From Acidithiobacillus caldus ATCC 51756 (GTDB lineage: Bacteria > Pseudomonadota > Gammaproteobacteria > Acidithiobacillales > Acidithiobacillaceae): 64,000 bases of DNA. The DNA lies in contig NZ_CP005986.1 in assembly GCF_000175575.2 (NCBI RefSeq), forward strand, positions 1 to 64,000, written 5' to 3'. Shown here piece after piece: positions 1-64,000 of the stretch. Numbering within the stretch: the stretch's first letter is position 1; the number at the start of each line of letters is the position of its first letter. The notes beneath the pieces are model-generated. The model was given only the letters and a program-made list of their open reading frames with translations, was not told where the DNA came from and did no database searches. A program made the position numbers and the translations under genes.

Positions 1-246
1 AAGCTATTTTCGCCCACTGGGTGGGCGGGTTCGGGGCTGCGCAGCCAGCGCGCCTTAATTTTCTGAAAAACCGCACTATTCCCGCTGCGCCCCGGGCCTC
101 GTGGTGGGGGTGGCGACTGGCCACGGTGGGGTCGGGTGGGTATACTGGGGGAAGCTTGAGTCCGTGCCTACGTTACTTGGAGAGCTCCCCCCTCGCGCCG
201 CGCCTGGCGACCGGGGTCGGGGTCATTGCGGCCAGATAGGATCATC
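1..246. other. Non-coding region upstream of dnaA
   Basis: GC-rich leader of dnaA with no convincing gene. A perfect 7-bp hairpin (CGCCCAC / GTGGGCG, 3-nt loop) lies at 11-27, but its T-run is on the 5' side, so it does not look like a terminator for plus-strand transcription. A TATACT hexamer at 141-146 could be a -10 box for dnaA, without a good -35 partner. No DnaA box close to TTATCCACA was seen here, unlike the region after dnaA. Confidence 0.5.
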
Positions 247-1599
247 ATGAGTAGTCATTCAGCGCCGACAGCGTTGCAAGATGGAGCCGCGCTGTGGTCC
301 GCCCTATGCGTCCAACTGGAGCTCGTCACGAGTCCGCAGCAGTTCAATACCTGGCTGCGGCCCCTGCGTGGCGAATTGCAGGGTCATGAGCTGCGCCTGC
401 TCGCCCCCAATCCCTTCGTCCGCGACTGGGTGCGTGAACGCATGGCCGAACTCGTCAAGGAACAGCTGCAGCGGATCGCTCCGGGTTTTGAGCTGGTCTT
501 CGCTCTGGACGAAGAGGCAGCAGCGGCGACATCGGCACCGACCGCGAGCATTGCGCCCGAGCGCAGCAGCGCACCCGGTGGTCACCGCCTCAACCCAGCC
601 TTCAACTTCCAGTCCTACGTCGAAGGGAAGTCCAATCAGCTCGCCCTGGCGGCAGCCCGCCAGGTTGCCCAGCATCCAGGCAAATCCTACAACCCACTGT
701 ACATTTATGGTGGTGTGGGCCTCGGCAAGACGCACCTCATGCAGGCCGTGGGCAACGATATCCTGCAGCGGCAACCCGAGGCCAAGGTGCTCTATATCAG
801 CTCCGAAGGCTTCATCATGGATATGGTGCGCTCGCTGCAACACAATACCATCAACGACTTCAAACAGCGTTATCGCAAGCTGGACGCCCTGCTCATCGAC
901 GACATCCAGTTCTTTGCGGGCAAGGACCGCACCCAGGAAGAGTTCTTCCACACCTTCAATGCCCTCTTTGACGGCGGACGGCAGATCATCATCACCTGCG
1001 ACCGCTATCCCAAGGAGGTGGAAGGCCTGGAGGAGCGCCTGCAATCCCGCTTCGGCTGGGGTCTCACCGTCGCCATTCAACCGCACGACCTGGAGACCCG
1101 CATGGCCATCGTCCTGTGCAAGGCCGAGGACCACGGCATTCAGCTACCGGAAGAGGTCGCTTTCTTCATTGCGGAGAAGATCCGCTCCCACGTGCGCGAG
1201 CTGGAAGGGGCATTGCGACGGGTCATTGCCCACGTCAACTTTACCCACAAACCCTACAGTGTGGAATCCGCCAAGGAAGCCCTGCGCGACCTCATCGATG
1301 TTCAGAAACGTATGGTCAGCCTCGAAAACATCCAAAAGGTCGTGGCCGATTATTACCACATCCGGGCTTCGGAAATGCAGTCCAAAAGACGCAATCGCAA
1401 CGTTGCACGACCACGACAGATGGCCATGGCCCTGACCAAGGAATTGACCCGCCACAGTCTCCCGGAAATTGGCGAGGCCTTTGGCGGACGCGATCACACA
1501 ACCGTACTCCACGCCTGCCGTCAGATCGAGAAATTGCGCCGGGAGAGCGCGCAAATCGAGGAAGACTATCGTAATCTCATACGGATCCTCGGCGCATGA
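247..1599 (+). CDS. dnaA: Chromosomal replication initiator DnaA
   Basis: Initiator ATPase that binds DnaA boxes and melts oriC. The 450-residue protein has an N-terminal DnaB-interaction domain (about 10-90), a short Ala/Thr/Ser-rich linker, an AAA+ domain with Walker A GGVGLGKT at 155-162 and Walker B LLIDDIQF, and the C-terminal DNA-binding signature ([12 protein letters not shown]). ATG at 247 is chosen over an in-frame TTG at 226 because AGATAGGA lies six bases upstream of it. It is the first gene of the dnaA-dnaN-recF-gyrB block, and the probable origin follows it directly. Length is normal for the family. Confidence 0.98.
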
Positions 1600-1617
1600 G
1601 CGTGCTGTCGACAAAGC

Positions 1618-1626
1618 TGTGGATAA
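1618..1626 (-). promoter_or_regulatory. DnaA box (perfect)
   Basis: TGTGGATAA on the plus strand is an exact minus-strand TTATCCACA. It lies 19 bp after the dnaA stop codon, in the probable origin. Confidence 0.75.
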
Positions 1627-1696
1627 GCACCGGGACAAGACCGGTACGGTTTCGGTATAAAAATGGGCAGGGTGATCCATCCCAGGTCATACCGAC

Positions 1697-1705
1697 TTAT
1701 CCACA
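1697..1705 (+). promoter_or_regulatory. DnaA box (perfect)
   Basis: Exact TTATCCACA on the plus strand, facing the box at 1618 and preceding the AT-rich stretch before dnaN. Confidence 0.75.
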
Positions 1706-1849
1706 AGCTATACCCTTTGCGGCGCACCTAAAAAAGCAAATAAAAACCAGTGGGTTCATACCGCCCTCCACAGGCCAGACGGCCCCTTAATAAGATTATA
1801 CAGAAAAAAGAAAATATTTATTAAATTTAGCGTTGCGGAGAGAGACGAT

Positions 1850-2947
1850 ATGAAAATCCGGGTAGAACGGGACACGCTTTTACCGTTGCTCGCCAGCATG
1901 GTCAGTGTAGCGGATCGACGGCCCATCCAGCCCATACTCTCCCACCTGCTGGTAACGGCGGAGTCGGACTCCCTGCGCTGTGTGGCCACGGACCTCGAGA
2001 TTCAACTGCTGGCCCACATACCCGCCCAGGTGGAACAGGCCGGCTCTTGCGCCATTCCCGCGCGCAAACTCTACGATATCTGTCGCTCCCTACCGGAAAG
2101 CAGTACCCTGGATATCCTGCGCGACAAGGAAAGAATTGCCCTGCGCTGTGGTTCAGCACGGTTTCATCTGCAGTCCTTGCCAGCGGAGCAATTTCCAGAG
2201 AGCAGCAACGACGACACCCTGTTCTCGGGGCAATGCAGCGGCACGACCTTGCGCGACGCCCTATCCATAGCCGCTACCGCCATGGCGCAGAACGACGCGC
2301 GTTTTTTTCTGAACGGTGTGCTTCTGGAAGTCGCCGAACATGAATTGCGCTGCGTCGCCACCGACGGCCATCGGCTGGCGCGCATGACCCTGCCCTTTGC
2401 ACATGCAGCAGAGCTCCCGAGCTATCAGGGAATCTTGCCGCGCAAGGCTGTTCTCGAGCTCGGTCGACTACTGGATGAGCAAGACATAGAACTGCGCCTT
2501 GGGCATAATGCCATCGTGCTCGTCAACGACCGTATGCAATTCCGCTGCAAACTCATCGATGCCCGGTATCCCGACTATCGCCGGGTGATTCCCCTGGGCC
2601 ACCCCGAGCGGGCACAGGTGGATCGGCTCGCGCTGAAACAGGCGCTGACCCAGATCAATGTGCTTTCCAGCGACAAGAATCCGGCCTGTGTTCTGAAATT
2701 CCAGACGACGAGCCTCAGCCTGCGCAGCCGCAATGAGGAGCAAGAAGAAGCGGAAGTGGAAATTCCGGTGCAGTATGGCGGTGCCGGTCTCGAAATCGCG
2801 TTCAATAGCCACTATCTGGCCGACTCCACCCAGATATTCACCGAGTCGGAAATCGCCATGCAGCTCAAGGACAACGGCAGCAGTGTGCTCTTCACGCCCT
2901 TGAAGGGAGATAACCCACTGTACATCGTCATGCCCATTCGCCTGTGA
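1850..2947 (+). CDS. dnaN: DNA polymerase III beta sliding clamp
   Basis: Ring-forming processivity clamp that tethers Pol III to DNA and recruits polymerases, Hda and MutS. The 365 residues match the family length of about 366. Three clamp domains are evident, with the conserved TDGHRLAR segment in the middle and the typical C-terminal end YIVMPIRL. GGAGAGAG upstream supports the ATG. The stop is one base before recF, so the two are probably co-transcribed from within the origin region. Confidence 0.98.
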   Translation: MKIRVERDTLLPLLASMVSVADRRPIQPILSHLLVTAESDSLRCVATDLEIQLLAHIPAQVEQAGSCAIPARKLYDICRSLPESSTLDILRDKERIALRCGSARFHLQSLPAEQFPESSNDDTLFSGQCSGTTLRDALSIAATAMAQNDARFFLNGVLLEVAEHELRCVATDGHRLARMTLPFAHAAELPSYQGILPRKAVLELGRLLDEQDIELRLGHNAIVLVNDRMQFRCKLIDARYPDYRRVIPLGHPERAQVDRLALKQALTQINVLSSDKNPACVLKFQTTSLSLRSRNEEQEEAEVEIPVQYGGAGLEIAFNSHYLADSTQIFTESEIAMQLKDNGSSVLFTPLKGDNPLYIVMPIRL

Positions 2948-2948
2948 G

Positions 2949-6424
<3,476 letters not shown>

Positions 6425-6488
6425 CGATCGACTTTAGGATATACATACACAAGGCAGCCGTGCGCGTGTGCTGCCCGGGGGAGTCAAG

Positions 6489-9400
6489 GTGCTGACATTC
6501 ACTGAGGGGAATTTTGCGGATTTTTTTACGGCGACGGGCCTCACCCGCCTGGATTCCACGTTTCAGGCGGCCGTCGCTGCCGAGGATCCGGAACTCGCCC
6601 GCCAGTTTGCGGATTACCGTGCGGGCAGGATAGCCGCCCAGGGGCGTGAGGCCAGCGCCCTGCTGCTTGCCCTGGCGCCCATCCTGGAGGCATTCCTGGC
6701 CCGCTTCTTTGGCATCGAGGCGGACAATGCGGCCTTGCAGCAAAGTACCCGTGGCCATGACCCGGTCATGGCCTTCAAGAAACACTTTGTGCTGCGCCGT
6801 GCGCGGCGCTATCGTGGCGAGTTTCCCGAGTCTTTTGCCGAGCTTTCCGCCTGGCTTGACGAGGAAATCCAGCAGGCGCACCTGGATCCCGCCGATCCGG
6901 AGCTCGCCATCGCCCGTCTGGGGGAAAACTGGCTGGCCGACGAGGCCCGGCATGCCGAGGCCATCCTCAAGTTGACCCGCTGGTGTGCCCTCGCCCTTAC
7001 CGATCCCGAGGGGCAGCACAGGGTGGCGGACTGGCCGAGTTTTCGTTTGCCACAGCGGGTCGACCACGAGGCACTGGTCCCCTTGCAGCGCTATACCGCC
7101 CGTCCCGATCAGCCCTGGATGGGCGATCCATCCCAGCTGCGCCGTCGCGATGGTTTTCACCTGACGGACCCGCGCATGGACGCCCGCGGCGTCCAGAGCG
7201 AAGTGCACTATTGCCTGTATTGCCACGACCACGATGGCGACTTCTGCTCCCGGGGTTTCCCGGAAAAGAAAGGCGTTCCGGAGCTCGGCTTCAAGGTGGA
7301 TCCGCTGGACGTGGTCCTCACGGGCTGTCCCCTGGAAGAGAAAATCTCGGAGATGCAGATCCTGCGCCGCGACGGTTTCAATATCGCCGCCCTGGCCATG
7401 ATCATGGTGGACAACCCCATGTTGCCGGCCACGGGACATCGCATCTGTAACGACTGCATGAAGGCCTGCGTCTACCAAAAGCAGGATCCGGTGAACATTC
7501 CCCAGGTAGAGACCCGGGTGCTCAGCGATGTCTTGTCCCTGCCCTATGGCGTCGAGATCTACGACCTCCTCTGTCGCTGGAATCCCCTGCGCCAGACCCA
7601 ATATCTGGCACGGGACTACAACGGTCGGCGGGTGCTGGTGGTGGGCATGGGTCCGGCAGGCTTTACCATGGCCCACCACCTCCTGCAGGAAGGCTGCGCC
7701 GTGGTGGGCATAGACGGACTCAAGATCGAACCGCTGGCCGAGGAGTGGCTGCGGCAGCCGGTGCGTTCCTGGGCGGCCCTACAGGAGGATCTGGACGAGC
7801 GCCTGCTGCTGGGTTTCGGTGGCGTTGCGGAATACGGTATCACCGTGCGCTGGGACAAGAACTTTCTCAAGCTCATCTATCTGAGCCTTGCCCGGCGGCC
7901 CCTTTTCCAGATCTTCGGCGGCGTGCGCCTGGGTGGTACCCTGACCCTGGAGGATGCTTGGTCCAGCGGTTTCGATCACGTCTGTCTGGCAACGGGTGCC
8001 GGTCTGCCGCGGGTGCTGTCCTTGCCTGGGAGTCTCGCCCGCGGCATGCGTCAGGCCAGCGATTTTCTCATGGCCCTGCAACTCACTGGAGCAGGGAAAC
8101 AGAGCAGTCTTGCCAATCTCCAGGTCCGCTTGCCCGCCGTGGTCATCGGTGGTGGTCTGACGGCCGTGGATACGGCAACGGAAGTTCAGGCCTATTACGT
8201 GCGCCAGGTCGAAAAGGTTCTGCAGCGTTACGAGGCCATGGCGGCGGCGCGCGGAGAAGCGGCGGTACGGGCTGGACTCGGCGAGGAAGATGTCCGCATC
8301 CTCGATGAATTTCTGGCACACGGTCGGGCCGTGCGTGCCGAGCGCGAGCGCGCCAAGGCTGCCGGGGAGCAGCCCAATTTCATTCCCCTGCTCCACGCCT
8401 GGGGTGGGGTGACGCTGGCCTACCGCAAGGGCATGCAGCAATCCCCCGCCTACACCCGCAATCACGAGGAACTCATCAAGGCCCTGCAGGAGGGGATCTT
8501 CTACCAGGAGGGCCTCGATCCCCTGCGGGCCGAACTGGATGGCTACGGACACATCGCGGCCATGGTCTTCCGGCGAATGGAAGAGGTGGAGGGGCGCTGG
8601 CGTCCCAGCGCAGCGGAGCTGCGCCTGCCCGCCCGCGCCGTTTTCGTCGCCGCGGGGACGGTCCCCAATACCATCTACGAGCGCGAGTATCCCGGGACCT
8701 TGACGCTGGATGGCGATCATTTCCAGACCTATGTGGGACACCCCCATAGTCTGCAGGCAGTACAGGTGGCGGCGGACTGCAAGTCGCCGGATTTTGGCCC
8801 CTTTACCTCCTACCGCGATGAACGGGATCATCGCGTGAGCTTCGTGGGCGACGCGCACCCCGTCTTTCACGGCAGCGTGGTCAAGGCCATCGCCTCGGCC
8901 AAGCGGAGCTACCCCGAGCTCATGGAGCATCTACGACAGCTGCCGATGCAGGACATTCCCTTGGAATCCTTTCAGAGGGAGATGGCGCAGCGTCTGGGTA
9001 TGCGCATCCGCCGCATCGACCGCAGCAACCCGGCAGTCTGCGAGCTCTGGGTGGAGGCTCCGGCAGCCGCCCGAAACTTCCGCCCTGGACAGTTCTTTCG
9101 TCTCCAGAGTTACGAGGCGATGAGTCCGGTGGTGCAGGGGACACGCCTGCAGATACCGGTGCTCACGGTGAGCGGCGCCGGCGTCGAGGACGACTGCATC
9201 CGCCTCATGGTGTTGCAGTGGGGAACGGCACCGCGTCTGGTGGGTCGCCTGCGGGAAGGGGACCCGGTGGTGCTCATGGGTCCCACGGGCGCACCGACGG
9301 ATATCCCCAAGGACAAGACCATTCTGGTGGTCGCCGGACGCTGGGGTGCAGCGGTGATGATGGACATTGGTCCAGCGCTGCGGGCGGCGGGTAACCGCGT

Positions 9401-9959
9401 TCTCTATGTGGCGGCTCTGGGGGACGCGCGGGAACTGGACCATCAGGAGCTCCTGGAAGCCGCCGCGGATCAGATCGTCTGGTGTGTCGCCAAGGGTCCG
9501 CAGATTACGGCGCGGCGCCCACAGGACATCAGCGTCACTGCCAGCGACATGGTGCAGCTACTGCTGGACTATGCCGCCGGCCAGTTGGGAAAAGCGGACG
9601 GCAACATTGCCCTCAAAGAGGTGGATCGGCTCATGGTGATGGGTTCCACCGGACTGCTCAAGGCCTTTCAGGCCGCCCTACGGGGAAGCCTCGAAAGCCG
9701 TTTCCGAGCCGATCTCGAGGCCGTGGCCACCGTTGGCAGTCCCATGCAATGCATGTTGAAGGGCGTCTGCGCCCAGTGTCTGCAGTGGCAGGTGGATCCG
9801 CAGACGGGGCAGCGCACCCAGGCCGTTTTCAGTTGCGCCGGGCAAGACCAGCCCCTGGCCTGGGTGGATCTGGATCATCTGGCCGCGCGGCAGAGCCAAA
9901 ACCGGCTGTTGGAGCGCCTGTCCAGTCAGTGGTTGGATCACGTTCTGGCGGGAAGCTAG
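6489..9959 (+). CDS. Large multidomain FAD/NAD(P)/FeS oxidoreductase
   Basis: A 1156-residue cytoplasmic flavoprotein of uncertain substrate. Residues 1-230 match no family I recognise. A Cys-rich block follows (YCLYCHDHDGDFC near 240, CNDCMKACVYQK near 320), as in GltD-type FeS domains. Next come a GltD-like FAD site (VLVVGMGPAGF near 383) and an NAD(P) site (VVIGGGLTAVDTATE near 553). The C-terminal third (about 830-1156) is ferredoxin-reductase-like (NFRPGQFFRLQS) and ends in a PyrK-like 2Fe-2S cluster (CMLKGVCAQC plus a later Cys). The GTG at 6489 follows GGGGGAG at proper spacing; an in-frame GTG at 6468 is less likely. It is monocistronic, facing minE. The fold calls are secure, but the reaction is unknown. 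Confidence 0.85.
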   Translation: MLTFTEGNFADFFTATGLTRLDSTFQAAVAAEDPELARQFADYRAGRIAAQGREASALLLALAPILEAFLARFFGIEADNAALQQSTRGHDPVMAFKKHFVLRRARRYRGEFPESFAELSAWLDEEIQQAHLDPADPELAIARLGENWLADEARHAEAILKLTRWCALALTDPEGQHRVADWPSFRLPQRVDHEALVPLQRYTARPDQPWMGDPSQLRRRDGFHLTDPRMDARGVQSEVHYCLYCHDHDGDFCSRGFPEKKGVPELGFKVDPLDVVLTGCPLEEKISEMQILRRDGFNIAALAMIMVDNPMLPATGHRICNDCMKACVYQKQDPVNIPQVETRVLSDVLSLPYGVEIYDLLCRWNPLRQTQYLARDYNGRRVLVVGMGPAGFTMAHHLLQEGCAVVGIDGLKIEPLAEEWLRQPVRSWAALQEDLDERLLLGFGGVAEYGITVRWDKNFLKLIYLSLARRPLFQIFGGVRLGGTLTLEDAWSSGFDHVCLATGAGLPRVLSLPGSLARGMRQASDFLMALQLTGAGKQSSLANLQVRLPAVVIGGGLTAVDTATEVQAYYVRQVEKVLQRYEAMAAARGEAAVRAGLGEEDVRILDEFLAHGRAVRAERERAKAAGEQPNFIPLLHAWGGVTLAYRKGMQQSPAYTRNHEELIKALQEGIFYQEGLDPLRAELDGYGHIAAMVFRRMEEVEGRWRPSAAELRLPARAVFVAAGTVPNTIYEREYPGTLTLDGDHFQTYVGHPHSLQAVQVAADCKSPDFGPFTSYRDERDHRVSFVGDAHPVFHGSVVKAIASAKRSYPELMEHLRQLPMQDIPLESFQREMAQRLGMRIRRIDRSNPAVCELWVEAPAAARNFRPGQFFRLQSYEAMSPVVQGTRLQIPVLTVSGAGVEDDCIRLMVLQWGTAPRLVGRLREGDPVVLMGPTGAPTDIPKDKTILVVAGRWGAAVMMDIGPALRAAGNRVLYVAALGDARELDHQELLEAAADQIVWCVAKGPQITARRPQDISVTASDMVQLLLDYAAGQLGKADGNIALKEVDRLMVMGSTGLLKAFQAALRGSLESRFRADLEAVATVGSPMQCMLKGVCAQCLQWQVDPQTGQRTQAVFSCAGQDQPLAWVDLDHLAARQSQNRLLERLSSQWLDHVLAGS

Positions 9960-9971
9960 CGTCCCGGGGTG

Positions 9972-10005
9972 CCGAAGATGCACCGGAGCCGGTTCAATGC
10001 TTCGG
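9972..10005. other. Stem-loop between convergent oxidoreductase and minE
   Basis: CCGAAG (9972-9977) pairs with CTTCGG (10000-10005), overlapping a second dyad GCACCG/CGGTGC, at the meeting point of two convergent genes. It could be a bidirectional terminator, but there is no T-run and the loop is long. Confidence 0.25.
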
Positions 10006-10263
10006 TGCGTTACCCGCCTTTTCGGGGAAAAGCACGTTCAGCTCCAGCACCTCGAAATCGCCGCGCCGCTCGAGGTTGACGCTGATCCGGTCGCGCTCCA
10101 CGGGCAGGTATTTGGCGATGACGGCGAGGAGTTCCTCTTGCATCTGCGGCAGGAAATCTTGCGTGCCAGCACTGCGTTCGTGGGCCAGGATCAGACGGAG
10201 TCGGTCCTTGGCCACCTCTGCGCTTTTCTTGCGCGTACCCAGAAAATAATCGAGAAAGGACAT
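9994..10263 (-). CDS. minE: Cell division topological specificity factor MinE
   Basis: Stimulates the MinD ATPase and drives pole-to-pole oscillation so that the Z ring forms at midcell. The 89 residues start MSFLDYFLG, the usual membrane-binding/anti-MinCD N-terminus, and the C-terminal beta fold (ISVNLERRGDFEVLELNV) forms the dimer. The start is chosen because the upstream extension lies inside minD. It is separated from the minD stop by one base and is last in the minCDE operon. Confidence 0.96.
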   Translation of the reverse strand: MSFLDYFLGTRKKSAEVAKDRLRLILAHERSAGTQDFLPQMQEELLAVIAKYLPVERDRISVNLERRGDFEVLELNVLFPEKAGNAPKH

Positions 10264-10264
10264 G

Positions 10265-11074
10265 TCAGCCTCCGAAAAGCCGCTTGAAAAGGCTCTGCTT
10301 TTCCGGCTGCGTGAAGCGTAGGGGGCGGTCTTCGCCAAGGAAACGGGCAATGGCATCTTCGTACGCCTGGGCCACGTCGGTACCTTTCATGTGGATGGCG
10401 GGTATACCCTGATTGGAGGCCTGAAGAATGGCCTCCGATTCCGGAATGACCCCCAGCAACGGGGTGCGGAGCAGCTCCTGGACATCCTCCACAGACAGCA
10501 TTTCGCCACTCTGGACGCGTCGCGGCGCATAGCGAGTGAGGAGCAGGTGCTCCTTGACCGGACTGTCGCCCATTTCCGCCCGTTTCGAGCGTGCCTGCAG
10601 GATACCGATGATGCGATCGGAGTCGCGCACCGACGACACTTCCGGATTGGTGACGACGATGGCCTCATCGGCGTGATATAGGGCCCGCAGAGCGCCGGTT
10701 TCGATGCCCGCCGGTGAATCGCAGACGATGTAATCGAACTCCTTCTGCAGTTCGTCCATGATGGCGGCAACGCCCTCGGCGGTAAGGGCTTCCTTGTCGC
10801 GGGTCTGGGAGGTGGGAAGGATGTAGAGCTGTTCCAACTGGCGATCGCGGATGAGGGCCTGCTGCAAGCGCGCCTCGCCCTGGATGACGTTGATCAGATC
10901 GTACACAACCCGGCGCTCGCAACCCATGACGAGATCCAGATTGCGCAGGCCCACATCGAAGTCGATGACCACAGTGCGAAAGCCGCGCAGCGCCAGCCCG
11001 CTGGCGAAGGCAGCGCTGGTGGTGGTTTTGCCCACCCCACCCTTTCCCGAGGTGACGACGATAATCCTGGCCAT
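10265..11074 (-). CDS. minD: Septum site-determining ATPase MinD
   Basis: Membrane-associated ParA/MRP-type ATPase that recruits MinC to the membrane. The 269-residue protein has the deviant Walker A SGKGGVGKTTT at the N-terminus, the switch region DSPAGIE and a C-terminal amphipathic targeting helix (SLFKRLFGG). The start MARIIVV fits the family; an in-frame codon at 11098 adds eight atypical residues. The middle gene of minC-minD-minE. Confidence 0.97.
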   Translation of the reverse strand: MARIIVVTSGKGGVGKTTTSAAFASGLALRGFRTVVIDFDVGLRNLDLVMGCERRVVYDLINVIQGEARLQQALIRDRQLEQLYILPTSQTRDKEALTAEGVAAIMDELQKEFDYIVCDSPAGIETGALRALYHADEAIVVTNPEVSSVRDSDRIIGILQARSKRAEMGDSPVKEHLLLTRYAPRRVQSGEMLSVEDVQELLRTPLLGVIPESEAILQASNQGIPAIHMKGTDVAQAYEDAIARFLGEDRPLRFTQPEKQSLFKRLFGG

Positions 11075-11098
11075 GTCTGCGGTCTCCGATGGTGGCAA

Positions 11099-11794
11099 CT
11101 ACGATTCTAGGGGAATTATATGCAGGGCGTCGTTGTCCAGGTACACCTGGGACGGACGACCCCACTGGGGATGTTGGGAGTCCAGTGTGCTGTAGATGCC
11201 GGCTATGGCCACGAGTTCTGCCTCCAGACTGTGGCAGAAGATCCGGGCCTCGCTAGCGCCGCTCACCCCGGCCATGGCGCGGCCGCGCAGGGCGCCGTAC
11301 ACGTGCAGATGGCCATCCGCCAGAACCTCGGCGCCGGCATTCACCGCCCCCAGGCAAACGAGGCCGGTGTGGCGGGCATAGACGCGTTGACCGCTACGCA
11401 CGGGCTGGTCGAGAATCCGGGATGGCGGAGTGGCCACATTCGTCGCCGTCGGCGGAGGGCTGGCGCCCGGATCGCGACCACGCAGGATGGCAAGGCCCAG
11501 CCTCTGGGCTGCCTCGCACAGTCCCGCGGAGGCCTGGCGCACCCCGACCACCGTGCAGCCGAGCTCGCGCAGGCTGGCAACGGAGCGGGCAAGGGCATCC
11601 GTATCGGTGTCGGACCAGTTGGCGAGATCCAATACCAGGCCCGCACCCTGGAGGAGATCCGGGAGTCGGCCCTCGCGGTCGAGGAGTTCCCGGCCAAGGT
11701 CGGCAGCGTCCACATCCCAGAGCTCCAGTATGGGCAGAGTGAAGACGCCACCACTCAGGCGTAGTCGCGACCCCTTGCGTTGGATGTCAGCCAT
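11099..11794 (-). CDS. minC: Septum formation inhibitor MinC
   Basis: Inhibits FtsZ assembly away from midcell when bound to MinD. The 231 residues comprise an N-terminal FtsZ-inhibitory domain (1-100), a proline/threonine-containing linker and a C-terminal beta-helical dimer domain with YARHTGLVCLGAVNAGAEV. Its ATG is immediately preceded by a near-perfect parS palindrome (11794-11809), which occupies the place where a Shine-Dalgarno would be; no clear SD is seen. It lies 18 bases after the ferredoxin stop. Confidence 0.95.
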   Translation of the reverse strand: MADIQRKGSRLRLSGGVFTLPILELWDVDAADLGRELLDREGRLPDLLQGAGLVLDLANWSDTDTDALARSVASLRELGCTVVGVRQASAGLCEAAQRLGLAILRGRDPGASPPPTATNVATPPSRILDQPVRSGQRVYARHTGLVCLGAVNAGAEVLADGHLHVYGALRGRAMAGVSGASEARIFCHSLEAELVAIAGIYSTLDSQHPQWGRPSQVYLDNDALHIIPLES

Positions 11795-11809
11795 GTTTCA
11801 CGTGAAACG
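11794..11809. promoter_or_regulatory. parS-like ParB-binding site 1
   Basis: TGTTTCACGTGAAACG matches the known 16-bp parS consensus TGTTTCACGTGAAACA at 15 positions, with a perfect 14-bp palindromic core (11795-11808). It abuts the minC start codon. parA and parB are 16 kb away, in the same origin-proximal region. Confidence 0.85.
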
Positions 11810-11812
11810 CGT

Positions 11813-12139
11813 TCATGAACGCCGCAGCAGTGGCCGCTTGCCCGGCTTGCCATTCCACTCATCGGCATCCGCCGGCGCTGCCTTCTTACGCAGGATGACC
11901 GGCCAGTGTTTACTCAACTCGGCATTGAGGGCGGTGAAATCGCGCTGATCCTCGGGTACGTCGTCCTCGGCGAAAATGGCGTCGGCAGGGCACTCTGGAA
12001 CGCAGGCGGCACAGTCAATGCACTCTACGGGGTCGATGGCCAAGAAGTTGGGTCCCTCGTGAAAACACTCCACGGGACAGACTTCGGCGCAATCGGTGTA
12101 CTTGCACTGGATACAGTTTTCGGTGACGACGTAGGTCAT
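11813..12139 (-). CDS. fdxA: 7Fe (3Fe-4S/4Fe-4S) ferredoxin, FdxA type
   Basis: Small electron carrier of 108 residues. The N-terminal Cys pattern [18 protein letters not shown] has the extended spacing of a 3Fe-4S site, and [16 protein letters not shown] supplies the 4Fe-4S site, as in Azotobacter ferredoxin I-type proteins. The acidic C-terminal extension is also typical. It sits between topA (stop three bases upstream) and minC, so it is probably co-transcribed with both. The electron partner is unknown. Its ATG, like that of minC, is directly preceded by GTGAAAC. Confidence 0.92.
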
Positions 12140-12142
12140 GTT

Positions 12143-14626
12143 TCACGCTTTGACGGTGGGTTTCTTGGAGGTTTTGCTCTTGGTGGCGGCTTTGCTGGTC
12201 GGCTTCGACCGGACGGTTTTAGCCGCGGCGGCGGATTTGGGGCCAGCTGCCGCCTTCTTGACGGTCTTAGCAGCGCGCCGTGGGCGCGCCGTGGCATCGG
12301 CGTCGCCCTTGGGCGGCGGCGGAGTGTAGTCCGCGAGAAGCCGCTGCACTTCGGCATCTTCGGCTGCGGCGGGAAAATGGAAGGCGCACTCGGCTTGGGG
12401 ACAGACCAGTTCTTCGCCGCGCCGTTTGGTACTTTTCTGGTAGAGGATGGGCCAGCCGCAGCGGGGACAGGGCCGTTGCAGCGGCGGGCCCCAGAGGGCG
12501 TAGCTGCATTTGGGATAGGTATCGCAGGAGTAGAAGATCTTGCCGTAGCGGCTGCGTTTTTCCACCAACTCACCGACCTTGCACTGGGGGCAGGTGATGC
12601 CCGTACCCTTGGGCTTGTTCAGGGCCTCGATGTACTTGCACTGGGGATAGGCACTACAGGAGATGAAGCGCCCGTAGCGCCCGGTCTTGTAGACCAGGGG
12701 CTGGCCACAGTCGGGGCAATCGCGACCGACGGGTTCCGGAGCGTCCCGGGGTCCCTCCAGGGGACGGGCATAGTGACACTCGGGAAAGCCGGAACAGGCG
12801 ATGAAACGTCCGTGTCGACCGAGTTTTACCAGAAGCTTTTTGCCGCATTCGGGACAATCCTCATCCAGCGCCTCGCTGGTCGCTTCCTGTCGGCTGACGT
12901 TGGCCTTTTCTTCCAAAAGCTCGTGGAAGGGGCCCCAGAACTGCGCAAGAACCGGCTGCCACTGCTTCTCACCCCGGGCAATGGCGTCCAGTTCGTCTTC
13001 CATTCCGGCGGTGAAACCGTAATCCACGTAGCGTTCGAAGTGCTGAATCAGGAAGCGTCCCACGACGCGCCCGAGATCGGTGGGGAAAAAGCGACGCTGC
13101 TGGACCTCGACGTATTCGCGGTTCTGCAGGGTCTGAATGATGCTGGCGTAGGTGGAGGGGCGGCCGATACCGTGGGCCTCCAGAGTCTTCACCAAAGTGG
13201 CGTCGCTGTAGCGCGGCGGTGGTTCCGTGAAGTGCTGTTCGCCCAGCACCGCGTCCACGGCAACGCTCTCGCCCTCGCGCAGGGGCGGCAGCAGGCGCTC
13301 CTCGTCCTCCTCCGCCGCCTCATCACGACCCTCCAGGTAGACGGCCATGAAGCCGGGAAAGGTCACCGTCGAGCCGTTGGCGCGCAAGGTCCAGTGGCTG
13401 TCGGCGTCCAGGTCGGCGGCCACGAGATCCAGACGCGCCGCCGCCATCTGGCAGGCCACGGCGCGCTTCCAGATGAGGTCGTAGAGTCGCCACAGATCGC
13501 GCTCCAGCACCCCCCGGAGCTTCTCGGGAGTGCGCTGCACATCCGTCGGTCGAATGGCCTCGTGGGCCTCCTGGGCGTTCTTGCTTTTGGTCTGGTAGCG
13601 GCGCGCCTCGGCCGGGAGGAAATCCGCCCCATAGTGCCCAACGATGAAGCTACGCAGGGACGTGAGCGCCTCTTCGGCCAGATTGACGGCATCGGTACGC
13701 ATGTAGGTGATGAGGCCCACCGTTTCCGTGCCGATACTCACACCCTCGTAGAGTTGTTGCGCCACGCGCATGGTACGGCTGGCGCTGAAGCCCAGTTTGC
13801 GTGAGGCCTCCTGCTGCAGGGTGGAGGTAGTGAAGGGCGCCGCGGGCTGACGCTGCCGATTCTTGCGCTCGACCTTGCGCACACGCAGACCGTGGGCGGC
13901 GATGTCCGCCAGGATGGCTTGCCGTATTTCCTCCGCCCGCTCGCCATCGACGATGTCGAACTGCTCCAGCTTTTGCTGCTGCCAGTGGGTCAGGCGTGCC
14001 GTAAAGGGGTCTTCGCCGCGCCGCAGTTGTGCGCCAATGGTCCAGTATTCCTGACGGACGAAGGCCTCGATCTCGTCCTCGCGCTCGCAGACCAGGCGCA
14101 GGGCGGCGCTCTGGACGCGTCCGGCCGACAGGCCCGGACGGACCTTGCGCCAGAGCAGCGGCGATAGATTGAAACCCACGAGATAGTCCAGGGCACGGCG
14201 GGCCTGCTGGGCGTTGACGAGATCACCCGCGATCTCCCGCGGGTGGGCGATGGCTTCCCGCACCGCCTTCTGGGTGATCTCGTGAAAGACCACGCGGTGC
14301 ACCGCTCGGTCTTCCAGCAGGCCCTTTTCCCGGAGGAGTTCCACCAGGTGCCAGGAAATGGCCTCACCCTCGCGATCGGGGTCCGTCGCCAGCCACAGGG
14401 CGTCGGCGGAGCGCAGGGCCTTGGCAATGGCGTCGACGTGCCGCCGATTCCGTTCGATCTCGGCATAGCGCATGGCAAAGCCATGCTCCGTGTCCACGGC
14501 CCCCTCCTTCGGGAGCAGGTCGCGCACGTGCCCGTAGGAGGCCAGCACCGTAAAATCCTTGCCCAGGTATTTTTCGATGGTCTTGGCCTTGGCCGGGGAT
14601 TCGACGACGACGAGTTGCTGACCCAT
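12143..14626 (-). CDS. topA: DNA topoisomerase I
   Basis: Type IA topoisomerase that relaxes negative supercoils. The 827-residue protein begins with a TOPRIM domain (VVVESPAKAKTIEKYLG), has the catalytic tyrosine in GLITYMRTD (about residue 308), and carries four C-terminal zinc-ribbon modules of the form CPxCGxxL...C. The last 50 or so residues are a Lys/Ala/Thr-rich, histone-H1-like tail, beyond the core family length, probably for DNA contact. The stop is three bases before the ferredoxin gene and the start three bases after smg. Confidence 0.97.
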   Translation of the reverse strand: MGQQLVVVESPAKAKTIEKYLGKDFTVLASYGHVRDLLPKEGAVDTEHGFAMRYAEIERNRRHVDAIAKALRSADALWLATDPDREGEAISWHLVELLREKGLLEDRAVHRVVFHEITQKAVREAIAHPREIAGDLVNAQQARRALDYLVGFNLSPLLWRKVRPGLSAGRVQSAALRLVCEREDEIEAFVRQEYWTIGAQLRRGEDPFTARLTHWQQQKLEQFDIVDGERAEEIRQAILADIAAHGLRVRKVERKNRQRQPAAPFTTSTLQQEASRKLGFSASRTMRVAQQLYEGVSIGTETVGLITYMRTDAVNLAEEALTSLRSFIVGHYGADFLPAEARRYQTKSKNAQEAHEAIRPTDVQRTPEKLRGVLERDLWRLYDLIWKRAVACQMAAARLDLVAADLDADSHWTLRANGSTVTFPGFMAVYLEGRDEAAEEDEERLLPPLREGESVAVDAVLGEQHFTEPPPRYSDATLVKTLEAHGIGRPSTYASIIQTLQNREYVEVQQRRFFPTDLGRVVGRFLIQHFERYVDYGFTAGMEDELDAIARGEKQWQPVLAQFWGPFHELLEEKANVSRQEATSEALDEDCPECGKKLLVKLGRHGRFIACSGFPECHYARPLEGPRDAPEPVGRDCPDCGQPLVYKTGRYGRFISCSAYPQCKYIEALNKPKGTGITCPQCKVGELVEKRSRYGKIFYSCDTYPKCSYALWGPPLQRPCPRCGWPILYQKSTKRRGEELVCPQAECAFHFPAAAEDAEVQRLLADYTPPPPKGDADATARPRRAAKTVKKAAAGPKSAAAAKTVRSKPTSKAATKSKTSKKPTVKA

Positions 14627-14628
14627 GC

Positions 14629-15066
14629 TCAGTGCAGGATACGCTTGCCGTCGGGATCGAGCAGATTATCCATCCACAGGGAATCTGGTCCGGGCTCGTT
14701 GGCCAGTACCAGAAAGGCGACCCAGTCGAGGGTGTCGACATCGGCCTCGTCCAGCTCCAGGGCGAGCAGGCGATCGATGATGCGTTCCCGCAGCACACCA
14801 TTGATCACGCCCAGTCGCTCCCACTCCTGCAGCTGGCCGCGCGTGGCCACCGACAGGTTGCGCAGCTCCCAGGGGTGATAGGCGCGGGTGGCACGGGCAT
14901 TATCGTGCTGCTCGGCGACGGCGTCGAAACCGTCCATCCAGTCCAAAGCCCGCTGGATGTCCTCCTCAGGATAGCCCACGGCCCGCAGTTGCTCTTCCAC
15001 CTCGAGGTCGTCCTCGTCGTCCAGATGGTCCAGAAGATAACTGATGATATCGATCACGTCTTCCAT
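14629..15066 (-). CDS. smg: Smg family protein (DUF494)
   Basis: Small acidic protein of 145 residues, starting MEDVIDIISYLLDH. It matches the Smg family, which in proteobacteria lies beside dprA and topA. The function is unknown; the protein is probably cytoplasmic and helical. It lies between dprA and topA with short spacers, as part of one minus-strand operon. GGAGG-like bases precede the ATG. Confidence 0.9.
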   Translation of the reverse strand: MEDVIDIISYLLDHLDDEDDLEVEEQLRAVGYPEEDIQRALDWMDGFDAVAEQHDNARATRAYHPWELRNLSVATRGQLQEWERLGVINGVLRERIIDRLLALELDEADVDTLDWVAFLVLANEPGPDSLWMDNLLDPDGKRILH

Positions 15067-15078
15067 GGGAACAACCTC

Positions 15079-16173
15079 CTAGCGGAAGCCAGAGAGGCGG
15101 CAGAAACGCCCGCCGGGACAGGGAGCGATGAAACCGTGTATTTCCATGCTCAAGAGGATGGCGGAAAGCGCCGATAGCGTCAATCCAGAGCGTTCCGAAA
15201 TCTCCTCGAGGCTGAGGGTGTCCTCGTGCAGGGCGTTCCACACCATCCGCTCCTGGGGATCCTCGGGCGCCTTCGGTGCGGCCGTATCGCGCTGGAGCTC
15301 TCGACGGGCGTGAAAAAGGGGACCCAGTTCCTCGAGGATGTCGTTGCTGGTTTCCACCAGCTTCGCACCGGCACGGATGAGTGCATGTGGTCCGCGCGCC
15401 AGGGGCGAGTGAATGGAGCCCGGTATGGCAAAGACCTCGCGGCCCTGGTCCAGGGCCAGCCGGGCGGTGATGAGGGAGCCACTCTGCAGGGCGGCCTCCA
15501 CCACCAGCACACCGAGACTCAGGCCGCTGATGAGGCGGTTGCGGCGGGGAAAGAGGCCGCTGCGCGGACCGGTCCCGGGAGCTTGCTCACTGACGAGCAG
15601 GCCAGCGTCCAGAATTCGGTGGGCAAGCTCCAGGTGCTCCCGGGGATAGACGATATCGGGACCCGTAGCCAGAACGGCAACGGTACCCGTTTCCAGCGCA
15701 CCCTCGTGGGCAGCGCCGTCGATGCCCAGGGCAAGGCCGCTGACGATGACGAGGCCGGCACGGCCGAGGCTCTCGGCGAAGGCCACGGCATTGGCGCGCC
15801 CGCTGGGTGTGGGGTGGCGCGTGCCGACGATGGCCAGGGCGGCCCGACCAAGCAGCTCGCGGCGCCCGCGCAGATGCAGGTAGGCCGGTGCGTCGGGAAG
15901 GATCCGTAACAGGGCGGGGTAGTCACTGTCCTCCAGGCTGCAGATGGCATTGTCGCCGATGGCCAACCAGCGGCGATCGTCGGCGTTCAGGAGGTCCCCT
16001 GGGTCCTTCTGCAGCTGCGCTACCTGTGCTCTGCCAAGACCCAGTTCGGCGAGCTCTGCCGTTCCCCGGCCAAAGCAGGCGGCAACACTACCGAAGTGTT
16101 GCAACAGGGCCCGCTGCCGGACCGGGCCCAGACCCGGGATACGCCCCAGGGCAAGCCAGAGCTCTCTGCTCAA
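15079..16173 (-). CDS. dprA: DNA processing protein DprA
   Basis: Binds incoming single-stranded DNA and loads RecA during natural transformation. The 364 residues include an N-terminal SAM/HhH-like region (LGRIPGLGPVRQ), the Rossmann-like core with SGLALGIDGAAHEGAL, and a C-terminal winged helix (about 300-360). No ATG is available at the N-terminus; TTG at 16173 overlaps the stop of the LysM gene (TTGA) and is the best start. No other competence gene is in the window. Confidence 0.93.
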   Translation of the reverse strand: MSRELWLALGRIPGLGPVRQRALLQHFGSVAACFGRGTAELAELGLGRAQVAQLQKDPGDLLNADDRRWLAIGDNAICSLEDSDYPALLRILPDAPAYLHLRGRRELLGRAALAIVGTRHPTPSGRANAVAFAESLGRAGLVIVSGLALGIDGAAHEGALETGTVAVLATGPDIVYPREHLELAHRILDAGLLVSEQAPGTGPRSGLFPRRNRLISGLSLGVLVVEAALQSGSLITARLALDQGREVFAIPGSIHSPLARGPHALIRAGAKLVETSNDILEELGPLFHARRELQRDTAAPKAPEDPQERMVWNALHEDTLSLEEISERSGLTLSALSAILLSMEIHGFIAPCPGGRFCRLSGFR

Positions 16174-17216
16174 GGAGCGATACCCAGGACCTTGGGGGCC
16201 TCGGGCGGGGGACTGCGCAGGGCATCACCGACACGGATGCCGCGTTTGGCGACGGTGATCACGGCAAAGGAGACTTCCGGCAAGACCCGAAAGAGCATGA
16301 GGGAACCGACATCCCGTCCAGGCAGGGTGAGGTGCTCCCCCGTCACGGCATCGCGGGTCACGCTCTCGGGGCCATCGATCTGCAAAACGTTACCGGGGAC
16401 GAGGCCGGCATCGCTGCCCTGGTCCACCACGACCACCTGCCCGACCATCATCTCGGGAAAGTTGCTGAGACTGCCGACGATGTGACCCTGAATCGGATGG
16501 GCAGGGCTGCTGGGGAAGAAGTGTGGTTCTGGCACCGGGGTTTCCGGCACCAGGCGATCGCCCAGGGTGATTTCTTCCCGGGCGTTGGTGATTTCGATCT
16601 CGGCCAGGGCGCCATCGTGGAGCACTTTGGCCGTGCCAAGGTCTATCAGGGCGTGGCCCAAAGGTTTCCGGTCGCTGGGCCGCACGAGCTGGGGACCAGC
16701 ACGCACCACCCGCAGCAGGGTGCCGGGGGCGAGATTGCCCAGCTGTTTGACGTACAGGCGATTGCCGTTGCTGAAGATGGTGTCGCTGTCGTCGGCGGCG
16801 GCGATGTAGGGGAGTCTTTCGTAGTCGCTACGCTTGGCGATGAGTCCCGGGCTGCCCAGGAAAGGCAGCATCACGCCGGTGTGGTAGCTCGGTATCGGGC
16901 TCACCGTCATCTTGGGCCGTAACTGGATCACCTGCAGTTGCGGCACACCCGCCGCATCGTAGCGCAGGACGATGCGATCGCCGGGGTAAATGAGGTTGGG
17001 ATTGTGGATGGCGGGGTTACGGCGCCACAGGAGGGGCCAGTCCCAGGGGTTTTTCAGGAAGTGCGCAGCAATGCCCCAGAGGGTGTCACCGGGCCGAACC
17101 ACGTAGACCTGCGGCTGCGCCGCGAATGCCTCGGCAGGAGTGGCCAAGGTGGCCAGAGGCTCGCTGGCAGCGAGGGCCAGACCAAGGCACAGAATGACAC
17201 GGCGGGCGTTGCGCAT
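16170..17216 (-). CDS. Secreted LysM-domain protein
   Basis: A 348-residue exported protein. An N-terminal signal peptide (MRNARRVILCLGLALAAS, with AFAA before the mature end) is followed by a LysM domain (YVVRPGDTLWGIAAHFL, residues about 38-90) that binds peptidoglycan. The rest is a beta-rich region of unknown role. Proteins of this type occur next to dprA in many beta/gammaproteobacteria. GGAGGAA upstream supports this ATG; a longer in-frame reading extends into def on the other strand and is rejected. Divergent from def, with 84 bases between them. Confidence 0.9.
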   Translation of the reverse strand: MRNARRVILCLGLALAASEPLATLATPAEAFAAQPQVYVVRPGDTLWGIAAHFLKNPWDWPLLWRRNPAIHNPNLIYPGDRIVLRYDAAGVPQLQVIQLRPKMTVSPIPSYHTGVMLPFLGSPGLIAKRSDYERLPYIAAADDSDTIFSNGNRLYVKQLGNLAPGTLLRVVRAGPQLVRPSDRKPLGHALIDLGTAKVLHDGALAEIEITNAREEITLGDRLVPETPVPEPHFFPSSPAHPIQGHIVGSLSNFPEMMVGQVVVVDQGSDAGLVPGNVLQIDGPESVTRDAVTGEHLTLPGRDVGSLMLFRVLPEVSFAVITVAKRGIRVGDALRSPPPEAPKVLGIAP

Positions 17217-17300
17217 GATGGGTTCCTCCAGACTTTCGCAGCGACTAGTATTAGTCCAAGATAAGGGATTTGGCGAGTTAGCGCAGCGCAGAGGACGATC

Positions 17301-17807
17301 ATGGCGCTTTTGAAGATTGTTGAGTATCCCGATGTTCGCCTCAAGCAAGAGGCCGCACCCATTGCCCGCATCGACCGGGACATCGAGGCCCTGGCCGACG
17401 ATATGGCGGAAACCATGTACGCTGCCCCGGGCATCGGGTTGGCGGCCATTCAGGTAGCAGCGCCCCAGCGGCTCATCGTGGTGGATGTGTCGGAAGCGCG
17501 TAACGAGCTCCTGACCCTCGTCAACCCCGAGATCATCGAAAGCTCCGGCGAGGAGGAGATGCAGGAAGGCTGTCTGTCCGTTCCCGGTGTGCTGGAGACG
17601 GTTCGCCGCGCCGAACGCGTCAAGGTGCGCGCCTTGGATCTGCGGGGCAAAACCCTGGAACTCGAAGCCGATGGTCTGCTGGCCGTGTGTCTGCAGCACG
17701 AGATCGACCACCTCAACGGGACCCTGTTCGTGGATCATCTCTCTCGCCTCAAGCAGAACCTCATCCGCCGCAAGGCCGAGAAGCGGCTGCGTCACCATGG
17801 CGGATAG
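17301..17807 (+). CDS. def: Peptide deformylase
   Basis: Removes the formyl group from N-terminal Met of new proteins. The 168 residues hold all three metal-site motifs: [14 protein letters not shown] (Cys ligand) and QHEIDHLNG (two His ligands and catalytic Glu). GAGGA upstream of the ATG. It overlaps fmt by 11 bases, giving the classic def-fmt-rsmB order. Confidence 0.98.
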
Positions 17808-18732
17808 TCGTCGCATCGTTTTTGCGGGGACGCCGGAGTTTGCGCGGGTGGTTCTCGCGGGGTTGCTTTCGGGACCGGAACCGGTGGTGGGCGTTTTCAC
17901 CCAGCCCGATCGACCCGCCGGCCGCGGGCGCAAGCTGCAGTCGAGCCCCGTCAAGGCCCTGGCCGAGGCGCACGGTCTGGCCATCTTCCAGCCGGAAAGC
18001 TGCCGCGATCCAGAGGTCCCCGGGATCCTTCGCGCCTTGCAGGCGGATCTGCTCATCGTCGTCGCCTACGGCCAGATCCTGCCGGAGACCGTGCTCCACG
18101 CCCCGCGTCTGGGCTCCATCAATGTGCACGCAAGCCTCCTGCCCGCCTGGCGTGGCGCCGCTCCCATCGCCCGTGCCCTGGCTGCCGGTGACAGCGAGAC
18201 GGGTATCTCCATCATGCAGATGGAGGCGGGACTCGATTCCGGACCGGTGCTGTGGCGGCGATCCCTTCCCATCCGCGCCGACGATACGGCCGCCAGTCTG
18301 CACGATCGCCTGGCGGAGCTGGGCGCCGTCGCCCTGCGCGAGGCCCTGGACCGGCTGTGGTGTGGTACCCTGACGCCAGAGCCCCAGGATCCGGCTCTCG
18401 TCAGCTATGCCCGTAAATTGCGCAAAGCCGAAGGTCTATTGGATTGGCAGCAGGCGGCGACGCTCCTGGAGCGTCTGGTGCGTGCCTTCAATCCCTTTCC
18501 CGTCGCCCACAGCCAGTGGCGCGGGCAGATCGTGCGTGTCTGGTCGGCGCGTATCGGCGTGGGGTGCGGCGAGCCCGGTCGCATCCTGGCCCTGCATCCC
18601 GATGGACCGGAGGTGGCCTGCGGCGAGGGCAGCTTGATCCTGACCCGGGTACAGCCAAGTGGAAAATCGGCCCTCAGTGGTGGCGACTTTCTGCGCGGTT
18701 ATCGTTTGGCGGTGGGGGAAGCGCTCGGTTGA
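17797..18732 (+). CDS. fmt: Methionyl-tRNA formyltransferase
   Basis: Formylates initiator Met-tRNA with 10-formyl-THF. The 311 residues begin [12 protein letters not shown] and contain the catalytic loop [14 protein letters not shown], then a C-terminal OB-fold. The ATG inside the end of def is chosen because the family starts here; the longer reading is an overlap artefact. It ends by overlapping the rsmB start. Confidence 0.97.
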
Positions 18733-20060
18733 AGCCGGCACGCCTGGATCGGGGACTCGCCATAGCGGGCCTGCAGCGACTTTGGGCGGGCACTCGTCTT
18801 GACGATCTCTTGATGGAAATGGCTCCGGAGCAGGCAGGGCGAGGTACGCTGCAGTGGCTGTGGAGTGCCTGTCTACGCCAGCACGGTAGTCTACGCCGTC
18901 TCACGGAACTCCTGTTGCGCAAGGCCCTGCGGCCGGAGGACGAAGACCTCTCCGCCCTTCTGCATCTGGCCCTGGAAGAGCTGCGGGCCGGTCAGCGCCC
19001 GGATTTTGCCGTGGTCAACGACTGGGTGGGAGCCTGCGCCCTGCTGCACAAGGAGTGGGCGCGAGGCTTGGTGAATGCCCTCCTACGCCGCTATCTGCGC
19101 GAGCGAGAGCCCCTAGAGGAGCAAATCCGGGATGCGCACTGGAATCATCCCCAGTGGCTCGTGCGCCGCCTGCAGCAGGTGTACCCGACACAATGGCCAG
19201 ACATCCTCGCCGCCAACCTTCGGGAGGCGCCCCTGTGGCTGCGCGTGAATCCCCAAGCCATCACGCCCGCCGCCTACGCAGAGCGACTGGCCGAGGCCAG
19301 CCTCCCGGCGCAAAGCCACGCAGGGCTACCCGAGGCTCTGCGTCTGGACACCGCCGTACCCGTGCGCGCCCTGCCGGGCTGGGAGCGGGGCTGGGTCAGC
19401 ATCCAGGATGGCGCGGCGCAGCGGGCAGCCCATATTCTGGCGCCACGTCCGGATGAGCGCGTTCTGGACGCCTGCGCAGCCCCCGGTGGGAAAACGACGC
19501 ACCTTTTGAGCTTTGGGGTGAGGCAGTTGACGGCCCTGGACCGATCGCAAGCTCGCCTGGAGCGCCTGCGTCGGGAACTGCAGCGCTTGCAGCTGCCCTT
19601 GCCGTCCCTGCACGTGGCCGACGCCGCCGACGTCGACGCCTGGTGGGATGGGATGGTCTTCGACGCCATCCTCCTGGATGCGCCCTGTACGGCCAGCGGG
19701 GTCATCCGGCGCCACCCCGACATCTTGCTGCGCCGTCGGGAGGATGACGTAGAGCGCGTCCGTCACGAGCAGCGGCGCCTCCTCGCGGCACTCTGGCGGG
19801 TACTCAAGCCCGGTGGTCGACTCCTCTACTGCACCTGCTCCGTGCTACCGGAGGAAAACGGGGAACAGATCGCCAGTTTCCTGGAGGAGCACGACGATGC
19901 CCGCGCGCTTCCCCACCCACAATGCGGGCAACGACTCCCCGGGGAGGAGGGCATGGACGGTTTCTTCTATGCGCTCCTGGGCAAGATCCCCATGGCTGTG
20001 CCCGTTTCACGTGAAACCGACGGCGCGCACTGCCGTGCGGCGGCGCAGGATAGGGTGTGA
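18729..20060 (+). CDS. rsmB: 16S rRNA m5C967 methyltransferase RsmB
   Basis: SAM-dependent methyltransferase for C967 of 16S rRNA. At 443 residues from a TTG start it matches the family. It has a NusB-like N-terminal domain, then the catalytic domain with LDACAAPGGKTTHLL, DAPCTASGVIRRHPD and the catalytic-Cys motif YCTCSVLPEENGE. TTG at 18729 overlaps the fmt stop and is preceded by GGGGGAA at good spacing; no better start exists. Its 3' end encodes V-S-R-E-T across a parS-like palindrome. It overlaps ntrY (GTGA). Confidence 0.95.
   Translation: MKPARLDRGLAIAGLQRLWAGTRLDDLLMEMAPEQAGRGTLQWLWSACLRQHGSLRRLTELLLRKALRPEDEDLSALLHLALEELRAGQRPDFAVVNDWVGACALLHKEWARGLVNALLRRYLREREPLEEQIRDAHWNHPQWLVRRLQQVYPTQWPDILAANLREAPLWLRVNPQAITPAAYAERLAEASLPAQSHAGLPEALRLDTAVPVRALPGWERGWVSIQDGAAQRAAHILAPRPDERVLDACAAPGGKTTHLLSFGVRQLTALDRSQARLERLRRELQRLQLPLPSLHVADAADVDAWWDGMVFDAILLDAPCTASGVIRRHPDILLRRREDDVERVRHEQRRLLAALWRVLKPGGRLLYCTCSVLPEENGEQIASFLEEHDDARALPHPQCGQRLPGEEGMDGFFYALLGKIPMAVPVSRETDGAHCRAAAQDRV
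20003..20018. promoter_or_regulatory. parS-like ParB-binding site 2
   Basis: CGTTTCACGTGAAACC contains the complete 14-bp core GTTTCACGTGAAAC (20004-20017). It lies inside the 3' end of rsmB, about 45 bases before ntrY. Confidence 0.8.
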
Positions 20061-22312
20061 GCGGCCAACAGCGACCGGAGTCATCGCGCCGTTCCTGGCT
20101 CCGGGCTCTGCGCAACGGTGGCGCCGTGACCAGCGAAGGCAGTGGCCCTCGCCTTGGGGCCTTGCTCCTGATCCTTGCCATCCTGGTCTTTCTGGGCGTC
20201 AACTTCATCACCGGCGCAGGCGGACCCCTCAGTGCCTACTTCGTTCCCATGCTGGTGGCCTCGGCGATCATTCTGCTGGGCCTGCTGGGTCTGGTGGTGC
20301 TCTCCGTGGCAGCTCTGGTGTGGCGCTTGCGCCGCGGGGAAGTGGGCAGCCAGCTGGCCACCCGCCTCGTCGTCATCATCACGGTCCTGAGCCTGCTCCC
20401 CGCCACGGTCGTCTTTGCCTTCTCCTGGCAATATCTGGATCGTGGGGTAGACTCCTGGTTCAGTGCGGCCGTGCAAAGTGCCTTGGACCAGGCCCTGGAT
20501 GTGGCCAAGGCCGGCATCGATCGCTATCGCAGCAACACCCTCCTTGCGGCAGAGAGCATTGCCCAGGCGCTGGTGGGGGAGTCGGATAGTAATGCCGTGC
20601 TCACCGTGATCCAGTTACGCGATCAGTTTCGCCTGAGCAGCGTGACCCTCTTTTCCAGCAACAATCGCATCATTGCCACCAGCAGCGACAGCCTTGATCT
20701 GGCCCCACGCCTGCCGCGGCGACAAATGCTAGGCATGAACACCGGTCACCCTGACGCCAAAATCATCACTGAGCCCGATGGCCGTATGGTGGTGCGGGTG
20801 GTGGTGCCGGTGATGAGCCCCAACCTCGGCCAGGGCAATCGCCTCCTCTACGTCGAGCAGACCATCCCGGAGCAGCTGAGCAAGGCAGCAGCGGCAGTGC
20901 AGGTGGCCTACACCCGCTATCACCAGCTTCTGCTCATGCGCGAGCCCATGAAAACCGCCTTCCAGTTGAGCCTCGGGGTGGCGCTGCTGCTGGCGGTGCT
21001 GTCCGCCGTCTGGATGGGCCTGCACCTGGCGCGGCGCCTCACGGCCCCCATTGCCCGCCTTGCTGCCGGTACCCAGGCCGTCGCCCGGGGTGAGTTCATC
21101 CCGGTGCAAACCGTGGCGAGCCAGGACGAACTGGGAGTACTCATCCACTCCTTCAACAACATGACCCGCCAGCTAGCCCGCGCCAAGACCCAGGCAGCGG
21201 CTGCCCAGGAGCAGGCGGAGCAACGCCGCCTCTATCTGGAAACGGTGCTGGCACAGATCTCTAGCGGTATCCTGACCTTCGACGGCGATGAGCGGCTGAC
21301 GGAGTGCAACGCCGCCGCGATCCAGATTCTGCAGCAGGAACTCGAGACCGGCCGGAATCTCGCGGACTGCGGCGACGGCGCGGTACTGGAGCCCTTCTGG
21401 CAGCTGGTGCGTGACTGGGTGCGCCAGCCGCGAGCGGAGATGCACAAGGAGTTGCAGATCGAGCGCAAGGATGGCAACCAGACCCTCATCCTCCACGGTG
21501 CCCGTTTCGTCGAGGAGGGCGGACGTACCGGTTTCGTACTGGTCTTCGACGATATCAGCACCCTGGTCGCCGCGCAGCGCAGTGCCGCCTGGAGTGAGGT
21601 GGCGCGCCGCCTCGCCCACGAGATCAAGAATCCCCTCACACCCATCCAGCTGTCGGCGGAGCGTCTACGCCGCAAATATCTGGAACGCCTGGGCACCGAG
21701 GCCGATACCTTGGACCGGGCTACCCGGACCATCATCCACCAGGTCGATTCCTTGCGGGTCTTGGTGGACGCCTTCTCGGATTATGCGCGGGCGCCGCAAC
21801 TGGACCTGCGGCCGGTGGATCTCAATGCGCTGATTCTGGATGTGCTGGAGTTGTATCGCGGCCAGGACGCCGGGGTACGGCTGCAGACGGAACTCGCCCC
21901 GGATCTGCCCCTGGTTCGGGCCGACGCCAATCGTCTACGGCAGATCCTCAACAACCTGTTGCGCAATGCCCTGGATGCCTTGGCCGCCCTTGGTGAGAGC
22001 GCGACTCCCAAGGTCATTCGCATCCGCAGCCGCGTGCGCGCCGAGGCCGGCCAAGCCGTGTTAGAATGGGAAGTGAGCGACAACGGTCCGGGGTTTCCGG
22101 CGGAGTTGCTGGCACGGGTCTTTGAGCCCTACGTGACCAGCAAGGTCAAGGGTTCGGGCCTTGGTCTGGCCATCGTCCGGCGTATTGTCGAGGAGCACGG
22201 CGGCCAGATCCAGGCGGACAATCAGGGTCTGGACGGTGGTGCGCGCATCGTGATGCGGTTTCCGCTGCAGGAGGCAGAGATGGAGGAGGGACGATGGAAC
22301 GGTCGGGCCTGA
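20057..22312 (+). CDS. ntrY: NtrY-family sensor histidine kinase
   Basis: Membrane kinase of the NtrYX pair, linked in other bacteria to nitrogen or redox/envelope sensing. The 751 residues show three N-terminal membrane segments (about 32-50, 60-85, 95-122), a periplasmic sensor region, another segment near 300, HAMP, a PAS domain, a HisKA motif ARRLAHEIKNPLTPIQ (His near 520) and an HATPase with DNGPGFP. GTG start overlaps the rsmB stop. It overlaps ntrX by 19 bases. The ligand cannot be inferred. Confidence 0.93.
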   Translation: MSGQQRPESSRRSWLRALRNGGAVTSEGSGPRLGALLLILAILVFLGVNFITGAGGPLSAYFVPMLVASAIILLGLLGLVVLSVAALVWRLRRGEVGSQLATRLVVIITVLSLLPATVVFAFSWQYLDRGVDSWFSAAVQSALDQALDVAKAGIDRYRSNTLLAAESIAQALVGESDSNAVLTVIQLRDQFRLSSVTLFSSNNRIIATSSDSLDLAPRLPRRQMLGMNTGHPDAKIITEPDGRMVVRVVVPVMSPNLGQGNRLLYVEQTIPEQLSKAAAAVQVAYTRYHQLLLMREPMKTAFQLSLGVALLLAVLSAVWMGLHLARRLTAPIARLAAGTQAVARGEFIPVQTVASQDELGVLIHSFNNMTRQLARAKTQAAAAQEQAEQRRLYLETVLAQISSGILTFDGDERLTECNAAAIQILQQELETGRNLADCGDGAVLEPFWQLVRDWVRQPRAEMHKELQIERKDGNQTLILHGARFVEEGGRTGFVLVFDDISTLVAAQRSAAWSEVARRLAHEIKNPLTPIQLSAERLRRKYLERLGTEADTLDRATRTIIHQVDSLRVLVDAFSDYARAPQLDLRPVDLNALILDVLELYRGQDAGVRLQTELAPDLPLVRADANRLRQILNNLLRNALDALAALGESATPKVIRIRSRVRAEAGQAVLEWEVSDNGPGFPAELLARVFEPYVTSKVKGSGLGLAIVRRIVEEHGGQIQADNQGLDGGARIVMRFPLQEAEMEEGRWNGRA

Positions 22313-23700
22313 AAATTCTCGTGGTGGACGACGAACCGGATATCTGCGCCACCCTGGCCGAGATCCTCGAGGACGAGGGCTATGCCGTGCAGACCGCTGC
22401 CAGCGCCGAAGCCGCATCCCTTCTCTGCCGCGATCAGATCTTCGACCTGCTCTTGCTGGACATCTGGATGCCCGGTGAGGATGGTCTCAGTCTGCTGCGG
22501 CGTCTTGCCGAACAGGGTCTGGAGCAGCCGGTGGTGATGATGTCCGGGCACGGCACCATAGAAACGGCTGTCCAGGCCACCAAGCTCGGAGCCTACGACT
22601 TCATCGAAAAGCCCCTGTCCCTGGACAAGACCTTGCTGACGGTGGAGCACGCCCTCGAGGCGAGTCGCTTGCAGCGCGAGAATCGTCTGTTACAGACCCA
22701 GGTGGGGGTGGTCAGTCAGCCTTCCGGAGACAGCCTGGCTATCCGCCAGTTTCGCGAGCAACTGGAACGGGTCGCCGCCGTGGATTCCTGGGCACTCCTG
22801 CTGGGCGAGCCGGGCAGCGGCAAGGAGGTTGCGGCACGCTACCTGCATCAGCACAGTCGTCGAGCGCGCGGGCCCTTCGTCGATCTGCGTGCCGCCGCCA
22901 TCGCCCGGCCCAATGTCGCCATCGAGCTCTTTGGCAGCGAACAGGACGGACGGCTCGTTCGCGGGCGGCTGGAGATGGCCCACGGCGGTACCCTCTACAT
23001 CGACGAGATCGGGGACATGGATCTCGAGACCCAGGCGCGTCTCAGTTCGGCGCTGCAGGAGCGGCGGATCATGCGGGTGGGCGGTGACAGCCCTGTTCCC
23101 GTGGACGTGCGGGTCATTGCCGGTAGTGTGCAGGATCTGGGGCAGGCGGTGCAGGCCGGACGCTTTCGTCAGGAACTTTTCTATCGGCTCAATGCCCTGC
23201 CCCTGCGCGTGCCGCCCCTGTCGACGCGGGTAGACGACATTCCGGTGCTGGTGGAGGAGTTCATGGCCTTCTATGGCCGCCGCGACGGTCTTGCGCCACG
23301 ACGCTTCCGACCCGATGCTCTGGACGTGCTGCGCCACTACCCCTGGCCCGGCAATGTCCGCGAGCTGCAGAATCTGGTGGAGCGTCTGCTCATTCTGTCC
23401 GAGGGTCCGGAGGTCGGCGCCGATGAGATCGAAGGTGCCCTGGGCCTCGACAATCGCTCCGTCTTTGCCCAGCCCATGGGGCTCGACGAAGAGGACTTCG
23501 GTGGAACCCTGAAGCGCGCCCGAGAACGCTTCGAGCGAGCCTTTCTGGAATACCATCTGGCGCGCAACGACTGGAACATTGCCCGGACCGCCGAGACAGT
23601 GGGTCTGGAACGTACCCATCTGTACCGCAAACTGAAGAGTCTCGGCATTGCGCTGCGCAGTGAGCGCCGCGGGGACCCGGAGGAGGAGACGGGCCGCTGA
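22294..23700 (+). CDS. ntrX: NtrX-family response regulator lacking GAFTGA
   Basis: Partner of NtrY. A receiver domain (VVDDEPD, phospho-Asp D56 in [10 protein letters not shown]) is followed by an AAA+ domain (Walker A GEPGSGKE, Walker [10 protein letters not shown]) and a C-terminal Fis-type helix-turn-helix ([22 protein letters not shown]-like). The sigma54-contact loop is degenerate: where GAFTGA is expected after ELFG, the sequence reads [13 protein letters not shown]. Some alphaproteobacterial NtrX proteins also lack the motif and act without sigma54. 468 residues. Confidence 0.93.
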
Positions 23701-23812
23701 GGCGGGCGCCCCCTGGGTCGCCAGCGTGGGCATGCTCTCAAGGGGTGGACGGCACGACCGAGAGCCACGCCGTGCTAGACTCCCGGGAAGTTTCCTTGGT
23801 GGAGAGAGCACC

Positions 23813-24343
23813 ATGCCCATAGATCCCAATCGTCCCTTTCAAGCCCTCGGCATCGCCATCCTCACGGCCTCCGATACCCGCACGGCCGATACGGACAGTT
23901 CCGGCGACCTGGCCGAAAGCCTCTGCCGTGAGGCCGGCCACCGAATACAGGCACGGGTCATCGCCCGCGACGATCTCCTGGCCTTGCGCCGGCAATTCCA
24001 GCACTTCATCGACGATGCCGATGTGGACGTCGTCATCGCCACGGGCGGTACCGGGGTAACGGGCCGGGACGTCTGTCCCGAGGCCTTGGCGCCCCTGGTG
24101 AGCAAGCCCATCCCAGGCTTCGGTGAGCTCTTTCGTCAACTCTCTTATTTGGAGATCGGGTCGAGCACCATCCAGTCGCGGGCTGAGGCGGGCGTCTGCT
24201 CGGGCACCCTGATTTTCCTTCTGCCCGGCTCGCGTGGTGGCGTGCGTCTGGGTTTGCAGGAGATCGTCCTGCCGCAGTTGGACAGCCGCAATCGACCCTG
24301 TAGTCTGGCCGAGCTTTTGCCCCGCATTCGCCATGAGCATTGA
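23813..24343 (+). CDS. moaB: Molybdenum cofactor biosynthesis protein MoaB/Mog family
   Basis: Molybdopterin-binding (MoCF/MoaB) fold that adenylates molybdopterin or acts in an equivalent step. The 176 residues include [17 protein letters not shown] and the phosphate-binding [11 protein letters not shown] motif. GGAGAGAG lies six bases before the ATG at 23813. It begins 112 bases after ntrX and overlaps the next, broken gene. MoaB and Mog cannot be separated by eye. Confidence 0.9.
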
Positions 24344-24945
24344 GCGCCGTGGGGCATTGACGGTCAAGCATTCCGAAAGCGATACGCGCACCGAATCCGG
24401 GGCCGATGATCGTCGTGCCCGCTGGCGGTCGCGTTACTCGGAACTGGCGGACACGCCCCTGCCACCGGCACATACCCTCCTGCAACGCTGGGTTCAGGCG
24501 CCCCAGCAGGGTACGGCCTTGGACCTGGCCTGTGGTCGCGGCCAGGACGCCCTGTACCTTGCCCGCTGCGGTTTCGACACCGAGGCCTGGGACCTGGCCG
24601 AACCGGCCATTGCCGAGCTCAGTGAGCGCGCCCAGGGTCTTTGCCTACGTGCCCGCGTGCGCGACGTGCTCGCCGAACCCCCCGCCGAGTCCACCTTCGA
24701 CTGCCTGCATGTGGCCAACTTCCTCGCTCGACCCAATTTTTCCGCAACTGGTTGCGGCACTACGCCCCGGTGGCCTGCTCATCTATACGACCTGGGCGGG
24801 CAGTCCTGCTGGGCGCGGCCCGAAGGATCCCGCCTTTCGCGCGGCGCCGGGGGAACTGGCCGCGGCCTTTGCGTCCCTGACCGTCCGCTTCTACCGCGAG
24901 GAAAGGGAGCGCGTAACCGGAGTCTGGCAACGTTCACTTGGGTGA
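24333..24945 (+). pseudogene. SAM-dependent methyltransferase, frameshifted
   Basis: Class I methyltransferase broken by a one-base frameshift. From the ATG at 24333 one frame reads the SAM site (TALDLACGRGQDALYLAR) to VANFLARP. The second half (IFPQLVAALRPGGLLIYTTW to the stop at 24945) is in another frame. Removing one A from the AA at 24735-24736 joins them as NFLARPIFPQL, which matches the usual NYLHRPLFP-type segment. The intact product would be about 203 residues, resembling tellurite-resistance/thiopurine-type methyltransferases. It may be a true inactivation or a sequencing error next to a T-run. It overlaps moaB. Confidence 0.8.
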
Positions 24946-25032
24946 GCGCGCCCAGGGACGCCTGACTCGGGCGCGCCCAGGTCGCTGCGCCGGTCTCTTG
25001 TCCTGCGCATTGCCCCCGGCGATAATCTCTTT

Positions 25033-26907
25033 ATGGCTCAACAGTATGATCTCATTGTGGTCGGTGGCGGTCACGCCGGGGTCGAGGCGGCGGCCGCTGG
25101 CGCTCGCCTCGGTGCCTCGACCCTCCTCCTGACCCAAAACCTGGATACCATCGGCCAGATGTCCTGCAACCCGGCCATCGGTGGCATCGGCAAGGGACAC
25201 CTGGTCAAGGAAATCGATGCCTTGGACGGCCTCATGGGGCGCGCCATTGACGCAGCCGGGATCCAATTCCGCACCCTCAACCGCCGCAAGGGGCCGGCGG
25301 TTCAGGCGACCCGGGCGCAGGCGGATCGGGTGCGCTATCGACAGGCCATTCGTCAGCTGCTGGAGGCGCTGCCGCAGTTGCACCTTTTCCAGGGCACGGT
25401 GGCCGATCTTCTGCTGCGCGGCGGTCGTGTGGCCGGAGTACAGCTGGAGAACGGCATTGAGATCGGGGCCGGCGCCGTGGTGCTCACCACGGGAACCTTT
25501 CTCGGTGGTCAGATCTACATTGGTGACCGGCGCACGGCGGCGGGTCGCGCTGGCGACCCGCCGGCCAACGCCCTGGCCCAACGCCTGCGGGCCATGGAGT
25601 TTCCGGTGGGTCGATTGAAGACCGGGACCCCGCCGCGCATCGACGGTCGCAGCATCGATTACCGCCACCTGGAGCCGCAGCCCGGAGACACCCCGCCGCG
25701 CCCGTTTTCCTTCCTCAATAGGCGGGTGGTGCTGGGGCAACTGCCCTGCTACATCACCCACACCAACCGTCGCACCCACGAGGTCATCGCTGCCAATCTG
25801 CAGCGCTCCGCCCTCTTTGGCGGCTTCATTCAGGCTACCGGGCCGCGCTACTGTCCCTCCATCGAGGACAAGATCGTGCGCTTTGCGGACAAGGAGTCCC
25901 ACCAGATCTTTCTCGAGCCGGAGGGTCTGGACACGCAGGAAGTCTACCCCAACGGTATCTCCACGAGTCTGCCCTTTGCGGTTCAGGAGGAGCTGGTGCA
26001 CACCATCCCCGGCCTCGAGGCGGCGATTCTGCTGCGCCCCGGATATGCTATCGAGTACGATTATCTGGACCCGCGCGATCTCGATCACAGCCTGCAGAGT
26101 CGGCGCCTGCCCGGTCTTTTCTGTGCCGGCCAGATCAACGGCACCACCGGCTACGAGGAGGCCGCTGCCCAGGGTTTGCTGGCGGGCATCAACGCCGTGC
26201 GCAGCCTGCGCGGCGAAGAAACTTGGTGTCCAGCGCGGCACGAGGCCTACATGGGGGTGCTCGTGGACGATCTGGTGAGCCGGGGCGTGGACGAACCCTA
26301 TCGCATGTTCACCAGTCGTGCCGAGTATCGCCTGCAGCTCCGGGAAGACAACGCCGATCGCCGGCTCACGCCCATCGGGCGAGGTCTGGGTCTGGTCGGT
26401 GACGAACGGTGGCGACACTTTGAGGAGAAGCAGGCACAGCTCGAGCGAGAGCGGGAGCGACTGGCCGGCCTGCGGGTCCGCCTCGATGCGCAGATGGCGC
26501 AAGGTGTTGGGATGGACACCAGCGCTGGCGAACCGCGGGACCTCAGCGCTCTCGAGTTGCTACGCCGTCCCGAGTGGGATTACGCCGCCGTTGTTCGGCT
26601 GGTGGGCGGAGAGGGCGATCTCCCTGCAGCGGTGGCCGAGCACCTGGAGATAGAAACGAAATACGCCGGCTACATTCAGCGTCAGGCGGAGGAGATCGAG
26701 CGTGCTGCGCGCTGGGCACACGCCAGCATTCCCGAGGACCTGGATTATGGTCATCTCCATAGCCTCTCCTTCGAGGTGCGCCAGCGCTTGCAGAGGCAGC
26801 GTCCGCGAACCGTGGGGGAGGCCAGCCGCATCCCCGGCGTGACTCCGGCGGCCATCTCCCTGCTTTTGATTCACGTGAAACGTCGGCAGCTACAGGCCGG
26901 TGCCTGA
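25033..26907 (+). CDS. mnmG: tRNA uridine 5-carboxymethylaminomethyl synthase MnmG
   Basis: FAD enzyme that, with MnmE, modifies wobble U34 of certain tRNAs. The 624 residues begin with the FAD motif [15 protein letters not shown], followed by family blocks [17 protein letters not shown] and [10 protein letters not shown]-like sequence, and [17 protein letters not shown]. The C-terminal end carries a parS-like palindrome within the codons for H-V-K. It is followed by rsmG in the usual gidA-gidB-parA-parB order. Confidence 0.98.
26867..26882. promoter_or_regulatory. parS-like ParB-binding site 3
   Basis: TGATTCACGTGAAACG; the palindromic core differs from GTTTCACGTGAAAC at one position (13/14). 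It lies in the 3' end of mnmG, 775 bases before parA, a common parS location. Confidence 0.65.
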
Positions 26908-26920
26908 GCCCAGGCATTCC

Positions 26921-27568
26921 ATGGGGGATTTTCCCACGGAGCTCCTGCGCCAGCAGCTGGGCGAGGGCCTCGTCGCCCTGGGTCTGGATACCGCCGTGGG
27001 TGAAGCGGCGCGCGATGGGCTGCTGGACTATCTCGCCCAGTTGCAGCGCTGGAATCGTAGCCACAACCTCACCGCCATACGCGACCCGCACGCGATGGTG
27101 GCGCAGCACCTTCTGGACAGCCTGGCCTTGCTGCCCCATCTGCCCGATGGACTGCTCCTGGACGTCGGCAGCGGCGCGGGTCTGCCGGGTGTGCCCCTGG
27201 CCATCGTTCGGTCCGGGCAGGACTTTGTGCTCATCGAGCCCAACGCCAAGAAGGCGGCATTCCTGCGGCACGTGCATCGCCACCTTGGCCTTGTCCGGGT
27301 GGTGGTCCATGCTGGACGCGTCGAAAACTACCGTCCGCCAGAGCCCGCCGCCGCGGTCCTCAGCCGAGCCACGGCGTCTCTGGCGCGCCTGGACGCGATG
27401 ACCCAGCACCTGCAGGCTAGCGGCACCCGGGTGCTGGCGGCCAAGGGCCCGGGTTGGCGCGAAGAAATGCGGGAATGGCCGCGGGCGGCAAGCCTTGCCC
27501 CCGAGAGCATCCCCCTCGCCGTACCCGGGCTTCCACCGCGGTTTCTGGTGCGATGGCCAGGAGGGTGA
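26921..27568 (+). CDS. rsmG: 16S rRNA m7G527 methyltransferase RsmG
   Basis: Methylates N7 of G527 in 16S rRNA. The core motif LLLDVGSGAGLPGVPLAI binds SAM, and QRWNRSHNLTAIRD near the N-terminus is typical. From ATG 26921 it has 215 residues (E. coli 207). An in-frame GTG at 26900, overlapping the mnmG stop, would add seven residues; neither has a strong ribosome site, so the start is uncertain. Confidence 0.95.
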   Translation: MGDFPTELLRQQLGEGLVALGLDTAVGEAARDGLLDYLAQLQRWNRSHNLTAIRDPHAMVAQHLLDSLALLPHLPDGLLLDVGSGAGLPGVPLAIVRSGQDFVLIEPNAKKAAFLRHVHRHLGLVRVVVHAGRVENYRPPEPAAAVLSRATASLARLDAMTQHLQASGTRVLAAKGPGWREEMREWPRAASLAPESIPLAVPGLPPRFLVRWPGG

Positions 27569-27656
27569 CGGCGTGGGCCGCAACGGGCTAGCCCAGGGTG
27601 GCGGGAAAAGGGTATGCTCTCACCCATCTCCCGAGACCGAGCACACTCTCCACTCG

Positions 27657-28415
27657 ATGCGCTGCATTGCCATTGCCAATCAGAAGGGCGGGGTCGGCAA
27701 GACCACGACGGCGGTCAACCTGGCCGCGGCGTTGGCGGCTGCGGGCAAGCGGGCCCTGCTCATCGATCTGGATCCCCAGGCCAACGCCACCACGGGCATG
27801 GGCCTGGCGAAGACCCTGAACCCCAACGTCTACCACGTCCTTCTGGAAGAGGTCGGTGTGATGTCGGCGGTACGGCGGGCGGCGCAGCTGGATCTGCTCC
27901 CGGCCAGTCCCGATCTGGCCGGTGCCGAGGTGGAGCTCGTCCAGCGACCGCAGCGGGAATCGGTCCTGCGTCGCGCCCTGGAAAAAGCCCCGGACCAGTG
28001 GGATTATTGCCTCATCGATTGCCCGCCCGCCTTGAACCTGTTGACCATCAATGCCCTGGTCGCGGCGGAGCGCGTCCTCATCCCCATGCAGTGCGAGTAT
28101 TACGCCCTGGAGGGCCTCGCCCAGTTGCTGGCCACCATCCGGCGGGTGCGGGCGCAGCTGAATCCAAAGCTCGAACTGCACGGCGTGTTGCGCACCATGT
28201 TCGATACCCGCAACCGTCTCGCTGGTGAGGTGGGTTCGGAACTGGAGCGCCACTTTCCCGAAAAACTGTACCGCACGGTGGTCCCCCGCAACGTTCGTCT
28301 CGCCGAGGCCCCCAGCTACGGCAAGGCCGTCTTCGACTACGACCCGCACTGCGCCGGTGCCGAGGCCTACCGCGTCCTGGCCGCAGAGTTTCTGCAGCGG
28401 GAGTGGCGTCCATGA
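27657..28415 (+). CDS. parA: Chromosome partitioning ATPase ParA
   Basis: ParA/Soj-type ATPase that positions origin regions. The 252 residues start MRCIAIANQKGGVGKTTT (deviant Walker A) and include LIDLDPQANATTGMG and DCPPALNLLTINAL. The upstream in-frame extension overlaps rsmG and lacks family similarity. It overlaps parB by ATGA. parS-like sites at 11.8, 20.0 and 26.9 kb are its likely partner sites. Confidence 0.97.
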   Translation: MRCIAIANQKGGVGKTTTAVNLAAALAAAGKRALLIDLDPQANATTGMGLAKTLNPNVYHVLLEEVGVMSAVRRAAQLDLLPASPDLAGAEVELVQRPQRESVLRRALEKAPDQWDYCLIDCPPALNLLTINALVAAERVLIPMQCEYYALEGLAQLLATIRRVRAQLNPKLELHGVLRTMFDTRNRLAGEVGSELERHFPEKLYRTVVPRNVRLAEAPSYGKAVFDYDPHCAGAEAYRVLAAEFLQREWRP

Positions 28416-29254
28416 AGCGACCGGGTGCCCTGGGACGGGGTCTCGATGCCCTCTTTTCGGCCCAGGCGGGCGGCGACAGTCTGCGCAGCATCCCCCTGGA
28501 CCTCTTGCAGGCGGGACCTTTCCAGCCGCGCCGGCACTTTGCCGAAGAAGCCCTGGAAGAGCTGGCCAGCTCCATCCGCAGCGAAGGGGTCTTACAGCCC
28601 ATTCTCGTGCGTGCCGTGGCGGACGGGCGTTACGAGATCCTGGCCGGAGAGCGGCGTTGGCGAGCGGCGCAACGCGCCGGTCTGCGGGAGATACCGGCCC
28701 TGGTACGGGAATGCGGCGATCAGCAGGCTCTGGCCATCGGTCTCATCGAAAATATCCAGCGCCAGGATCTCAACCCGCTGGAGGAGGCGCAGGCCCTGCA
28801 GAGGTTGATCGATGAATTCCACTTGACGCACGAGGCTCTCGCCCAGTCCCTTGGCCGTTCCCGCGCCGCCATCAGCAATCAGTTGCGCCTGTTGCGGCTG
28901 GATCCGAGCCTCGCCCCACACCTGCAAAGCGGCGCCCTGTCGGCGGGACATGCCCGCGCGCTGGTGGCACTGGAGCCCGCCCTGCAGCGCGAGCTTGGTG
29001 TGCGCGCGGTACGTGAGGGCTTGAGTGTGCGGCAGATGGAAAGTCTGGCGGGACGGCGGCGAGAGGCACGCCGGGCGACTGCGGTAGATGCCAATGTCGA
29101 GGCACTCAGTGCCGCCATTTCGGCGCAGCTGGGCTTACCGGTTACGGTGCGGCAGATCGGTGGGGGCGGGGAGTTGCGTATCCGCTGGCACGACGCCACC
29201 CAGGAGGCGGAGTTGTGGCGACGCCTGCGCGTGGATCTCGGCGCTCTGGATTAG
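28412..29254 (+). CDS. parB: Chromosome partitioning protein ParB
   Basis: CTP-dependent clamp that binds parS and spreads. The 280 residues show the N-terminal ParA-contact region (RGLDALF), the CTP-binding GERRWRAAQRAGL motif, NIQRQDLNPLEEAQA, a central helix-turn-helix (LAQSLGRSRAAISNQLRLL) and a C-terminal dimer domain. GGGAG upstream supports ATG 28412 over a GTG at 28403. Coupled to parA. Confidence 0.97.
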   Translation: MKRPGALGRGLDALFSAQAGGDSLRSIPLDLLQAGPFQPRRHFAEEALEELASSIRSEGVLQPILVRAVADGRYEILAGERRWRAAQRAGLREIPALVRECGDQQALAIGLIENIQRQDLNPLEEAQALQRLIDEFHLTHEALAQSLGRSRAAISNQLRLLRLDPSLAPHLQSGALSAGHARALVALEPALQRELGVRAVREGLSVRQMESLAGRRREARRATAVDANVEALSAAISAQLGLPVTVRQIGGGGELRIRWHDATQEAELWRRLRVDLGALD

Positions 29255-29263
29255 TGTCCGCCC

Positions 29264-29292
29264 TTGACGAGCCCGATGCGCGCCTTTAGACT
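29264..29292 (+). promoter_or_regulatory. Candidate sigma70-type promoter of the atp operon
   Basis: TTGACG (29264-29269), a 17-base spacer and TAGACT (29287-29292) lie in the 62-base gap between parB and atpI. It is the best promoter-like pair before the operon, judged by eye only. Confidence 0.4.
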
Positions 29293-29316
29293 CCAAGCCG
29301 ATTCAGGACCGAGCCG

Positions 29317-29712
29317 TTGAAAGCGCAAGAAAAACAAACGGCGATGGTGCGGTTTTCGTCCTTCGTGGCGCGTGTGGTGGCGTGGGAAGTGACCTTGGCT
29401 TTGCTGGTTGCTTCCGTCGTCCAGTGGCGCTGGGGGCGTGAACCTGCTCTAGCGGTCTTATATGCCGCATCGTTGAGCGTCATCAATATGCTCATTTTGG
29501 GTAGTCGCCTCGTGGCGCTCCCTGTGTCCGGCCGGGGCGCGCAGCGCCTGGGTGGCGCAGTGTTGCAGCGCTGGACGATAACCCTGGTGGGGCTGCTGGT
29601 GGCCATCGCCTGGCTCCACCTCCCCGTGATGGGGCTGGCGGCTGGCCTGCTGCTCACGCACTTTGTATTCTTGGGATTCATGCTGCAGCAACGCAGCAGG
29701 CAAAGGAGTTGA
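29317..29712 (+). CDS. atpI: ATP synthase protein I
   Basis: Membrane assembly factor that helps build the c-ring. The 131 residues contain four predicted membrane segments (about 18-38, 45-64, 83-100, 104-124). TTG at 29317 has AGGA nine bases upstream; ATG at 29344 is an alternative. First gene of the F1Fo operon, four bases before atpB. Confidence 0.85.
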   Translation: MKAQEKQTAMVRFSSFVARVVAWEVTLALLVASVVQWRWGREPALAVLYAASLSVINMLILGSRLVALPVSGRGAQRLGGAVLQRWTITLVGLLVAIAWLHLPVMGLAAGLLLTHFVFLGFMLQQRSRQRS

Positions 29713-29715
29713 ATC

Positions 29716-30465
29716 GTGGCTCAAGGCGATATCGCCCAGCATCTTACCAACTGGCACGTTGGCCATGGCTTCTGGACCTTCGACCTCGACACCATTTTCA
29801 TGGGTTGGGCACTCGCCGCGGTTCTCGTGATCACCAGCATGGTGGTGGGTCGTAAGCTCGTCAGCGGCGCTCCCACGGGTATGCAGGCTTGGCTCGAAGG
29901 TGTCGTGGAGTTCATCGACAACCTGGTGACCGACAGTTTCCCGGTGCGGGACCCGCTCATAGCGCCGGTGGCGCTTACCGTCTTTCTGTGGATCCTGCTC
30001 ATGAACAGCATGGACGTGATCCCTGCCTACCTTCCGGGCATCGTCGCGCACTGGTTCGGTCTTCCGGAGTTCCGCATCACGCCCACGGTGAATCTGAACA
30101 CCACCCTCGGCGTTGCCATCGCGGTGTTCCTGCTGAGTCTTTTTACCAGCCTGCGGGTCAAGGGTTTCGCGTATTTCAAGACCTACCTGACGCATCCCTT
30201 CGGGCCCTGGCTCTTCCCCTTGAATATCGTCATGACCCTTATCGAGGAGATCACCAAGCCCTTGAGTCTCGGTCTGCGACTCTTCGGCAACATGTTTGCG
30301 GGAGAACTCGTCTTCCTGCTCCTCGTACTGCTGCCTTGGTGGGGTGAGACCCTCCTGGGTGTGGTCTGGTCGGGCTTCGAGAGTCTCATCATCATACTGC
30401 AAGCCTTCATTTTTACGGTGCTTACGGTGGTGTATCTGGGCATGGCCAACATGCAGGAACACTGA
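29716..30465 (+). CDS. atpB: F1Fo ATP synthase subunit a
   Basis: Fo stator subunit with the proton half-channels. The 249 residues have about six membrane helices and the essential-Arg motif SLGLRLFGNMFAGEL near residue 190. The GTG start has a strong AAGGAG six bases upstream. Second gene of atpIBEFHAGDC. Confidence 0.96.
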   Translation: MAQGDIAQHLTNWHVGHGFWTFDLDTIFMGWALAAVLVITSMVVGRKLVSGAPTGMQAWLEGVVEFIDNLVTDSFPVRDPLIAPVALTVFLWILLMNSMDVIPAYLPGIVAHWFGLPEFRITPTVNLNTTLGVAIAVFLLSLFTSLRVKGFAYFKTYLTHPFGPWLFPLNIVMTLIEEITKPLSLGLRLFGNMFAGELVFLLLVLLPWWGETLLGVVWSGFESLIIILQAFIFTVLTVVYLGMANMQEH

Positions 30466-30519
30466 CGGCACAGCACGATAGCCGGATTTTCGTCAACCTT
30501 TGTCACCTCAGGAGTCATC

Positions 30520-30774
30520 ATGGACGCGCATACCATCATCGTTGCAGCTACCGCCATCGCCGTGGGCATCATCTTTGGTGCCGCTGGGCTCGGTTCCGCC
30601 ATCGGTTGGGGCTTGATCACCTCCAAGACCATCGAGGGCATCACCCGTCAGCCCGAGATGCGCCCGCAACTCATGGTCAACACCTTCATCTTTGCGGGCT
30701 TGATGGAATCTTTCCCCTTCATCATCCTCGCCTTTGGTTTCTGGTTCCTCTTCGCCAATCCCTTCCTGGGTTGA
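30520..30774 (+). CDS. atpE: F1Fo ATP synthase subunit c
   Basis: Proteolipid that forms the rotating c-ring. The 84 residues make two membrane helices joined by the polar loop RQPE (43-46). The ion-binding carboxylate is Glu63 in AGLMESFPF. The helix-1 Gln typical of sodium-type rings is absent, so proton coupling is expected. AGGAG before the ATG. Confidence 0.97.
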   Translation: MDAHTIIVAATAIAVGIIFGAAGLGSAIGWGLITSKTIEGITRQPEMRPQLMVNTFIFAGLMESFPFIILAFGFWFLFANPFLG

Positions 30775-30816
30775 AGTCGGTCCGGCATCTGCCGGTTCTG
30801 CACATAAGAGGGAATC

Positions 30817-31296
30817 ATGAATCCAGTAGCAATCAATGGCACCCTGATCATTCAGTTGATCACCTTCGCCATCTTGGTGGTTTTACTCTACAAGTATCTG
30901 TACGGCCCGCTGCGCAAGATCATGGACGAGCGCCGCGCGAAGATCAGCGATGGCCTCGCAGCGGCGGAGCGTGGCAAGGAAGAGCTGGCATTGGCGCAAA
31001 AGCGGGCGGAGCAGATCCTGCGGGACGCCAAGGATAAGGCTGCCGAGATCATTGCCAGTGCCGAGCGGCGGGCCGTGGAGATGCGCGAAGAGGCGCAGGT
31101 CAAGGCGCGGGAGGAGGCGGATCGCATCATCGCCGGCGCCCGGGCTGAAATCGAGGTGGAGACCAATCGTGCCCGCGAAGTGTTGCGTGGGCAGGTGGTG
31201 GAGCTCGTGGTGGACGGCACTCGCCGCATCCTCCATCGGGAAATCGACAGCAATGCCCACCGTGACATTCTGGACCGTGTGGTCGGGGAGCTCTGA
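30817..31296 (+). CDS. atpF: F1Fo ATP synthase subunit b
   Basis: Peripheral stalk subunit. The 159 residues have one N-terminal membrane helix (about 8-26) and a long charged coiled coil rich in Ala, Glu, Lys and Arg. It is a single b gene, not a b/b' pair. GAGGG upstream of the ATG. Confidence 0.96.
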
Positions 31297-31307
31297 GGCC
31301 CGGACCT

Positions 31308-31847
31308 ATGGCGGATTTGATCACAATAGCGAGGCCTTACGCCGACGCAATATTCTCCGTAGCCAAGGCCAACCACCAGGAAACGGTGTGGGCGGAGGCT
31401 CTGAGCGCCCTCTCAGCCTGGCTTGCGGACCCACAGGCGCGCGCCTTTCTCCAGGATCCAGAGCGGTCCGAAGAGGACAAGGTGCAGTTCCTGTCCTCCA
31501 TACCCGTGGAAGTGGACGCACAGGCCTGGCGGCGATTCATCACCCTGCTCGTGGAGAACGATCGCTGGTCTGCAGCCGCTGAAATCGCCGCACACTTCCG
31601 GGCGGCCCTGCTCGCCGATCAGCGCCGGATAGAAGTGGTTGCGCGTTCGGCGATACCGCTGACCGACGACCAGAAAACGGCGGTGCGCGCTGCGCTGCGG
31701 CGCCGTTATCCGGATCGCGAGATAGAGCTGCGGGAAGAGGTCGACGAGGATATTCTTGGCGGCCTCATCCTGCAGGCGGGCGACCTCAGCATCGACGCAT
31801 CCGTTCGTGGTCAGCTGGAGCAGCTGACCCAGACCCTTCGCAATTAA
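31308..31847 (+). CDS. atpH: F1Fo ATP synthase subunit delta
   Basis: Links the F1 head to the b stalk. The 179 residues match the OSCP/delta family: helical N-terminal domain (ARPYADAIFSVAK) and a C-terminal region ending in ILGGLILQAGDLSIDASVRG. It lies between atpF and atpA with short spacers. Confidence 0.95.
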   Translation: MADLITIARPYADAIFSVAKANHQETVWAEALSALSAWLADPQARAFLQDPERSEEDKVQFLSSIPVEVDAQAWRRFITLLVENDRWSAAAEIAAHFRAALLADQRRIEVVARSAIPLTDDQKTAVRAALRRRYPDREIELREEVDEDILGGLILQAGDLSIDASVRGQLEQLTQTLRN

Positions 31848-31863
31848 GACTTGAGGAACTGGC

Positions 31864-33408
31864 ATGCAACAACTGAATCCATCGGAAATCAGTGAACTGA
31901 TCCGCGAGCGGATAGCGGGTTTCCAGGGGCGGGTGGAAACGCGCTCACAGGGAACCATCATCAGCCTGGGCGACGGTATTCTCCGTATCCACGGTCTGGA
32001 AGACGTTATGTACGGCGAGATGCTGGAATTGCCCGGCGGCAAGTATGCCCTCGCCCTCAACCTCGAGCAGGATAACGTCGGTGCGGTGGTACTCGGCGAG
32101 TTTTCGGGCCTCGAGGAAGGAGACGTCGTCAAGTGCACCGGTAAGGTGATGCAGGTTCCCATCGGCAAGGCGCTGCTCGGCCGTGTGGTGAACACCCTGG
32201 GGCAACCGGTGGACGGTAAGGGCCCCGTCGACACGCAAGAATTCGATATCCTCGAGAAGATCGCCCCGGGTGTGGTGGAACGGCAGAGCGTGGACGTTCC
32301 CATGCAGACGGGCATCAAGGCCATCGACGCCATGGTACCGGTAGGCCGCGGTCAGCGTGAGTTGATCATCGGCGACCGGCAGACGGGTAAGACCGCGGTT
32401 GCCGTGGACGCCATCATCAACCAGAAAGGTAAGGACGTCTACTGTATCTACGTGGCCGTCGGTCAGAAAGCCTCGACGGTGGCCGCGGTGGTGCGCAAGC
32501 TGGAAGAGTACGGTGCCATGGAGTACACCACCGTGGTGGCTGCCAATGCCTCGGAGTCCGCGGCCATGCAGTATTTGGCGCCGTACGCCGGCTGCACCAT
32601 GGGTGAGTATTTCCGCGACCGGGGCATGGACGCCCTCATCGTCTACGACGATCTGACCAAGCAGGCCTGGGCTTACCGGCAGATCTCCCTGCTGCTGCGC
32701 CGTCCGCCGGGCCGCGAAGCCTATCCCGGTGATGTGTTCTACCTGCATTCCCGCTTGCTGGAGCGTGCTTCCCGCGTCAATGCCGACTATGTGGAGTCTT
32801 TCACCAAAGGCGCCGTGAAGGGCAAGACGGGGTCGCTGACGGCATTGCCCATCATCGAGACCCAGGCAGGTGACGTTTCGGCCTTCGTGCCCACTAATGT
32901 GATCTCCATTACCGACGGGCAGATCTACCTCGAATCCGACCTGTTCAACTCCGGTATCCGCCCTGCCATCAATGCGGGCCTATCGGTGTCGCGCGTGGGC
33001 GGTGCGGCCCAGACCAAGATCATCAAGAAGCTGGGCGGCAATATTCGCCTGGATCTTGCCCAGTATCGGGAATTGGCGGCCTTCGCTCAGTTCGCATCGG
33101 ATCTCGATGAGATCACGCGCAAGCAGATCGAGCGCGGGAAGCGGGTGACGGAGCTACTCAAGCAGGACCAGTACGCCCCCATGTCGGTGGCGGAGCAGGC
33201 GGTTTCCCTCTTTACGGCCAGCAGCGGCGCCCTGGACGATGTCGAGGTGAACAAGGTGCGGCCCTTCGAGAAGGCCCTGCTCTCCTATCTGCACTCCAGT
33301 CACCAGGATCTTCTCGACGCACTCGAGGCGAAGAAAGAACTGACGGATGAGCTGAAGCAGCAGCTGGACGCGGCGGTAAAGCAGTTCAAATCCACGTCGA
33401 CCTACTAG
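31864..33408 (+). CDS. atpA: F1Fo ATP synthase subunit alpha
   Basis: Regulatory nucleotide-binding subunit of F1. The 514 residues start [17 protein letters not shown], have the P-loop [12 protein letters not shown] near 170 and the alpha-subunit signature [24 protein letters not shown] precedes the ATG. Confidence 0.98.
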
Positions 33409-33417
33409 GAGTTCTGC

Positions 33418-34284
33418 ATGGCTAAGGCCAAGGAAATCAACGCGCAGATCAAAAGCGTCAAAAACACGCGGAAGATCACGCGGGCCATGGAGATGGTGGC
33501 GGCCAGTAAGATGCGGCGGGCTCAGGAGCGGATGCGTGCGGCCCGCCCCTATGCGGAGAAGATCCGTGAGGTGCTCGGGCATCTTGCCCAGGCTCACCCC
33601 GAGTATCGTCACCCCTTCCTGGAGGAACGGGAGGTCAAACGTGCCGGTTTTCTCGTGGTGACCACGGATCGAGGCCTTTGCGGCGCGCTCAACGTCAACG
33701 TTCTGCGTAAGGTCGTCGACAAGATGCACGAGCTGCACCAGAAAGGCATCGAGGCGGACGTCGGTGTCTATGGCAGCAAGGGTATTGCTTTCATGCGCCG
33801 CCATGGTGCTCACCTGGTGGCCGAGCTGAATGGCCTGGGTGATCGGCCCAACCTTGCCGACATGATCGGCCCCATCCGTGCCATGGCCGACGCCTTCCGT
33901 CGCGGTGAGGTGGATGTCGTCTACTTGGTATCGTCGCGCTTCATCAACACCATGGTGCAACGCCCGGCCCTGGAGCAGCTGCTGCCCGCGGCCAGACCGG
34001 AACCGACGGAAGCGCAGAAAAAGGAGCAGTGGGATTACATCTACGAGCCGGAGGCGCGTCCCGTTCTGGATCGCTTGTTGGAGCGTTACGTGGAATCGGT
34101 GGTGTACCAGGCGGTCATTGAACACCTGGCCTGCGAGCAGAGTGCGCGCATGGTAGCCATGAAAAATGCCTCGGACAATGCCAAGCGGATGGTGTCGGAT
34201 CTGCAACTGGCCTACAACAAAGCGCGTCAGGCGGCCATCACCCAGGAAATTGCCGAAATCAGCGCCGGTGCGGCGGCGGTCTAG
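33418..34284 (+). CDS. atpG: F1Fo ATP synthase subunit gamma
   Basis: Central rotor shaft. The 288 residues have the N-terminal coiled-coil helix ([20 protein letters not shown]) and the C-terminal helix with ASDNAKRMV and [12 protein letters not shown], the family signature. AGGAG lies before the ATG. Confidence 0.98.
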
Positions 34285-34311
34285 AGTCTTTGATTTACTA
34301 TTGAGGGTTAG

Positions 34312-35724
<1,413 letters not shown>

Positions 35725-35730
35725 GGCGGT

Positions 35731-36156
35731 ATGGCCATGACCATCGATGTCCAGGTTGTGAGTGCCGAGGGCAGCATCTACGAGGGTGCCGCCGACATGG
35801 TGGTGGCTCCCGGCGAGATGGGCGAGCTCGGTATCCTGCCCATGCACGCGCCGCTGCTCACTGGGCTGCGGCCTGGGGAGCTGCGTATTAAGCATGGCGA
35901 TGAGACCGAGTATCTCTTCGTCAACGGCGGTATTCTGGAAATTCAGCCGCACCTTGTCACCGTGCTGGCCGATTCGGCCGAGCGTGCCACCGACATCGAC
36001 GAAGCCAAGGCCAAGGCCGCCAAGGAGGCGGCGGAAGCACGGCTGAGCCAGCAGCTGGATGGCATGGATTATGCGGCAGCACAGGCTGAGCTTCTGGAAC
36101 AAATCGCGCGTCTCAAGACGGTCCAGAAGCTGCGGGAACAGGGTCTCTTGCGCTGA
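35731..36156 (+). CDS. atpC: F1Fo ATP synthase subunit epsilon
   Basis: Rotor subunit that inhibits ATP hydrolysis. The 141 residues show the N-terminal beta sandwich ([19 protein letters not shown]) and a C-terminal helical pair. ATG at 35731 or 35737 could start it. Last gene of the operon; a terminator follows. Confidence 0.96.
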
Positions 36157-36215
36157 GCCAAGGGGCTCACCGCCCGACGCTAAGGGACCGGTTACCTGCA
36201 TCCATTGCCATCGGG

Positions 36216-36255
36216 AAACCTCAGGTTTTGGCATCGCGCCTGCCTGGGGTTTTTT
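36216..36255 (+). terminator. Probable Rho-independent terminator of the atp operon
   Basis: AAACCTCAGG (36216-36225) pairs with CCTGGGGTTT (36243-36252) with one T-G wobble, and a T-run continues to 36255. It lies 60 bases after the atpC stop and ahead of glmU. Confidence 0.6.
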
Positions 36256-36324
36256 GTCTTGGCCTTCCATGTCGAGGCAGCAATTTTTGAAAAAGCCAAA
36301 AGCGCGTAGGGGAGGTGGGATTCC

Positions 36325-37701
36325 GTGATCACCGATGTCGTCATCCTAGCCGCGGGCAAAGGCACGCGGATGCGCTCCGCCTTGCCCAAGGTCTTACAGG
36401 ACCTGGCTGGTCGCCCTCTGCTGGAGCACGTGCTGGAGAGCGCCCAGGCCCTTTCCGAGCTGCGCGAGCTTCATGTGGTACTTGGCCATGGAGCCGAGGC
36501 CGTTCGGGCCCGCTTCGAGGGCTGGAACCTCCACTGGTGGTTACAGGAAGGCCAGCGCGGCACGGGCGATGCCGTGGCCGCCGCCGCCGCGGGTTTTGCC
36601 GACGCCCAGCGTGTCTTGGTGCTCTATGGGGATGTTCCTCTGCTGCAAACTGAGACCTTGCAGGCGTTTCTGGACACTACGCCAGGTGACCAACTGGGCA
36701 TATTGACCGGTGTCCTTGCGGATCCTCGGGGCTACGGCCGGATGCTTAGGGATTCTGCCGATGCCATCGTGGGCATCCGCGAGGATCGGGACTGTCGCGA
36801 TGAGCGCGAGCGTGCCATCGTTGAGGTCAATCTCGGGGTGATGATCCTGCCCGTCGCGCCGCTGATGTCTTGGTTGGCGCGGCTGCAGCCCCACAATGCC
36901 CAGGGAGAAATCTACCTCACCGACGTCGTCGCTCTGGCCGTGGCGGACGGCGTCGAGGTTCGCGCCTTTGGCCTTGTCGATCCCAGTGAGGCGGCCGGCG
37001 TCAACGATCCCATCCAGCTCGAGGCCGTCGAGCGCCTTTATCAAAAGCGCCAACTGCAGCGTCTGATGCTGGCGGGATTACGGGTGCGCGACGCCAGTCG
37101 CGTCGATATCCGGGGTGCCTTTCGCTGCGGGACCGATTGCATACTGGATGTCAACGTCATCTGCGAGGGAAGGGTGCAGCTGGGTAACCGGGTGCGTGTC
37201 GGCGCCGGGGTCTTGCTCAAGGATGTTTCCGTGGACGACGATGTGGAGATCCTGCCCTATTCCGTCATTGATGGTGCGAACCTGGGTCCGGGGGCGCGCA
37301 TTGGGCCCTTCGCCCGGATCCGTCCCCACAGCGTCGTGGGTGCCGGGGCGCACATCGGCAATTTCGTAGAGGTGAAGGCGGTGGAGCTCGGTGCCGGCAG
37401 CAAGGCCAATCATCTCAGCTACCTGGGGGATGCGCGCATTGGCGCTGGCGTCAACGTGGGTGCCGGCGTGATCACCTGCAATTACGACGGCGCCAACAAG
37501 CACCGCACGGAAATCGGTGACGCGGTGTTCATCGGCTCCGATAGCCAGCTCATCGCGCCGTTGCGGGTCGGTAGCGGTGCGACCATTGGCGCGGGCAGCA
37601 CCATCACCCGTGACGTACCCGAGGGTGGCTTGAGCCTCAGTCGTAGCCCACAGCGATACGTCGCCCATTGGCAGCGGCCCGTCAAGAAAGCGAAGGATTA
37701 G
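36325..37701 (+). CDS. glmU: Bifunctional GlcNAc-1-P uridylyltransferase / GlcN-1-P acetyltransferase
   Basis: Makes UDP-GlcNAc, the precursor of peptidoglycan, LPS and probably Pel. The 458 residues comprise an N-terminal nucleotidyltransferase ([26 protein letters not shown]) and a C-terminal left-handed beta-helix acetyltransferase ([33 protein letters not shown]). GTG start with GGGGAGG upstream. Forms a pair with glmS. Confidence 0.98.
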
Positions 37702-37721
37702 ACAAGGAGCCAGACCAGACC

Positions 37722-39557
37722 ATGTGTGGAATCGTCGGTGGCGTAGCGGATGGCGATGTGTTGCCCCATATTCTCGAGGGATTGCGCCGTCTGGAATACC
37801 GCGGCTACGACTCCGCGGGGGTTGCGCTCGTCTCAGCGGCGGGCGGTATCGTGCGTCGGCGCAGCGTCGGCAGAGTCGCCGAGCTCAGCGCCCTCATCGC
37901 CCGCGACGCTCTCGCGGGCAGCATAGGTATCGGCCACACCCGTTGGGCGACCCACGGCGGAGTCGTCGAGCACAATGCCCATCCGCTCCTCTCGGGGGAG
38001 GACATTGCCGTCGTCCACAATGGCATCATTGAGAATTTCGCCGAGTTACGCCAGGAACTTCAGGCGCAAGGTTATGTCTTCAGCTCGGAAACGGACACCG
38101 AGGTCATCGCCCATCTGGTCCATCGCGAGCGATCCCGCCAGCCCGATCTGCTGAGCGCCTGTCGGGCCGCCATGGGTCAACTGCGCGGGGCCTTTGCGAT
38201 CGCTGTACTGAGTCGTAGCGATCCCGATCGTCTTTGCGTCGCTCGTATGGGCTGCCCGCTCTTGCTGGGACTGGCCGAGAGTGGCCAGTATTTTGCGTCC
38301 GATGTCGCTGCACTCCTGCCGGTGACCCGGCGAGTCGTGTATCTTGAGGACGGTGATCTGGCCGAAGTCACGCGCAGCGGTATTCGTATCGAGGATGCCC
38401 GTGGTCAGGTGGTCGCGCGCCAGGAACACTGGAGCCAGTTGAGCCCCGCAGCCATCGATCTTGGCCCGTATCGTCACTTCATGCAGAAAGAGATCCACGA
38501 GCAACCTCGGGCCATAGCCGACACCCTGGAGGGCGCCTTGCAGGGTCCCTTCTCTTTGCAGGATCTCTGGGGGCAGGATGCACGTGAACGCCTGGCGCAC
38601 GTGGAGCGTGTACTTTTTCTGGCCTCGGGTACTAGCCACTACGCGAGCCTGGTGGGGCGTCAGTGGGTCGAGACCATCGCCGGCATACCTGCCCATGCCG
38701 AGCTCGGGCACGAGTATCGCTATCGCGACTCCATTCCCAACCCAAACCAGCTCATCGTCACCTTGTCGCAGTCCGGCGAGACCCTCGATACCTGGGAAGC
38801 GCTGCGCCGGGCCAAGGATCTCGGGCACGAGGAGACTTTGTCCATCTGCAATGTGGCGGAAAGTGCCATCCCCCGGGCCTCGGCCCTACGCTTCATTACC
38901 CGGGCTGGGCCGGAAATCGGGGTCGCCTCCACCAAGGCCTTTACCACTCAGCTGGTGGCCCTCTACCTCCTGGCATTGTCTTTGGCCATTCTGCGCGGTC
39001 GCCTGGATGATGTGAGCCTCGCGCAGCACCTGGAGCACCTGCGCGAGTTGCCGGGTGGGGTGCAGCAGGCCCTCAACCTCGAACCGCAGATCCAGTTGTG
39101 GGCGCAGCGCTTTGCCGACAAGGATCACGCCCTTTTCCTGGGGCGCGGCCTGCATTACCCCATAGCTCTAGAAGGCGCCCTGAAGCTCAAGGAGATCTCC
39201 TACATCCATGCCGAAGCCTATCCTGCCGGTGAGCTGAAACACGGGCCCCTGGCTCTGGTGGATCAGCACATGCCGGTGGTGGTCATCGCGCCCAACGATC
39301 GCCTTCTGGAGAAGCTGGCCGCCAATATGCAGGAGGTGCGGGCGCGGGGAGGAGAGCTCTACGTCTTCGCCGATCTCGACAGCCATTTCGAGGCGGCGGC
39401 AGGTATCCACGTCATTCGACTGCCTCGCCACGCTGGACTGTTGTCGCCCGTTCTGCACGCGATCCCGGTACAGTTGCTCGCCTATCACGCGGCCTTGGTA
39501 AAAGGTACGGATGTCGATCGTCCCCGTAATCTTGCCAAAGCCGTGACGGTGGAGTGA
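37722..39557 (+). CDS. glmS: Glucosamine-6-phosphate synthase
   Basis: Glutamine:fructose-6-P aminotransferase, the first step to UDP-GlcNAc. The 611 residues start MCGIVGGV, so Cys2 is the glutaminase nucleophile. Two SIS sugar-isomerase domains follow ([32 protein letters not shown]), ending in the typical NLAKAVTVE. The start at 37722 is fixed by Cys2; AAGGAG is 12 bases upstream. No glmS ribozyme is apparent. Confidence 0.98.
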
Positions 39558-40021
39558 GGCGCGGCTCATCTCCGGTTCTGGTGATAATGGATAAAAAGAG
39601 GTGATCTTTAGCTGTGGTCCTTTTGGGGTGGTAATATTTTGGGACACTCAGCAATAAGGTCTCCTTTTGCGGTGGTGTGAAGCCACCGTCGCCGAATATT
39701 TGTACCAGCGCGGCGCCATTCCGTACATAATCACTCTAACCAATTGTCTGGAAATGCATTTCATCGCGAATAACCCTCTGCAGCAGGTGATTCCTTCGAA
39801 GATGACAGACCAATAAAAGCGGCGCCGATCCGCCCCTGCGCCAAATGTGCACGGTCTGAAGCCCTGGTGGTCGACTTCCTCCTCATCGGATACTGCAGAC
39901 CTTCATCGGCCCGTCCTTGCCCTGGCTCAAGACTGTGGGCATCATGAAACCATGTGGTCGGCTTACGCGTAGCAGGAGGGTATGTCGCACCTCTGCTCGC
40001 ATGGATCGGACATCTGAGGAG
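39558..40021. other. Long non-coding region before the pel operon
   Basis: A 464-base gap with lower GC than its surroundings. Contents seen: a perfect 6-bp stem CGGTGG/CCACCG with a 7-base loop (39670-39688), a CATAAT hexamer at 39726-39731 without a good -35, and a short ORF with a strong Shine-Dalgarno at 39982-40017. I do not recognise a c-di-GMP riboswitch or a sigma54 promoter here. It probably holds the pel promoter and its control sites. Confidence 0.5.
39982..40017 (+). CDS. Possible 11-codon leader peptide before pelA
   Basis: ATG at 39982 is preceded by AGGAGGG (39973-39979) and encodes MSHLCSHGSDI before TGA. The stop lies in TGAGGAG, which serves as ribosome site for pelA, so translation could be coupled. 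Too short to prove as a gene. Confidence 0.3.
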   Translation: MSHLCSHGSDI

Positions 40022-42775
40022 ATGCTATTGCAGCGAACACGGTGGTTGCGTTTTCTGACTTTCATGGTCCTGGCTGTCTGGGCGGGTCTCTCTTGGGCTG
40101 CGCCTGAGGATAGCCTGCCCAGTGTTGGGCTCTATTATGGTTCAGGACCGGCTCCCGCCGCCTTTCGCGATTTTCACTGGCTCGTCGTCAATCCGGGTGC
40201 AGAGCGCCTGCCCAGCGCCTTTCCGGGGCAGCAGGTCTTTGCCTACGTCAGTGTGGGCGAGACGGTTCCCGGCGACGCTCGCTACGCCCAATTGCCCCAA
40301 GATTGTGTTTTGGGCACGAACAGGAGCTGGGGAGGAAAGATCATCGATCTGGCCAAGTCGAGTTGCCGGGGCTACGTGCTGCACCAGGTGGTCGATCCTA
40401 TCTGGGCCCAAGGGTATCGGGGATTTTTTCTGGATACCCTCGACTCCTACGAGTCCGTGACCAAAGGTGCCGCCCGCCACGCCCAAGAAGAGGGCCTGGT
40501 GGATCTGATCAAAGCCCTGAAAACGGCGCATCCCGAAGCCAAACTCATCGCCAATCGTGGCTTCTCAGTACTCCCTGAGATCCATGGGGATCTGGTCGCG
40601 GTCCTGGCGGAATCCCTGTACCGAGGCTGGGATCAGGCTGAACATCGTTACACGGAAGTCCCGGAGAGCGAGCGTAGGGCTCTGCTGCGGGAATTGCACA
40701 AGGCCCAGGGCTTTGGCCTGCCCGTCGTCATTGTCGACTACATGCCGCCGGCGATGAACCGTTCCGGCTGGTGGGAGGATGCCCAGCGGATTCGTGCCGA
40801 CGGCTTCATTCCCTACGTCAGTAACCCCGAGCTCACGGCCGTTGGCGCCGGACTGCGGGAGCCCATGCCGCGCAAGGTACTGGTGCTTTACAACAGCACC
40901 CAACCGGAAGAATACAGCACGCCCTTTGCCAACGGCGCCATGCCTTTGGAATATCTGGGATATATCCCAGAATTTCGGCGGTTGTCCCAGGGAGTGCCGC
41001 CGCCCGTTCCGGGGGAGTATGCCGGAGTCATCTTCTGGAGCGATGGTGATCCGGTGGACGACGTTCCGGCGCTTTCGCACTGGATTCGTGAGGCCCGCGC
41101 CCAGGGGATTCCCATCCTGCTGTTGGGAGATTTTCAGAACGATCTGGATGCCAAGACCTTTGCCGCGTTGGGGATGATCGCGCCTCGCTCGGTGGATGCG
41201 ACTTCGGTTGAGCTCATCCATGCCGCAGCGGAGATGCAGTACGAGATGTCCATCACGCCCGATGCTCGGGACTTCCTTGCGGCACAGGCCCCCTCGGAGA
41301 GTCGGGTCTGGCTGCAACTACAGGCGGCCCATGGCGACCGGGAGGATGCCGCAGCCATAACCCCCTGGGGCGGATACGTCTTGAGCCCCTACCTCTTGAC
41401 GACACTGCCCAACAAGGACACGCGCTGGTTGGTCGATCCCTTCGCCCTGTATCGGCAGGCCTTTCGCCTACCCAAGATGCCGGTGCCCGATACCACCACC
41501 GAGAGTGGTCGGCGCCTCTTCATGGCGCACACGGATGGTGACGGATTCGTCAGCCGTGCCGACTTCCCTCCCTACCATATTGCGGGCCAGGTCTACATGG
41601 ATCGGATCCTGAAAAAGTACCGATTGCCCTTTACGGGTTCCGTCATCGTTGGCGACCTTCTGCCAGGGGATCGTGGCCTCTATCCCGCCCTTGCGCCGCT
41701 GGGTACCCAGGTGGCGCGGGAGCTGTTCCGGTTGCCCTATGTGGAAATCGGCTCGCACATGTGGTCCCATCCCTTTAACTGGCCGGCCATCGAAGCCGGT
41801 AAGGATTATCCCGGTATCAACTTGCCCGTGCCCGGTTATACGTTCAGCCCGTATATGGAGGCGGTGGGCGCTGCCAAGTGGATCGACAAACATCTGGCGC
41901 CGCCCGGAAAGCAGGTGGTGATCGATCAGTGGTCTGGCGACTGCGAACCCGATGCGCAGGTGGTGGGACTCGCCTACGGCGCCGGCCTGGAAAACATCAA
42001 TGGCGGCACCAGCTACATCAGCAAGAAAAATCCCAGCATCACTGCCGTACCGCCCATCGGCATCTTTCGCGGGAAATGGCTGCAGGTTTTTGCCCCGGAC
42101 GCCAATGAGGATTATTTCACCAATCAGTGGCATGGCCCCTACTGGGGTTACATCGACGTCATCCAGACCTTCGAGATGACGGACAAGCCGCACCGGCTCA
42201 AACCCATCGATATCTACACGCACTGGTACACGGCGACCAAGTTGGCTTCGCTGTCGGCACTGGAACGGGTCTACGACTGGGTACTGAAGCAGTCCATCAC
42301 GCCCGTCTATGTGGCGGACTATGCCAAGATCGCCAACAACTTCTTCACCATCCACATAGCTCGTCAGGGAGATGGGTTCTGGATCGGTGGCGCCAAGGTC
42401 TTGCAGGAGTTGCGTATGCCCAAGGATCTGGGCTACCCCAATCTTCTGCAAAGTCAGGGGATTGCTGGATACCATGCCACCCCCAACGGGCGCTGGTATG
42501 TGCACATGGATGGCCGGGACTCCACGTACCTCGCGCTACAGTCGACGCCGCCTCAGCCACCCTACATTGCCAGCGCCAACGCGGCCATTGCCGATTATCG
42601 ACAGGATGCCAGGGGCTTCTCTGCTGAGCTGGATGGCACGGTACCGGTGACGCTACGGCTGGGCAATGCCCAGGCCTGCCGTGCACGCATCAATGGCAAG
42701 CCGGCTGCCATCGGGGACTCTGGCGAAATCCGCAGCGACGCCGAGCATGTCCGTATCGATGTCCACTGCTCCTGA
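40022..42775 (+). CDS. pelA: Pel polysaccharide hydrolase/deacetylase PelA
   Basis: Periplasmic enzyme that deacetylates and cuts Pel polymer. The 917-residue protein has a signal peptide (FLTFMVLAVWAGLSWAAPED) and a GH166-like hydrolase domain with acidic residues at positions matching the known pair (D138 in FLDTLDS, E197 in LAESLYRG). A middle reductase-like domain follows, then a deacetylase domain with HTDGDGF (D505, D507) and SHMWSH (H579, H583) as metal/catalytic residues. P. aeruginosa PelA is about 948 residues. The start is ATG 40022 or TTG 40028, the latter having better spacing from GAGGAG. First gene of the pel operon. Confidence 0.95.
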   Translation: MLLQRTRWLRFLTFMVLAVWAGLSWAAPEDSLPSVGLYYGSGPAPAAFRDFHWLVVNPGAERLPSAFPGQQVFAYVSVGETVPGDARYAQLPQDCVLGTNRSWGGKIIDLAKSSCRGYVLHQVVDPIWAQGYRGFFLDTLDSYESVTKGAARHAQEEGLVDLIKALKTAHPEAKLIANRGFSVLPEIHGDLVAVLAESLYRGWDQAEHRYTEVPESERRALLRELHKAQGFGLPVVIVDYMPPAMNRSGWWEDAQRIRADGFIPYVSNPELTAVGAGLREPMPRKVLVLYNSTQPEEYSTPFANGAMPLEYLGYIPEFRRLSQGVPPPVPGEYAGVIFWSDGDPVDDVPALSHWIREARAQGIPILLLGDFQNDLDAKTFAALGMIAPRSVDATSVELIHAAAEMQYEMSITPDARDFLAAQAPSESRVWLQLQAAHGDREDAAAITPWGGYVLSPYLLTTLPNKDTRWLVDPFALYRQAFRLPKMPVPDTTTESGRRLFMAHTDGDGFVSRADFPPYHIAGQVYMDRILKKYRLPFTGSVIVGDLLPGDRGLYPALAPLGTQVARELFRLPYVEIGSHMWSHPFNWPAIEAGKDYPGINLPVPGYTFSPYMEAVGAAKWIDKHLAPPGKQVVIDQWSGDCEPDAQVVGLAYGAGLENINGGTSYISKKNPSITAVPPIGIFRGKWLQVFAPDANEDYFTNQWHGPYWGYIDVIQTFEMTDKPHRLKPIDIYTHWYTATKLASLSALERVYDWVLKQSITPVYVADYAKIANNFFTIHIARQGDGFWIGGAKVLQELRMPKDLGYPNLLQSQGIAGYHATPNGRWYVHMDGRDSTYLALQSTPPQPPYIASANAAIADYRQDARGFSAELDGTVPVTLRLGNAQACRARINGKPAAIGDSGEIRSDAEHVRIDVHCS

Positions 42776-43607
42776 GCGGGACGGGGAAGCGCGTGCGCAT
42801 CTCCTGCGCCCGGCAAGTCTGGCGGTATTCGCCATACTGGTTTGCGCCGTGGTATTTGCGGTGGCCTGGCAGTACGGATGGCGCGGTGGCCTGTCCTTCT
42901 ACGACTCCGCGGGAGATGCCCAGGCGCAACTGCAAGGTGCGGAACTGATGCTGCAAAGCGGCCAGTATGCCGCTGCCCTGAGGCAGATTGCTCCTATCTT
43001 GGCAAACAGCCAGAACCCGCGGTATCGCCAGGCCCGTCTTCTGCAATGGCAGATTGCGCGAACGCAGGCCTTGGCCATCCCGCCCCAATCGCCTCAACGT
43101 CGCCGGGCGCTCTCCCATCTGGTGCCCATCCTGGACGGTTTGCTCCGGCTGGGGGGCTGGACGCCGGCGCAGTGGCGCTCCCTGGCGCGGGACGCCGCTG
43201 CAGTGGGGGCCTACAGGCTGAGCGCGCGCTTCTGGACGGCGGCTGCCGCGACCGATCCAGGGTCTGCGCAGGAGGACCAGCGGCAGGCGGCTCGCGCTCT
43301 CGTGGCAGGGGGCGACCCCGCAGCGGGGGGGCAGATATTGTTGAACCTGGCCGCCGTGTCTGCGGACCCTGCGCAGCAAAGGTCCCTGTTTCTGCAGGGC
43401 GGAGCGTGGCTGGAGGGTGGGGCTGGTGCCGCCCTTGCCCTGACCCGTTGTGAGGCGATTCTCGCCCGCAAGCCATTACTTTGGCAGGATCGTACCATCG
43501 TCCTCTTCATGGCCCGGCTTGCCCTGGCCGCGGGCAAGCCCGATCTGGCTGCCCGGTGGCTGCACCGCGAACTGTTGCGGTCCGGCGGCGAGGAATCGTC
43601 GCGGTGA
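42747..43607 (+). CDS. PelB N-terminal part: membrane-anchored TPR protein
   Basis: First of three genes that together replace PelB. About 282-286 residues, from ATG 42747 or 42759, both inside the end of pelA. One membrane helix (LAVFAILVCAVVFAVAWQY) near the N-terminus leaves the rest in the periplasm as TPR-like helical repeats (AQLQGAELMLQSGQYAAAL). Pseudomonas PelB also begins with an inner-membrane helix and TPRs. The TGA stop overlaps the GTG of the next gene. Identity as PelB rests on order, topology and fold, not on sequence search. Confidence 0.75.
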   Translation: MSVSMSTAPERDGEARAHLLRPASLAVFAILVCAVVFAVAWQYGWRGGLSFYDSAGDAQAQLQGAELMLQSGQYAAALRQIAPILANSQNPRYRQARLLQWQIARTQALAIPPQSPQRRRALSHLVPILDGLLRLGGWTPAQWRSLARDAAAVGAYRLSARFWTAAAATDPGSAQEDQRQAARALVAGGDPAAGGQILLNLAAVSADPAQQRSLFLQGGAWLEGGAGAALALTRCEAILARKPLLWQDRTIVLFMARLALAAGKPDLAARWLHRELLRSGGEESSR

Positions 43608-45256
43608 GGTCCGGAATCTTCGTGCTCTGCTGTCTGTGTCTGCCCATCCTGGCCCAGGCACGGACCGTTACTGCCCCCGCAGATTGGTGGAAGGTGCCCG
43701 GGAGTCTCGCCTCCGACGATGCGCAGTGGCGTGCAAAGTATCTGCGCCAAAAGGAGGTTGCCAACGCCTTTGCTGCGGATTTGGAGCAAAGCCAGAAAAC
43801 CGGTAAGGGTATGCGTTATCTGGATCAGGGCGGCGAGTCCCCTTCCTGGTATGCCCCGCCTTTGGTCGTACAACCTTATCCCGGGCCTTACGCTTCCCGG
43901 CTCTACGATTTAGCCTGGAGTGCCTTTCTCCAGAGTCATCGGCTGCACGAGGCCTATCGCCTGGCCTACACCGCAGTGCAGTTGCGCCCGGAGGATCGGC
44001 AATGGCGCCAGCGCCTCATCCAGGTCGCTCTGTGGCTCGGGCAACGGGAGCAGGCTTTGACGCAGTGGACCTGGCTTGCCCAGCACGGGGACGCGGCCGC
44101 CACACAGCAAGCCGTCACCCTGGCCGTGAGTCTGTCGCGGCCGGACCTTGTGGTGCAGCTCTTGAGCCCTGCGGCGCGCGCCGGCACCCTCAGCGACGCC
44201 GACTGGAAATCCCTGATCTTTGCCTATGGGGAGCTGGGAGAGCCGGACAGAGCACTGCGCATCATCGACACTGCGCTACGGCGCGGTGGACCGCGCCGCT
44301 ACCTGCTGGAGCAGAAGGCCTATCTGAGCTACCAGCTCGGCGAGCTCCACCAAAGCTTATCGGCCTTGCAGCGTAGCGCCCAGATCTACGGCACCACCGT
44401 TCACATTGCCGTGGAGGAGGCACGCCTGCTCTCCATGCGCGGGGACTACCGCCTTGCCTTTCAGGCGCTGAAGCGTGCACGTACCGCGGCGACTCTGGAC
44501 GATGTGCCTTTCTGGCAGCTCTATGCCCTCCTGGCCTGGGAGATACACGACGATTCCGCCGCCTTCGCTGCCGAGAAAACCCTCTATTTGCTGGGCGCGG
44601 CCAGTAAGTATGATCTGCAACGACTGGTCCTTCTCAGTGGAAAAGAGAGCCCCGAGGCGGCCATGCACGTCGCCGAAGAGGGCTGGCGACGCTACCACCT
44701 GCCCTTGTTCTATTTCGAGGCGCTTTACTACGCCGGCGCCGCGCAACAATGGCAAACGCTCGGTGGCTTGTTGAACCAGGTTCCCGCCAACGACCCCGAT
44801 GGCATCCGTAACTATCCGGCCTACTGGATGGCCATGGGGCAGTGGGCCAGTGCCGAGGGCAACTTCGATGCTGCGGGGCGAGCCTACGCCGAGGTCTTGC
44901 ATCTCAACCCCGAGGACGAGCTGGCCCAGGTCAACCTCCTGTGGATGCTCATCGATCACGACCGGGTGGCTACCCTGCGCGCGCTCTTGGTCGGGGACGC
45001 CCTGCATCCTGCTCCGGGACTGCGGGATGCCGTCGCCAATGCCCTGGAACGCATGGGACGAAGCCGCTCGGCACTCTATCTGAATCTTGCTCCGGACCGG
45101 AGGGCGCGCGATGGTTCGCCCCGAGCTTTGCTCCAGCAGGCTGGCCTGTGGGCAGAGAGCGGCAGCTCGGGGATCGCCTGGTCGCAGCGGCAACAGGCAG
45201 CCCGGCTCAGTCTCGAAGCGCTGGAGCGCGGTGGTACGGGGGTAGTGCAGCCGTGA
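43604..45256 (+). CDS. PelB middle part: secreted periplasmic TPR protein
   Basis: A 550-residue exported TPR protein. The GTG start at 43604 overlaps the previous stop and follows GAGGAA by nine bases. A signal peptide (GIFVLCCLCLPILAQA) is read immediately, then about ten TPR-like helical pairs (RLAYTAVQLRPEDRQWRQ, AEVLHLNPEDELAQVNLLW). The middle of Pseudomonas PelB is a TPR scaffold that binds PelA; the same role is inferred. Its stop overlaps the next gene's GTG. Confidence 0.8.
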   Translation: MRSGIFVLCCLCLPILAQARTVTAPADWWKVPGSLASDDAQWRAKYLRQKEVANAFAADLEQSQKTGKGMRYLDQGGESPSWYAPPLVVQPYPGPYASRLYDLAWSAFLQSHRLHEAYRLAYTAVQLRPEDRQWRQRLIQVALWLGQREQALTQWTWLAQHGDAAATQQAVTLAVSLSRPDLVVQLLSPAARAGTLSDADWKSLIFAYGELGEPDRALRIIDTALRRGGPRRYLLEQKAYLSYQLGELHQSLSALQRSAQIYGTTVHIAVEEARLLSMRGDYRLAFQALKRARTAATLDDVPFWQLYALLAWEIHDDSAAFAAEKTLYLLGAASKYDLQRLVLLSGKESPEAAMHVAEEGWRRYHLPLFYFEALYYAGAAQQWQTLGGLLNQVPANDPDGIRNYPAYWMAMGQWASAEGNFDAAGRAYAEVLHLNPEDELAQVNLLWMLIDHDRVATLRALLVGDALHPAPGLRDAVANALERMGRSRSALYLNLAPDRRARDGSPRALLQQAGLWAESGSSGIAWSQRQQAARLSLEALERGGTGVVQP

Positions 45257-46770
45257 ACGCGCGTGACTATGGCTATGTCTTGATATCTGGATTGGGCGCC
45301 CTGTGGTACACCCCTGGGGCATTGGCGGCGGAGCCAGCGGCCGATGCCGCGGTAACGACGCCTTTTCGATCCCCGGTGACGATACCTTCTGCACCGTCCG
45401 AGGACGAAGCGCGCGCCGACAGCTCCCCAGTGGATGCTACGGGCGCCTTTTCCAGCGATCCCCTGCGCACTCTGGCCGAAAGCTTGTCTGCATCGCCCAG
45501 TCTCGGTGATGCCACCCGGCGGATACTCCTGGCTGAAGCTCGGCGAGGTGACTATCTCCCGGCCATCTCCTGGGCTTTGGGCCAGAGTTACTGGGGGCTC
45601 GCCCAGTTGCTCATCCAGAACAACCCCAAGCCCACTCCCGACTGGGCAAAGCTGAGCCTTGCCTTGCATCGTTACGATGGGCCGGAAATGGCGAGGCTAC
45701 TGCAACATCCAGAGCGCCTGCCGGCGCGCGATCGTCTCCAGGCACAGATGGATCTGGGGCGCTATGGGCAGGCACGAAAGGATGCCCTCGCGGCCATGGA
45801 GACGGATCCCTACGATTGGCGACTGCGTCGGGAATACCTGCAGGCGGTGCGTAAGAGCGCGAGTTACGTGGATCTCGCGGGTATCTGGCAGAGCTTCAAC
45901 GGCCTCAGTCAGTATGGTCCGCGACTGCGCGGCCGCCTGGCCTTGGGCGATGCCTGGGGGATCGAGCTCGACGCCGATGCCTTGCGCGAGGCGACCTCCC
46001 AAGCTGCGGGATTGCAGCGTCTGCCGGGCTGGAGTGAGCGCGCAGCCCTCGGACTCTATTGGCAAGCACCGGACTGGGAGATCCAGACCCTGGTGGGCAG
46101 TTACGAGGGCATGCGCAACCATCTGACCCTCGATCTCAAGGCCCGTTGGCAGATGTCTGCTGGCCGCGTGCTCTCGGGTACCGTGGAATACCATGGGCGC
46201 AGCCAGCAGAGCCCAGCGCTGGCCGTGGCGGGAATGGCGAGTGGCATACGCTTGCAGCTGATGCAGCAGGTGGGCGCCTGGACCGCGGGATTGGGCGCTG
46301 GCTGGCGGCAGTATCGGGGTCAGGACGGAGTCGACCTGGGCTCGGATCTCTTTGCTGGAGCCTCCCTGCTGTGGCGCCACGGCCTCGGTCCCTGGGAGCT
46401 CGAGGCCGGGCCCTTTGTCGACTATCACGATCTAAATCGACGAGGGCAAGTGCAGGGGCTGGTCGCCCAGACCCTGATTCCCTCAGCACGCACCATCGAT
46501 TCCGTTCTGCCCGGAAGCTACGGGGATGTGGGTTTGCGCCTGCAGTGGGGCCAGTGGGAGCGCGCCATCGACAGCAACTGGACGCCGTATCTCGCGCTCA
46601 GCGTCTACGACAACACCCGCTTTGGAATGCAGTATCAGCTGGATGCCGGAGTGAGTACTCCCGTTTTTGGGCCCGACCGTCTGCGCATCGGCTTTTCCCA
46701 GGGGCAGGGCGGTAATGGTCTGGCCATCAGCGAGCGCATCTTCAAGATGGCCTATCGCGTATATTTTTGA
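45253..46770 (+). CDS. PelB C-terminal part: TPR plus outer-membrane beta-barrel
   Basis: A 505-residue outer-membrane protein and likely Pel export pore. GTG 45253 is followed by a signal-like segment (YVLISGLGALWYTPGALAA), a Ser/Pro-rich linker, some helical repeats (about 75-235), and then alternating amphipathic strands with many Trp/Tyr and Gly residues ending in a C-terminal Phe (KMAYRVYF), as BAM substrates do. This is the barrel portion of PelB. Confidence 0.8.
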   Translation: MNARDYGYVLISGLGALWYTPGALAAEPAADAAVTTPFRSPVTIPSAPSEDEARADSSPVDATGAFSSDPLRTLAESLSASPSLGDATRRILLAEARRGDYLPAISWALGQSYWGLAQLLIQNNPKPTPDWAKLSLALHRYDGPEMARLLQHPERLPARDRLQAQMDLGRYGQARKDALAAMETDPYDWRLRREYLQAVRKSASYVDLAGIWQSFNGLSQYGPRLRGRLALGDAWGIELDADALREATSQAAGLQRLPGWSERAALGLYWQAPDWEIQTLVGSYEGMRNHLTLDLKARWQMSAGRVLSGTVEYHGRSQQSPALAVAGMASGIRLQLMQQVGAWTAGLGAGWRQYRGQDGVDLGSDLFAGASLLWRHGLGPWELEAGPFVDYHDLNRRGQVQGLVAQTLIPSARTIDSVLPGSYGDVGLRLQWGQWERAIDSNWTPYLALSVYDNTRFGMQYQLDAGVSTPVFGPDRLRIGFSQGQGGNGLAISERIFKMAYRVYF

Positions 46771-46787
46771 GCAAAGGAGGACGGGCG

Positions 46788-47324
46788 ATGAACTGGCGCT
46801 GGGTATTGGCTTCTGTGGGACTTTTGGCACTGCTGTCGGGCTGTGCCGGCATGGACCTGCGTACGGCAAAACCGCTGCCGAAGGCGCAGGATGTGGCTTG
46901 GGCGGTCCTGCCCTTTGCCAATAACACCGAAACACCCATGGCCAATGCCCGCGCTGCTGCCTTGGCCGCTGGCATCCTGCAGAGCGAAGGGCAGCGTGTG
47001 GTGGGCAGCCTCCCCGTCAGCACGCGCACGCAAGACCTGCTCGGCGGCGACTGGAAAAAGGAATACGCCGAGGCCTTGACGGCGGCCAGAAGCGATGGCG
47101 CTCGTTATGCCTTGGCGGGAAGTGTGGACGAGTGGACCTACCGAGCGGGCATCAATGCCGAACCGGAAGTGGCTATGACCCTCTGGGTGGTGGATGTTGC
47201 CAAGGATCGCGTGGTCTGGAGTGGGGTCGGGAGTGCTCACGGTGGTAGCCTTGGACGGAGCGGCACCGGCGGCGTGGCCCAGCGTCTGATGCAGCGGCTC
47301 CTGGATCGTGCTTTGAACCGCTGA
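46788..47324 (+). CDS. pelC: Pel outer-membrane lipoprotein PelC
   Basis: Lipoprotein that in Pseudomonas forms a dodecameric ring guiding cationic Pel to the PelB pore. The 178 residues have a lipobox ending LLSGC (Cys19) and a short alpha/beta domain (WAVLPFANNTETPMANARA). AAAGGAGG upstream is the strongest ribosome site of the operon, fitting the high copy number of PelC. Confidence 0.93.
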   Translation: MNWRWVLASVGLLALLSGCAGMDLRTAKPLPKAQDVAWAVLPFANNTETPMANARAAALAAGILQSEGQRVVGSLPVSTRTQDLLGGDWKKEYAEALTAARSDGARYALAGSVDEWTYRAGINAEPEVAMTLWVVDVAKDRVVWSGVGSAHGGSLGRSGTGGVAQRLMQRLLDRALNR

Positions 47325-47326
47325 GC

Positions 47327-48610
47327 ATGCGTCTGCTGACATCCATCCCCCGCTGGCGGGAGGGCTGGCTGGAGGCAATCCTCCTACCTGCCCTGGTCCT
47401 CGTCCTCACGCACTTCCTGGCCCCCCAGGATCCGTTGCTGTTGCAGCAGCCTTTCCCTTGGCTCATCCTGGTGCCATTGCTCATCGCCCTGCGTTACGAG
47501 TTCCTGCCTGGCGCTGTCGCCGCGCTGATCCTCGCTGCGGTCACCTGGTGGCATCCCTATCCCAGCACCACCTTGCTTCCCGACGCTGCCGGAACGCTCC
47601 TGGTGACGCTCATCGCCGCCGAGTATGCCGCGTATTGGTCGCGGCGCGAGGTGGACCGGGCCCTGCAGGAAAAAATTACCGCTACTCGCTTACGGCAGTT
47701 GGCGGACGATCTGTACGTCACCCGGACCTCTCTGGACCGGCTAGAACAAAGTCTCGTGTATCAGCCGGTGTCCATACGCAGTGCTCTGGAGGAATTGCGC
47801 CAAGACCTGCGTCGGGGAAAAGGCGAGATGGACGCCCCCCTGCTGGAGAAGATGCTGTACTTCCTGAACCAGCTGGCCGGGGTGCAAGTGGCGTCCTGGT
47901 ATCGCTGGGAGGCGGGGGCCGCTGAGCCTCGCCGCCTGGCAAGCTTTGGTCCGGTGGCAGAATGGGATGGTGGCGATCCTGTCGCCCGGGCGGCGCTCGC
48001 CGAGGGGCGCAGTCAGCAGCTGGCCGACCTGCAAGTGGAGCGCATTCAGCGGTATTTGAGTGTGCACCTCAACGGTGAGCCGGGTCAGGATCGTCATATG
48101 CTCTGCATTGAGGACATGACCTTTTTCGCCATTACCTTCGAGAGTATCCAGATTATCGAGGTTTTCTTTCAGTATCTTTGTCACTATCGGGATGGCTGTG
48201 TCCATGCTCAGGAACTGCTATCCCGCTGGCCAGACTGCCCCGTGGATTTCGCTGTGGATTTTTTGCAGCTGCGTCGCCTGGCAGGGATCGTCCCCCAGCC
48301 TGGAGTCTGTCAGAGCTTTGTTTTTCGCGCCGGCAGGGAAGCCCGGGAGATCGCGGACAAGATCCAGAAACTGCGCCGCGGACTGGATGTCTTTTGGGTA
48401 CACGAGGATGGCGAATATCTGCGTGTGCTGACCTTGTTACCCTTTGCCGGTACCACCGCTGCCGAGGGACAGAGGGCGCGGGTGGAGGCAGAGTTACAGA
48501 GGTGTTGCGCCGGGCTTTGGCAGAGCGCCTTTCTGGGCGCGGACTTCATGCGCATCGATGCACGTCCAGCGGCGGAGCAGCTGGCCCATTGGCTGGGATC
48601 GCGCCCTTGA
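47327..48610 (+). CDS. pelD: Pel c-di-GMP receptor PelD
   Basis: Inner-membrane c-di-GMP receptor that switches on Pel synthesis. The 427 residues have four N-terminal membrane segments (about 15-100), a coiled-coil stalk (105-160), a GAF domain and a degenerate GGDEF domain. The inhibitory-site motif RxxD is kept as RGLD (R351-D354); P. aeruginosa uses R367/D370. No catalytic GGDEF is present. It overlaps pelE by TTGA. Confidence 0.93.
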   Translation: MRLLTSIPRWREGWLEAILLPALVLVLTHFLAPQDPLLLQQPFPWLILVPLLIALRYEFLPGAVAALILAAVTWWHPYPSTTLLPDAAGTLLVTLIAAEYAAYWSRREVDRALQEKITATRLRQLADDLYVTRTSLDRLEQSLVYQPVSIRSALEELRQDLRRGKGEMDAPLLEKMLYFLNQLAGVQVASWYRWEAGAAEPRRLASFGPVAEWDGGDPVARAALAEGRSQQLADLQVERIQRYLSVHLNGEPGQDRHMLCIEDMTFFAITFESIQIIEVFFQYLCHYRDGCVHAQELLSRWPDCPVDFAVDFLQLRRLAGIVPQPGVCQSFVFRAGREAREIADKIQKLRRGLDVFWVHEDGEYLRVLTLLPFAGTTAAEGQRARVEAELQRCCAGLWQSAFLGADFMRIDARPAAEQLAHWLGSRP

Positions 48611-49515
48611 TACGCTGGCTTCTGCTCGATACGGCGCTTTCGCTAATGGCGACGATCGTGGCCAGTTACGTGGTGCCCGTGACTCGGCCCAAGGGTCGGC
48701 GTCTGGCGGTGCTCCTCTTTGCCCTGTTGTGTCTCGTCCTACCCTACGTCGGTGCGGTCTTGACCTTGGTCTACGCCGTCGCCCTGCGCTCCGTTGTGCA
48801 CCGTACTGGCGAAGCCGAGGTAGAGCCCATCCGCCTGCCGCCGCCCGCTCGGGATTTTCGTTTGCGCTCCATCAACCTGACCCCGGGAGCCATTGCCGCC
48901 CGTATGCGTGGCTCCCGGGATCCGCAGCAACGGGTAGAGGCGCTATCTCAAGTCATGGGTTCCCGTTTTGCCGACGAGATCCGCTTGCTGCGTAACGCAC
49001 TGCGTGACGAAGCCGAGGAGGTACGTCTGCTGGCCTACGCTGCGCTGGATCGGCGAGAACAGGAAAACACCGATATGCTCATCGATCTGCAGCGGCGCAT
49101 TGCCGGATCCGCGGACGAAGCCCGGGTCGGGAGGCTCCAAGAGTATCTGGCCTGGCTGCGCTGGAACATCGATCATTCCGTTTCTCAGGAGATAGCTGAA
49201 CCCGTGGTGCGTCTCGACGATGTTCGTGGGCCGGCCCCCACGGTGGGCGCCCAAACGCCGGCCGCGGAGCCGCCTTTCTTGCAGGGTCTCCGTGCCCTGG
49301 AGCACGGTGAGGCGAACCTGGCCCTTGCCCACTTCGCGTCTGCGCGCGGCCAGGGCATCGCCGCCGCTGTCCTCGCCCCCCATGAGGCCGCTGCACACTT
49401 TCTTCGCCGTGATCTTGGGGCTTTGCGGGAACTCTACCGCAAGCACCCGGAACTTTCCGTTTCTCCCCGTTATGGTCCTTCCCACCGATTCTGGCAGGGA
49501 GCAGAGCGCGGATGA
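48607..49515 (+). CDS. pelE: Pel biosynthesis membrane protein PelE
   Basis: Inner-membrane component of the synthase complex that interacts with PelD and PelG in Pseudomonas. The 302 residues start at a TTG overlapping the pelD stop, have two membrane helices (about 2-20, 32-55) and a helical HEAT/TPR-like cytoplasmic region. P. aeruginosa PelE is 329 residues. It overlaps pelF by four bases. Confidence 0.85.
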   Translation: MIRWLLLDTALSLMATIVASYVVPVTRPKGRRLAVLLFALLCLVLPYVGAVLTLVYAVALRSVVHRTGEAEVEPIRLPPPARDFRLRSINLTPGAIAARMRGSRDPQQRVEALSQVMGSRFADEIRLLRNALRDEAEEVRLLAYAALDRREQENTDMLIDLQRRIAGSADEARVGRLQEYLAWLRWNIDHSVSQEIAEPVVRLDDVRGPAPTVGAQTPAAEPPFLQGLRALEHGEANLALAHFASARGQGIAAAVLAPHEAAAHFLRRDLGALRELYRKHPELSVSPRYGPSHRFWQGAERG

Positions 49516-51005
49516 GAGATAAAACGGCGGAATCCACCGATATCCTATTGCTACTCGAGGGGACCTTTCCCTACGTCCGCGGCGGGGTTTCGTCCTGGGT
49601 CAAGCGGATCATCGAGGGTTTTCCCAAGCGACGTTTCGGGATCATTTTCCTGGGTAGCGCAAAATCCGATTACCGTCTTGGCGAGGCTTACGCTCTACCC
49701 GACAATGTCGATTATTTTGCCGAATATTTTCTTTACGATGCATCGGCAAGCCACGCCAAAGCGTCTTCAGCTATGGGGCGGATCGATGTGGATGGCATCG
49801 ACGGCGCGCATCGCCAGATGAGGTCCTGCCTGCGTGGAGAGGCCTTTCCCATGGAGGATATGGATCTCGCGGAAAACTTTGGCGTCAGTCCGGAGGCGTT
49901 TTTCCATGCACCGGCCATCTGGGACTACTTTTTGCAGCGCTATGCAGAGATTCCAGATCAACCCCCTTTTGTGGATTATTTTTGGACCATACGCGGAATG
50001 CATGGACCGCTGTGGATTTTGCAGAGGGCCGTGCAAGCTGCGCCGCGGGCAAAACTCCTGCTGTCTCCCTCCACGGGTTACGCTGGTTTTCTGGGCGCCC
50101 TGCTGTCTAGCCGACAGGATCGACCCCTCCTTATTTCCGAGCACGGAATCTATACCAAGGAAAGGCGCATCGATCTGATGCTTGCGCGCTGGATTCACGA
50201 GGACGACGAGTTCCTCCGTCGACCTGGACAGATTCACTATTTGCGCCAGCTCTGGATCCATTTTTTTGAGTTTCTCGGGCGCCTGGCGTATCAGCAGGCA
50301 TGGCGCATTCTGAATCTGTACGAAGGGGTGATTCCTCTACAACTGGCGGGGGGCGCGCCACCAGAAAAGCTGCTCACCATACCCAATGGGATTGACGTGG
50401 AACGTTTCGTCGCTGCCCGGCGTCCTTTTCTTCAGCGCGAAGACGTGGTAGCGCTCATCGGTCGCGTCGTTCCCATAAAGGATATCAAGACCTTTATCCG
50501 GGCTGCGGCGATCCTGCACGCTCGCGGCCGCAATACCGTGTTCTGGATCGTCGGGCCAACGGAAGAGGACGAGGAGTATTACGCCGAGTGTCGGGTGTTG
50601 GTAGAACACCTCGGTCTGCAGGATCGTGTCCAGTTTCTGGGTTTTCGCTCGGTATCCGAGGTGTTGATGACCGTCCGCTTGACGGTTCTGAGTTCCATCA
50701 GCGAGGGATTGCCCCTGTCGGTGCTCGAGAGTGTTGCCGCTGGGGTGCCCGTCGTTGCCACCGACGTCGGCTCGTGTCGGGAACTGGTTTATGGCGCCCA
50801 ACCCACGGTCGAGGAACCGGCGGGGATCATCGTTCCCATCGCCGATCCCGCCGCACTTGCCGGGGCTATGATCGCCTTACTGGACAGCGAGGAGCGTTGG
50901 AATCTTTGTAGCCACAACGCCGTTATCCGGGTTGAGAGGCATTACCGGGAAGAGCAGATGTTTGCGCGTTACGGCGACCTCTTCGATCAGGTCATGACGG
51001 AGTAG
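49512..51005 (+). CDS. pelF: Pel glycosyltransferase PelF
   Basis: Cytosolic GT4-family, UDP-dependent glycosyltransferase that polymerises Pel. The 497 residues begin with LLLEGTFPYVRGGVSSWVK and carry GT4 motifs GRVVPIKDIKTFIRAA and EGLPLSVLESVAAGVPVVAT (the E-x7-E pair). P. aeruginosa PelF is 507 residues. The DNA here is visibly more T-rich than the housekeeping genes. Confidence 0.95.
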   Translation: MRDKTAESTDILLLLEGTFPYVRGGVSSWVKRIIEGFPKRRFGIIFLGSAKSDYRLGEAYALPDNVDYFAEYFLYDASASHAKASSAMGRIDVDGIDGAHRQMRSCLRGEAFPMEDMDLAENFGVSPEAFFHAPAIWDYFLQRYAEIPDQPPFVDYFWTIRGMHGPLWILQRAVQAAPRAKLLLSPSTGYAGFLGALLSSRQDRPLLISEHGIYTKERRIDLMLARWIHEDDEFLRRPGQIHYLRQLWIHFFEFLGRLAYQQAWRILNLYEGVIPLQLAGGAPPEKLLTIPNGIDVERFVAARRPFLQREDVVALIGRVVPIKDIKTFIRAAAILHARGRNTVFWIVGPTEEDEEYYAECRVLVEHLGLQDRVQFLGFRSVSEVLMTVRLTVLSSISEGLPLSVLESVAAGVPVVATDVGSCRELVYGAQPTVEEPAGIIVPIADPAALAGAMIALLDSEERWNLCSHNAVIRVERHYREEQMFARYGDLFDQVMTE

Positions 51006-51007
51006 CT

Positions 51008-52378
51008 ATGGCTGGGATCGGTTTTGAATTACGGCGTATTCTCCGGCGCGGAAGTTATCTAGCGATGATGGAGGCCTATGGGTATGCCGGCGTGGTATCG
51101 TCGGGCCCGTGGCTGTTGTCCATATTCGGTATCCTATTGCTGGGATTTCTGGCAATCGGCGATCATACTGCGCGTGCGTCGGTCATCCAGTTCCAGGTTT
51201 CCGTGACTTATCTGATTGCGGTTTCCCTGATACTCACCGGTCCCTTGCAGCTCCTCTTCACGCGCTACATTGCGGATATGCTCTTTGCGCGACAGACGCG
51301 ATCGGTCGTGACGGTCCTGCTCACCATGCTGATCACGGCACTCGTTCCCGGCACCATCTTTGCGGTGGCTGCGCTACTGCTTTTCTTCAGGGCAACGCCA
51401 TGGCTTTACCAGGTGCTCATGGCCATGGCATTTATCGAGCTTTGTGGTGTTTGGGTTTTGACGATCATGGGCACCAGCCTCAAGGATTACAAGGCCCTGG
51501 TTAGCTGGTATCTGTTCGCCTACGCAACGGTGGTCGCCCTGGGCCTGTTTCTGGGGCGGCGCTTTGGTCTGGACGGCTACATGCTGGCATTCGTACTCGG
51601 TCAGGGGATCTTACTCCTGGGTCTTGGGACACTGGTGATCCGCCAGTTCCCGGGCTTCGTGCAGTGGCCCGAGCACCGCGGCCTCCGCTGGTACTGGTCC
51701 CTCGCCCTGGTGGGCACCGCTTTCAATTTGGCTGTTTGGACGGATAAATTCTGGTTCTGGTTTTCTCCGGCAACCAGTGCTGCGATCATCGGTCCGCTGC
51801 GGGCTTCGCCCATCTACGATGTTCCGATTTTTCTTAGTTATCTTTTGATCGTGCCAGGTCTCGCGGTGTTCCTCTTTCGCCTGGAAACGGATTTTGTGGA
51901 GGCCTACGATGCATACAATCGGGCCATCATCGACGGTGGCACCTACGAAGAACTGAAGAGTGCCAAGTTGCGCATGCTGCTTGCGACGCGTTCCGGTCTT
52001 GGGGACATCGCCAAGGTCCAGGGAGTCACGGTGCTGTTGGCTTTTGCTTTCACCCAGCCCCTCCTTGCGCTTTTGGGTTACTCCAGCAGCTACGCCCGCA
52101 TTTTTCAATTTGACGTCATCGGTGTAAGTCTGCAGCTTTTGTTGATGAGTCTTCTGAATGTCTATTTTTATCTGGATCTGCGTGGTCGTAGCGTCCTGCT
52201 GACGCTCACTTTTCTCTTGGGCAACGTTATCTTCACCGGGATGACCCTCTGGGCCGGGCCGTTCTTTTATGGCTTGGGCTTTCTGGCATCACTTTTTGTG
52301 GCGGATCTGCTCGGGCTCTATTTTTTATCCCGGGATCTGGAAAGAATCGATTATTTGACTTTCATGCGTGCTCAGTGA
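51008..52378 (+). CDS. pelG: Pel polysaccharide membrane transporter PelG
   Basis: Polytopic MOP/Wzx-like inner-membrane protein that moves Pel across the membrane with PelD-PelE-PelF. The 456 residues start MAGIGFELRRILRRGSY and show about 12 membrane segments, matching PelG length. Two bases after pelF; overlaps the epimerase reading frame. Confidence 0.95.
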   Translation: MAGIGFELRRILRRGSYLAMMEAYGYAGVVSSGPWLLSIFGILLLGFLAIGDHTARASVIQFQVSVTYLIAVSLILTGPLQLLFTRYIADMLFARQTRSVVTVLLTMLITALVPGTIFAVAALLLFFRATPWLYQVLMAMAFIELCGVWVLTIMGTSLKDYKALVSWYLFAYATVVALGLFLGRRFGLDGYMLAFVLGQGILLLGLGTLVIRQFPGFVQWPEHRGLRWYWSLALVGTAFNLAVWTDKFWFWFSPATSAAIIGPLRASPIYDVPIFLSYLLIVPGLAVFLFRLETDFVEAYDAYNRAIIDGGTYEELKSAKLRMLLATRSGLGDIAKVQGVTVLLAFAFTQPLLALLGYSSSYARIFQFDVIGVSLQLLLMSLLNVYFYLDLRGRSVLLTLTFLLGNVIFTGMTLWAGPFFYGLGFLASLFVADLLGLYFLSRDLERIDYLTFMRAQ

Positions 52379-52386
52379 GGATCCAT

Positions 52387-53334
52387 GTGAAAGACCAGCA
52401 TAAAAGTATTCTGGTGATCGGAGGCGCTGGTTTCATCGGCTCTCATACCGTCGACCTGCTTTTGCAGGAGGGTCATCGCGTACGGGTGCTGGATAATTTC
52501 TCCAGCGGGCGAAAAGAAAATTTGCCATGGGAGCATCCGCATCTGGAAATCGTTTCTGGAGACCTGGAGGATGGCGTGTTGCTGGAACGGGCTTTTGACC
52601 AGGCACAAGCCGTCCTCCACTTGGCGGCACAGGTGTCCGTGCAGCGAAGCCTGGAGGATCCGCTTGGCTCTTGCCGGCAGAATATCCTGAACTTCGTGCG
52701 CGTGCTGGAGCAGGCGCGTCGACATGGCACACGCGTGGTATACGCCTCGTCGGCTGCCGTTTATGGGGATCCGGAGGTTTTGCCTGTGGACGAGCAGGCC
52801 CCTGTTCGCCCGGTATCTCCCTACGGTCTGGAAAAATACAGCAACGAACTCTACGCAGAACTCTACGGGCGGATACATGGCCTCTCGCATCTGGGTCTGC
52901 GCTATTTCAATGTGTATGGTCCGCGGCAAGATCCGGGCTCTCCGTATAGTGGGGTCATTTCCCGCTTTGTGGATCAGATCCGTAAGGGGCAGGCCCTGAC
53001 GGTACGCGGGGATGGTCTCCAGGGGCGGGATTTCATCCACGTCGCCGACGTAGCACGAGCCAATCTGGCTGCCTTGTTCGCCTCTCTGTGTGGCGTGGTC
53101 AATATTGCTGGCGGGCAAGTAACGACCGTCCGGCGGCTGGCCGAGCTCATCATTGAACTCCACGGAGGCAAAGGATCGATTGAGGGCGTTCCACCCCTCC
53201 CCGGTGACATTCGCCATTCCCGGTCAGATATTGGCCGCATGCAACAGTTCCTGATCGCGCCGGGAATCCCCCTGGATCAAGGTCTGCAGGATTTGCTGGA
53301 TGGGGGTATGAGTCGCGCACGCAGCGTCGGATAG
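52387..53334 (+). CDS. NAD-dependent UDP-sugar epimerase (PelX/WcaG-like)
   Basis: Extended SDR enzyme, probably UDP-GlcNAc/UDP-Glc 4-epimerase. The 315 residues have the NAD motif GGAGFIGSH, YASSAAVYGDP, and SPYGLEK with the Tyr-x3-Lys pair. GTG 52387 follows TGAGGA at five bases; GTG 52375 overlapping the pelG stop is the alternative. Pel is made from GalNAc/GlcNAc; in some Pseudomonas pel clusters PelX, a UDP-GlcNAc C4-epimerase, supplies UDP-GalNAc. The same role is inferred from position; substrate specificity is not visible. Confidence 0.85.
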   Translation: MKDQHKSILVIGGAGFIGSHTVDLLLQEGHRVRVLDNFSSGRKENLPWEHPHLEIVSGDLEDGVLLERAFDQAQAVLHLAAQVSVQRSLEDPLGSCRQNILNFVRVLEQARRHGTRVVYASSAAVYGDPEVLPVDEQAPVRPVSPYGLEKYSNELYAELYGRIHGLSHLGLRYFNVYGPRQDPGSPYSGVISRFVDQIRKGQALTVRGDGLQGRDFIHVADVARANLAALFASLCGVVNIAGGQVTTVRRLAELIIELHGGKGSIEGVPPLPGDIRHSRSDIGRMQQFLIAPGIPLDQGLQDLLDGGMSRARSVG

Positions 53335-53379
53335 CGCTGTCTTGGGCGCCTTGCTCTGGTTCTCGACATTCCACCCAAT

Positions 53380-53449
53380 GCCAGGGATTTACGCCCTGGC
53401 GATACGCGCGGGCTTTCCATGCGGCCCGCTTGTACGGCCGTCCGGCCGT
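53380..53449. repeat. Three consecutive perfect stem-loops after the pel operon
   Basis: GCCAGGG/CCCTGGC (53380-53400, 7-base loop), GCGGGC/GCCCGC (53408-53429, 10-base loop) and ACGGCC/GGCCGT (53434-53449, 4-base loop) follow one another. None has a long T-run. They may end pel transcription or protect its 3' end, or be part of the leader of the next gene. Confidence 0.45.
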
Positions 53450-53511
53450 TTCCGGGCCGTGCCGGACTGGGTTATGCTTCGGTGTAGACAATCCTGTATA
53501 GCGGGCGCGCA

Positions 53512-54255
53512 ATGGAATACATCGATTCGGCGGTGATGGAGGCGCTACTGGCGAATGGCGAGGCGTTTCGGCAGAAGCGGCCTTATCCCTATGCCAGTAT
53601 CCAGGGATTTCTGAGGGAAGACGCCTTTGCCACGCTCTGCCGCGAGTCACCCAGTCCCGAGGATATGCAGCAGGAAAAGCGGCGCCGTGCGCACGGTCAG
53701 CAGACGCACGAGCGTCTCAGTTTGCAGGTGGTGCCAGCCGTGGAAGATCGATTGTCCAGCCATTGGCGGAACTTTTTGGCGGAGTTGCGCAGTCCGGCCT
53801 ACCTCGATTTCTGGCGGCAGATGCTGGGGCTGTCGCGACGCAGCCCAGTGCTTTTGAGCATGCACTGGCACTATGCGCCGGCAGGGGCGTCGGTATCACC
53901 GCACACCGATGCGCGGCGCAAACTGGGCTCACACATCTTTTACCTCAATACCCCGGCGGACTGGCAGGAAGACTGGGGCGGCCAAACCCTGGTGTTGGAC
54001 GACGGGGGACGCTTTCCGCGGCATTCGGCGCCCGGGTACGAGGATCTCGAACTGGTAGCTGCCTCGACGGTGCTGGGTAACCGTAGCTTTCTGTTCGCCC
54101 AGACCGACCATTCGTGGCACGCGGTGCGCGAACTGCGCAACCCCCCGGGTCATTTGCGCAAGGTGTTCATCGTGGTGGCCAACCGCCTGTCCTTTCAGGT
54201 CCTCTCTCGGCGTTTGCGGGGGAAGGATCCGGACGGTTTCCGGCTGCGCGGATGA
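53512..54255 (+). CDS. 2OG-Fe(II) oxygenase family protein
   Basis: A 247-residue cytoplasmic protein with the double-stranded beta-helix signature of prolyl-hydroxylase-like dioxygenases: iron ligands H131 and D133 (SPHTDARR) and H203 (HSWHAV), with R216 positioned to bind 2-oxoglutarate. The substrate is unknown. It lies 177 bases after the pel epimerase, same strand, overlapping the reading frame before the SIMPL gene. No clear ribosome site is seen. Confidence 0.85.
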   Translation: MEYIDSAVMEALLANGEAFRQKRPYPYASIQGFLREDAFATLCRESPSPEDMQQEKRRRAHGQQTHERLSLQVVPAVEDRLSSHWRNFLAELRSPAYLDFWRQMLGLSRRSPVLLSMHWHYAPAGASVSPHTDARRKLGSHIFYLNTPADWQEDWGGQTLVLDDGGRFPRHSAPGYEDLELVAASTVLGNRSFLFAQTDHSWHAVRELRNPPGHLRKVFIVVANRLSFQVLSRRLRGKDPDGFRLRG

Positions 54256-54275
54256 TTTTGAGGGAGGAGCCCATC

Positions 54276-54977
54276 GTGTCCAGCCATCGTCGCAGTGCTG
54301 TCTTTGCTGGTCTCATTGCGGGCCTGTGCTTGCTGCCCCCCGCCGCCGGTGCCGATGTCGCCAGCGATGCGAACCGCACCCGCATCGAGCTTTCGACGAC
54401 CGAGGACTACGTCGTTCCCGCTACCCAACTGAGGGCGGAACTGGCGGCCAGCGCGGAGCGTGACGATCCGGCGCGCGCGGCAGCCGCGGTCAATGCATCC
54501 TTGCAGTGGGCCAGTGGCATTCTCGCCAAAGATCCGGCCGTGCACTGGCAGAATGCGGGGTATCAGAGTCTCCGCGTGGAAGTGGACAAACGTCCTCTCT
54601 GGCGGGTTACCGGGAGTCTGCAGCTGGAGGCGGCTCCCGCGCTTCTGGGCCCATTGTTGGCCCACTTGCAGGCCCGCTTGCAGATCGTGTCGACGCAGTT
54701 CGTTGCCCGTGCCGCCGATCACGAGGAGGCCGAGCGGCGGGCCGCCGCCAAGGCTCTGCACACCTGGCGGGAGCGCGCCCGCGAGGCCTGCACGGCACTG
54801 GGTCTGCGTTGGGGCGGCATCGAGTCCGTGCGCCTCAGTGATCGTTGGCAGGATAACGAACCGCGTCCGTTGGTGTTCGCGGCCGCCCGCGCCGGTAACC
54901 CGCCCGCAATTCCCCTGGGCGAGGGGCGCAAATCCCGTCAGGTGGAGGTCGCCGGCAGCGCTTGGTGTCACCCATGA
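54276..54977 (+). CDS. Periplasmic SIMPL-domain (DUF541) protein
   Basis: A 233-residue exported protein. GTG 54276 with AGGGAGG upstream is preferred to ATG 54252. The signal peptide (VFAGLIAGLCLLPPAAGA) is followed by one SIMPL domain, seen from its pattern NRTRIELSTTEDYVVP and the repeated VSTQFVARAADHEEAE-type helices with a late AAAKALHTWRERAREACTALG stretch. Members of this family are secreted or membrane proteins of mostly unknown role. Confidence 0.75.
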   Translation: MSSHRRSAVFAGLIAGLCLLPPAAGADVASDANRTRIELSTTEDYVVPATQLRAELAASAERDDPARAAAAVNASLQWASGILAKDPAVHWQNAGYQSLRVEVDKRPLWRVTGSLQLEAAPALLGPLLAHLQARLQIVSTQFVARAADHEEAERRAAAKALHTWRERAREACTALGLRWGGIESVRLSDRWQDNEPRPLVFAAARAGNPPAIPLGEGRKSRQVEVAGSAWCHP

Positions 54978-55071
54978 TCTGCGCGGCGCCAGACGGCCAT
55001 TTGGCGTATTTTCGACTAAATGGTAGTCGGTACCGGTCTGCACGTCCGCGCCGGGTTCAAAGGACATCCGC

Positions 55072-56979
55072 TTGATCGACGATCGCTTCAAGGCGCTCAA
55101 GAATACGGGGCGATTACCCTCGCCGCGCGGCATCTATCTCGAGGTCGCCCGCCTGGTCGATGCCGAGGAAACCAGCAGTCTTGACCTTGCGCGGGTCTTG
55201 CAGGCGGACCCGGCCCTCAGCGCTAGGCTTCTCAAAATGACCAGCATGGCCATGCGCGCCGGTCGGCGCCCCATCGTGTCCATCCCCGATGCCATACTGG
55301 TCTTGGGTTTTGCCCAGATCAAGCGCCTCGTGCTCGCGCTGACGCTGATGCAAGCGTCGGAGCAGCGGGTACCGGGTTTCGATTACGCGAGCTTCTGGAC
55401 CACGTCTCTGCTCACTGCCCTGGCCGTCCAGGAGTTGGTCCAGATTTTGGGGCAGGCCCCGGCCGATGAGATTTTCGTCCTGGGCCTGCTGGCGCGAATC
55501 GGTCACTTGTCCCTCGCCAGTGCCTATCCCGAGGAGTTTGCCCAGATCTTGCAGGATGCACCGACACCTGTCGATGAGCTCTGGCTGAAAGCGCAGGAGT
55601 TGGAGCGCTTTGCGCTGGACGAGGATGAGGTCACCGGTCTGCTTCTGGAAGATTGGGGATTCCCCGCCGTATACGTGGAAGCCGCATTCTTTCAGTCCAA
55701 TGCCAAGGCCGTGCCGCGGGGCGAATGGCCGCGATCCTTGCGGATTGCGCATATGCTGAGTCTGGGGAGGTCCCTGGCGCAGCAATGTCTGCTGCAGACC
55801 CAGGACGACGATGGTCAGCGCGAGCACCTGCTGCGGGAAGCGGCGAATCTGGGTATCGATGTGGCCACCATGGAGACGATTGCCCAGTCCCTGCTCATGG
55901 CCTGGCCAGAGTGGCGCGGCTTGCTGGGTGAGGCCGCACCCTTGCGACGCCAGGTGCAGCTGCGCCAGGCGGCAGATACAGAACCTGGCTGCGGTGTTGG
56001 TGACGCAGTGCACAGCCTGCATGTGGCCTGGGCCGGTAGAGTGGATGCGGTGCCGGAGGTATTGCTGAGTCTGGGAAAGCAGGGGAACGCTTTTTGGCCC
56101 CTGTCCATCGAAGGATTTTTGCACTGGCCCGGTCGCGATCAGGTGGATCTTCTGGTGCTCGACTGGGACGCCATCGCCGAACTTTGGGAGCGCCTGTTAC
56201 CTCGGTTCAACGGTCGACGGGAGCTTGGGCCCTACCTCTTGCTCGTCGCGCCTGAATTGCCGCCTGAGGTGGAGTCCCGTCTTTTCGAAACGGCGGTGGA
56301 CGCGCGCGAGCTACCGCCTTTGACAGACCAGAAACTCACGCCCCATCTGCACGCCGCCGCCCGCCGCCGAGCCTTGCGCCAGGAGCAAGCCGGTCGCTGG
56401 CAACGGCTGCGCCAGTTTGCCGGAACCTTGGTGGAGGTCAACCGAGACCTGCGTCAAGCGGCCCTGACCGATCCTTTGACGGCTCTGCGCAACCGGCGCT
56501 ACGTGACGGAGCGGCTCGCCCAAGAGTGGGCCGCCGCCCAGCGACACGGAAAGACCTTGGCGGTTCTCCTGCTCGATCTGGATAATTTCAAGCAGATCAA
56601 TGACGAGCTGGGCCATCACAGCGGCGATGCGGTCCTGCGTCAACTGGCGGCGACGCTGCAGGCGCACGCACGCATGCAGGACGTGCTGTGCCGCGTGGGC
56701 GGCGACGAGTTTCTCGTTATCTGTCCCGAGACCACCCTGGACGGTGCGCGCACCATGGCGGAGCGGATCCGCCAGGCGCTGTTGGAACTGCGCGTCCCCG
56801 GCGCAGAGTCTGCCGACGGACTTTCCTTGAGTATTGGCATCGCCACCAACGGCGCCGAGGTCGATTCCCCTGAGGCTTTATTGCAGGCTGCCGACCGCGC
56901 GCTCTACCGTGCCAAAAGCCATGGCCGCAATCGGGTGGAAGTGTACCAAGGTGGCACCGGCGGCGTCGGCTTGGGCTAG
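55072..56979 (+). CDS. HDOD-GGDEF diguanylate cyclase
   Basis: A 635-residue signalling protein. An N-terminal HDOD domain (about 15-220; LARVLQADPALSARLLKM) is followed by a central region that looks like a receiver without its phospho-site, and a C-terminal GGDEF domain (about 455-630). The active site VGGDEF (about 543-547) is intact, with an RxxD inhibitory site (RMQD) exactly five residues upstream, so it should make c-di-GMP under product inhibition. TTG start with AAGGA upstream. It is the nearest c-di-GMP source to pelD. The stop overlaps the cbpM stop in CTAG. Confidence 0.88.
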   Translation: MIDDRFKALKNTGRLPSPRGIYLEVARLVDAEETSSLDLARVLQADPALSARLLKMTSMAMRAGRRPIVSIPDAILVLGFAQIKRLVLALTLMQASEQRVPGFDYASFWTTSLLTALAVQELVQILGQAPADEIFVLGLLARIGHLSLASAYPEEFAQILQDAPTPVDELWLKAQELERFALDEDEVTGLLLEDWGFPAVYVEAAFFQSNAKAVPRGEWPRSLRIAHMLSLGRSLAQQCLLQTQDDDGQREHLLREAANLGIDVATMETIAQSLLMAWPEWRGLLGEAAPLRRQVQLRQAADTEPGCGVGDAVHSLHVAWAGRVDAVPEVLLSLGKQGNAFWPLSIEGFLHWPGRDQVDLLVLDWDAIAELWERLLPRFNGRRELGPYLLLVAPELPPEVESRLFETAVDARELPPLTDQKLTPHLHAAARRRALRQEQAGRWQRLRQFAGTLVEVNRDLRQAALTDPLTALRNRRYVTERLAQEWAAAQRHGKTLAVLLLDLDNFKQINDELGHHSGDAVLRQLAATLQAHARMQDVLCRVGGDEFLVICPETTLDGARTMAERIRQALLELRVPGAESADGLSLSIGIATNGAEVDSPEALLQAADRALYRAKSHGRNRVEVYQGGTGGVGLG

Positions 56980-57263
56980 AAGCGCAGACGTTCCAACAGC
57001 TCGACGGCCAATGCCGCGCCGGCCATGTCCAGTTCGAGATCGCGGGCCAAGCGCTGCCCGAGACGAGCGCGATAGAGGTCTATGCGCCGAAAACGCCAGT
57101 GTTGTGGTCCGCTGCCCTGGGGCTGTATCACCCCGTATTGGACCCAGGCCAAGGCCTCACTGGGTGCGCAATGCAACAGATCGCAAAGCTCGCCGAAATC
57201 AAAGCAGAGCAGACCATCGTCGACGATCTCTGCCTGCAGGACGGTGATGGGAGTGGAACTCAT
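56976..57263 (-). CDS. cbpM: Chaperone modulatory protein CbpM
   Basis: Small inhibitor of the J-domain protein CbpA. The 95 residues have a MerR-like fold with LLHCAPSEALAWVQYGVIQPQG and RFRRIDLYRARLGQRLARDLEL, as in E. coli CbpM. GAGGAGA precedes the ATG. It follows cbpA by 22 bases. Confidence 0.9.
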   Translation of the reverse strand: MSSTPITVLQAEIVDDGLLCFDFGELCDLLHCAPSEALAWVQYGVIQPQGSGPQHWRFRRIDLYRARLGQRLARDLELDMAGAALAVELLERLRF

Positions 57264-57285
57264 GGGGGCTTCTCCTCACTCGGGC

Positions 57286-58221
57286 TCAGCGACGTGGGTG
57301 AAAGTGCGAGTGCTCGGCTAGCTGTTGCCAGAGGGCTCTATCCTGCTCCGATATCGTTTTTGGCACGACGATCTGGACGACAGCATACAGATCTCCTGCC
57401 TCCTTTCCTGCGCTACCTGGCAGTCCCTTACCCTTGAGCCGGAGCTTCTGGCCACAATTGGCTCCCGCCGGGACTTTGGTGCGGACGGGCCCGTCCAGGG
57501 TCGGTACCTCGACACTGGCGCCCAAAACGGCCTCCCAGGGCGTGATCTTCAGATCGTGGTAGAGATCCCGACCCTCCACCCGGAACTGGGGATGGGGCAA
57601 GAATTCCACCAGCAGGTAGAGATCGCCGGCGGGACCGCCACCAAGGCCAGGTTGCCCCTGTCCGGCAATGCGCAGACGCTGACCGGCGGTGATGCCCTTG
57701 GGGATCTTGACCGTGAGACGCCGCGTCTGGCGTTGCAGGCGGCCGTCGGGGCCAATACCGGGAAGCTCCAGGGCGATCTCTCGCTGCACCCCGTGGGCGG
57801 CATCCTCTAGACTGATGGCCAGGGTGGCCTGGGTATCCTCGCCCTGGGCACGGAAACCGCCGCCCCGTCGACCGCCGCGACTCTGGGCAAAGAGCTCCTC
57901 GAAGAAATCGCTGAAGCCTCCCATCCCCGCAGCATCCTGCGGACCGCCAAAACCCGCGTGGAAGTGCTCCCACCCCGGCGGCGGGCGAAATTCCTGGCCG
58001 GCCCTCCAGTTGCTTCCCAACTGGTCGTAGGCGCGGCGCTTTTCCGGGTCCTTGAGTACTTCATAAGCCTCCTGGACCTCCTTGAAGCGTTCCTCGGCAT
58101 TTGCTTCCTTGCTGACATCCGGGTGGTACCGACGCGCCATCTTCCGGTATGCCGCCTTGATGGCGTCGGCATCGGCGTCGCGGCCAACACCCAGAATCTG
58201 ATAGTAATCTTTGTATTCCAA
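57286..58221 (-). CDS. cbpA: Curved DNA-binding J-domain co-chaperone CbpA
   Basis: Class B DnaJ-like co-chaperone for DnaK, also nucleoid-associated in E. coli. The 311 residues have a J domain ([13 protein letters not shown] at about 33-35), a Gly/Phe-rich linker, and two beta-sandwich C-terminal domains with no zinc finger. Starts at TTG 58221 with GGGGAT upstream, matching the E. coli N-terminus. In an operon with cbpM, divergent from uvrD. Confidence 0.93.
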
Positions 58222-58322
58222 GGCTATCCCCTGATGAGATTCGAGGCCAATGGTGGAAAAGCGCTGATCCTGCCCTCACAATGTGGGCAAAGACTGCGAA
58301 TTTCAAGACCGAGGCACACGCC

Positions 58323-60470
58323 GTGAGTGAATGGATACAACTCAACGATCAACAGCGTGAGGCTGTGCTCCTACCGCCTGGCCCTGCCCTGGTGCTGGCA
58401 GGGGCGGGCTCGGGCAAGACCCGCGTACTCATCAGCCGCATCGCCCATCTGTTGGAGGAGGGGGTGCGTCCGGCAGAGATCCTGGCCGTAACTTTTACCA
58501 ACAAGGCGGCGCGGTCCATGCGCGAGCGTCTGGCGGCCCTGGTGCAGGTGGATCTCGCGCCGCTGTGGATGGGTACCTTCCACGGTATTGCTCACCGCTT
58601 GTTGCGCCGCCACGCCGAGGCCCTTGGTCTGCCCGCCGATTTTCAGGTCCTCGATAGCGACGACAGCCAACGCCTGGTGCGCCGCGCCCTGCGCGAGCTG
58701 GGTCTGGATGAGAAGCAGTGGACACCCCGGGCGCTGGCGGCACAGATCGGTCGCTGGAAGGACGAGGGCTGGACGCCGGCGCAGGTGCCGGCGCGGGAGG
58801 TCGGTCGCTGGACGATCCCGGTGCAGGTCTACGAACGCTATGAGCGCATCAAGGAACGCGGCGGCCTGGTAGATTTCGCCGACTTGCTCCTGTATGCCCT
58901 GCGTCTGTGGGATCAGGACGGCATCCTCGAGCACTATCGCGAACGTTTTCAGCATGTGCTCGTGGACGAGTTCCAGGACACCAACGCCGTGCAATACACC
59001 TGGCTCCGGCGCCTGGCCGCGCACGGACGGCTTTTCGTGGTGGGGGATGACGATCAGTCCATCTATGCCTGGCGCGGGGCCAGGGTCGAGAATCTGCTGC
59101 GCTTCGCCGAGGATTTTCCTGGTGCGGCGCTGGTGCGTCTGGAGCAAAACTATCGTTCCAGTGCGCCCATTCTGGCCGCTGCCAACGCGGTCATCGCCCA
59201 CAACGCCGAGCGCCTGGGCAAGACCCTGTGGACGGCACAGGATGGTGGGGAGCCCCTGGAGCTCTACGCGGCCTACAATGAGGAGGACGAAGCCCGCTTT
59301 GTCGTCGCCCAGATCCAGCAGTGGGTCGCGCAGGGTGGGCGTCGTGAGGATTGTGCCATTCTGTACCGTTCCAACGCCCAGTCTCGGGTCTTCGAGGAAA
59401 TCCTGGTGCGCGAAGGCGTGCCCTATCGGGTCTACGGCGGGCTGCGTTTTTTCGAACGGGCGGAAATCAAGGACGTGCTCGCCTATCTGCGGCTGTGCCG
59501 CAACCGGCACGACGATGCGTCCTTCGAGCGGGTGGTCAATCTGCCTACCCGGGGAATTGGCAATGTCACCCTGGAGCGCCTGCGCCTGCAGGCCCGGGAG
59601 CAGGGTCTATCCCTGTGGCAGGCAGCGGGGCAGGCCGCTTCGCCCAAGCTGAACGCCTTCCTGACCCTGGTGGACGGCCTCGCCGCCGAGATTGCCGGCG
59701 ACGAACTGGACGCCGCGGTGCAGCGGGTGATCGAGGTGACGGGCCTGCGCGACTGGTACGCACGCGATGGCGACCGCAATGAGGGCCGCCTGGAAAATCT
59801 GGACGAACTCATCAACGCCGCGCGTGCCTATGCCTTTGTGGAGGAGCGTGAGGCGCTGCGGGAGCTCAATCCCGACCCCGGCAATCGTTTGTCGGAGTTT
59901 CTCACCCACGCGGCTCTGGAGGCCGGCGAGGGTGCCAGCGATGCCTGGGAGGATGCGGTCCAGTTGATGAGTCTGCACAGCGCCAAGGGCCTGGAGTTCC
60001 CCGTGGTTTTTCTGGTGGGTCTGGAAGAGGGCCTGTTTCCGCACCAGCGCTCGCTGGAGGATGCCGATGGGCTCGCCGAGGAGCGCAGGCTGTGTTATGT
60101 CGGCATGACGCGCGCCATGCGCCGACTGGTGCTCTGCTACGCCGAGAGCAGACGTCTGCATGGGTCGGAGCGTGCCAGTCTGCCCTCCCGGTTTCTGCGC
60201 GACCTGCCCAGCGATCTCGTCCGCGAGCTGCGGCCGCGGGCACGCATCCGCCGCCCCGTGGTGCCGACGGCGACGTTGTCGCCCCGGCAGGGCAGCGCCG
60301 CACGGGACTTACCCTATCCTTTGGGCAGCCGTATCCGGCACCCGGTGTTCGGCGAGGGTACGGTATTGGATTACGAGGCTTCCGGTCGTCAGGGACGGAT
60401 CCAGGTGCGTTTTGCCTCCGGGGCCAAGTGGCTGGCCCTGGGTGTGGTGGCCCTGGAGCACCTCTCCTGA
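58323..60470 (+). CDS. uvrD: DNA helicase II UvrD
   Basis: SF1A 3'-5' helicase for nucleotide excision and mismatch repair. The 715 residues (E. coli 720) show motif I GAGSGKTRVL, motif II DEFQDTN, GDDDQSIYAWRGA, LEQNYRSS and the late motifs LMSLHSAKGLEFPVV and VGMTRAMRRL. The C-terminal Tudor-like end (RHPVFGEGTVLDYE) favours UvrD over Rep. GTG 58323 has GAGG upstream; ATG 58281 is the alternative. Confidence 0.95.
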   Translation: MSEWIQLNDQQREAVLLPPGPALVLAGAGSGKTRVLISRIAHLLEEGVRPAEILAVTFTNKAARSMRERLAALVQVDLAPLWMGTFHGIAHRLLRRHAEALGLPADFQVLDSDDSQRLVRRALRELGLDEKQWTPRALAAQIGRWKDEGWTPAQVPAREVGRWTIPVQVYERYERIKERGGLVDFADLLLYALRLWDQDGILEHYRERFQHVLVDEFQDTNAVQYTWLRRLAAHGRLFVVGDDDQSIYAWRGARVENLLRFAEDFPGAALVRLEQNYRSSAPILAAANAVIAHNAERLGKTLWTAQDGGEPLELYAAYNEEDEARFVVAQIQQWVAQGGRREDCAILYRSNAQSRVFEEILVREGVPYRVYGGLRFFERAEIKDVLAYLRLCRNRHDDASFERVVNLPTRGIGNVTLERLRLQAREQGLSLWQAAGQAASPKLNAFLTLVDGLAAEIAGDELDAAVQRVIEVTGLRDWYARDGDRNEGRLENLDELINAARAYAFVEEREALRELNPDPGNRLSEFLTHAALEAGEGASDAWEDAVQLMSLHSAKGLEFPVVFLVGLEEGLFPHQRSLEDADGLAEERRLCYVGMTRAMRRLVLCYAESRRLHGSERASLPSRFLRDLPSDLVRELRPRARIRRPVVPTATLSPRQGSAARDLPYPLGSRIRHPVFGEGTVLDYEASGRQGRIQVRFASGAKWLALGVVALEHLS

Positions 60471-60503
60471 GGGCCTTGGTCAAGTGCGAGGAGGATGGGC
60501 AAG

Positions 60504-60842
60504 ATGGCAGGACAACGCGACGGCGGTTCGGGGAAGTGGTGGATTCTGGTGGTCTTCGTGCTGTTGGTGGTGGCCATTGCCTTTTTCTGGTGGCAAAACC
60601 AGCGCATTCGGGTGGCGCACAGCACGGTCACGAGTCCGGCAGCGTCGGTGCAGATGGTCGGCCCCACCGTGAGCACGCGCTCGGTGCCGGATTTTCCGGT
60701 GGGTAAGGCGGTATCCCAGGCGGGTACCCTGCAGGGACCGCTGGCCGGGCAGTGCGGCAATATCGCCTGGCGCGACCTCAGTCCCAAGGAGGTTCAGGAT
60801 CTGCGTAAACTCTGTCCGCACGAGGCGGCGCCGTCGCACTGA
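60504..60842 (+). CDS. Small single-pass membrane protein, unknown
   Basis: A 112-residue protein I do not recognise. One N-terminal membrane helix (WWILVVFVLLVVAIAFFWW, about 11-29) is followed by a low-complexity Ser/Thr/Val/Pro region and a small C-terminal part with two Cys (QCGNIAW and KLCPH) that could form a disulfide outside the membrane. GAGGAGG nine bases upstream supports ATG 60504 over 60495. It begins 33 bases after uvrD. Confidence 0.6.
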   Translation: MAGQRDGGSGKWWILVVFVLLVVAIAFFWWQNQRIRVAHSTVTSPAASVQMVGPTVSTRSVPDFPVGKAVSQAGTLQGPLAGQCGNIAWRDLSPKEVQDLRKLCPHEAAPSH

Positions 60843-60849
60843 GGCGCGT

Positions 60850-62106
60850 TCAGCGATCCGGCAGGCGGATTTCCACCTCCAGGCCGCCCTCCCGAGCCTC
60901 CCGAAAAAGCAGGGTGCCGCCCTGGACCTGAACCAGACGGCGGACGATAGCCAGGCCCAGACCCGTGCCGCCACCGCGTCCGGCGACGGCAAAGGGTCGC
61001 TCCATTTTCTCCAGTTCCGCCGCCGGCACGCCCTTACCGTGGTCGCGCACGACAAAGACCCACCCCGTCGGTGTGCGGCGAACCCGCAAAAGGATGGGCG
61101 GCGCGCCGTGACGCCGGGCATTGTCCGTAAGATTCTGGAGCATGCGGGCGAGACCGACGGGACGCAGCCGTGCCTTGAGTTCGGAGTCAGCGGGTAGGTC
61201 CAGCTGAATGTCCGACCCCTGCCGCTCGGCAAAGTCGCGCAACCAGGAAGCGAGTTCCAGTGCCTGGCTGGGCTCCTCCTGCCCGCTGCGGGCATAGTCC
61301 AGGAACTGGCGCAGGATGGCATCCATCTCACGCAGATTGGCAATGAGATCCTCCCGAATCTCCGTATCTGCGGGCAGGAACTCCAGGAGCATGCGCATGC
61401 GCGTCAAAGGCGTGCGCAGATCGTGGGACACCCCCAAGAGCACCATTTCCCGCTCTTTCCAAAGCTGGTGCATCTCGCCCAAGGCCTGATTCAGTTTCTC
61501 GGCCAGGCGCTGCACATCGGCGGGCCCAGCCACGGGCAGTTCCGGAAGGGTCTCGGTAGCGCGGGCATCCACCACGCCGGCGATGATCCGACTCAAGGGG
61601 CGCGTCAGCTGGCGCACGATGAGGAAGGTGCCAAGGAGGGAGAGCAATAGGATGGCGCTGAGCTTGAACCACTGGGGCGAAGGTCCCGCGGGGCGCGGTA
61701 AGGGCATGGCGATGGCGTGGGAACTTTGCGGACTTGCCCGCAGCCACAGGGTGTTGTGCCGGCGATCCAGGCGGATCTCCGCCTCGGGCCAGCCAAGGCC
61801 GTGCAGGATCTGCAGCGCGTTTTGCAGGGGTGCGGGAAGTTTAGGGCTGCCGCCCATGGCGCTGGCCGGACGCCATTCCATACCCTGACGCGCCAGGGTA
61901 GGTGCCAGCCTCGCCCGCGCCGCAGGCCCCAGGGCCTCGCTCAGGGTGAGAATCTGCGCCCAGTTCTGGGCCGGAAACTGGGCCCGACGCTCTGCCTGGT
62001 AGACATTGAAATACCAGTATACGGCCAGCTGACTGGCGAGCAGCAGCGCGCCCACCAGCAGGAATATGCGGGCAAAGAGGGTGTCCGTCCAGAAACGCGG
62101 GCGCAT
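60850..62106 (-). CDS. EnvZ-type sensor histidine kinase
   Basis: Inner-membrane kinase of 418 residues. Two membrane segments (about 11-32 and 148-166) flank a periplasmic sensor of about 115 residues. HAMP, HisKA (LLGVSHDLRTPLTRM, His228) and HATPase (DHGKGVP, GGTGLGLAIV) follow. It overlaps the regulator gene by ATGA. Paired with the OmpR-type regulator and Spy-like protein; stimulus unknown, possibly envelope or metal stress. Confidence 0.92.
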   Translation of the reverse strand: MRPRFWTDTLFARIFLLVGALLLASQLAVYWYFNVYQAERRAQFPAQNWAQILTLSEALGPAARARLAPTLARQGMEWRPASAMGGSPKLPAPLQNALQILHGLGWPEAEIRLDRRHNTLWLRASPQSSHAIAMPLPRPAGPSPQWFKLSAILLLSLLGTFLIVRQLTRPLSRIIAGVVDARATETLPELPVAGPADVQRLAEKLNQALGEMHQLWKEREMVLLGVSHDLRTPLTRMRMLLEFLPADTEIREDLIANLREMDAILRQFLDYARSGQEEPSQALELASWLRDFAERQGSDIQLDLPADSELKARLRPVGLARMLQNLTDNARRHGAPPILLRVRRTPTGWVFVVRDHGKGVPAAELEKMERPFAVAGRGGGTGLGLAIVRRLVQVQGGTLLFREAREGGLEVEIRLPDR

Positions 62107-62828
62107 CAGGTGGCCGTGGAGCCGTGGTCTTCGCTGGGGACGAAGACATAGCCGCGTCCCCAGACCGTCTGCAGGTAGCGTGGAGTCGCGGGATCGTCCT
62201 CGATCAGGCGGCGCAGGCGCGAAATGAAGACATCGACGCCGCGCGCTCCCGGGACTTCATCGCCGGCGCGGATCATCTGGATCAGACGATCGCGGGACAA
62301 GGTCTGCCAGGGATGGCTGGCCAGGGCGTGGAGCAGGGAGAATTCGGTCTCGGTCAGGGGAATGCGTTCCTCACCGCGCCATAGGCTGCGGGTGTCGAGA
62401 GCAAGGCGAAAAGGGCCAAAATGGATGGCGCCGGGGCTTGGTTTGGCCATGTCCGGCTCCTGACTGCGCCGCAGGACGGCACGTATGCGGGCCACCAGCT
62501 CTTCGGGCTCGAAGGGTTTGGCCAGGTAATCGTCGGCGCCCAGGGACAGTCCCTGGACGCGATCGTCCAGATCGCCGCGGGCCGTCAACATGATGATGGG
62601 CAGCTGGGGTTCCTGCCGGCGCAGGCGTGCGCAGGCTTCGAAACCGTCTTCTCCCGGCATCATCACGTCCAGCAGGAGCAGATCAAAGAATTCCCGCTCC
62701 AGCATCCGGTCCATCAGCGCTGTGGAGGCGACGCCACAGACGCTGAAATCCTGCATCTCCAGGTAACGCAGCAGAATGCTGCGCAACCTGGGGTCGTCAT
62801 CCACCAGCAGGATGCGGGCCTTGGCCAT
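62106..62828 (-). CDS. OmpR-type response regulator
   Basis: Transcription factor of 240 residues: receiver domain (LLVDDDPRL, phospho-Asp D54 in LLLDVMMPGEDG, Lys in DYLAKPF) and a winged-helix DNA-binding domain (SRDRLIQMIRAGDEVPGARGVDVFISRLR, shown here only as the family pattern RGVDVFISRLR). ATG 62828 overlaps the stop of the Spy-like gene. It likely controls its own operon and perhaps the divergent TolC-like gene through the dyads at 63444-63515. Confidence 0.93.
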   Translation of the reverse strand: MAKARILLVDDDPRLRSILLRYLEMQDFSVCGVASTALMDRMLEREFFDLLLLDVMMPGEDGFEACARLRRQEPQLPIIMLTARGDLDDRVQGLSLGADDYLAKPFEPEELVARIRAVLRRSQEPDMAKPSPGAIHFGPFRLALDTRSLWRGEERIPLTETEFSLLHALASHPWQTLSRDRLIQMIRAGDEVPGARGVDVFISRLRRLIEDDPATPRYLQTVWGRGYVFVPSEDHGSTAT

Positions 62829-63403
62829 CAGGGGCGCTTCCAACCCGGATGACCCCACTCCTTCTGCCGCTTTTCCATGTCGGCATAGAGCTTGGTGACC
62901 TGCTGCCACTGGGCCGGCGTCAACAGCTTGTGGACGAACTCCACCTGCGCTATGCCCTCCTGCAGCATCTCGGCGTGGTCTTTCAGCACCTGATCTTCCA
63001 GGGGTTTGATGGTGGCGGCGGGCGCATGGTCCAGAAGCGCCTTGCGCAAGGCGAGGTTATGCTCGCGCCACTGGGACCAGCGCCCGCGCATCTTCTGTTC
63101 GGCCGCCTTGCGCCAGTTTTGCAGCTCCTGATCCTGGGCCGGGGTCAGCTTGAGCTCCACCGCATGTTTCCAGACGATGGGCAGGAGCATGGGTACGGGT
63201 GCATTGGCCATCCGGGCCATTGGACCCCAATGCGGGTGCATGCCGTGCATGGGTCCGTGACCGGCCATGGGCCCAGTACCCATATGCGCGGGGCCGTTGG
63301 CGGTGGTGCCATCCATCGCGCCGGTACCGGCGGCAAAGGCTACTGGAGCAGCCAACAGAAGACTGGCGGCGAGAAACCGAACAGCAGGCTGAAACATTTT
63401 CAT
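62828..63403 (-). CDS. Spy/CpxP-like periplasmic protein, Met/His-rich
   Basis: A 191-residue exported protein. Signal peptide (LAASLLLAAPVAFA), then a Met/His/Gly/Pro-rich stretch (about 35-68; GPMHGMHPHWGPMARM) that could bind copper or another soft metal. The helical domain has two LTPAQ motifs, the Spy/CpxP (LTxxQ) signature. Such proteins are periplasmic chaperones or sensor-kinase modulators. AAAGGAGA precedes the ATG. First gene of the operon with the two-component pair. Confidence 0.88.
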   Translation of the reverse strand: MKMFQPAVRFLAASLLLAAPVAFAAGTGAMDGTTANGPAHMGTGPMAGHGPMHGMHPHWGPMARMANAPVPMLLPIVWKHAVELKLTPAQDQELQNWRKAAEQKMRGRWSQWREHNLALRKALLDHAPAATIKPLEDQVLKDHAEMLQEGIAQVEFVHKLLTPAQWQQVTKLYADMEKRQKEWGHPGWKRP

Positions 63404-63443
63404 TGCATTCTCCTTTGTCCGAGGAAGGGGCTCCTTCCGGTCT

Positions 63444-63467
63444 TTTCAAGATAGCCCGGTCTTGAAA
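63444..63467. promoter_or_regulatory. Perfect inverted repeat in the spy/tolC divergent region
   Basis: TTTCAAGA (63444-63451) and TCTTGAAA (63460-63467) with an 8-base spacer. It lies about 40 bases upstream of the Spy-like gene start. Candidate operator. Confidence 0.45.
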
Positions 63468-63493
63468 TGCCTGCCAGCGGCAAAGTATCAAAG

Positions 63494-63515
63494 TTTGTAA
63501 AGAGCGCTTCACAAA
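63494..63515. promoter_or_regulatory. Second inverted repeat in the spy/tolC divergent region
   Basis: TTTGTAAAG (63494-63502) and CTTCACAAA (63507-63515) around AGCG, with one mismatch between arms. Candidate operator for the adjacent OmpR-type regulator. Confidence 0.4.
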
Positions 63516-63601
63516 ATGCAACAATTCGTCCCTGGAGGAGCGCTTCCTTTGCCGAACCACATGCCTGAGAATAGCGCCGGTCCCTGGTGTGGAGATGGAG
63601 C

Positions 63602-64000
63602 GTGAAACCTGGTCGGTGGTCCCTCCTTGGTCTGGCCCTGACCGTTGCGCCGGTGAGTCTGCCGGCCACGGGCGAAAGTTTGCTTGCCGATCCCTTTGCC
63701 ACGACGCACGGGCTCCCGGCGGCGCCGGGCGAGCTTTGGCGGGGCGAAGCCCACCTGCCGCCCTTGCCCAAGGCGCCAGCGGCCAAAGCCGACTGGCTTG
63801 GGCGTGACTGGAGTCTGGCGGAGCTTACGGACTATGCGCTCAGCCACAATCCGCAGACGGCGGCAGCCTGGGATGGTCTACGCGCCCAGGCTGCTGCGCT
63901 GGGAGTGGCGCAAAGCGCATGGCTGCCCACGGTAACCATGAACACCTCCGCCAGTCGGCGCCAGGCCGTGTCCACAGCGGGCTTCAGTGTGCCGGTGCGC
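63602..64000 (+). CDS. TolC-family outer-membrane efflux protein (3' truncated by window end)
   Basis: First 133 residues of an outer-membrane efflux channel. GTG 63602 follows two GGAG sequences; an N-terminal signal-like segment (WSLLGLALTVAPVSLPATG) precedes the family opening WSLAELTDYALSHNPQTAAA and GVAQSAWLPTVTMN. The frame stays open to the window end. It is divergent from the Met/His-rich Spy-like operon, so metal or drug efflux is possible. Confidence 0.85.
   Translation, partial: MKPGRWSLLGLALTVAPVSLPATGESLLADPFATTHGLPAAPGELWRGEAHLPPLPKAPAAKADWLGRDWSLAELTDYALSHNPQTAAAWDGLRAQAAALGVAQSAWLPTVTMNTSASRRQAVSTAGFSVPVR

Follow-up and report, generated by a model that had tools for sequence, protein, structure and literature searches.

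The pelB gene of the pel operon in Acidithiobacillus caldus ATCC 51756 is divided into three genes located between pelA and pelC, which confirmed the original prediction. The accompanying reading of the products (here called B1, B2 and B3) as one PelB in three parts was also supported, with B1 as a TPR protein anchored in the inner membrane, B2 as a periplasmic TPR protein and B3 as a protein whose barrel is preceded by repeats. The explanation that we favor, and consider likely, is that three separately translated, Sec-exported proteins rebuild one PelB scaffold non-covalently, the cuts having been made stepwise. PelB of Pseudomonas aeruginosa (1193 aa; PDB 9h80 and 5wft) shares the gene place between pelA and pelC and the order of parts, from an inner-membrane helix through a TPR scaffold that includes the PelA site to an alpha-rich neck and a barrel, but is one polypeptide, whereas here there are three, two of them with their own signal peptides. 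BcsC (cellulose) and PgaA (PNAG) likewise combine a TPR scaffold with a barrel for a synthase-dependent polysaccharide, each in one polypeptide, unlike B1-B3, and neither is known to have an inner-membrane anchor.

In the window (the whole stretch of 64,000 nucleotides analyzed; all features given here are on its + strand), pelA is located at 39917..42775 (GH114-type hydrolase/deacetylase; Pfam PF03537, E 1.4e-16; a homolog of the PelA proteins encoded in one-piece pel loci), its true start probably lying downstream of the listed TTG. It overlaps by 29 nt with B1 (42747..43607; 286 aa, or 282 aa with the in-frame ATG at 42759 as start; N-terminal membrane helix and TPR-like hairpins), which is followed by B2 (43604..45256; 550 aa; signal peptide, conserved N-terminal insert and TPR array; TPR_15, E 4.2e-47) and B3 (45253..46770; 505 aa; signal peptide, variable linker, repeat/alpha-rich region and outer-membrane barrel), each ORF having its own stop codon. 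With the ATG start of B1, these sizes agree with the approximately 282, 550 and 505 residues first noted. The B2 insert (43664..43882; about 70 residues, WWK.PGSL...) lies outside the profile match to one-piece PelB. The third part had been described as repeats and a beta-barrel ending in Phe, and B3 indeed contains the PelB C-terminal beta-barrel PF24604 (45853..46764; E 1.8e-52, profile 2-309) and ends in ...MAYRVYF. The lipoprotein gene pelC (46791..47324) was assigned by its position and because it is homologous to the PelC proteins of one-piece loci (identity up to 42%), with a weak LpoB match; in P. aeruginosa, PelC forms a ring around the PelB barrel. A second pelB copy elsewhere was ruled out, the PF24604 barrel being matched only once, in B3, in the whole genome.

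By hhalign profile alignment, with a 1176-aa one-piece PelB as reference, B1 13-280 aligned with PelB 6-278 (99.3% probability), B2 94-535 with PelB 277-718 (100%) and B3 99-505 with PelB 771-1174 (99.9%), in matches that were collinear and mutually non-overlapping. B1 thus represents the N-terminal helix, probably uncleaved, and the first TPRs, B2 the TPR scaffold homologous to PelB TPRs, and B3 the C-terminal barrel. Single-sequence searches of B1 and B3 against solved structures gave no match at E up to 1, so profiles were required for these parts, while B2 110-463 matched P. aeruginosa PelB (9h80_M 299-651) by phmmer with E 1.8e-21. The mutual similarity of TPR arrays, and the lack of a Pfam match above its cut-off for B1, would fit a reading in which pelB was shortened to B3 and two TPR proteins without relation to it, B1 and B2, were inserted after pelA. 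We regard this as very improbable, given the collinear, non-overlapping tiling, the alternative registers of B1 on PelB (12% at most), and a profile of two-piece B1 (built from 10 of 12 loci; G675 and G775 excluded) that links both sides, matching one-piece PelB 10-280 with 100% and B1 with 99.6% probability.

Predicted structures pointed in the same direction for the first two parts. The AlphaFold2 model of B1 (mean pLDDT 84.4) has a long helix (13-45) followed by paired helices, and TPR domains were among its top Foldseek matches, with low TM-scores. The B2 model (two sequences) was weak, with a mean pLDDT of 66.8 and values below 50 in the C-terminus and most of the insert, and was therefore used for TPR type only; Foldseek matches of both models were generic TPR proteins with low TM-scores. 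A TPR-type fold is thus predicted confidently for B1 and weakly for B2, and with the profile matches this agreed with the proposed relation of parts one and two to PelB.

The cuts fall close to functional boundaries of PelB. PelA is reported to bind TPR9-14 of PelB, whose TPRs end at 726 (PMC12022489), both near cut positions, and a construct of P. aeruginosa PelB 762-1193 with a foreign signal peptide, described as reaching the E. coli outer membrane and binding PelC (PMC12141448), is nearly the segment represented by B3. From the phmmer alignment, PelB 332-436, the range of TPR9-14, corresponds to about B2 143-247. Judging from sequence, the PelA-binding repeats would fall in B2 and the PelC-docking neck and barrel region in B3, and the cuts would part membrane anchor, PelA-binding TPRs and PelC-docking pore.

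Fresh signal peptides had been noted straight after the junctions in genes two and three, and the N-termini of B2 (VRSGIFVLCCLCLPILAQA) and B3 (VNARDYGYVLISGLGALWYTPGALAA) are signal-peptide-like. A crude signal-peptide rule was positive for 18 of 18 B2 and 15 of 17 B3 (missing those of G165 and G166), against 72 of 1081 control (other) starts, and for 13 of 13 in a further set (twelve two-piece B2B3 and the B2 of G789); it was also positive for 17 of 18 B1 helices and hence does not tell anchors and cleaved signals apart. Seven ATGA/GTGA sites with at least 45 open codons are present in 42747-46770, and only the two actual junctions pass the rule, in line with the argument that random frameshifts would not yield signal peptides. 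No lipobox (pattern [LVI][ASTVI][GAS]C) was seen by eye in the B2 N-terminus VRSGIFVLCCLCLPILAQARTV, which in this respect does not resemble an AlgK-type lipoprotein. Shine-Dalgarno-like pairing was clear upstream of B3 and weak upstream of B2, 24% of the background being as strong as the B2 median. The parts are under purifying selection, with dN/dS of about 0.07-0.28 in 20 of 21 gene-pair comparisons, those for which it was computable.

No continuous pelB was found at the loci of Acidithiobacillaceae relatives. The B1/B2 split is retained with a 4-nt overlap in all 17 family loci spanning the junction (window included), and such an overlap is also present in G118 and G789, from other families; the B2/B3 split is present in 17 of 18 loci (window included), 12 of which, the window among them, have a 4-nt overlap and five an 8-nt overlap, ATGAATAA. 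The GTGA noted earlier was found at both window junctions (43604..43607, B1 stop and B2 start region; 45253..45256, B2 stop and B3 start region), but is not the commonest junction form, the relatives having mostly ATGA. The exception, G144, lacks the B2/B3 junction and its signal peptide, unlike its siblings, with the reading frame kept, which would follow from B2 and B3 being adjoining segments of one scaffold. In the fused G118 linker, no frame-shifted signal-peptide relic was seen by eye in three frames. A strict motif, WWxxPGxL, occurred in 17 of 18 B2 N-termini and 0 of 13 one-piece PelBs, and in one (G789) of 20 further loci scanned; B3 N-termini are variable in length and sequence. The G155 locus (L096) and the G153 second-contig locus (L097) were outside the comparison.

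Recurrence of the three-part arrangement in relatives argues against chance or assembly error. Some relatives do carry a broken pelB (G675, G775 and G788), as a decaying or mis-assembled gene would, but identical cuts in many genomes, low dN/dS and signal peptides at both junctions make this explanation scarcely conceivable for the window, and conservation already renders it very unlikely; random frameshift or a pseudogene was ruled out by conservation, dN/dS and signal peptides. Since the 4-nt overlaps at B1/B2 and B2/B3 in most loci place the downstream frame at -1, a programmed -1 frameshift could in principle yield one continuous PelB. Such a joined product would, however, have a signal peptide in the interior of the scaffold, the spacing is not constant (4 or 8 nt overlap, and a gap of 4-5 nt in 2 of 12 two-piece loci), and no slippery heptamer was seen by eye at the two window junctions; we give frameshifting very little chance.

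A two-piece PelB (B1 and B2B3) was found in twelve genomes of four other families (reading frames broken in two, G675 and G775), so the B1/B2 cut is not restricted to Acidithiobacillaceae. In a PelA tree of 48 rows (six long-branched and 15 of odd composition), support was 100/98 for the split clade and 100/100 for the three-piece clade including re-fused members. The B1/B2 cut required one change on this tree and the B2/B3 cut three, for which a single gain with two re-fusions is the best reading. The tree was built without G166 (PelA below 600 aa), G169, G157a (a contig piece without PelA; G157b was included), G761, G100 and G372 (contig edge), G528 (short PelA), G788 (a barrel piece alone, no PelA match), G329 (barrel under cut-off), G786 and G779 (barrel at contig start), and G607, G106, G674, G080 and G574 (under cut-off).

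In the favored explanation of non-covalent rebuilding, B1 would be held in the inner membrane by its uncleaved helix, its first TPRs taking polymer from PelDEFG; B2 would be a soluble periplasmic TPR protein bearing the PelA-binding repeats; and B3 would be located in the outer membrane, with an alpha-rich neck for docking of the PelC ring and a barrel that serves as the pore. The stop/start overlaps may couple translation of the three. The first cut (B1|B2B3) would have occurred in an ancestor common with other gammaproteobacterial families and the second (B2|B3) in the lineage of the Acidithiobacillaceae, B2 and B3 being re-fused twice thereafter.

Alternatively, the parts might form no fixed 1:1:1 copy of PelB and no standing bridge, with B1 staying with the inner-membrane synthase, B2 acting as a mobile carrier with PelA, and B3-PelC being a stand-alone pore. 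No covalent link between inner and outer membrane is left, the conserved B2 N-terminal insert was absent from the scanned one-piece PelBs and two-piece loci, the B3 N-termini vary as described, and in G528 the PelB is short and begins with a signal-peptide-like sequence of its own, no B1/B2-like gene being seen upstream; the two B2-B3 re-fusions and the tight overlaps, on the other hand, suggest that B2 and B3 work side by side in similar amounts, and we find mobile parts possible but doubtful. With similar reserve, we tentatively suggest that Pel export may proceed without a covalent envelope bridge, by a relay of three subunits, with B1 on the side of the synthase, B2 carrying PelA and equipped with a newly acquired docking segment, and B3 as the pore ringed by PelC. 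This relay would have been built stepwise by fission and new signal peptides and at times re-fused. If so, chain delivery, deacetylation and pore opening would be separable and independently set. Two cuts near domain boundaries interrupt the bridge; selection on the parts is purifying, and two lineages have joined two of them again. This arrangement is a natural experiment on whether synthase-dependent exporters must keep one unbroken bridge between the membranes and on which joins matter, and it provides ready-made separable PelB subunits and a tree-ordered example of gene fission with an export signal on each new part.

Fission of pelB as such is already named in the literature: the legend of Figure 5(iii) in a 2020 pel operon survey gives 'pelB fission' in 'aquatic thermophilic species' (PMC7112194), and the section of that survey on the subject is without species, piece number, signal peptides, cut positions or history. 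Work on A. thiooxidans pelD mutants described a working pel locus, PelB being outside its scope (PMC5852609, PMC7825692). Scaffold and pore are also separate in alginate export, where the TPR lipoprotein AlgK and the barrel AlgE, comparable to B2 and B3, are thought to function as one export complex (PMC9734138); by comparison, B3 retains a neck before its barrel, the B2 sequence lacks a lipobox, there is an additional, third part for the inner membrane, and the polysaccharide differs.

A scan of genome contigs for B3 gave one named relative, Acidithiobacillus sp. KMB_Bin03, with the same matches as the G160 contig. Downstream of pelC, the window operon continues with pelD, the c-di-GMP receptor (47327..48610; PF16963 PelD_GGDEF, E 1.4e-37), the presumed place of pelE (about 48610-49515), the glycosyltransferase gene pelF (49512..51005; NCBIfam PelF NF038011, E 2.7e-165), the inner-membrane exporter gene pelG (51008..52378; PF16933 PelG, E 5.2e-142) and a UDP-sugar 4-epimerase gene (52375..53334; PF01370, E 7.7e-60; TIGR01179 galE, E 8.4e-48, under the curated cut-off). 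The last two share a 4-nt overlap, overlapping genes being found in this operon beyond the pelB junctions.

Reading of the + strand between pelA and pelC returned the three ORFs that the original prediction had placed there, B1 (42747-43607; 286 amino acids, or 282 if started at the ATG at 42759), B2 (43604-45256; 550 amino acids) and B3 (45253-46770; 505 amino acids, with a C-terminal Phe), and both the B1/B2 and the B2/B3 junction carried the predicted GTGA overlap. They are flanked by genes for PelA, a PelC homologue, PelD, PelF, PelG and an epimerase. Overlap alone is no proof of anything special about PelB, since overlaps also occur elsewhere in the operon (29 nt for pelA/B1, 4 nt for pelG/epimerase). 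Family profile searches identified B2 as TPR_15 (E 4.2e-47) and B3 as the PelB barrel (PF24604, E 1.8e-52), the single match to that family in the whole A. caldus genome, while TPR matches of B1 were sub-threshold only. Directly 5' of pelA (36325-39557) lie ORFs that we take to encode GlmU and GlmS, presumably for amino-sugar precursor supply, and just 3' of the epimerase gene, at 53512-54255, a putative 2-oxoglutarate/Fe(II) oxygenase ORF was noted by eye.

Profiles of B1 (18 rows), B2 (16) and B3 (14) were compared with a profile of 13 one-piece PelBs, numbered by the 1,176-residue PelB of genome G460 (P. aeruginosa PelB numbers minus 5-6, over about 207-803). The best local matches placed B1 13-280 on PelB 6-278 (99.3%, E 9.8e-21), B2 94-535 on 277-718 (100%) and B3 99-505 on 771-1174 (99.9%), the next-best register of B1 reaching 12%. 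This check, proposed with the original prediction, gave collinear matches with a sole gap at about 718-771. With phmmer, B2 110-463 matched P. aeruginosa PelB 299-651 (9h80_M, E 1.8e-21); B1 or B3 as a single sequence had no match to solved structures, P. aeruginosa PelB included. The AlphaFold2 model of B1 (mean pLDDT 84.4) consisted of a long N-terminal helix followed by paired helices, with TPR domains among its top Foldseek matches, only two of which reached E 0.001 or better; the B2 model was TPR-like at low confidence (mean pLDDT 66.8).

According to the available text of PMC12022489, P. aeruginosa PelB comprises an inner-membrane helix (1-36), TPR1-19 (69-726), an alpha-rich region and a barrel (876-1193), and PelA requires TPR9-14. 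The B1/B2 cut falls at about residue 284 of PelB, ahead of the PelA-binding repeats, and the B2/B3 cut between about 724 and 777, close to the end of the TPR array; the PelA site (PelB 332-436) corresponds to about B2 143-247. By these positions the anchor and the earliest repeats would reside in B1, the predicted PelA site in B2, and the PelC-holding neck and barrel in B3. B3 is nearly the same segment as PelB 762-1193, which in published work (PMC12141448) was fused to a foreign signal peptide; that construct localised to the outer membrane of E. coli and was able to bind PelC.

The prediction that a fresh signal peptide follows each junction also held: by a crude rule, 18/18 B2 and 15/17 B3 passed, versus 72 of 1,081 other starts in the same genes. 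In the two failing B3 (G165 and G166) a hydrophobic stretch follows a long start. The rule is unable to separate an anchor from a cleaved signal, because 17/18 B1 pass too; in the window operon it was passed by 33/278 starts, the true starts among them. Median anti-Shine-Dalgarno pairing upstream of B3 was at a level reached by 3% of the background, and that upstream of B2 by 24%.

The family search found B2 in 18/29 Acidithiobacillaceae genomes, and the order search found the barrel in 19/31, all 19 being Acidithiobacillaceae. No continuous pelB was present in the family, as expected if the split is genuine in these relatives: among loci covering the respective junction (window included), B1/B2 was always split, with a 4-nt overlap (17/17), and B2/B3 was split in 17/18 (12 with 4 nt, 5 with 8 nt), the sole exception being G144. 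The 4-nt B2/B3 overlaps of G157a and G154 were taken from direct junction reading rather than the start-finding pass, and in G169, whose B3 is crossed by a run of N, the B3 start was placed from its match. Two genomes of other families, G118 and G789, shared the B1/B2 split with 4-nt overlap; B2/B3 was split in G789 and fused in G118. Of 21 gene pairs compared, 20 had a dN/dS of 0.07-0.28; dS could not be computed for one pair, and for another four it exceeded 1 and was thus close to saturation. Behind its signal peptide B2 has an insert, about 70 residues long and conserved (WWK.PGSL..., 43664-43882 in the window), which among the loci examined here is confined to those of three-piece type: its strict motif occurred in 17/18 three-piece B2, 0/13 one-piece PelBs and 1/20 further loci (three-piece G789). 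The insert may dock or cap the free end of B2.

In partly overlapping samples, the barrel exceeded the cut-off in 17/369 genomes class-wide (7 one-piece, 5 two-piece, 2 three-piece (window, G160), 1 carrying a B2-B3 fusion (G118) and 2 truncated at a contig start (G100, G761)) and in 16/398 phylum-wide (13 one-piece, the window, a short form in G528 and a contig fragment in G372). Within the orders of four two-piece genomes it occurred in 3/5, 1/2, 10/57 and 2/10 genomes, centre genomes counted. Two-piece PelB was found at 12 loci in four families, with B1 alone followed by a signal-peptide-opening frame of TPRs, neck and barrel; the junction was a 4-nt overlap in 10/12 (in G787 only with a TTG start) and a 4-5 nt gap in 2/12. 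In two genomes of one family (G675, locus L119; G775, L148) the two-piece pelB is frame-broken further on. The two-piece B1 profile (10 loci) gave a 100% match to one-piece PelB 10-280 and a 99.6% match to B1 of three-piece loci, so the cut is the same one.

In the PelA tree, which has 48 rows (18 one-piece, 12 two-piece, 16 three-piece, 2 re-fused), split loci formed one side of a branch (support 100/98), and three-piece plus re-fused loci one group (100/100); the tree includes six long-branched rows, two long rows that meet and 15 rows of odd composition. It requires one change for the B1/B2 cut and three for B2/B3, the latter best explained by a single gain with two losses. The tree is rooted at its midpoint, which makes the progression from one piece through two to three an inference. 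G118 and G144 fell among three-piece relatives. Relative to its siblings G147, G154 and G157, G144 lacks junction, signal peptide and linker in a continuous frame, and reads as a clean B2-B3 re-fusion; the G118 linker is longer and lacks a signal peptide. No B1 re-fusion was seen among the loci compared. The loci of G118 (L042) and G789 (L146) nest within the Acidithiobacillaceae PelA clade, and were likely transferred between families.

We consider the anatomy of the split solid, and propose the following mechanism from it. Ribosomes would most likely translate B1, B2 and B3 in coupled fashion and Sec would export each; B1 would remain in the inner membrane, B3 would be inserted into the outer membrane, and B2, holding PelA, would link them non-covalently. 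The three might instead act as a looser relay; for the joined scaffold, B2-B3 adjacency is favoured because the re-fusions join these two pieces. A working pel locus is documented in A. thiooxidans by pelD deletion and pel transcription (PMC5852609, PMC7825692), and the available text of these papers does not mention a split pelB. The 2020 pel operon survey (PMC7112194) already uses the term 'pelB fission', in the legend of its Fig 5(iii) and for 'aquatic thermophilic species'; the string "Acidithiobacill" is absent from its main text. A literature search, with most subscription journals outside its scope, returned no published description of the pieces.

Two further arrangements were also observed. 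G788 (L145) has a barrel fragment alone ahead of pelC. In the reduced locus of G528 (L090, oriented, about 4211-6876), a stretch in which no B1/B2-like gene and no PelC match were seen, a short ORF of PelA-like hydrolase type precedes a short PelB, which opens with a signal-peptide-like start of its own and contains the barrel.
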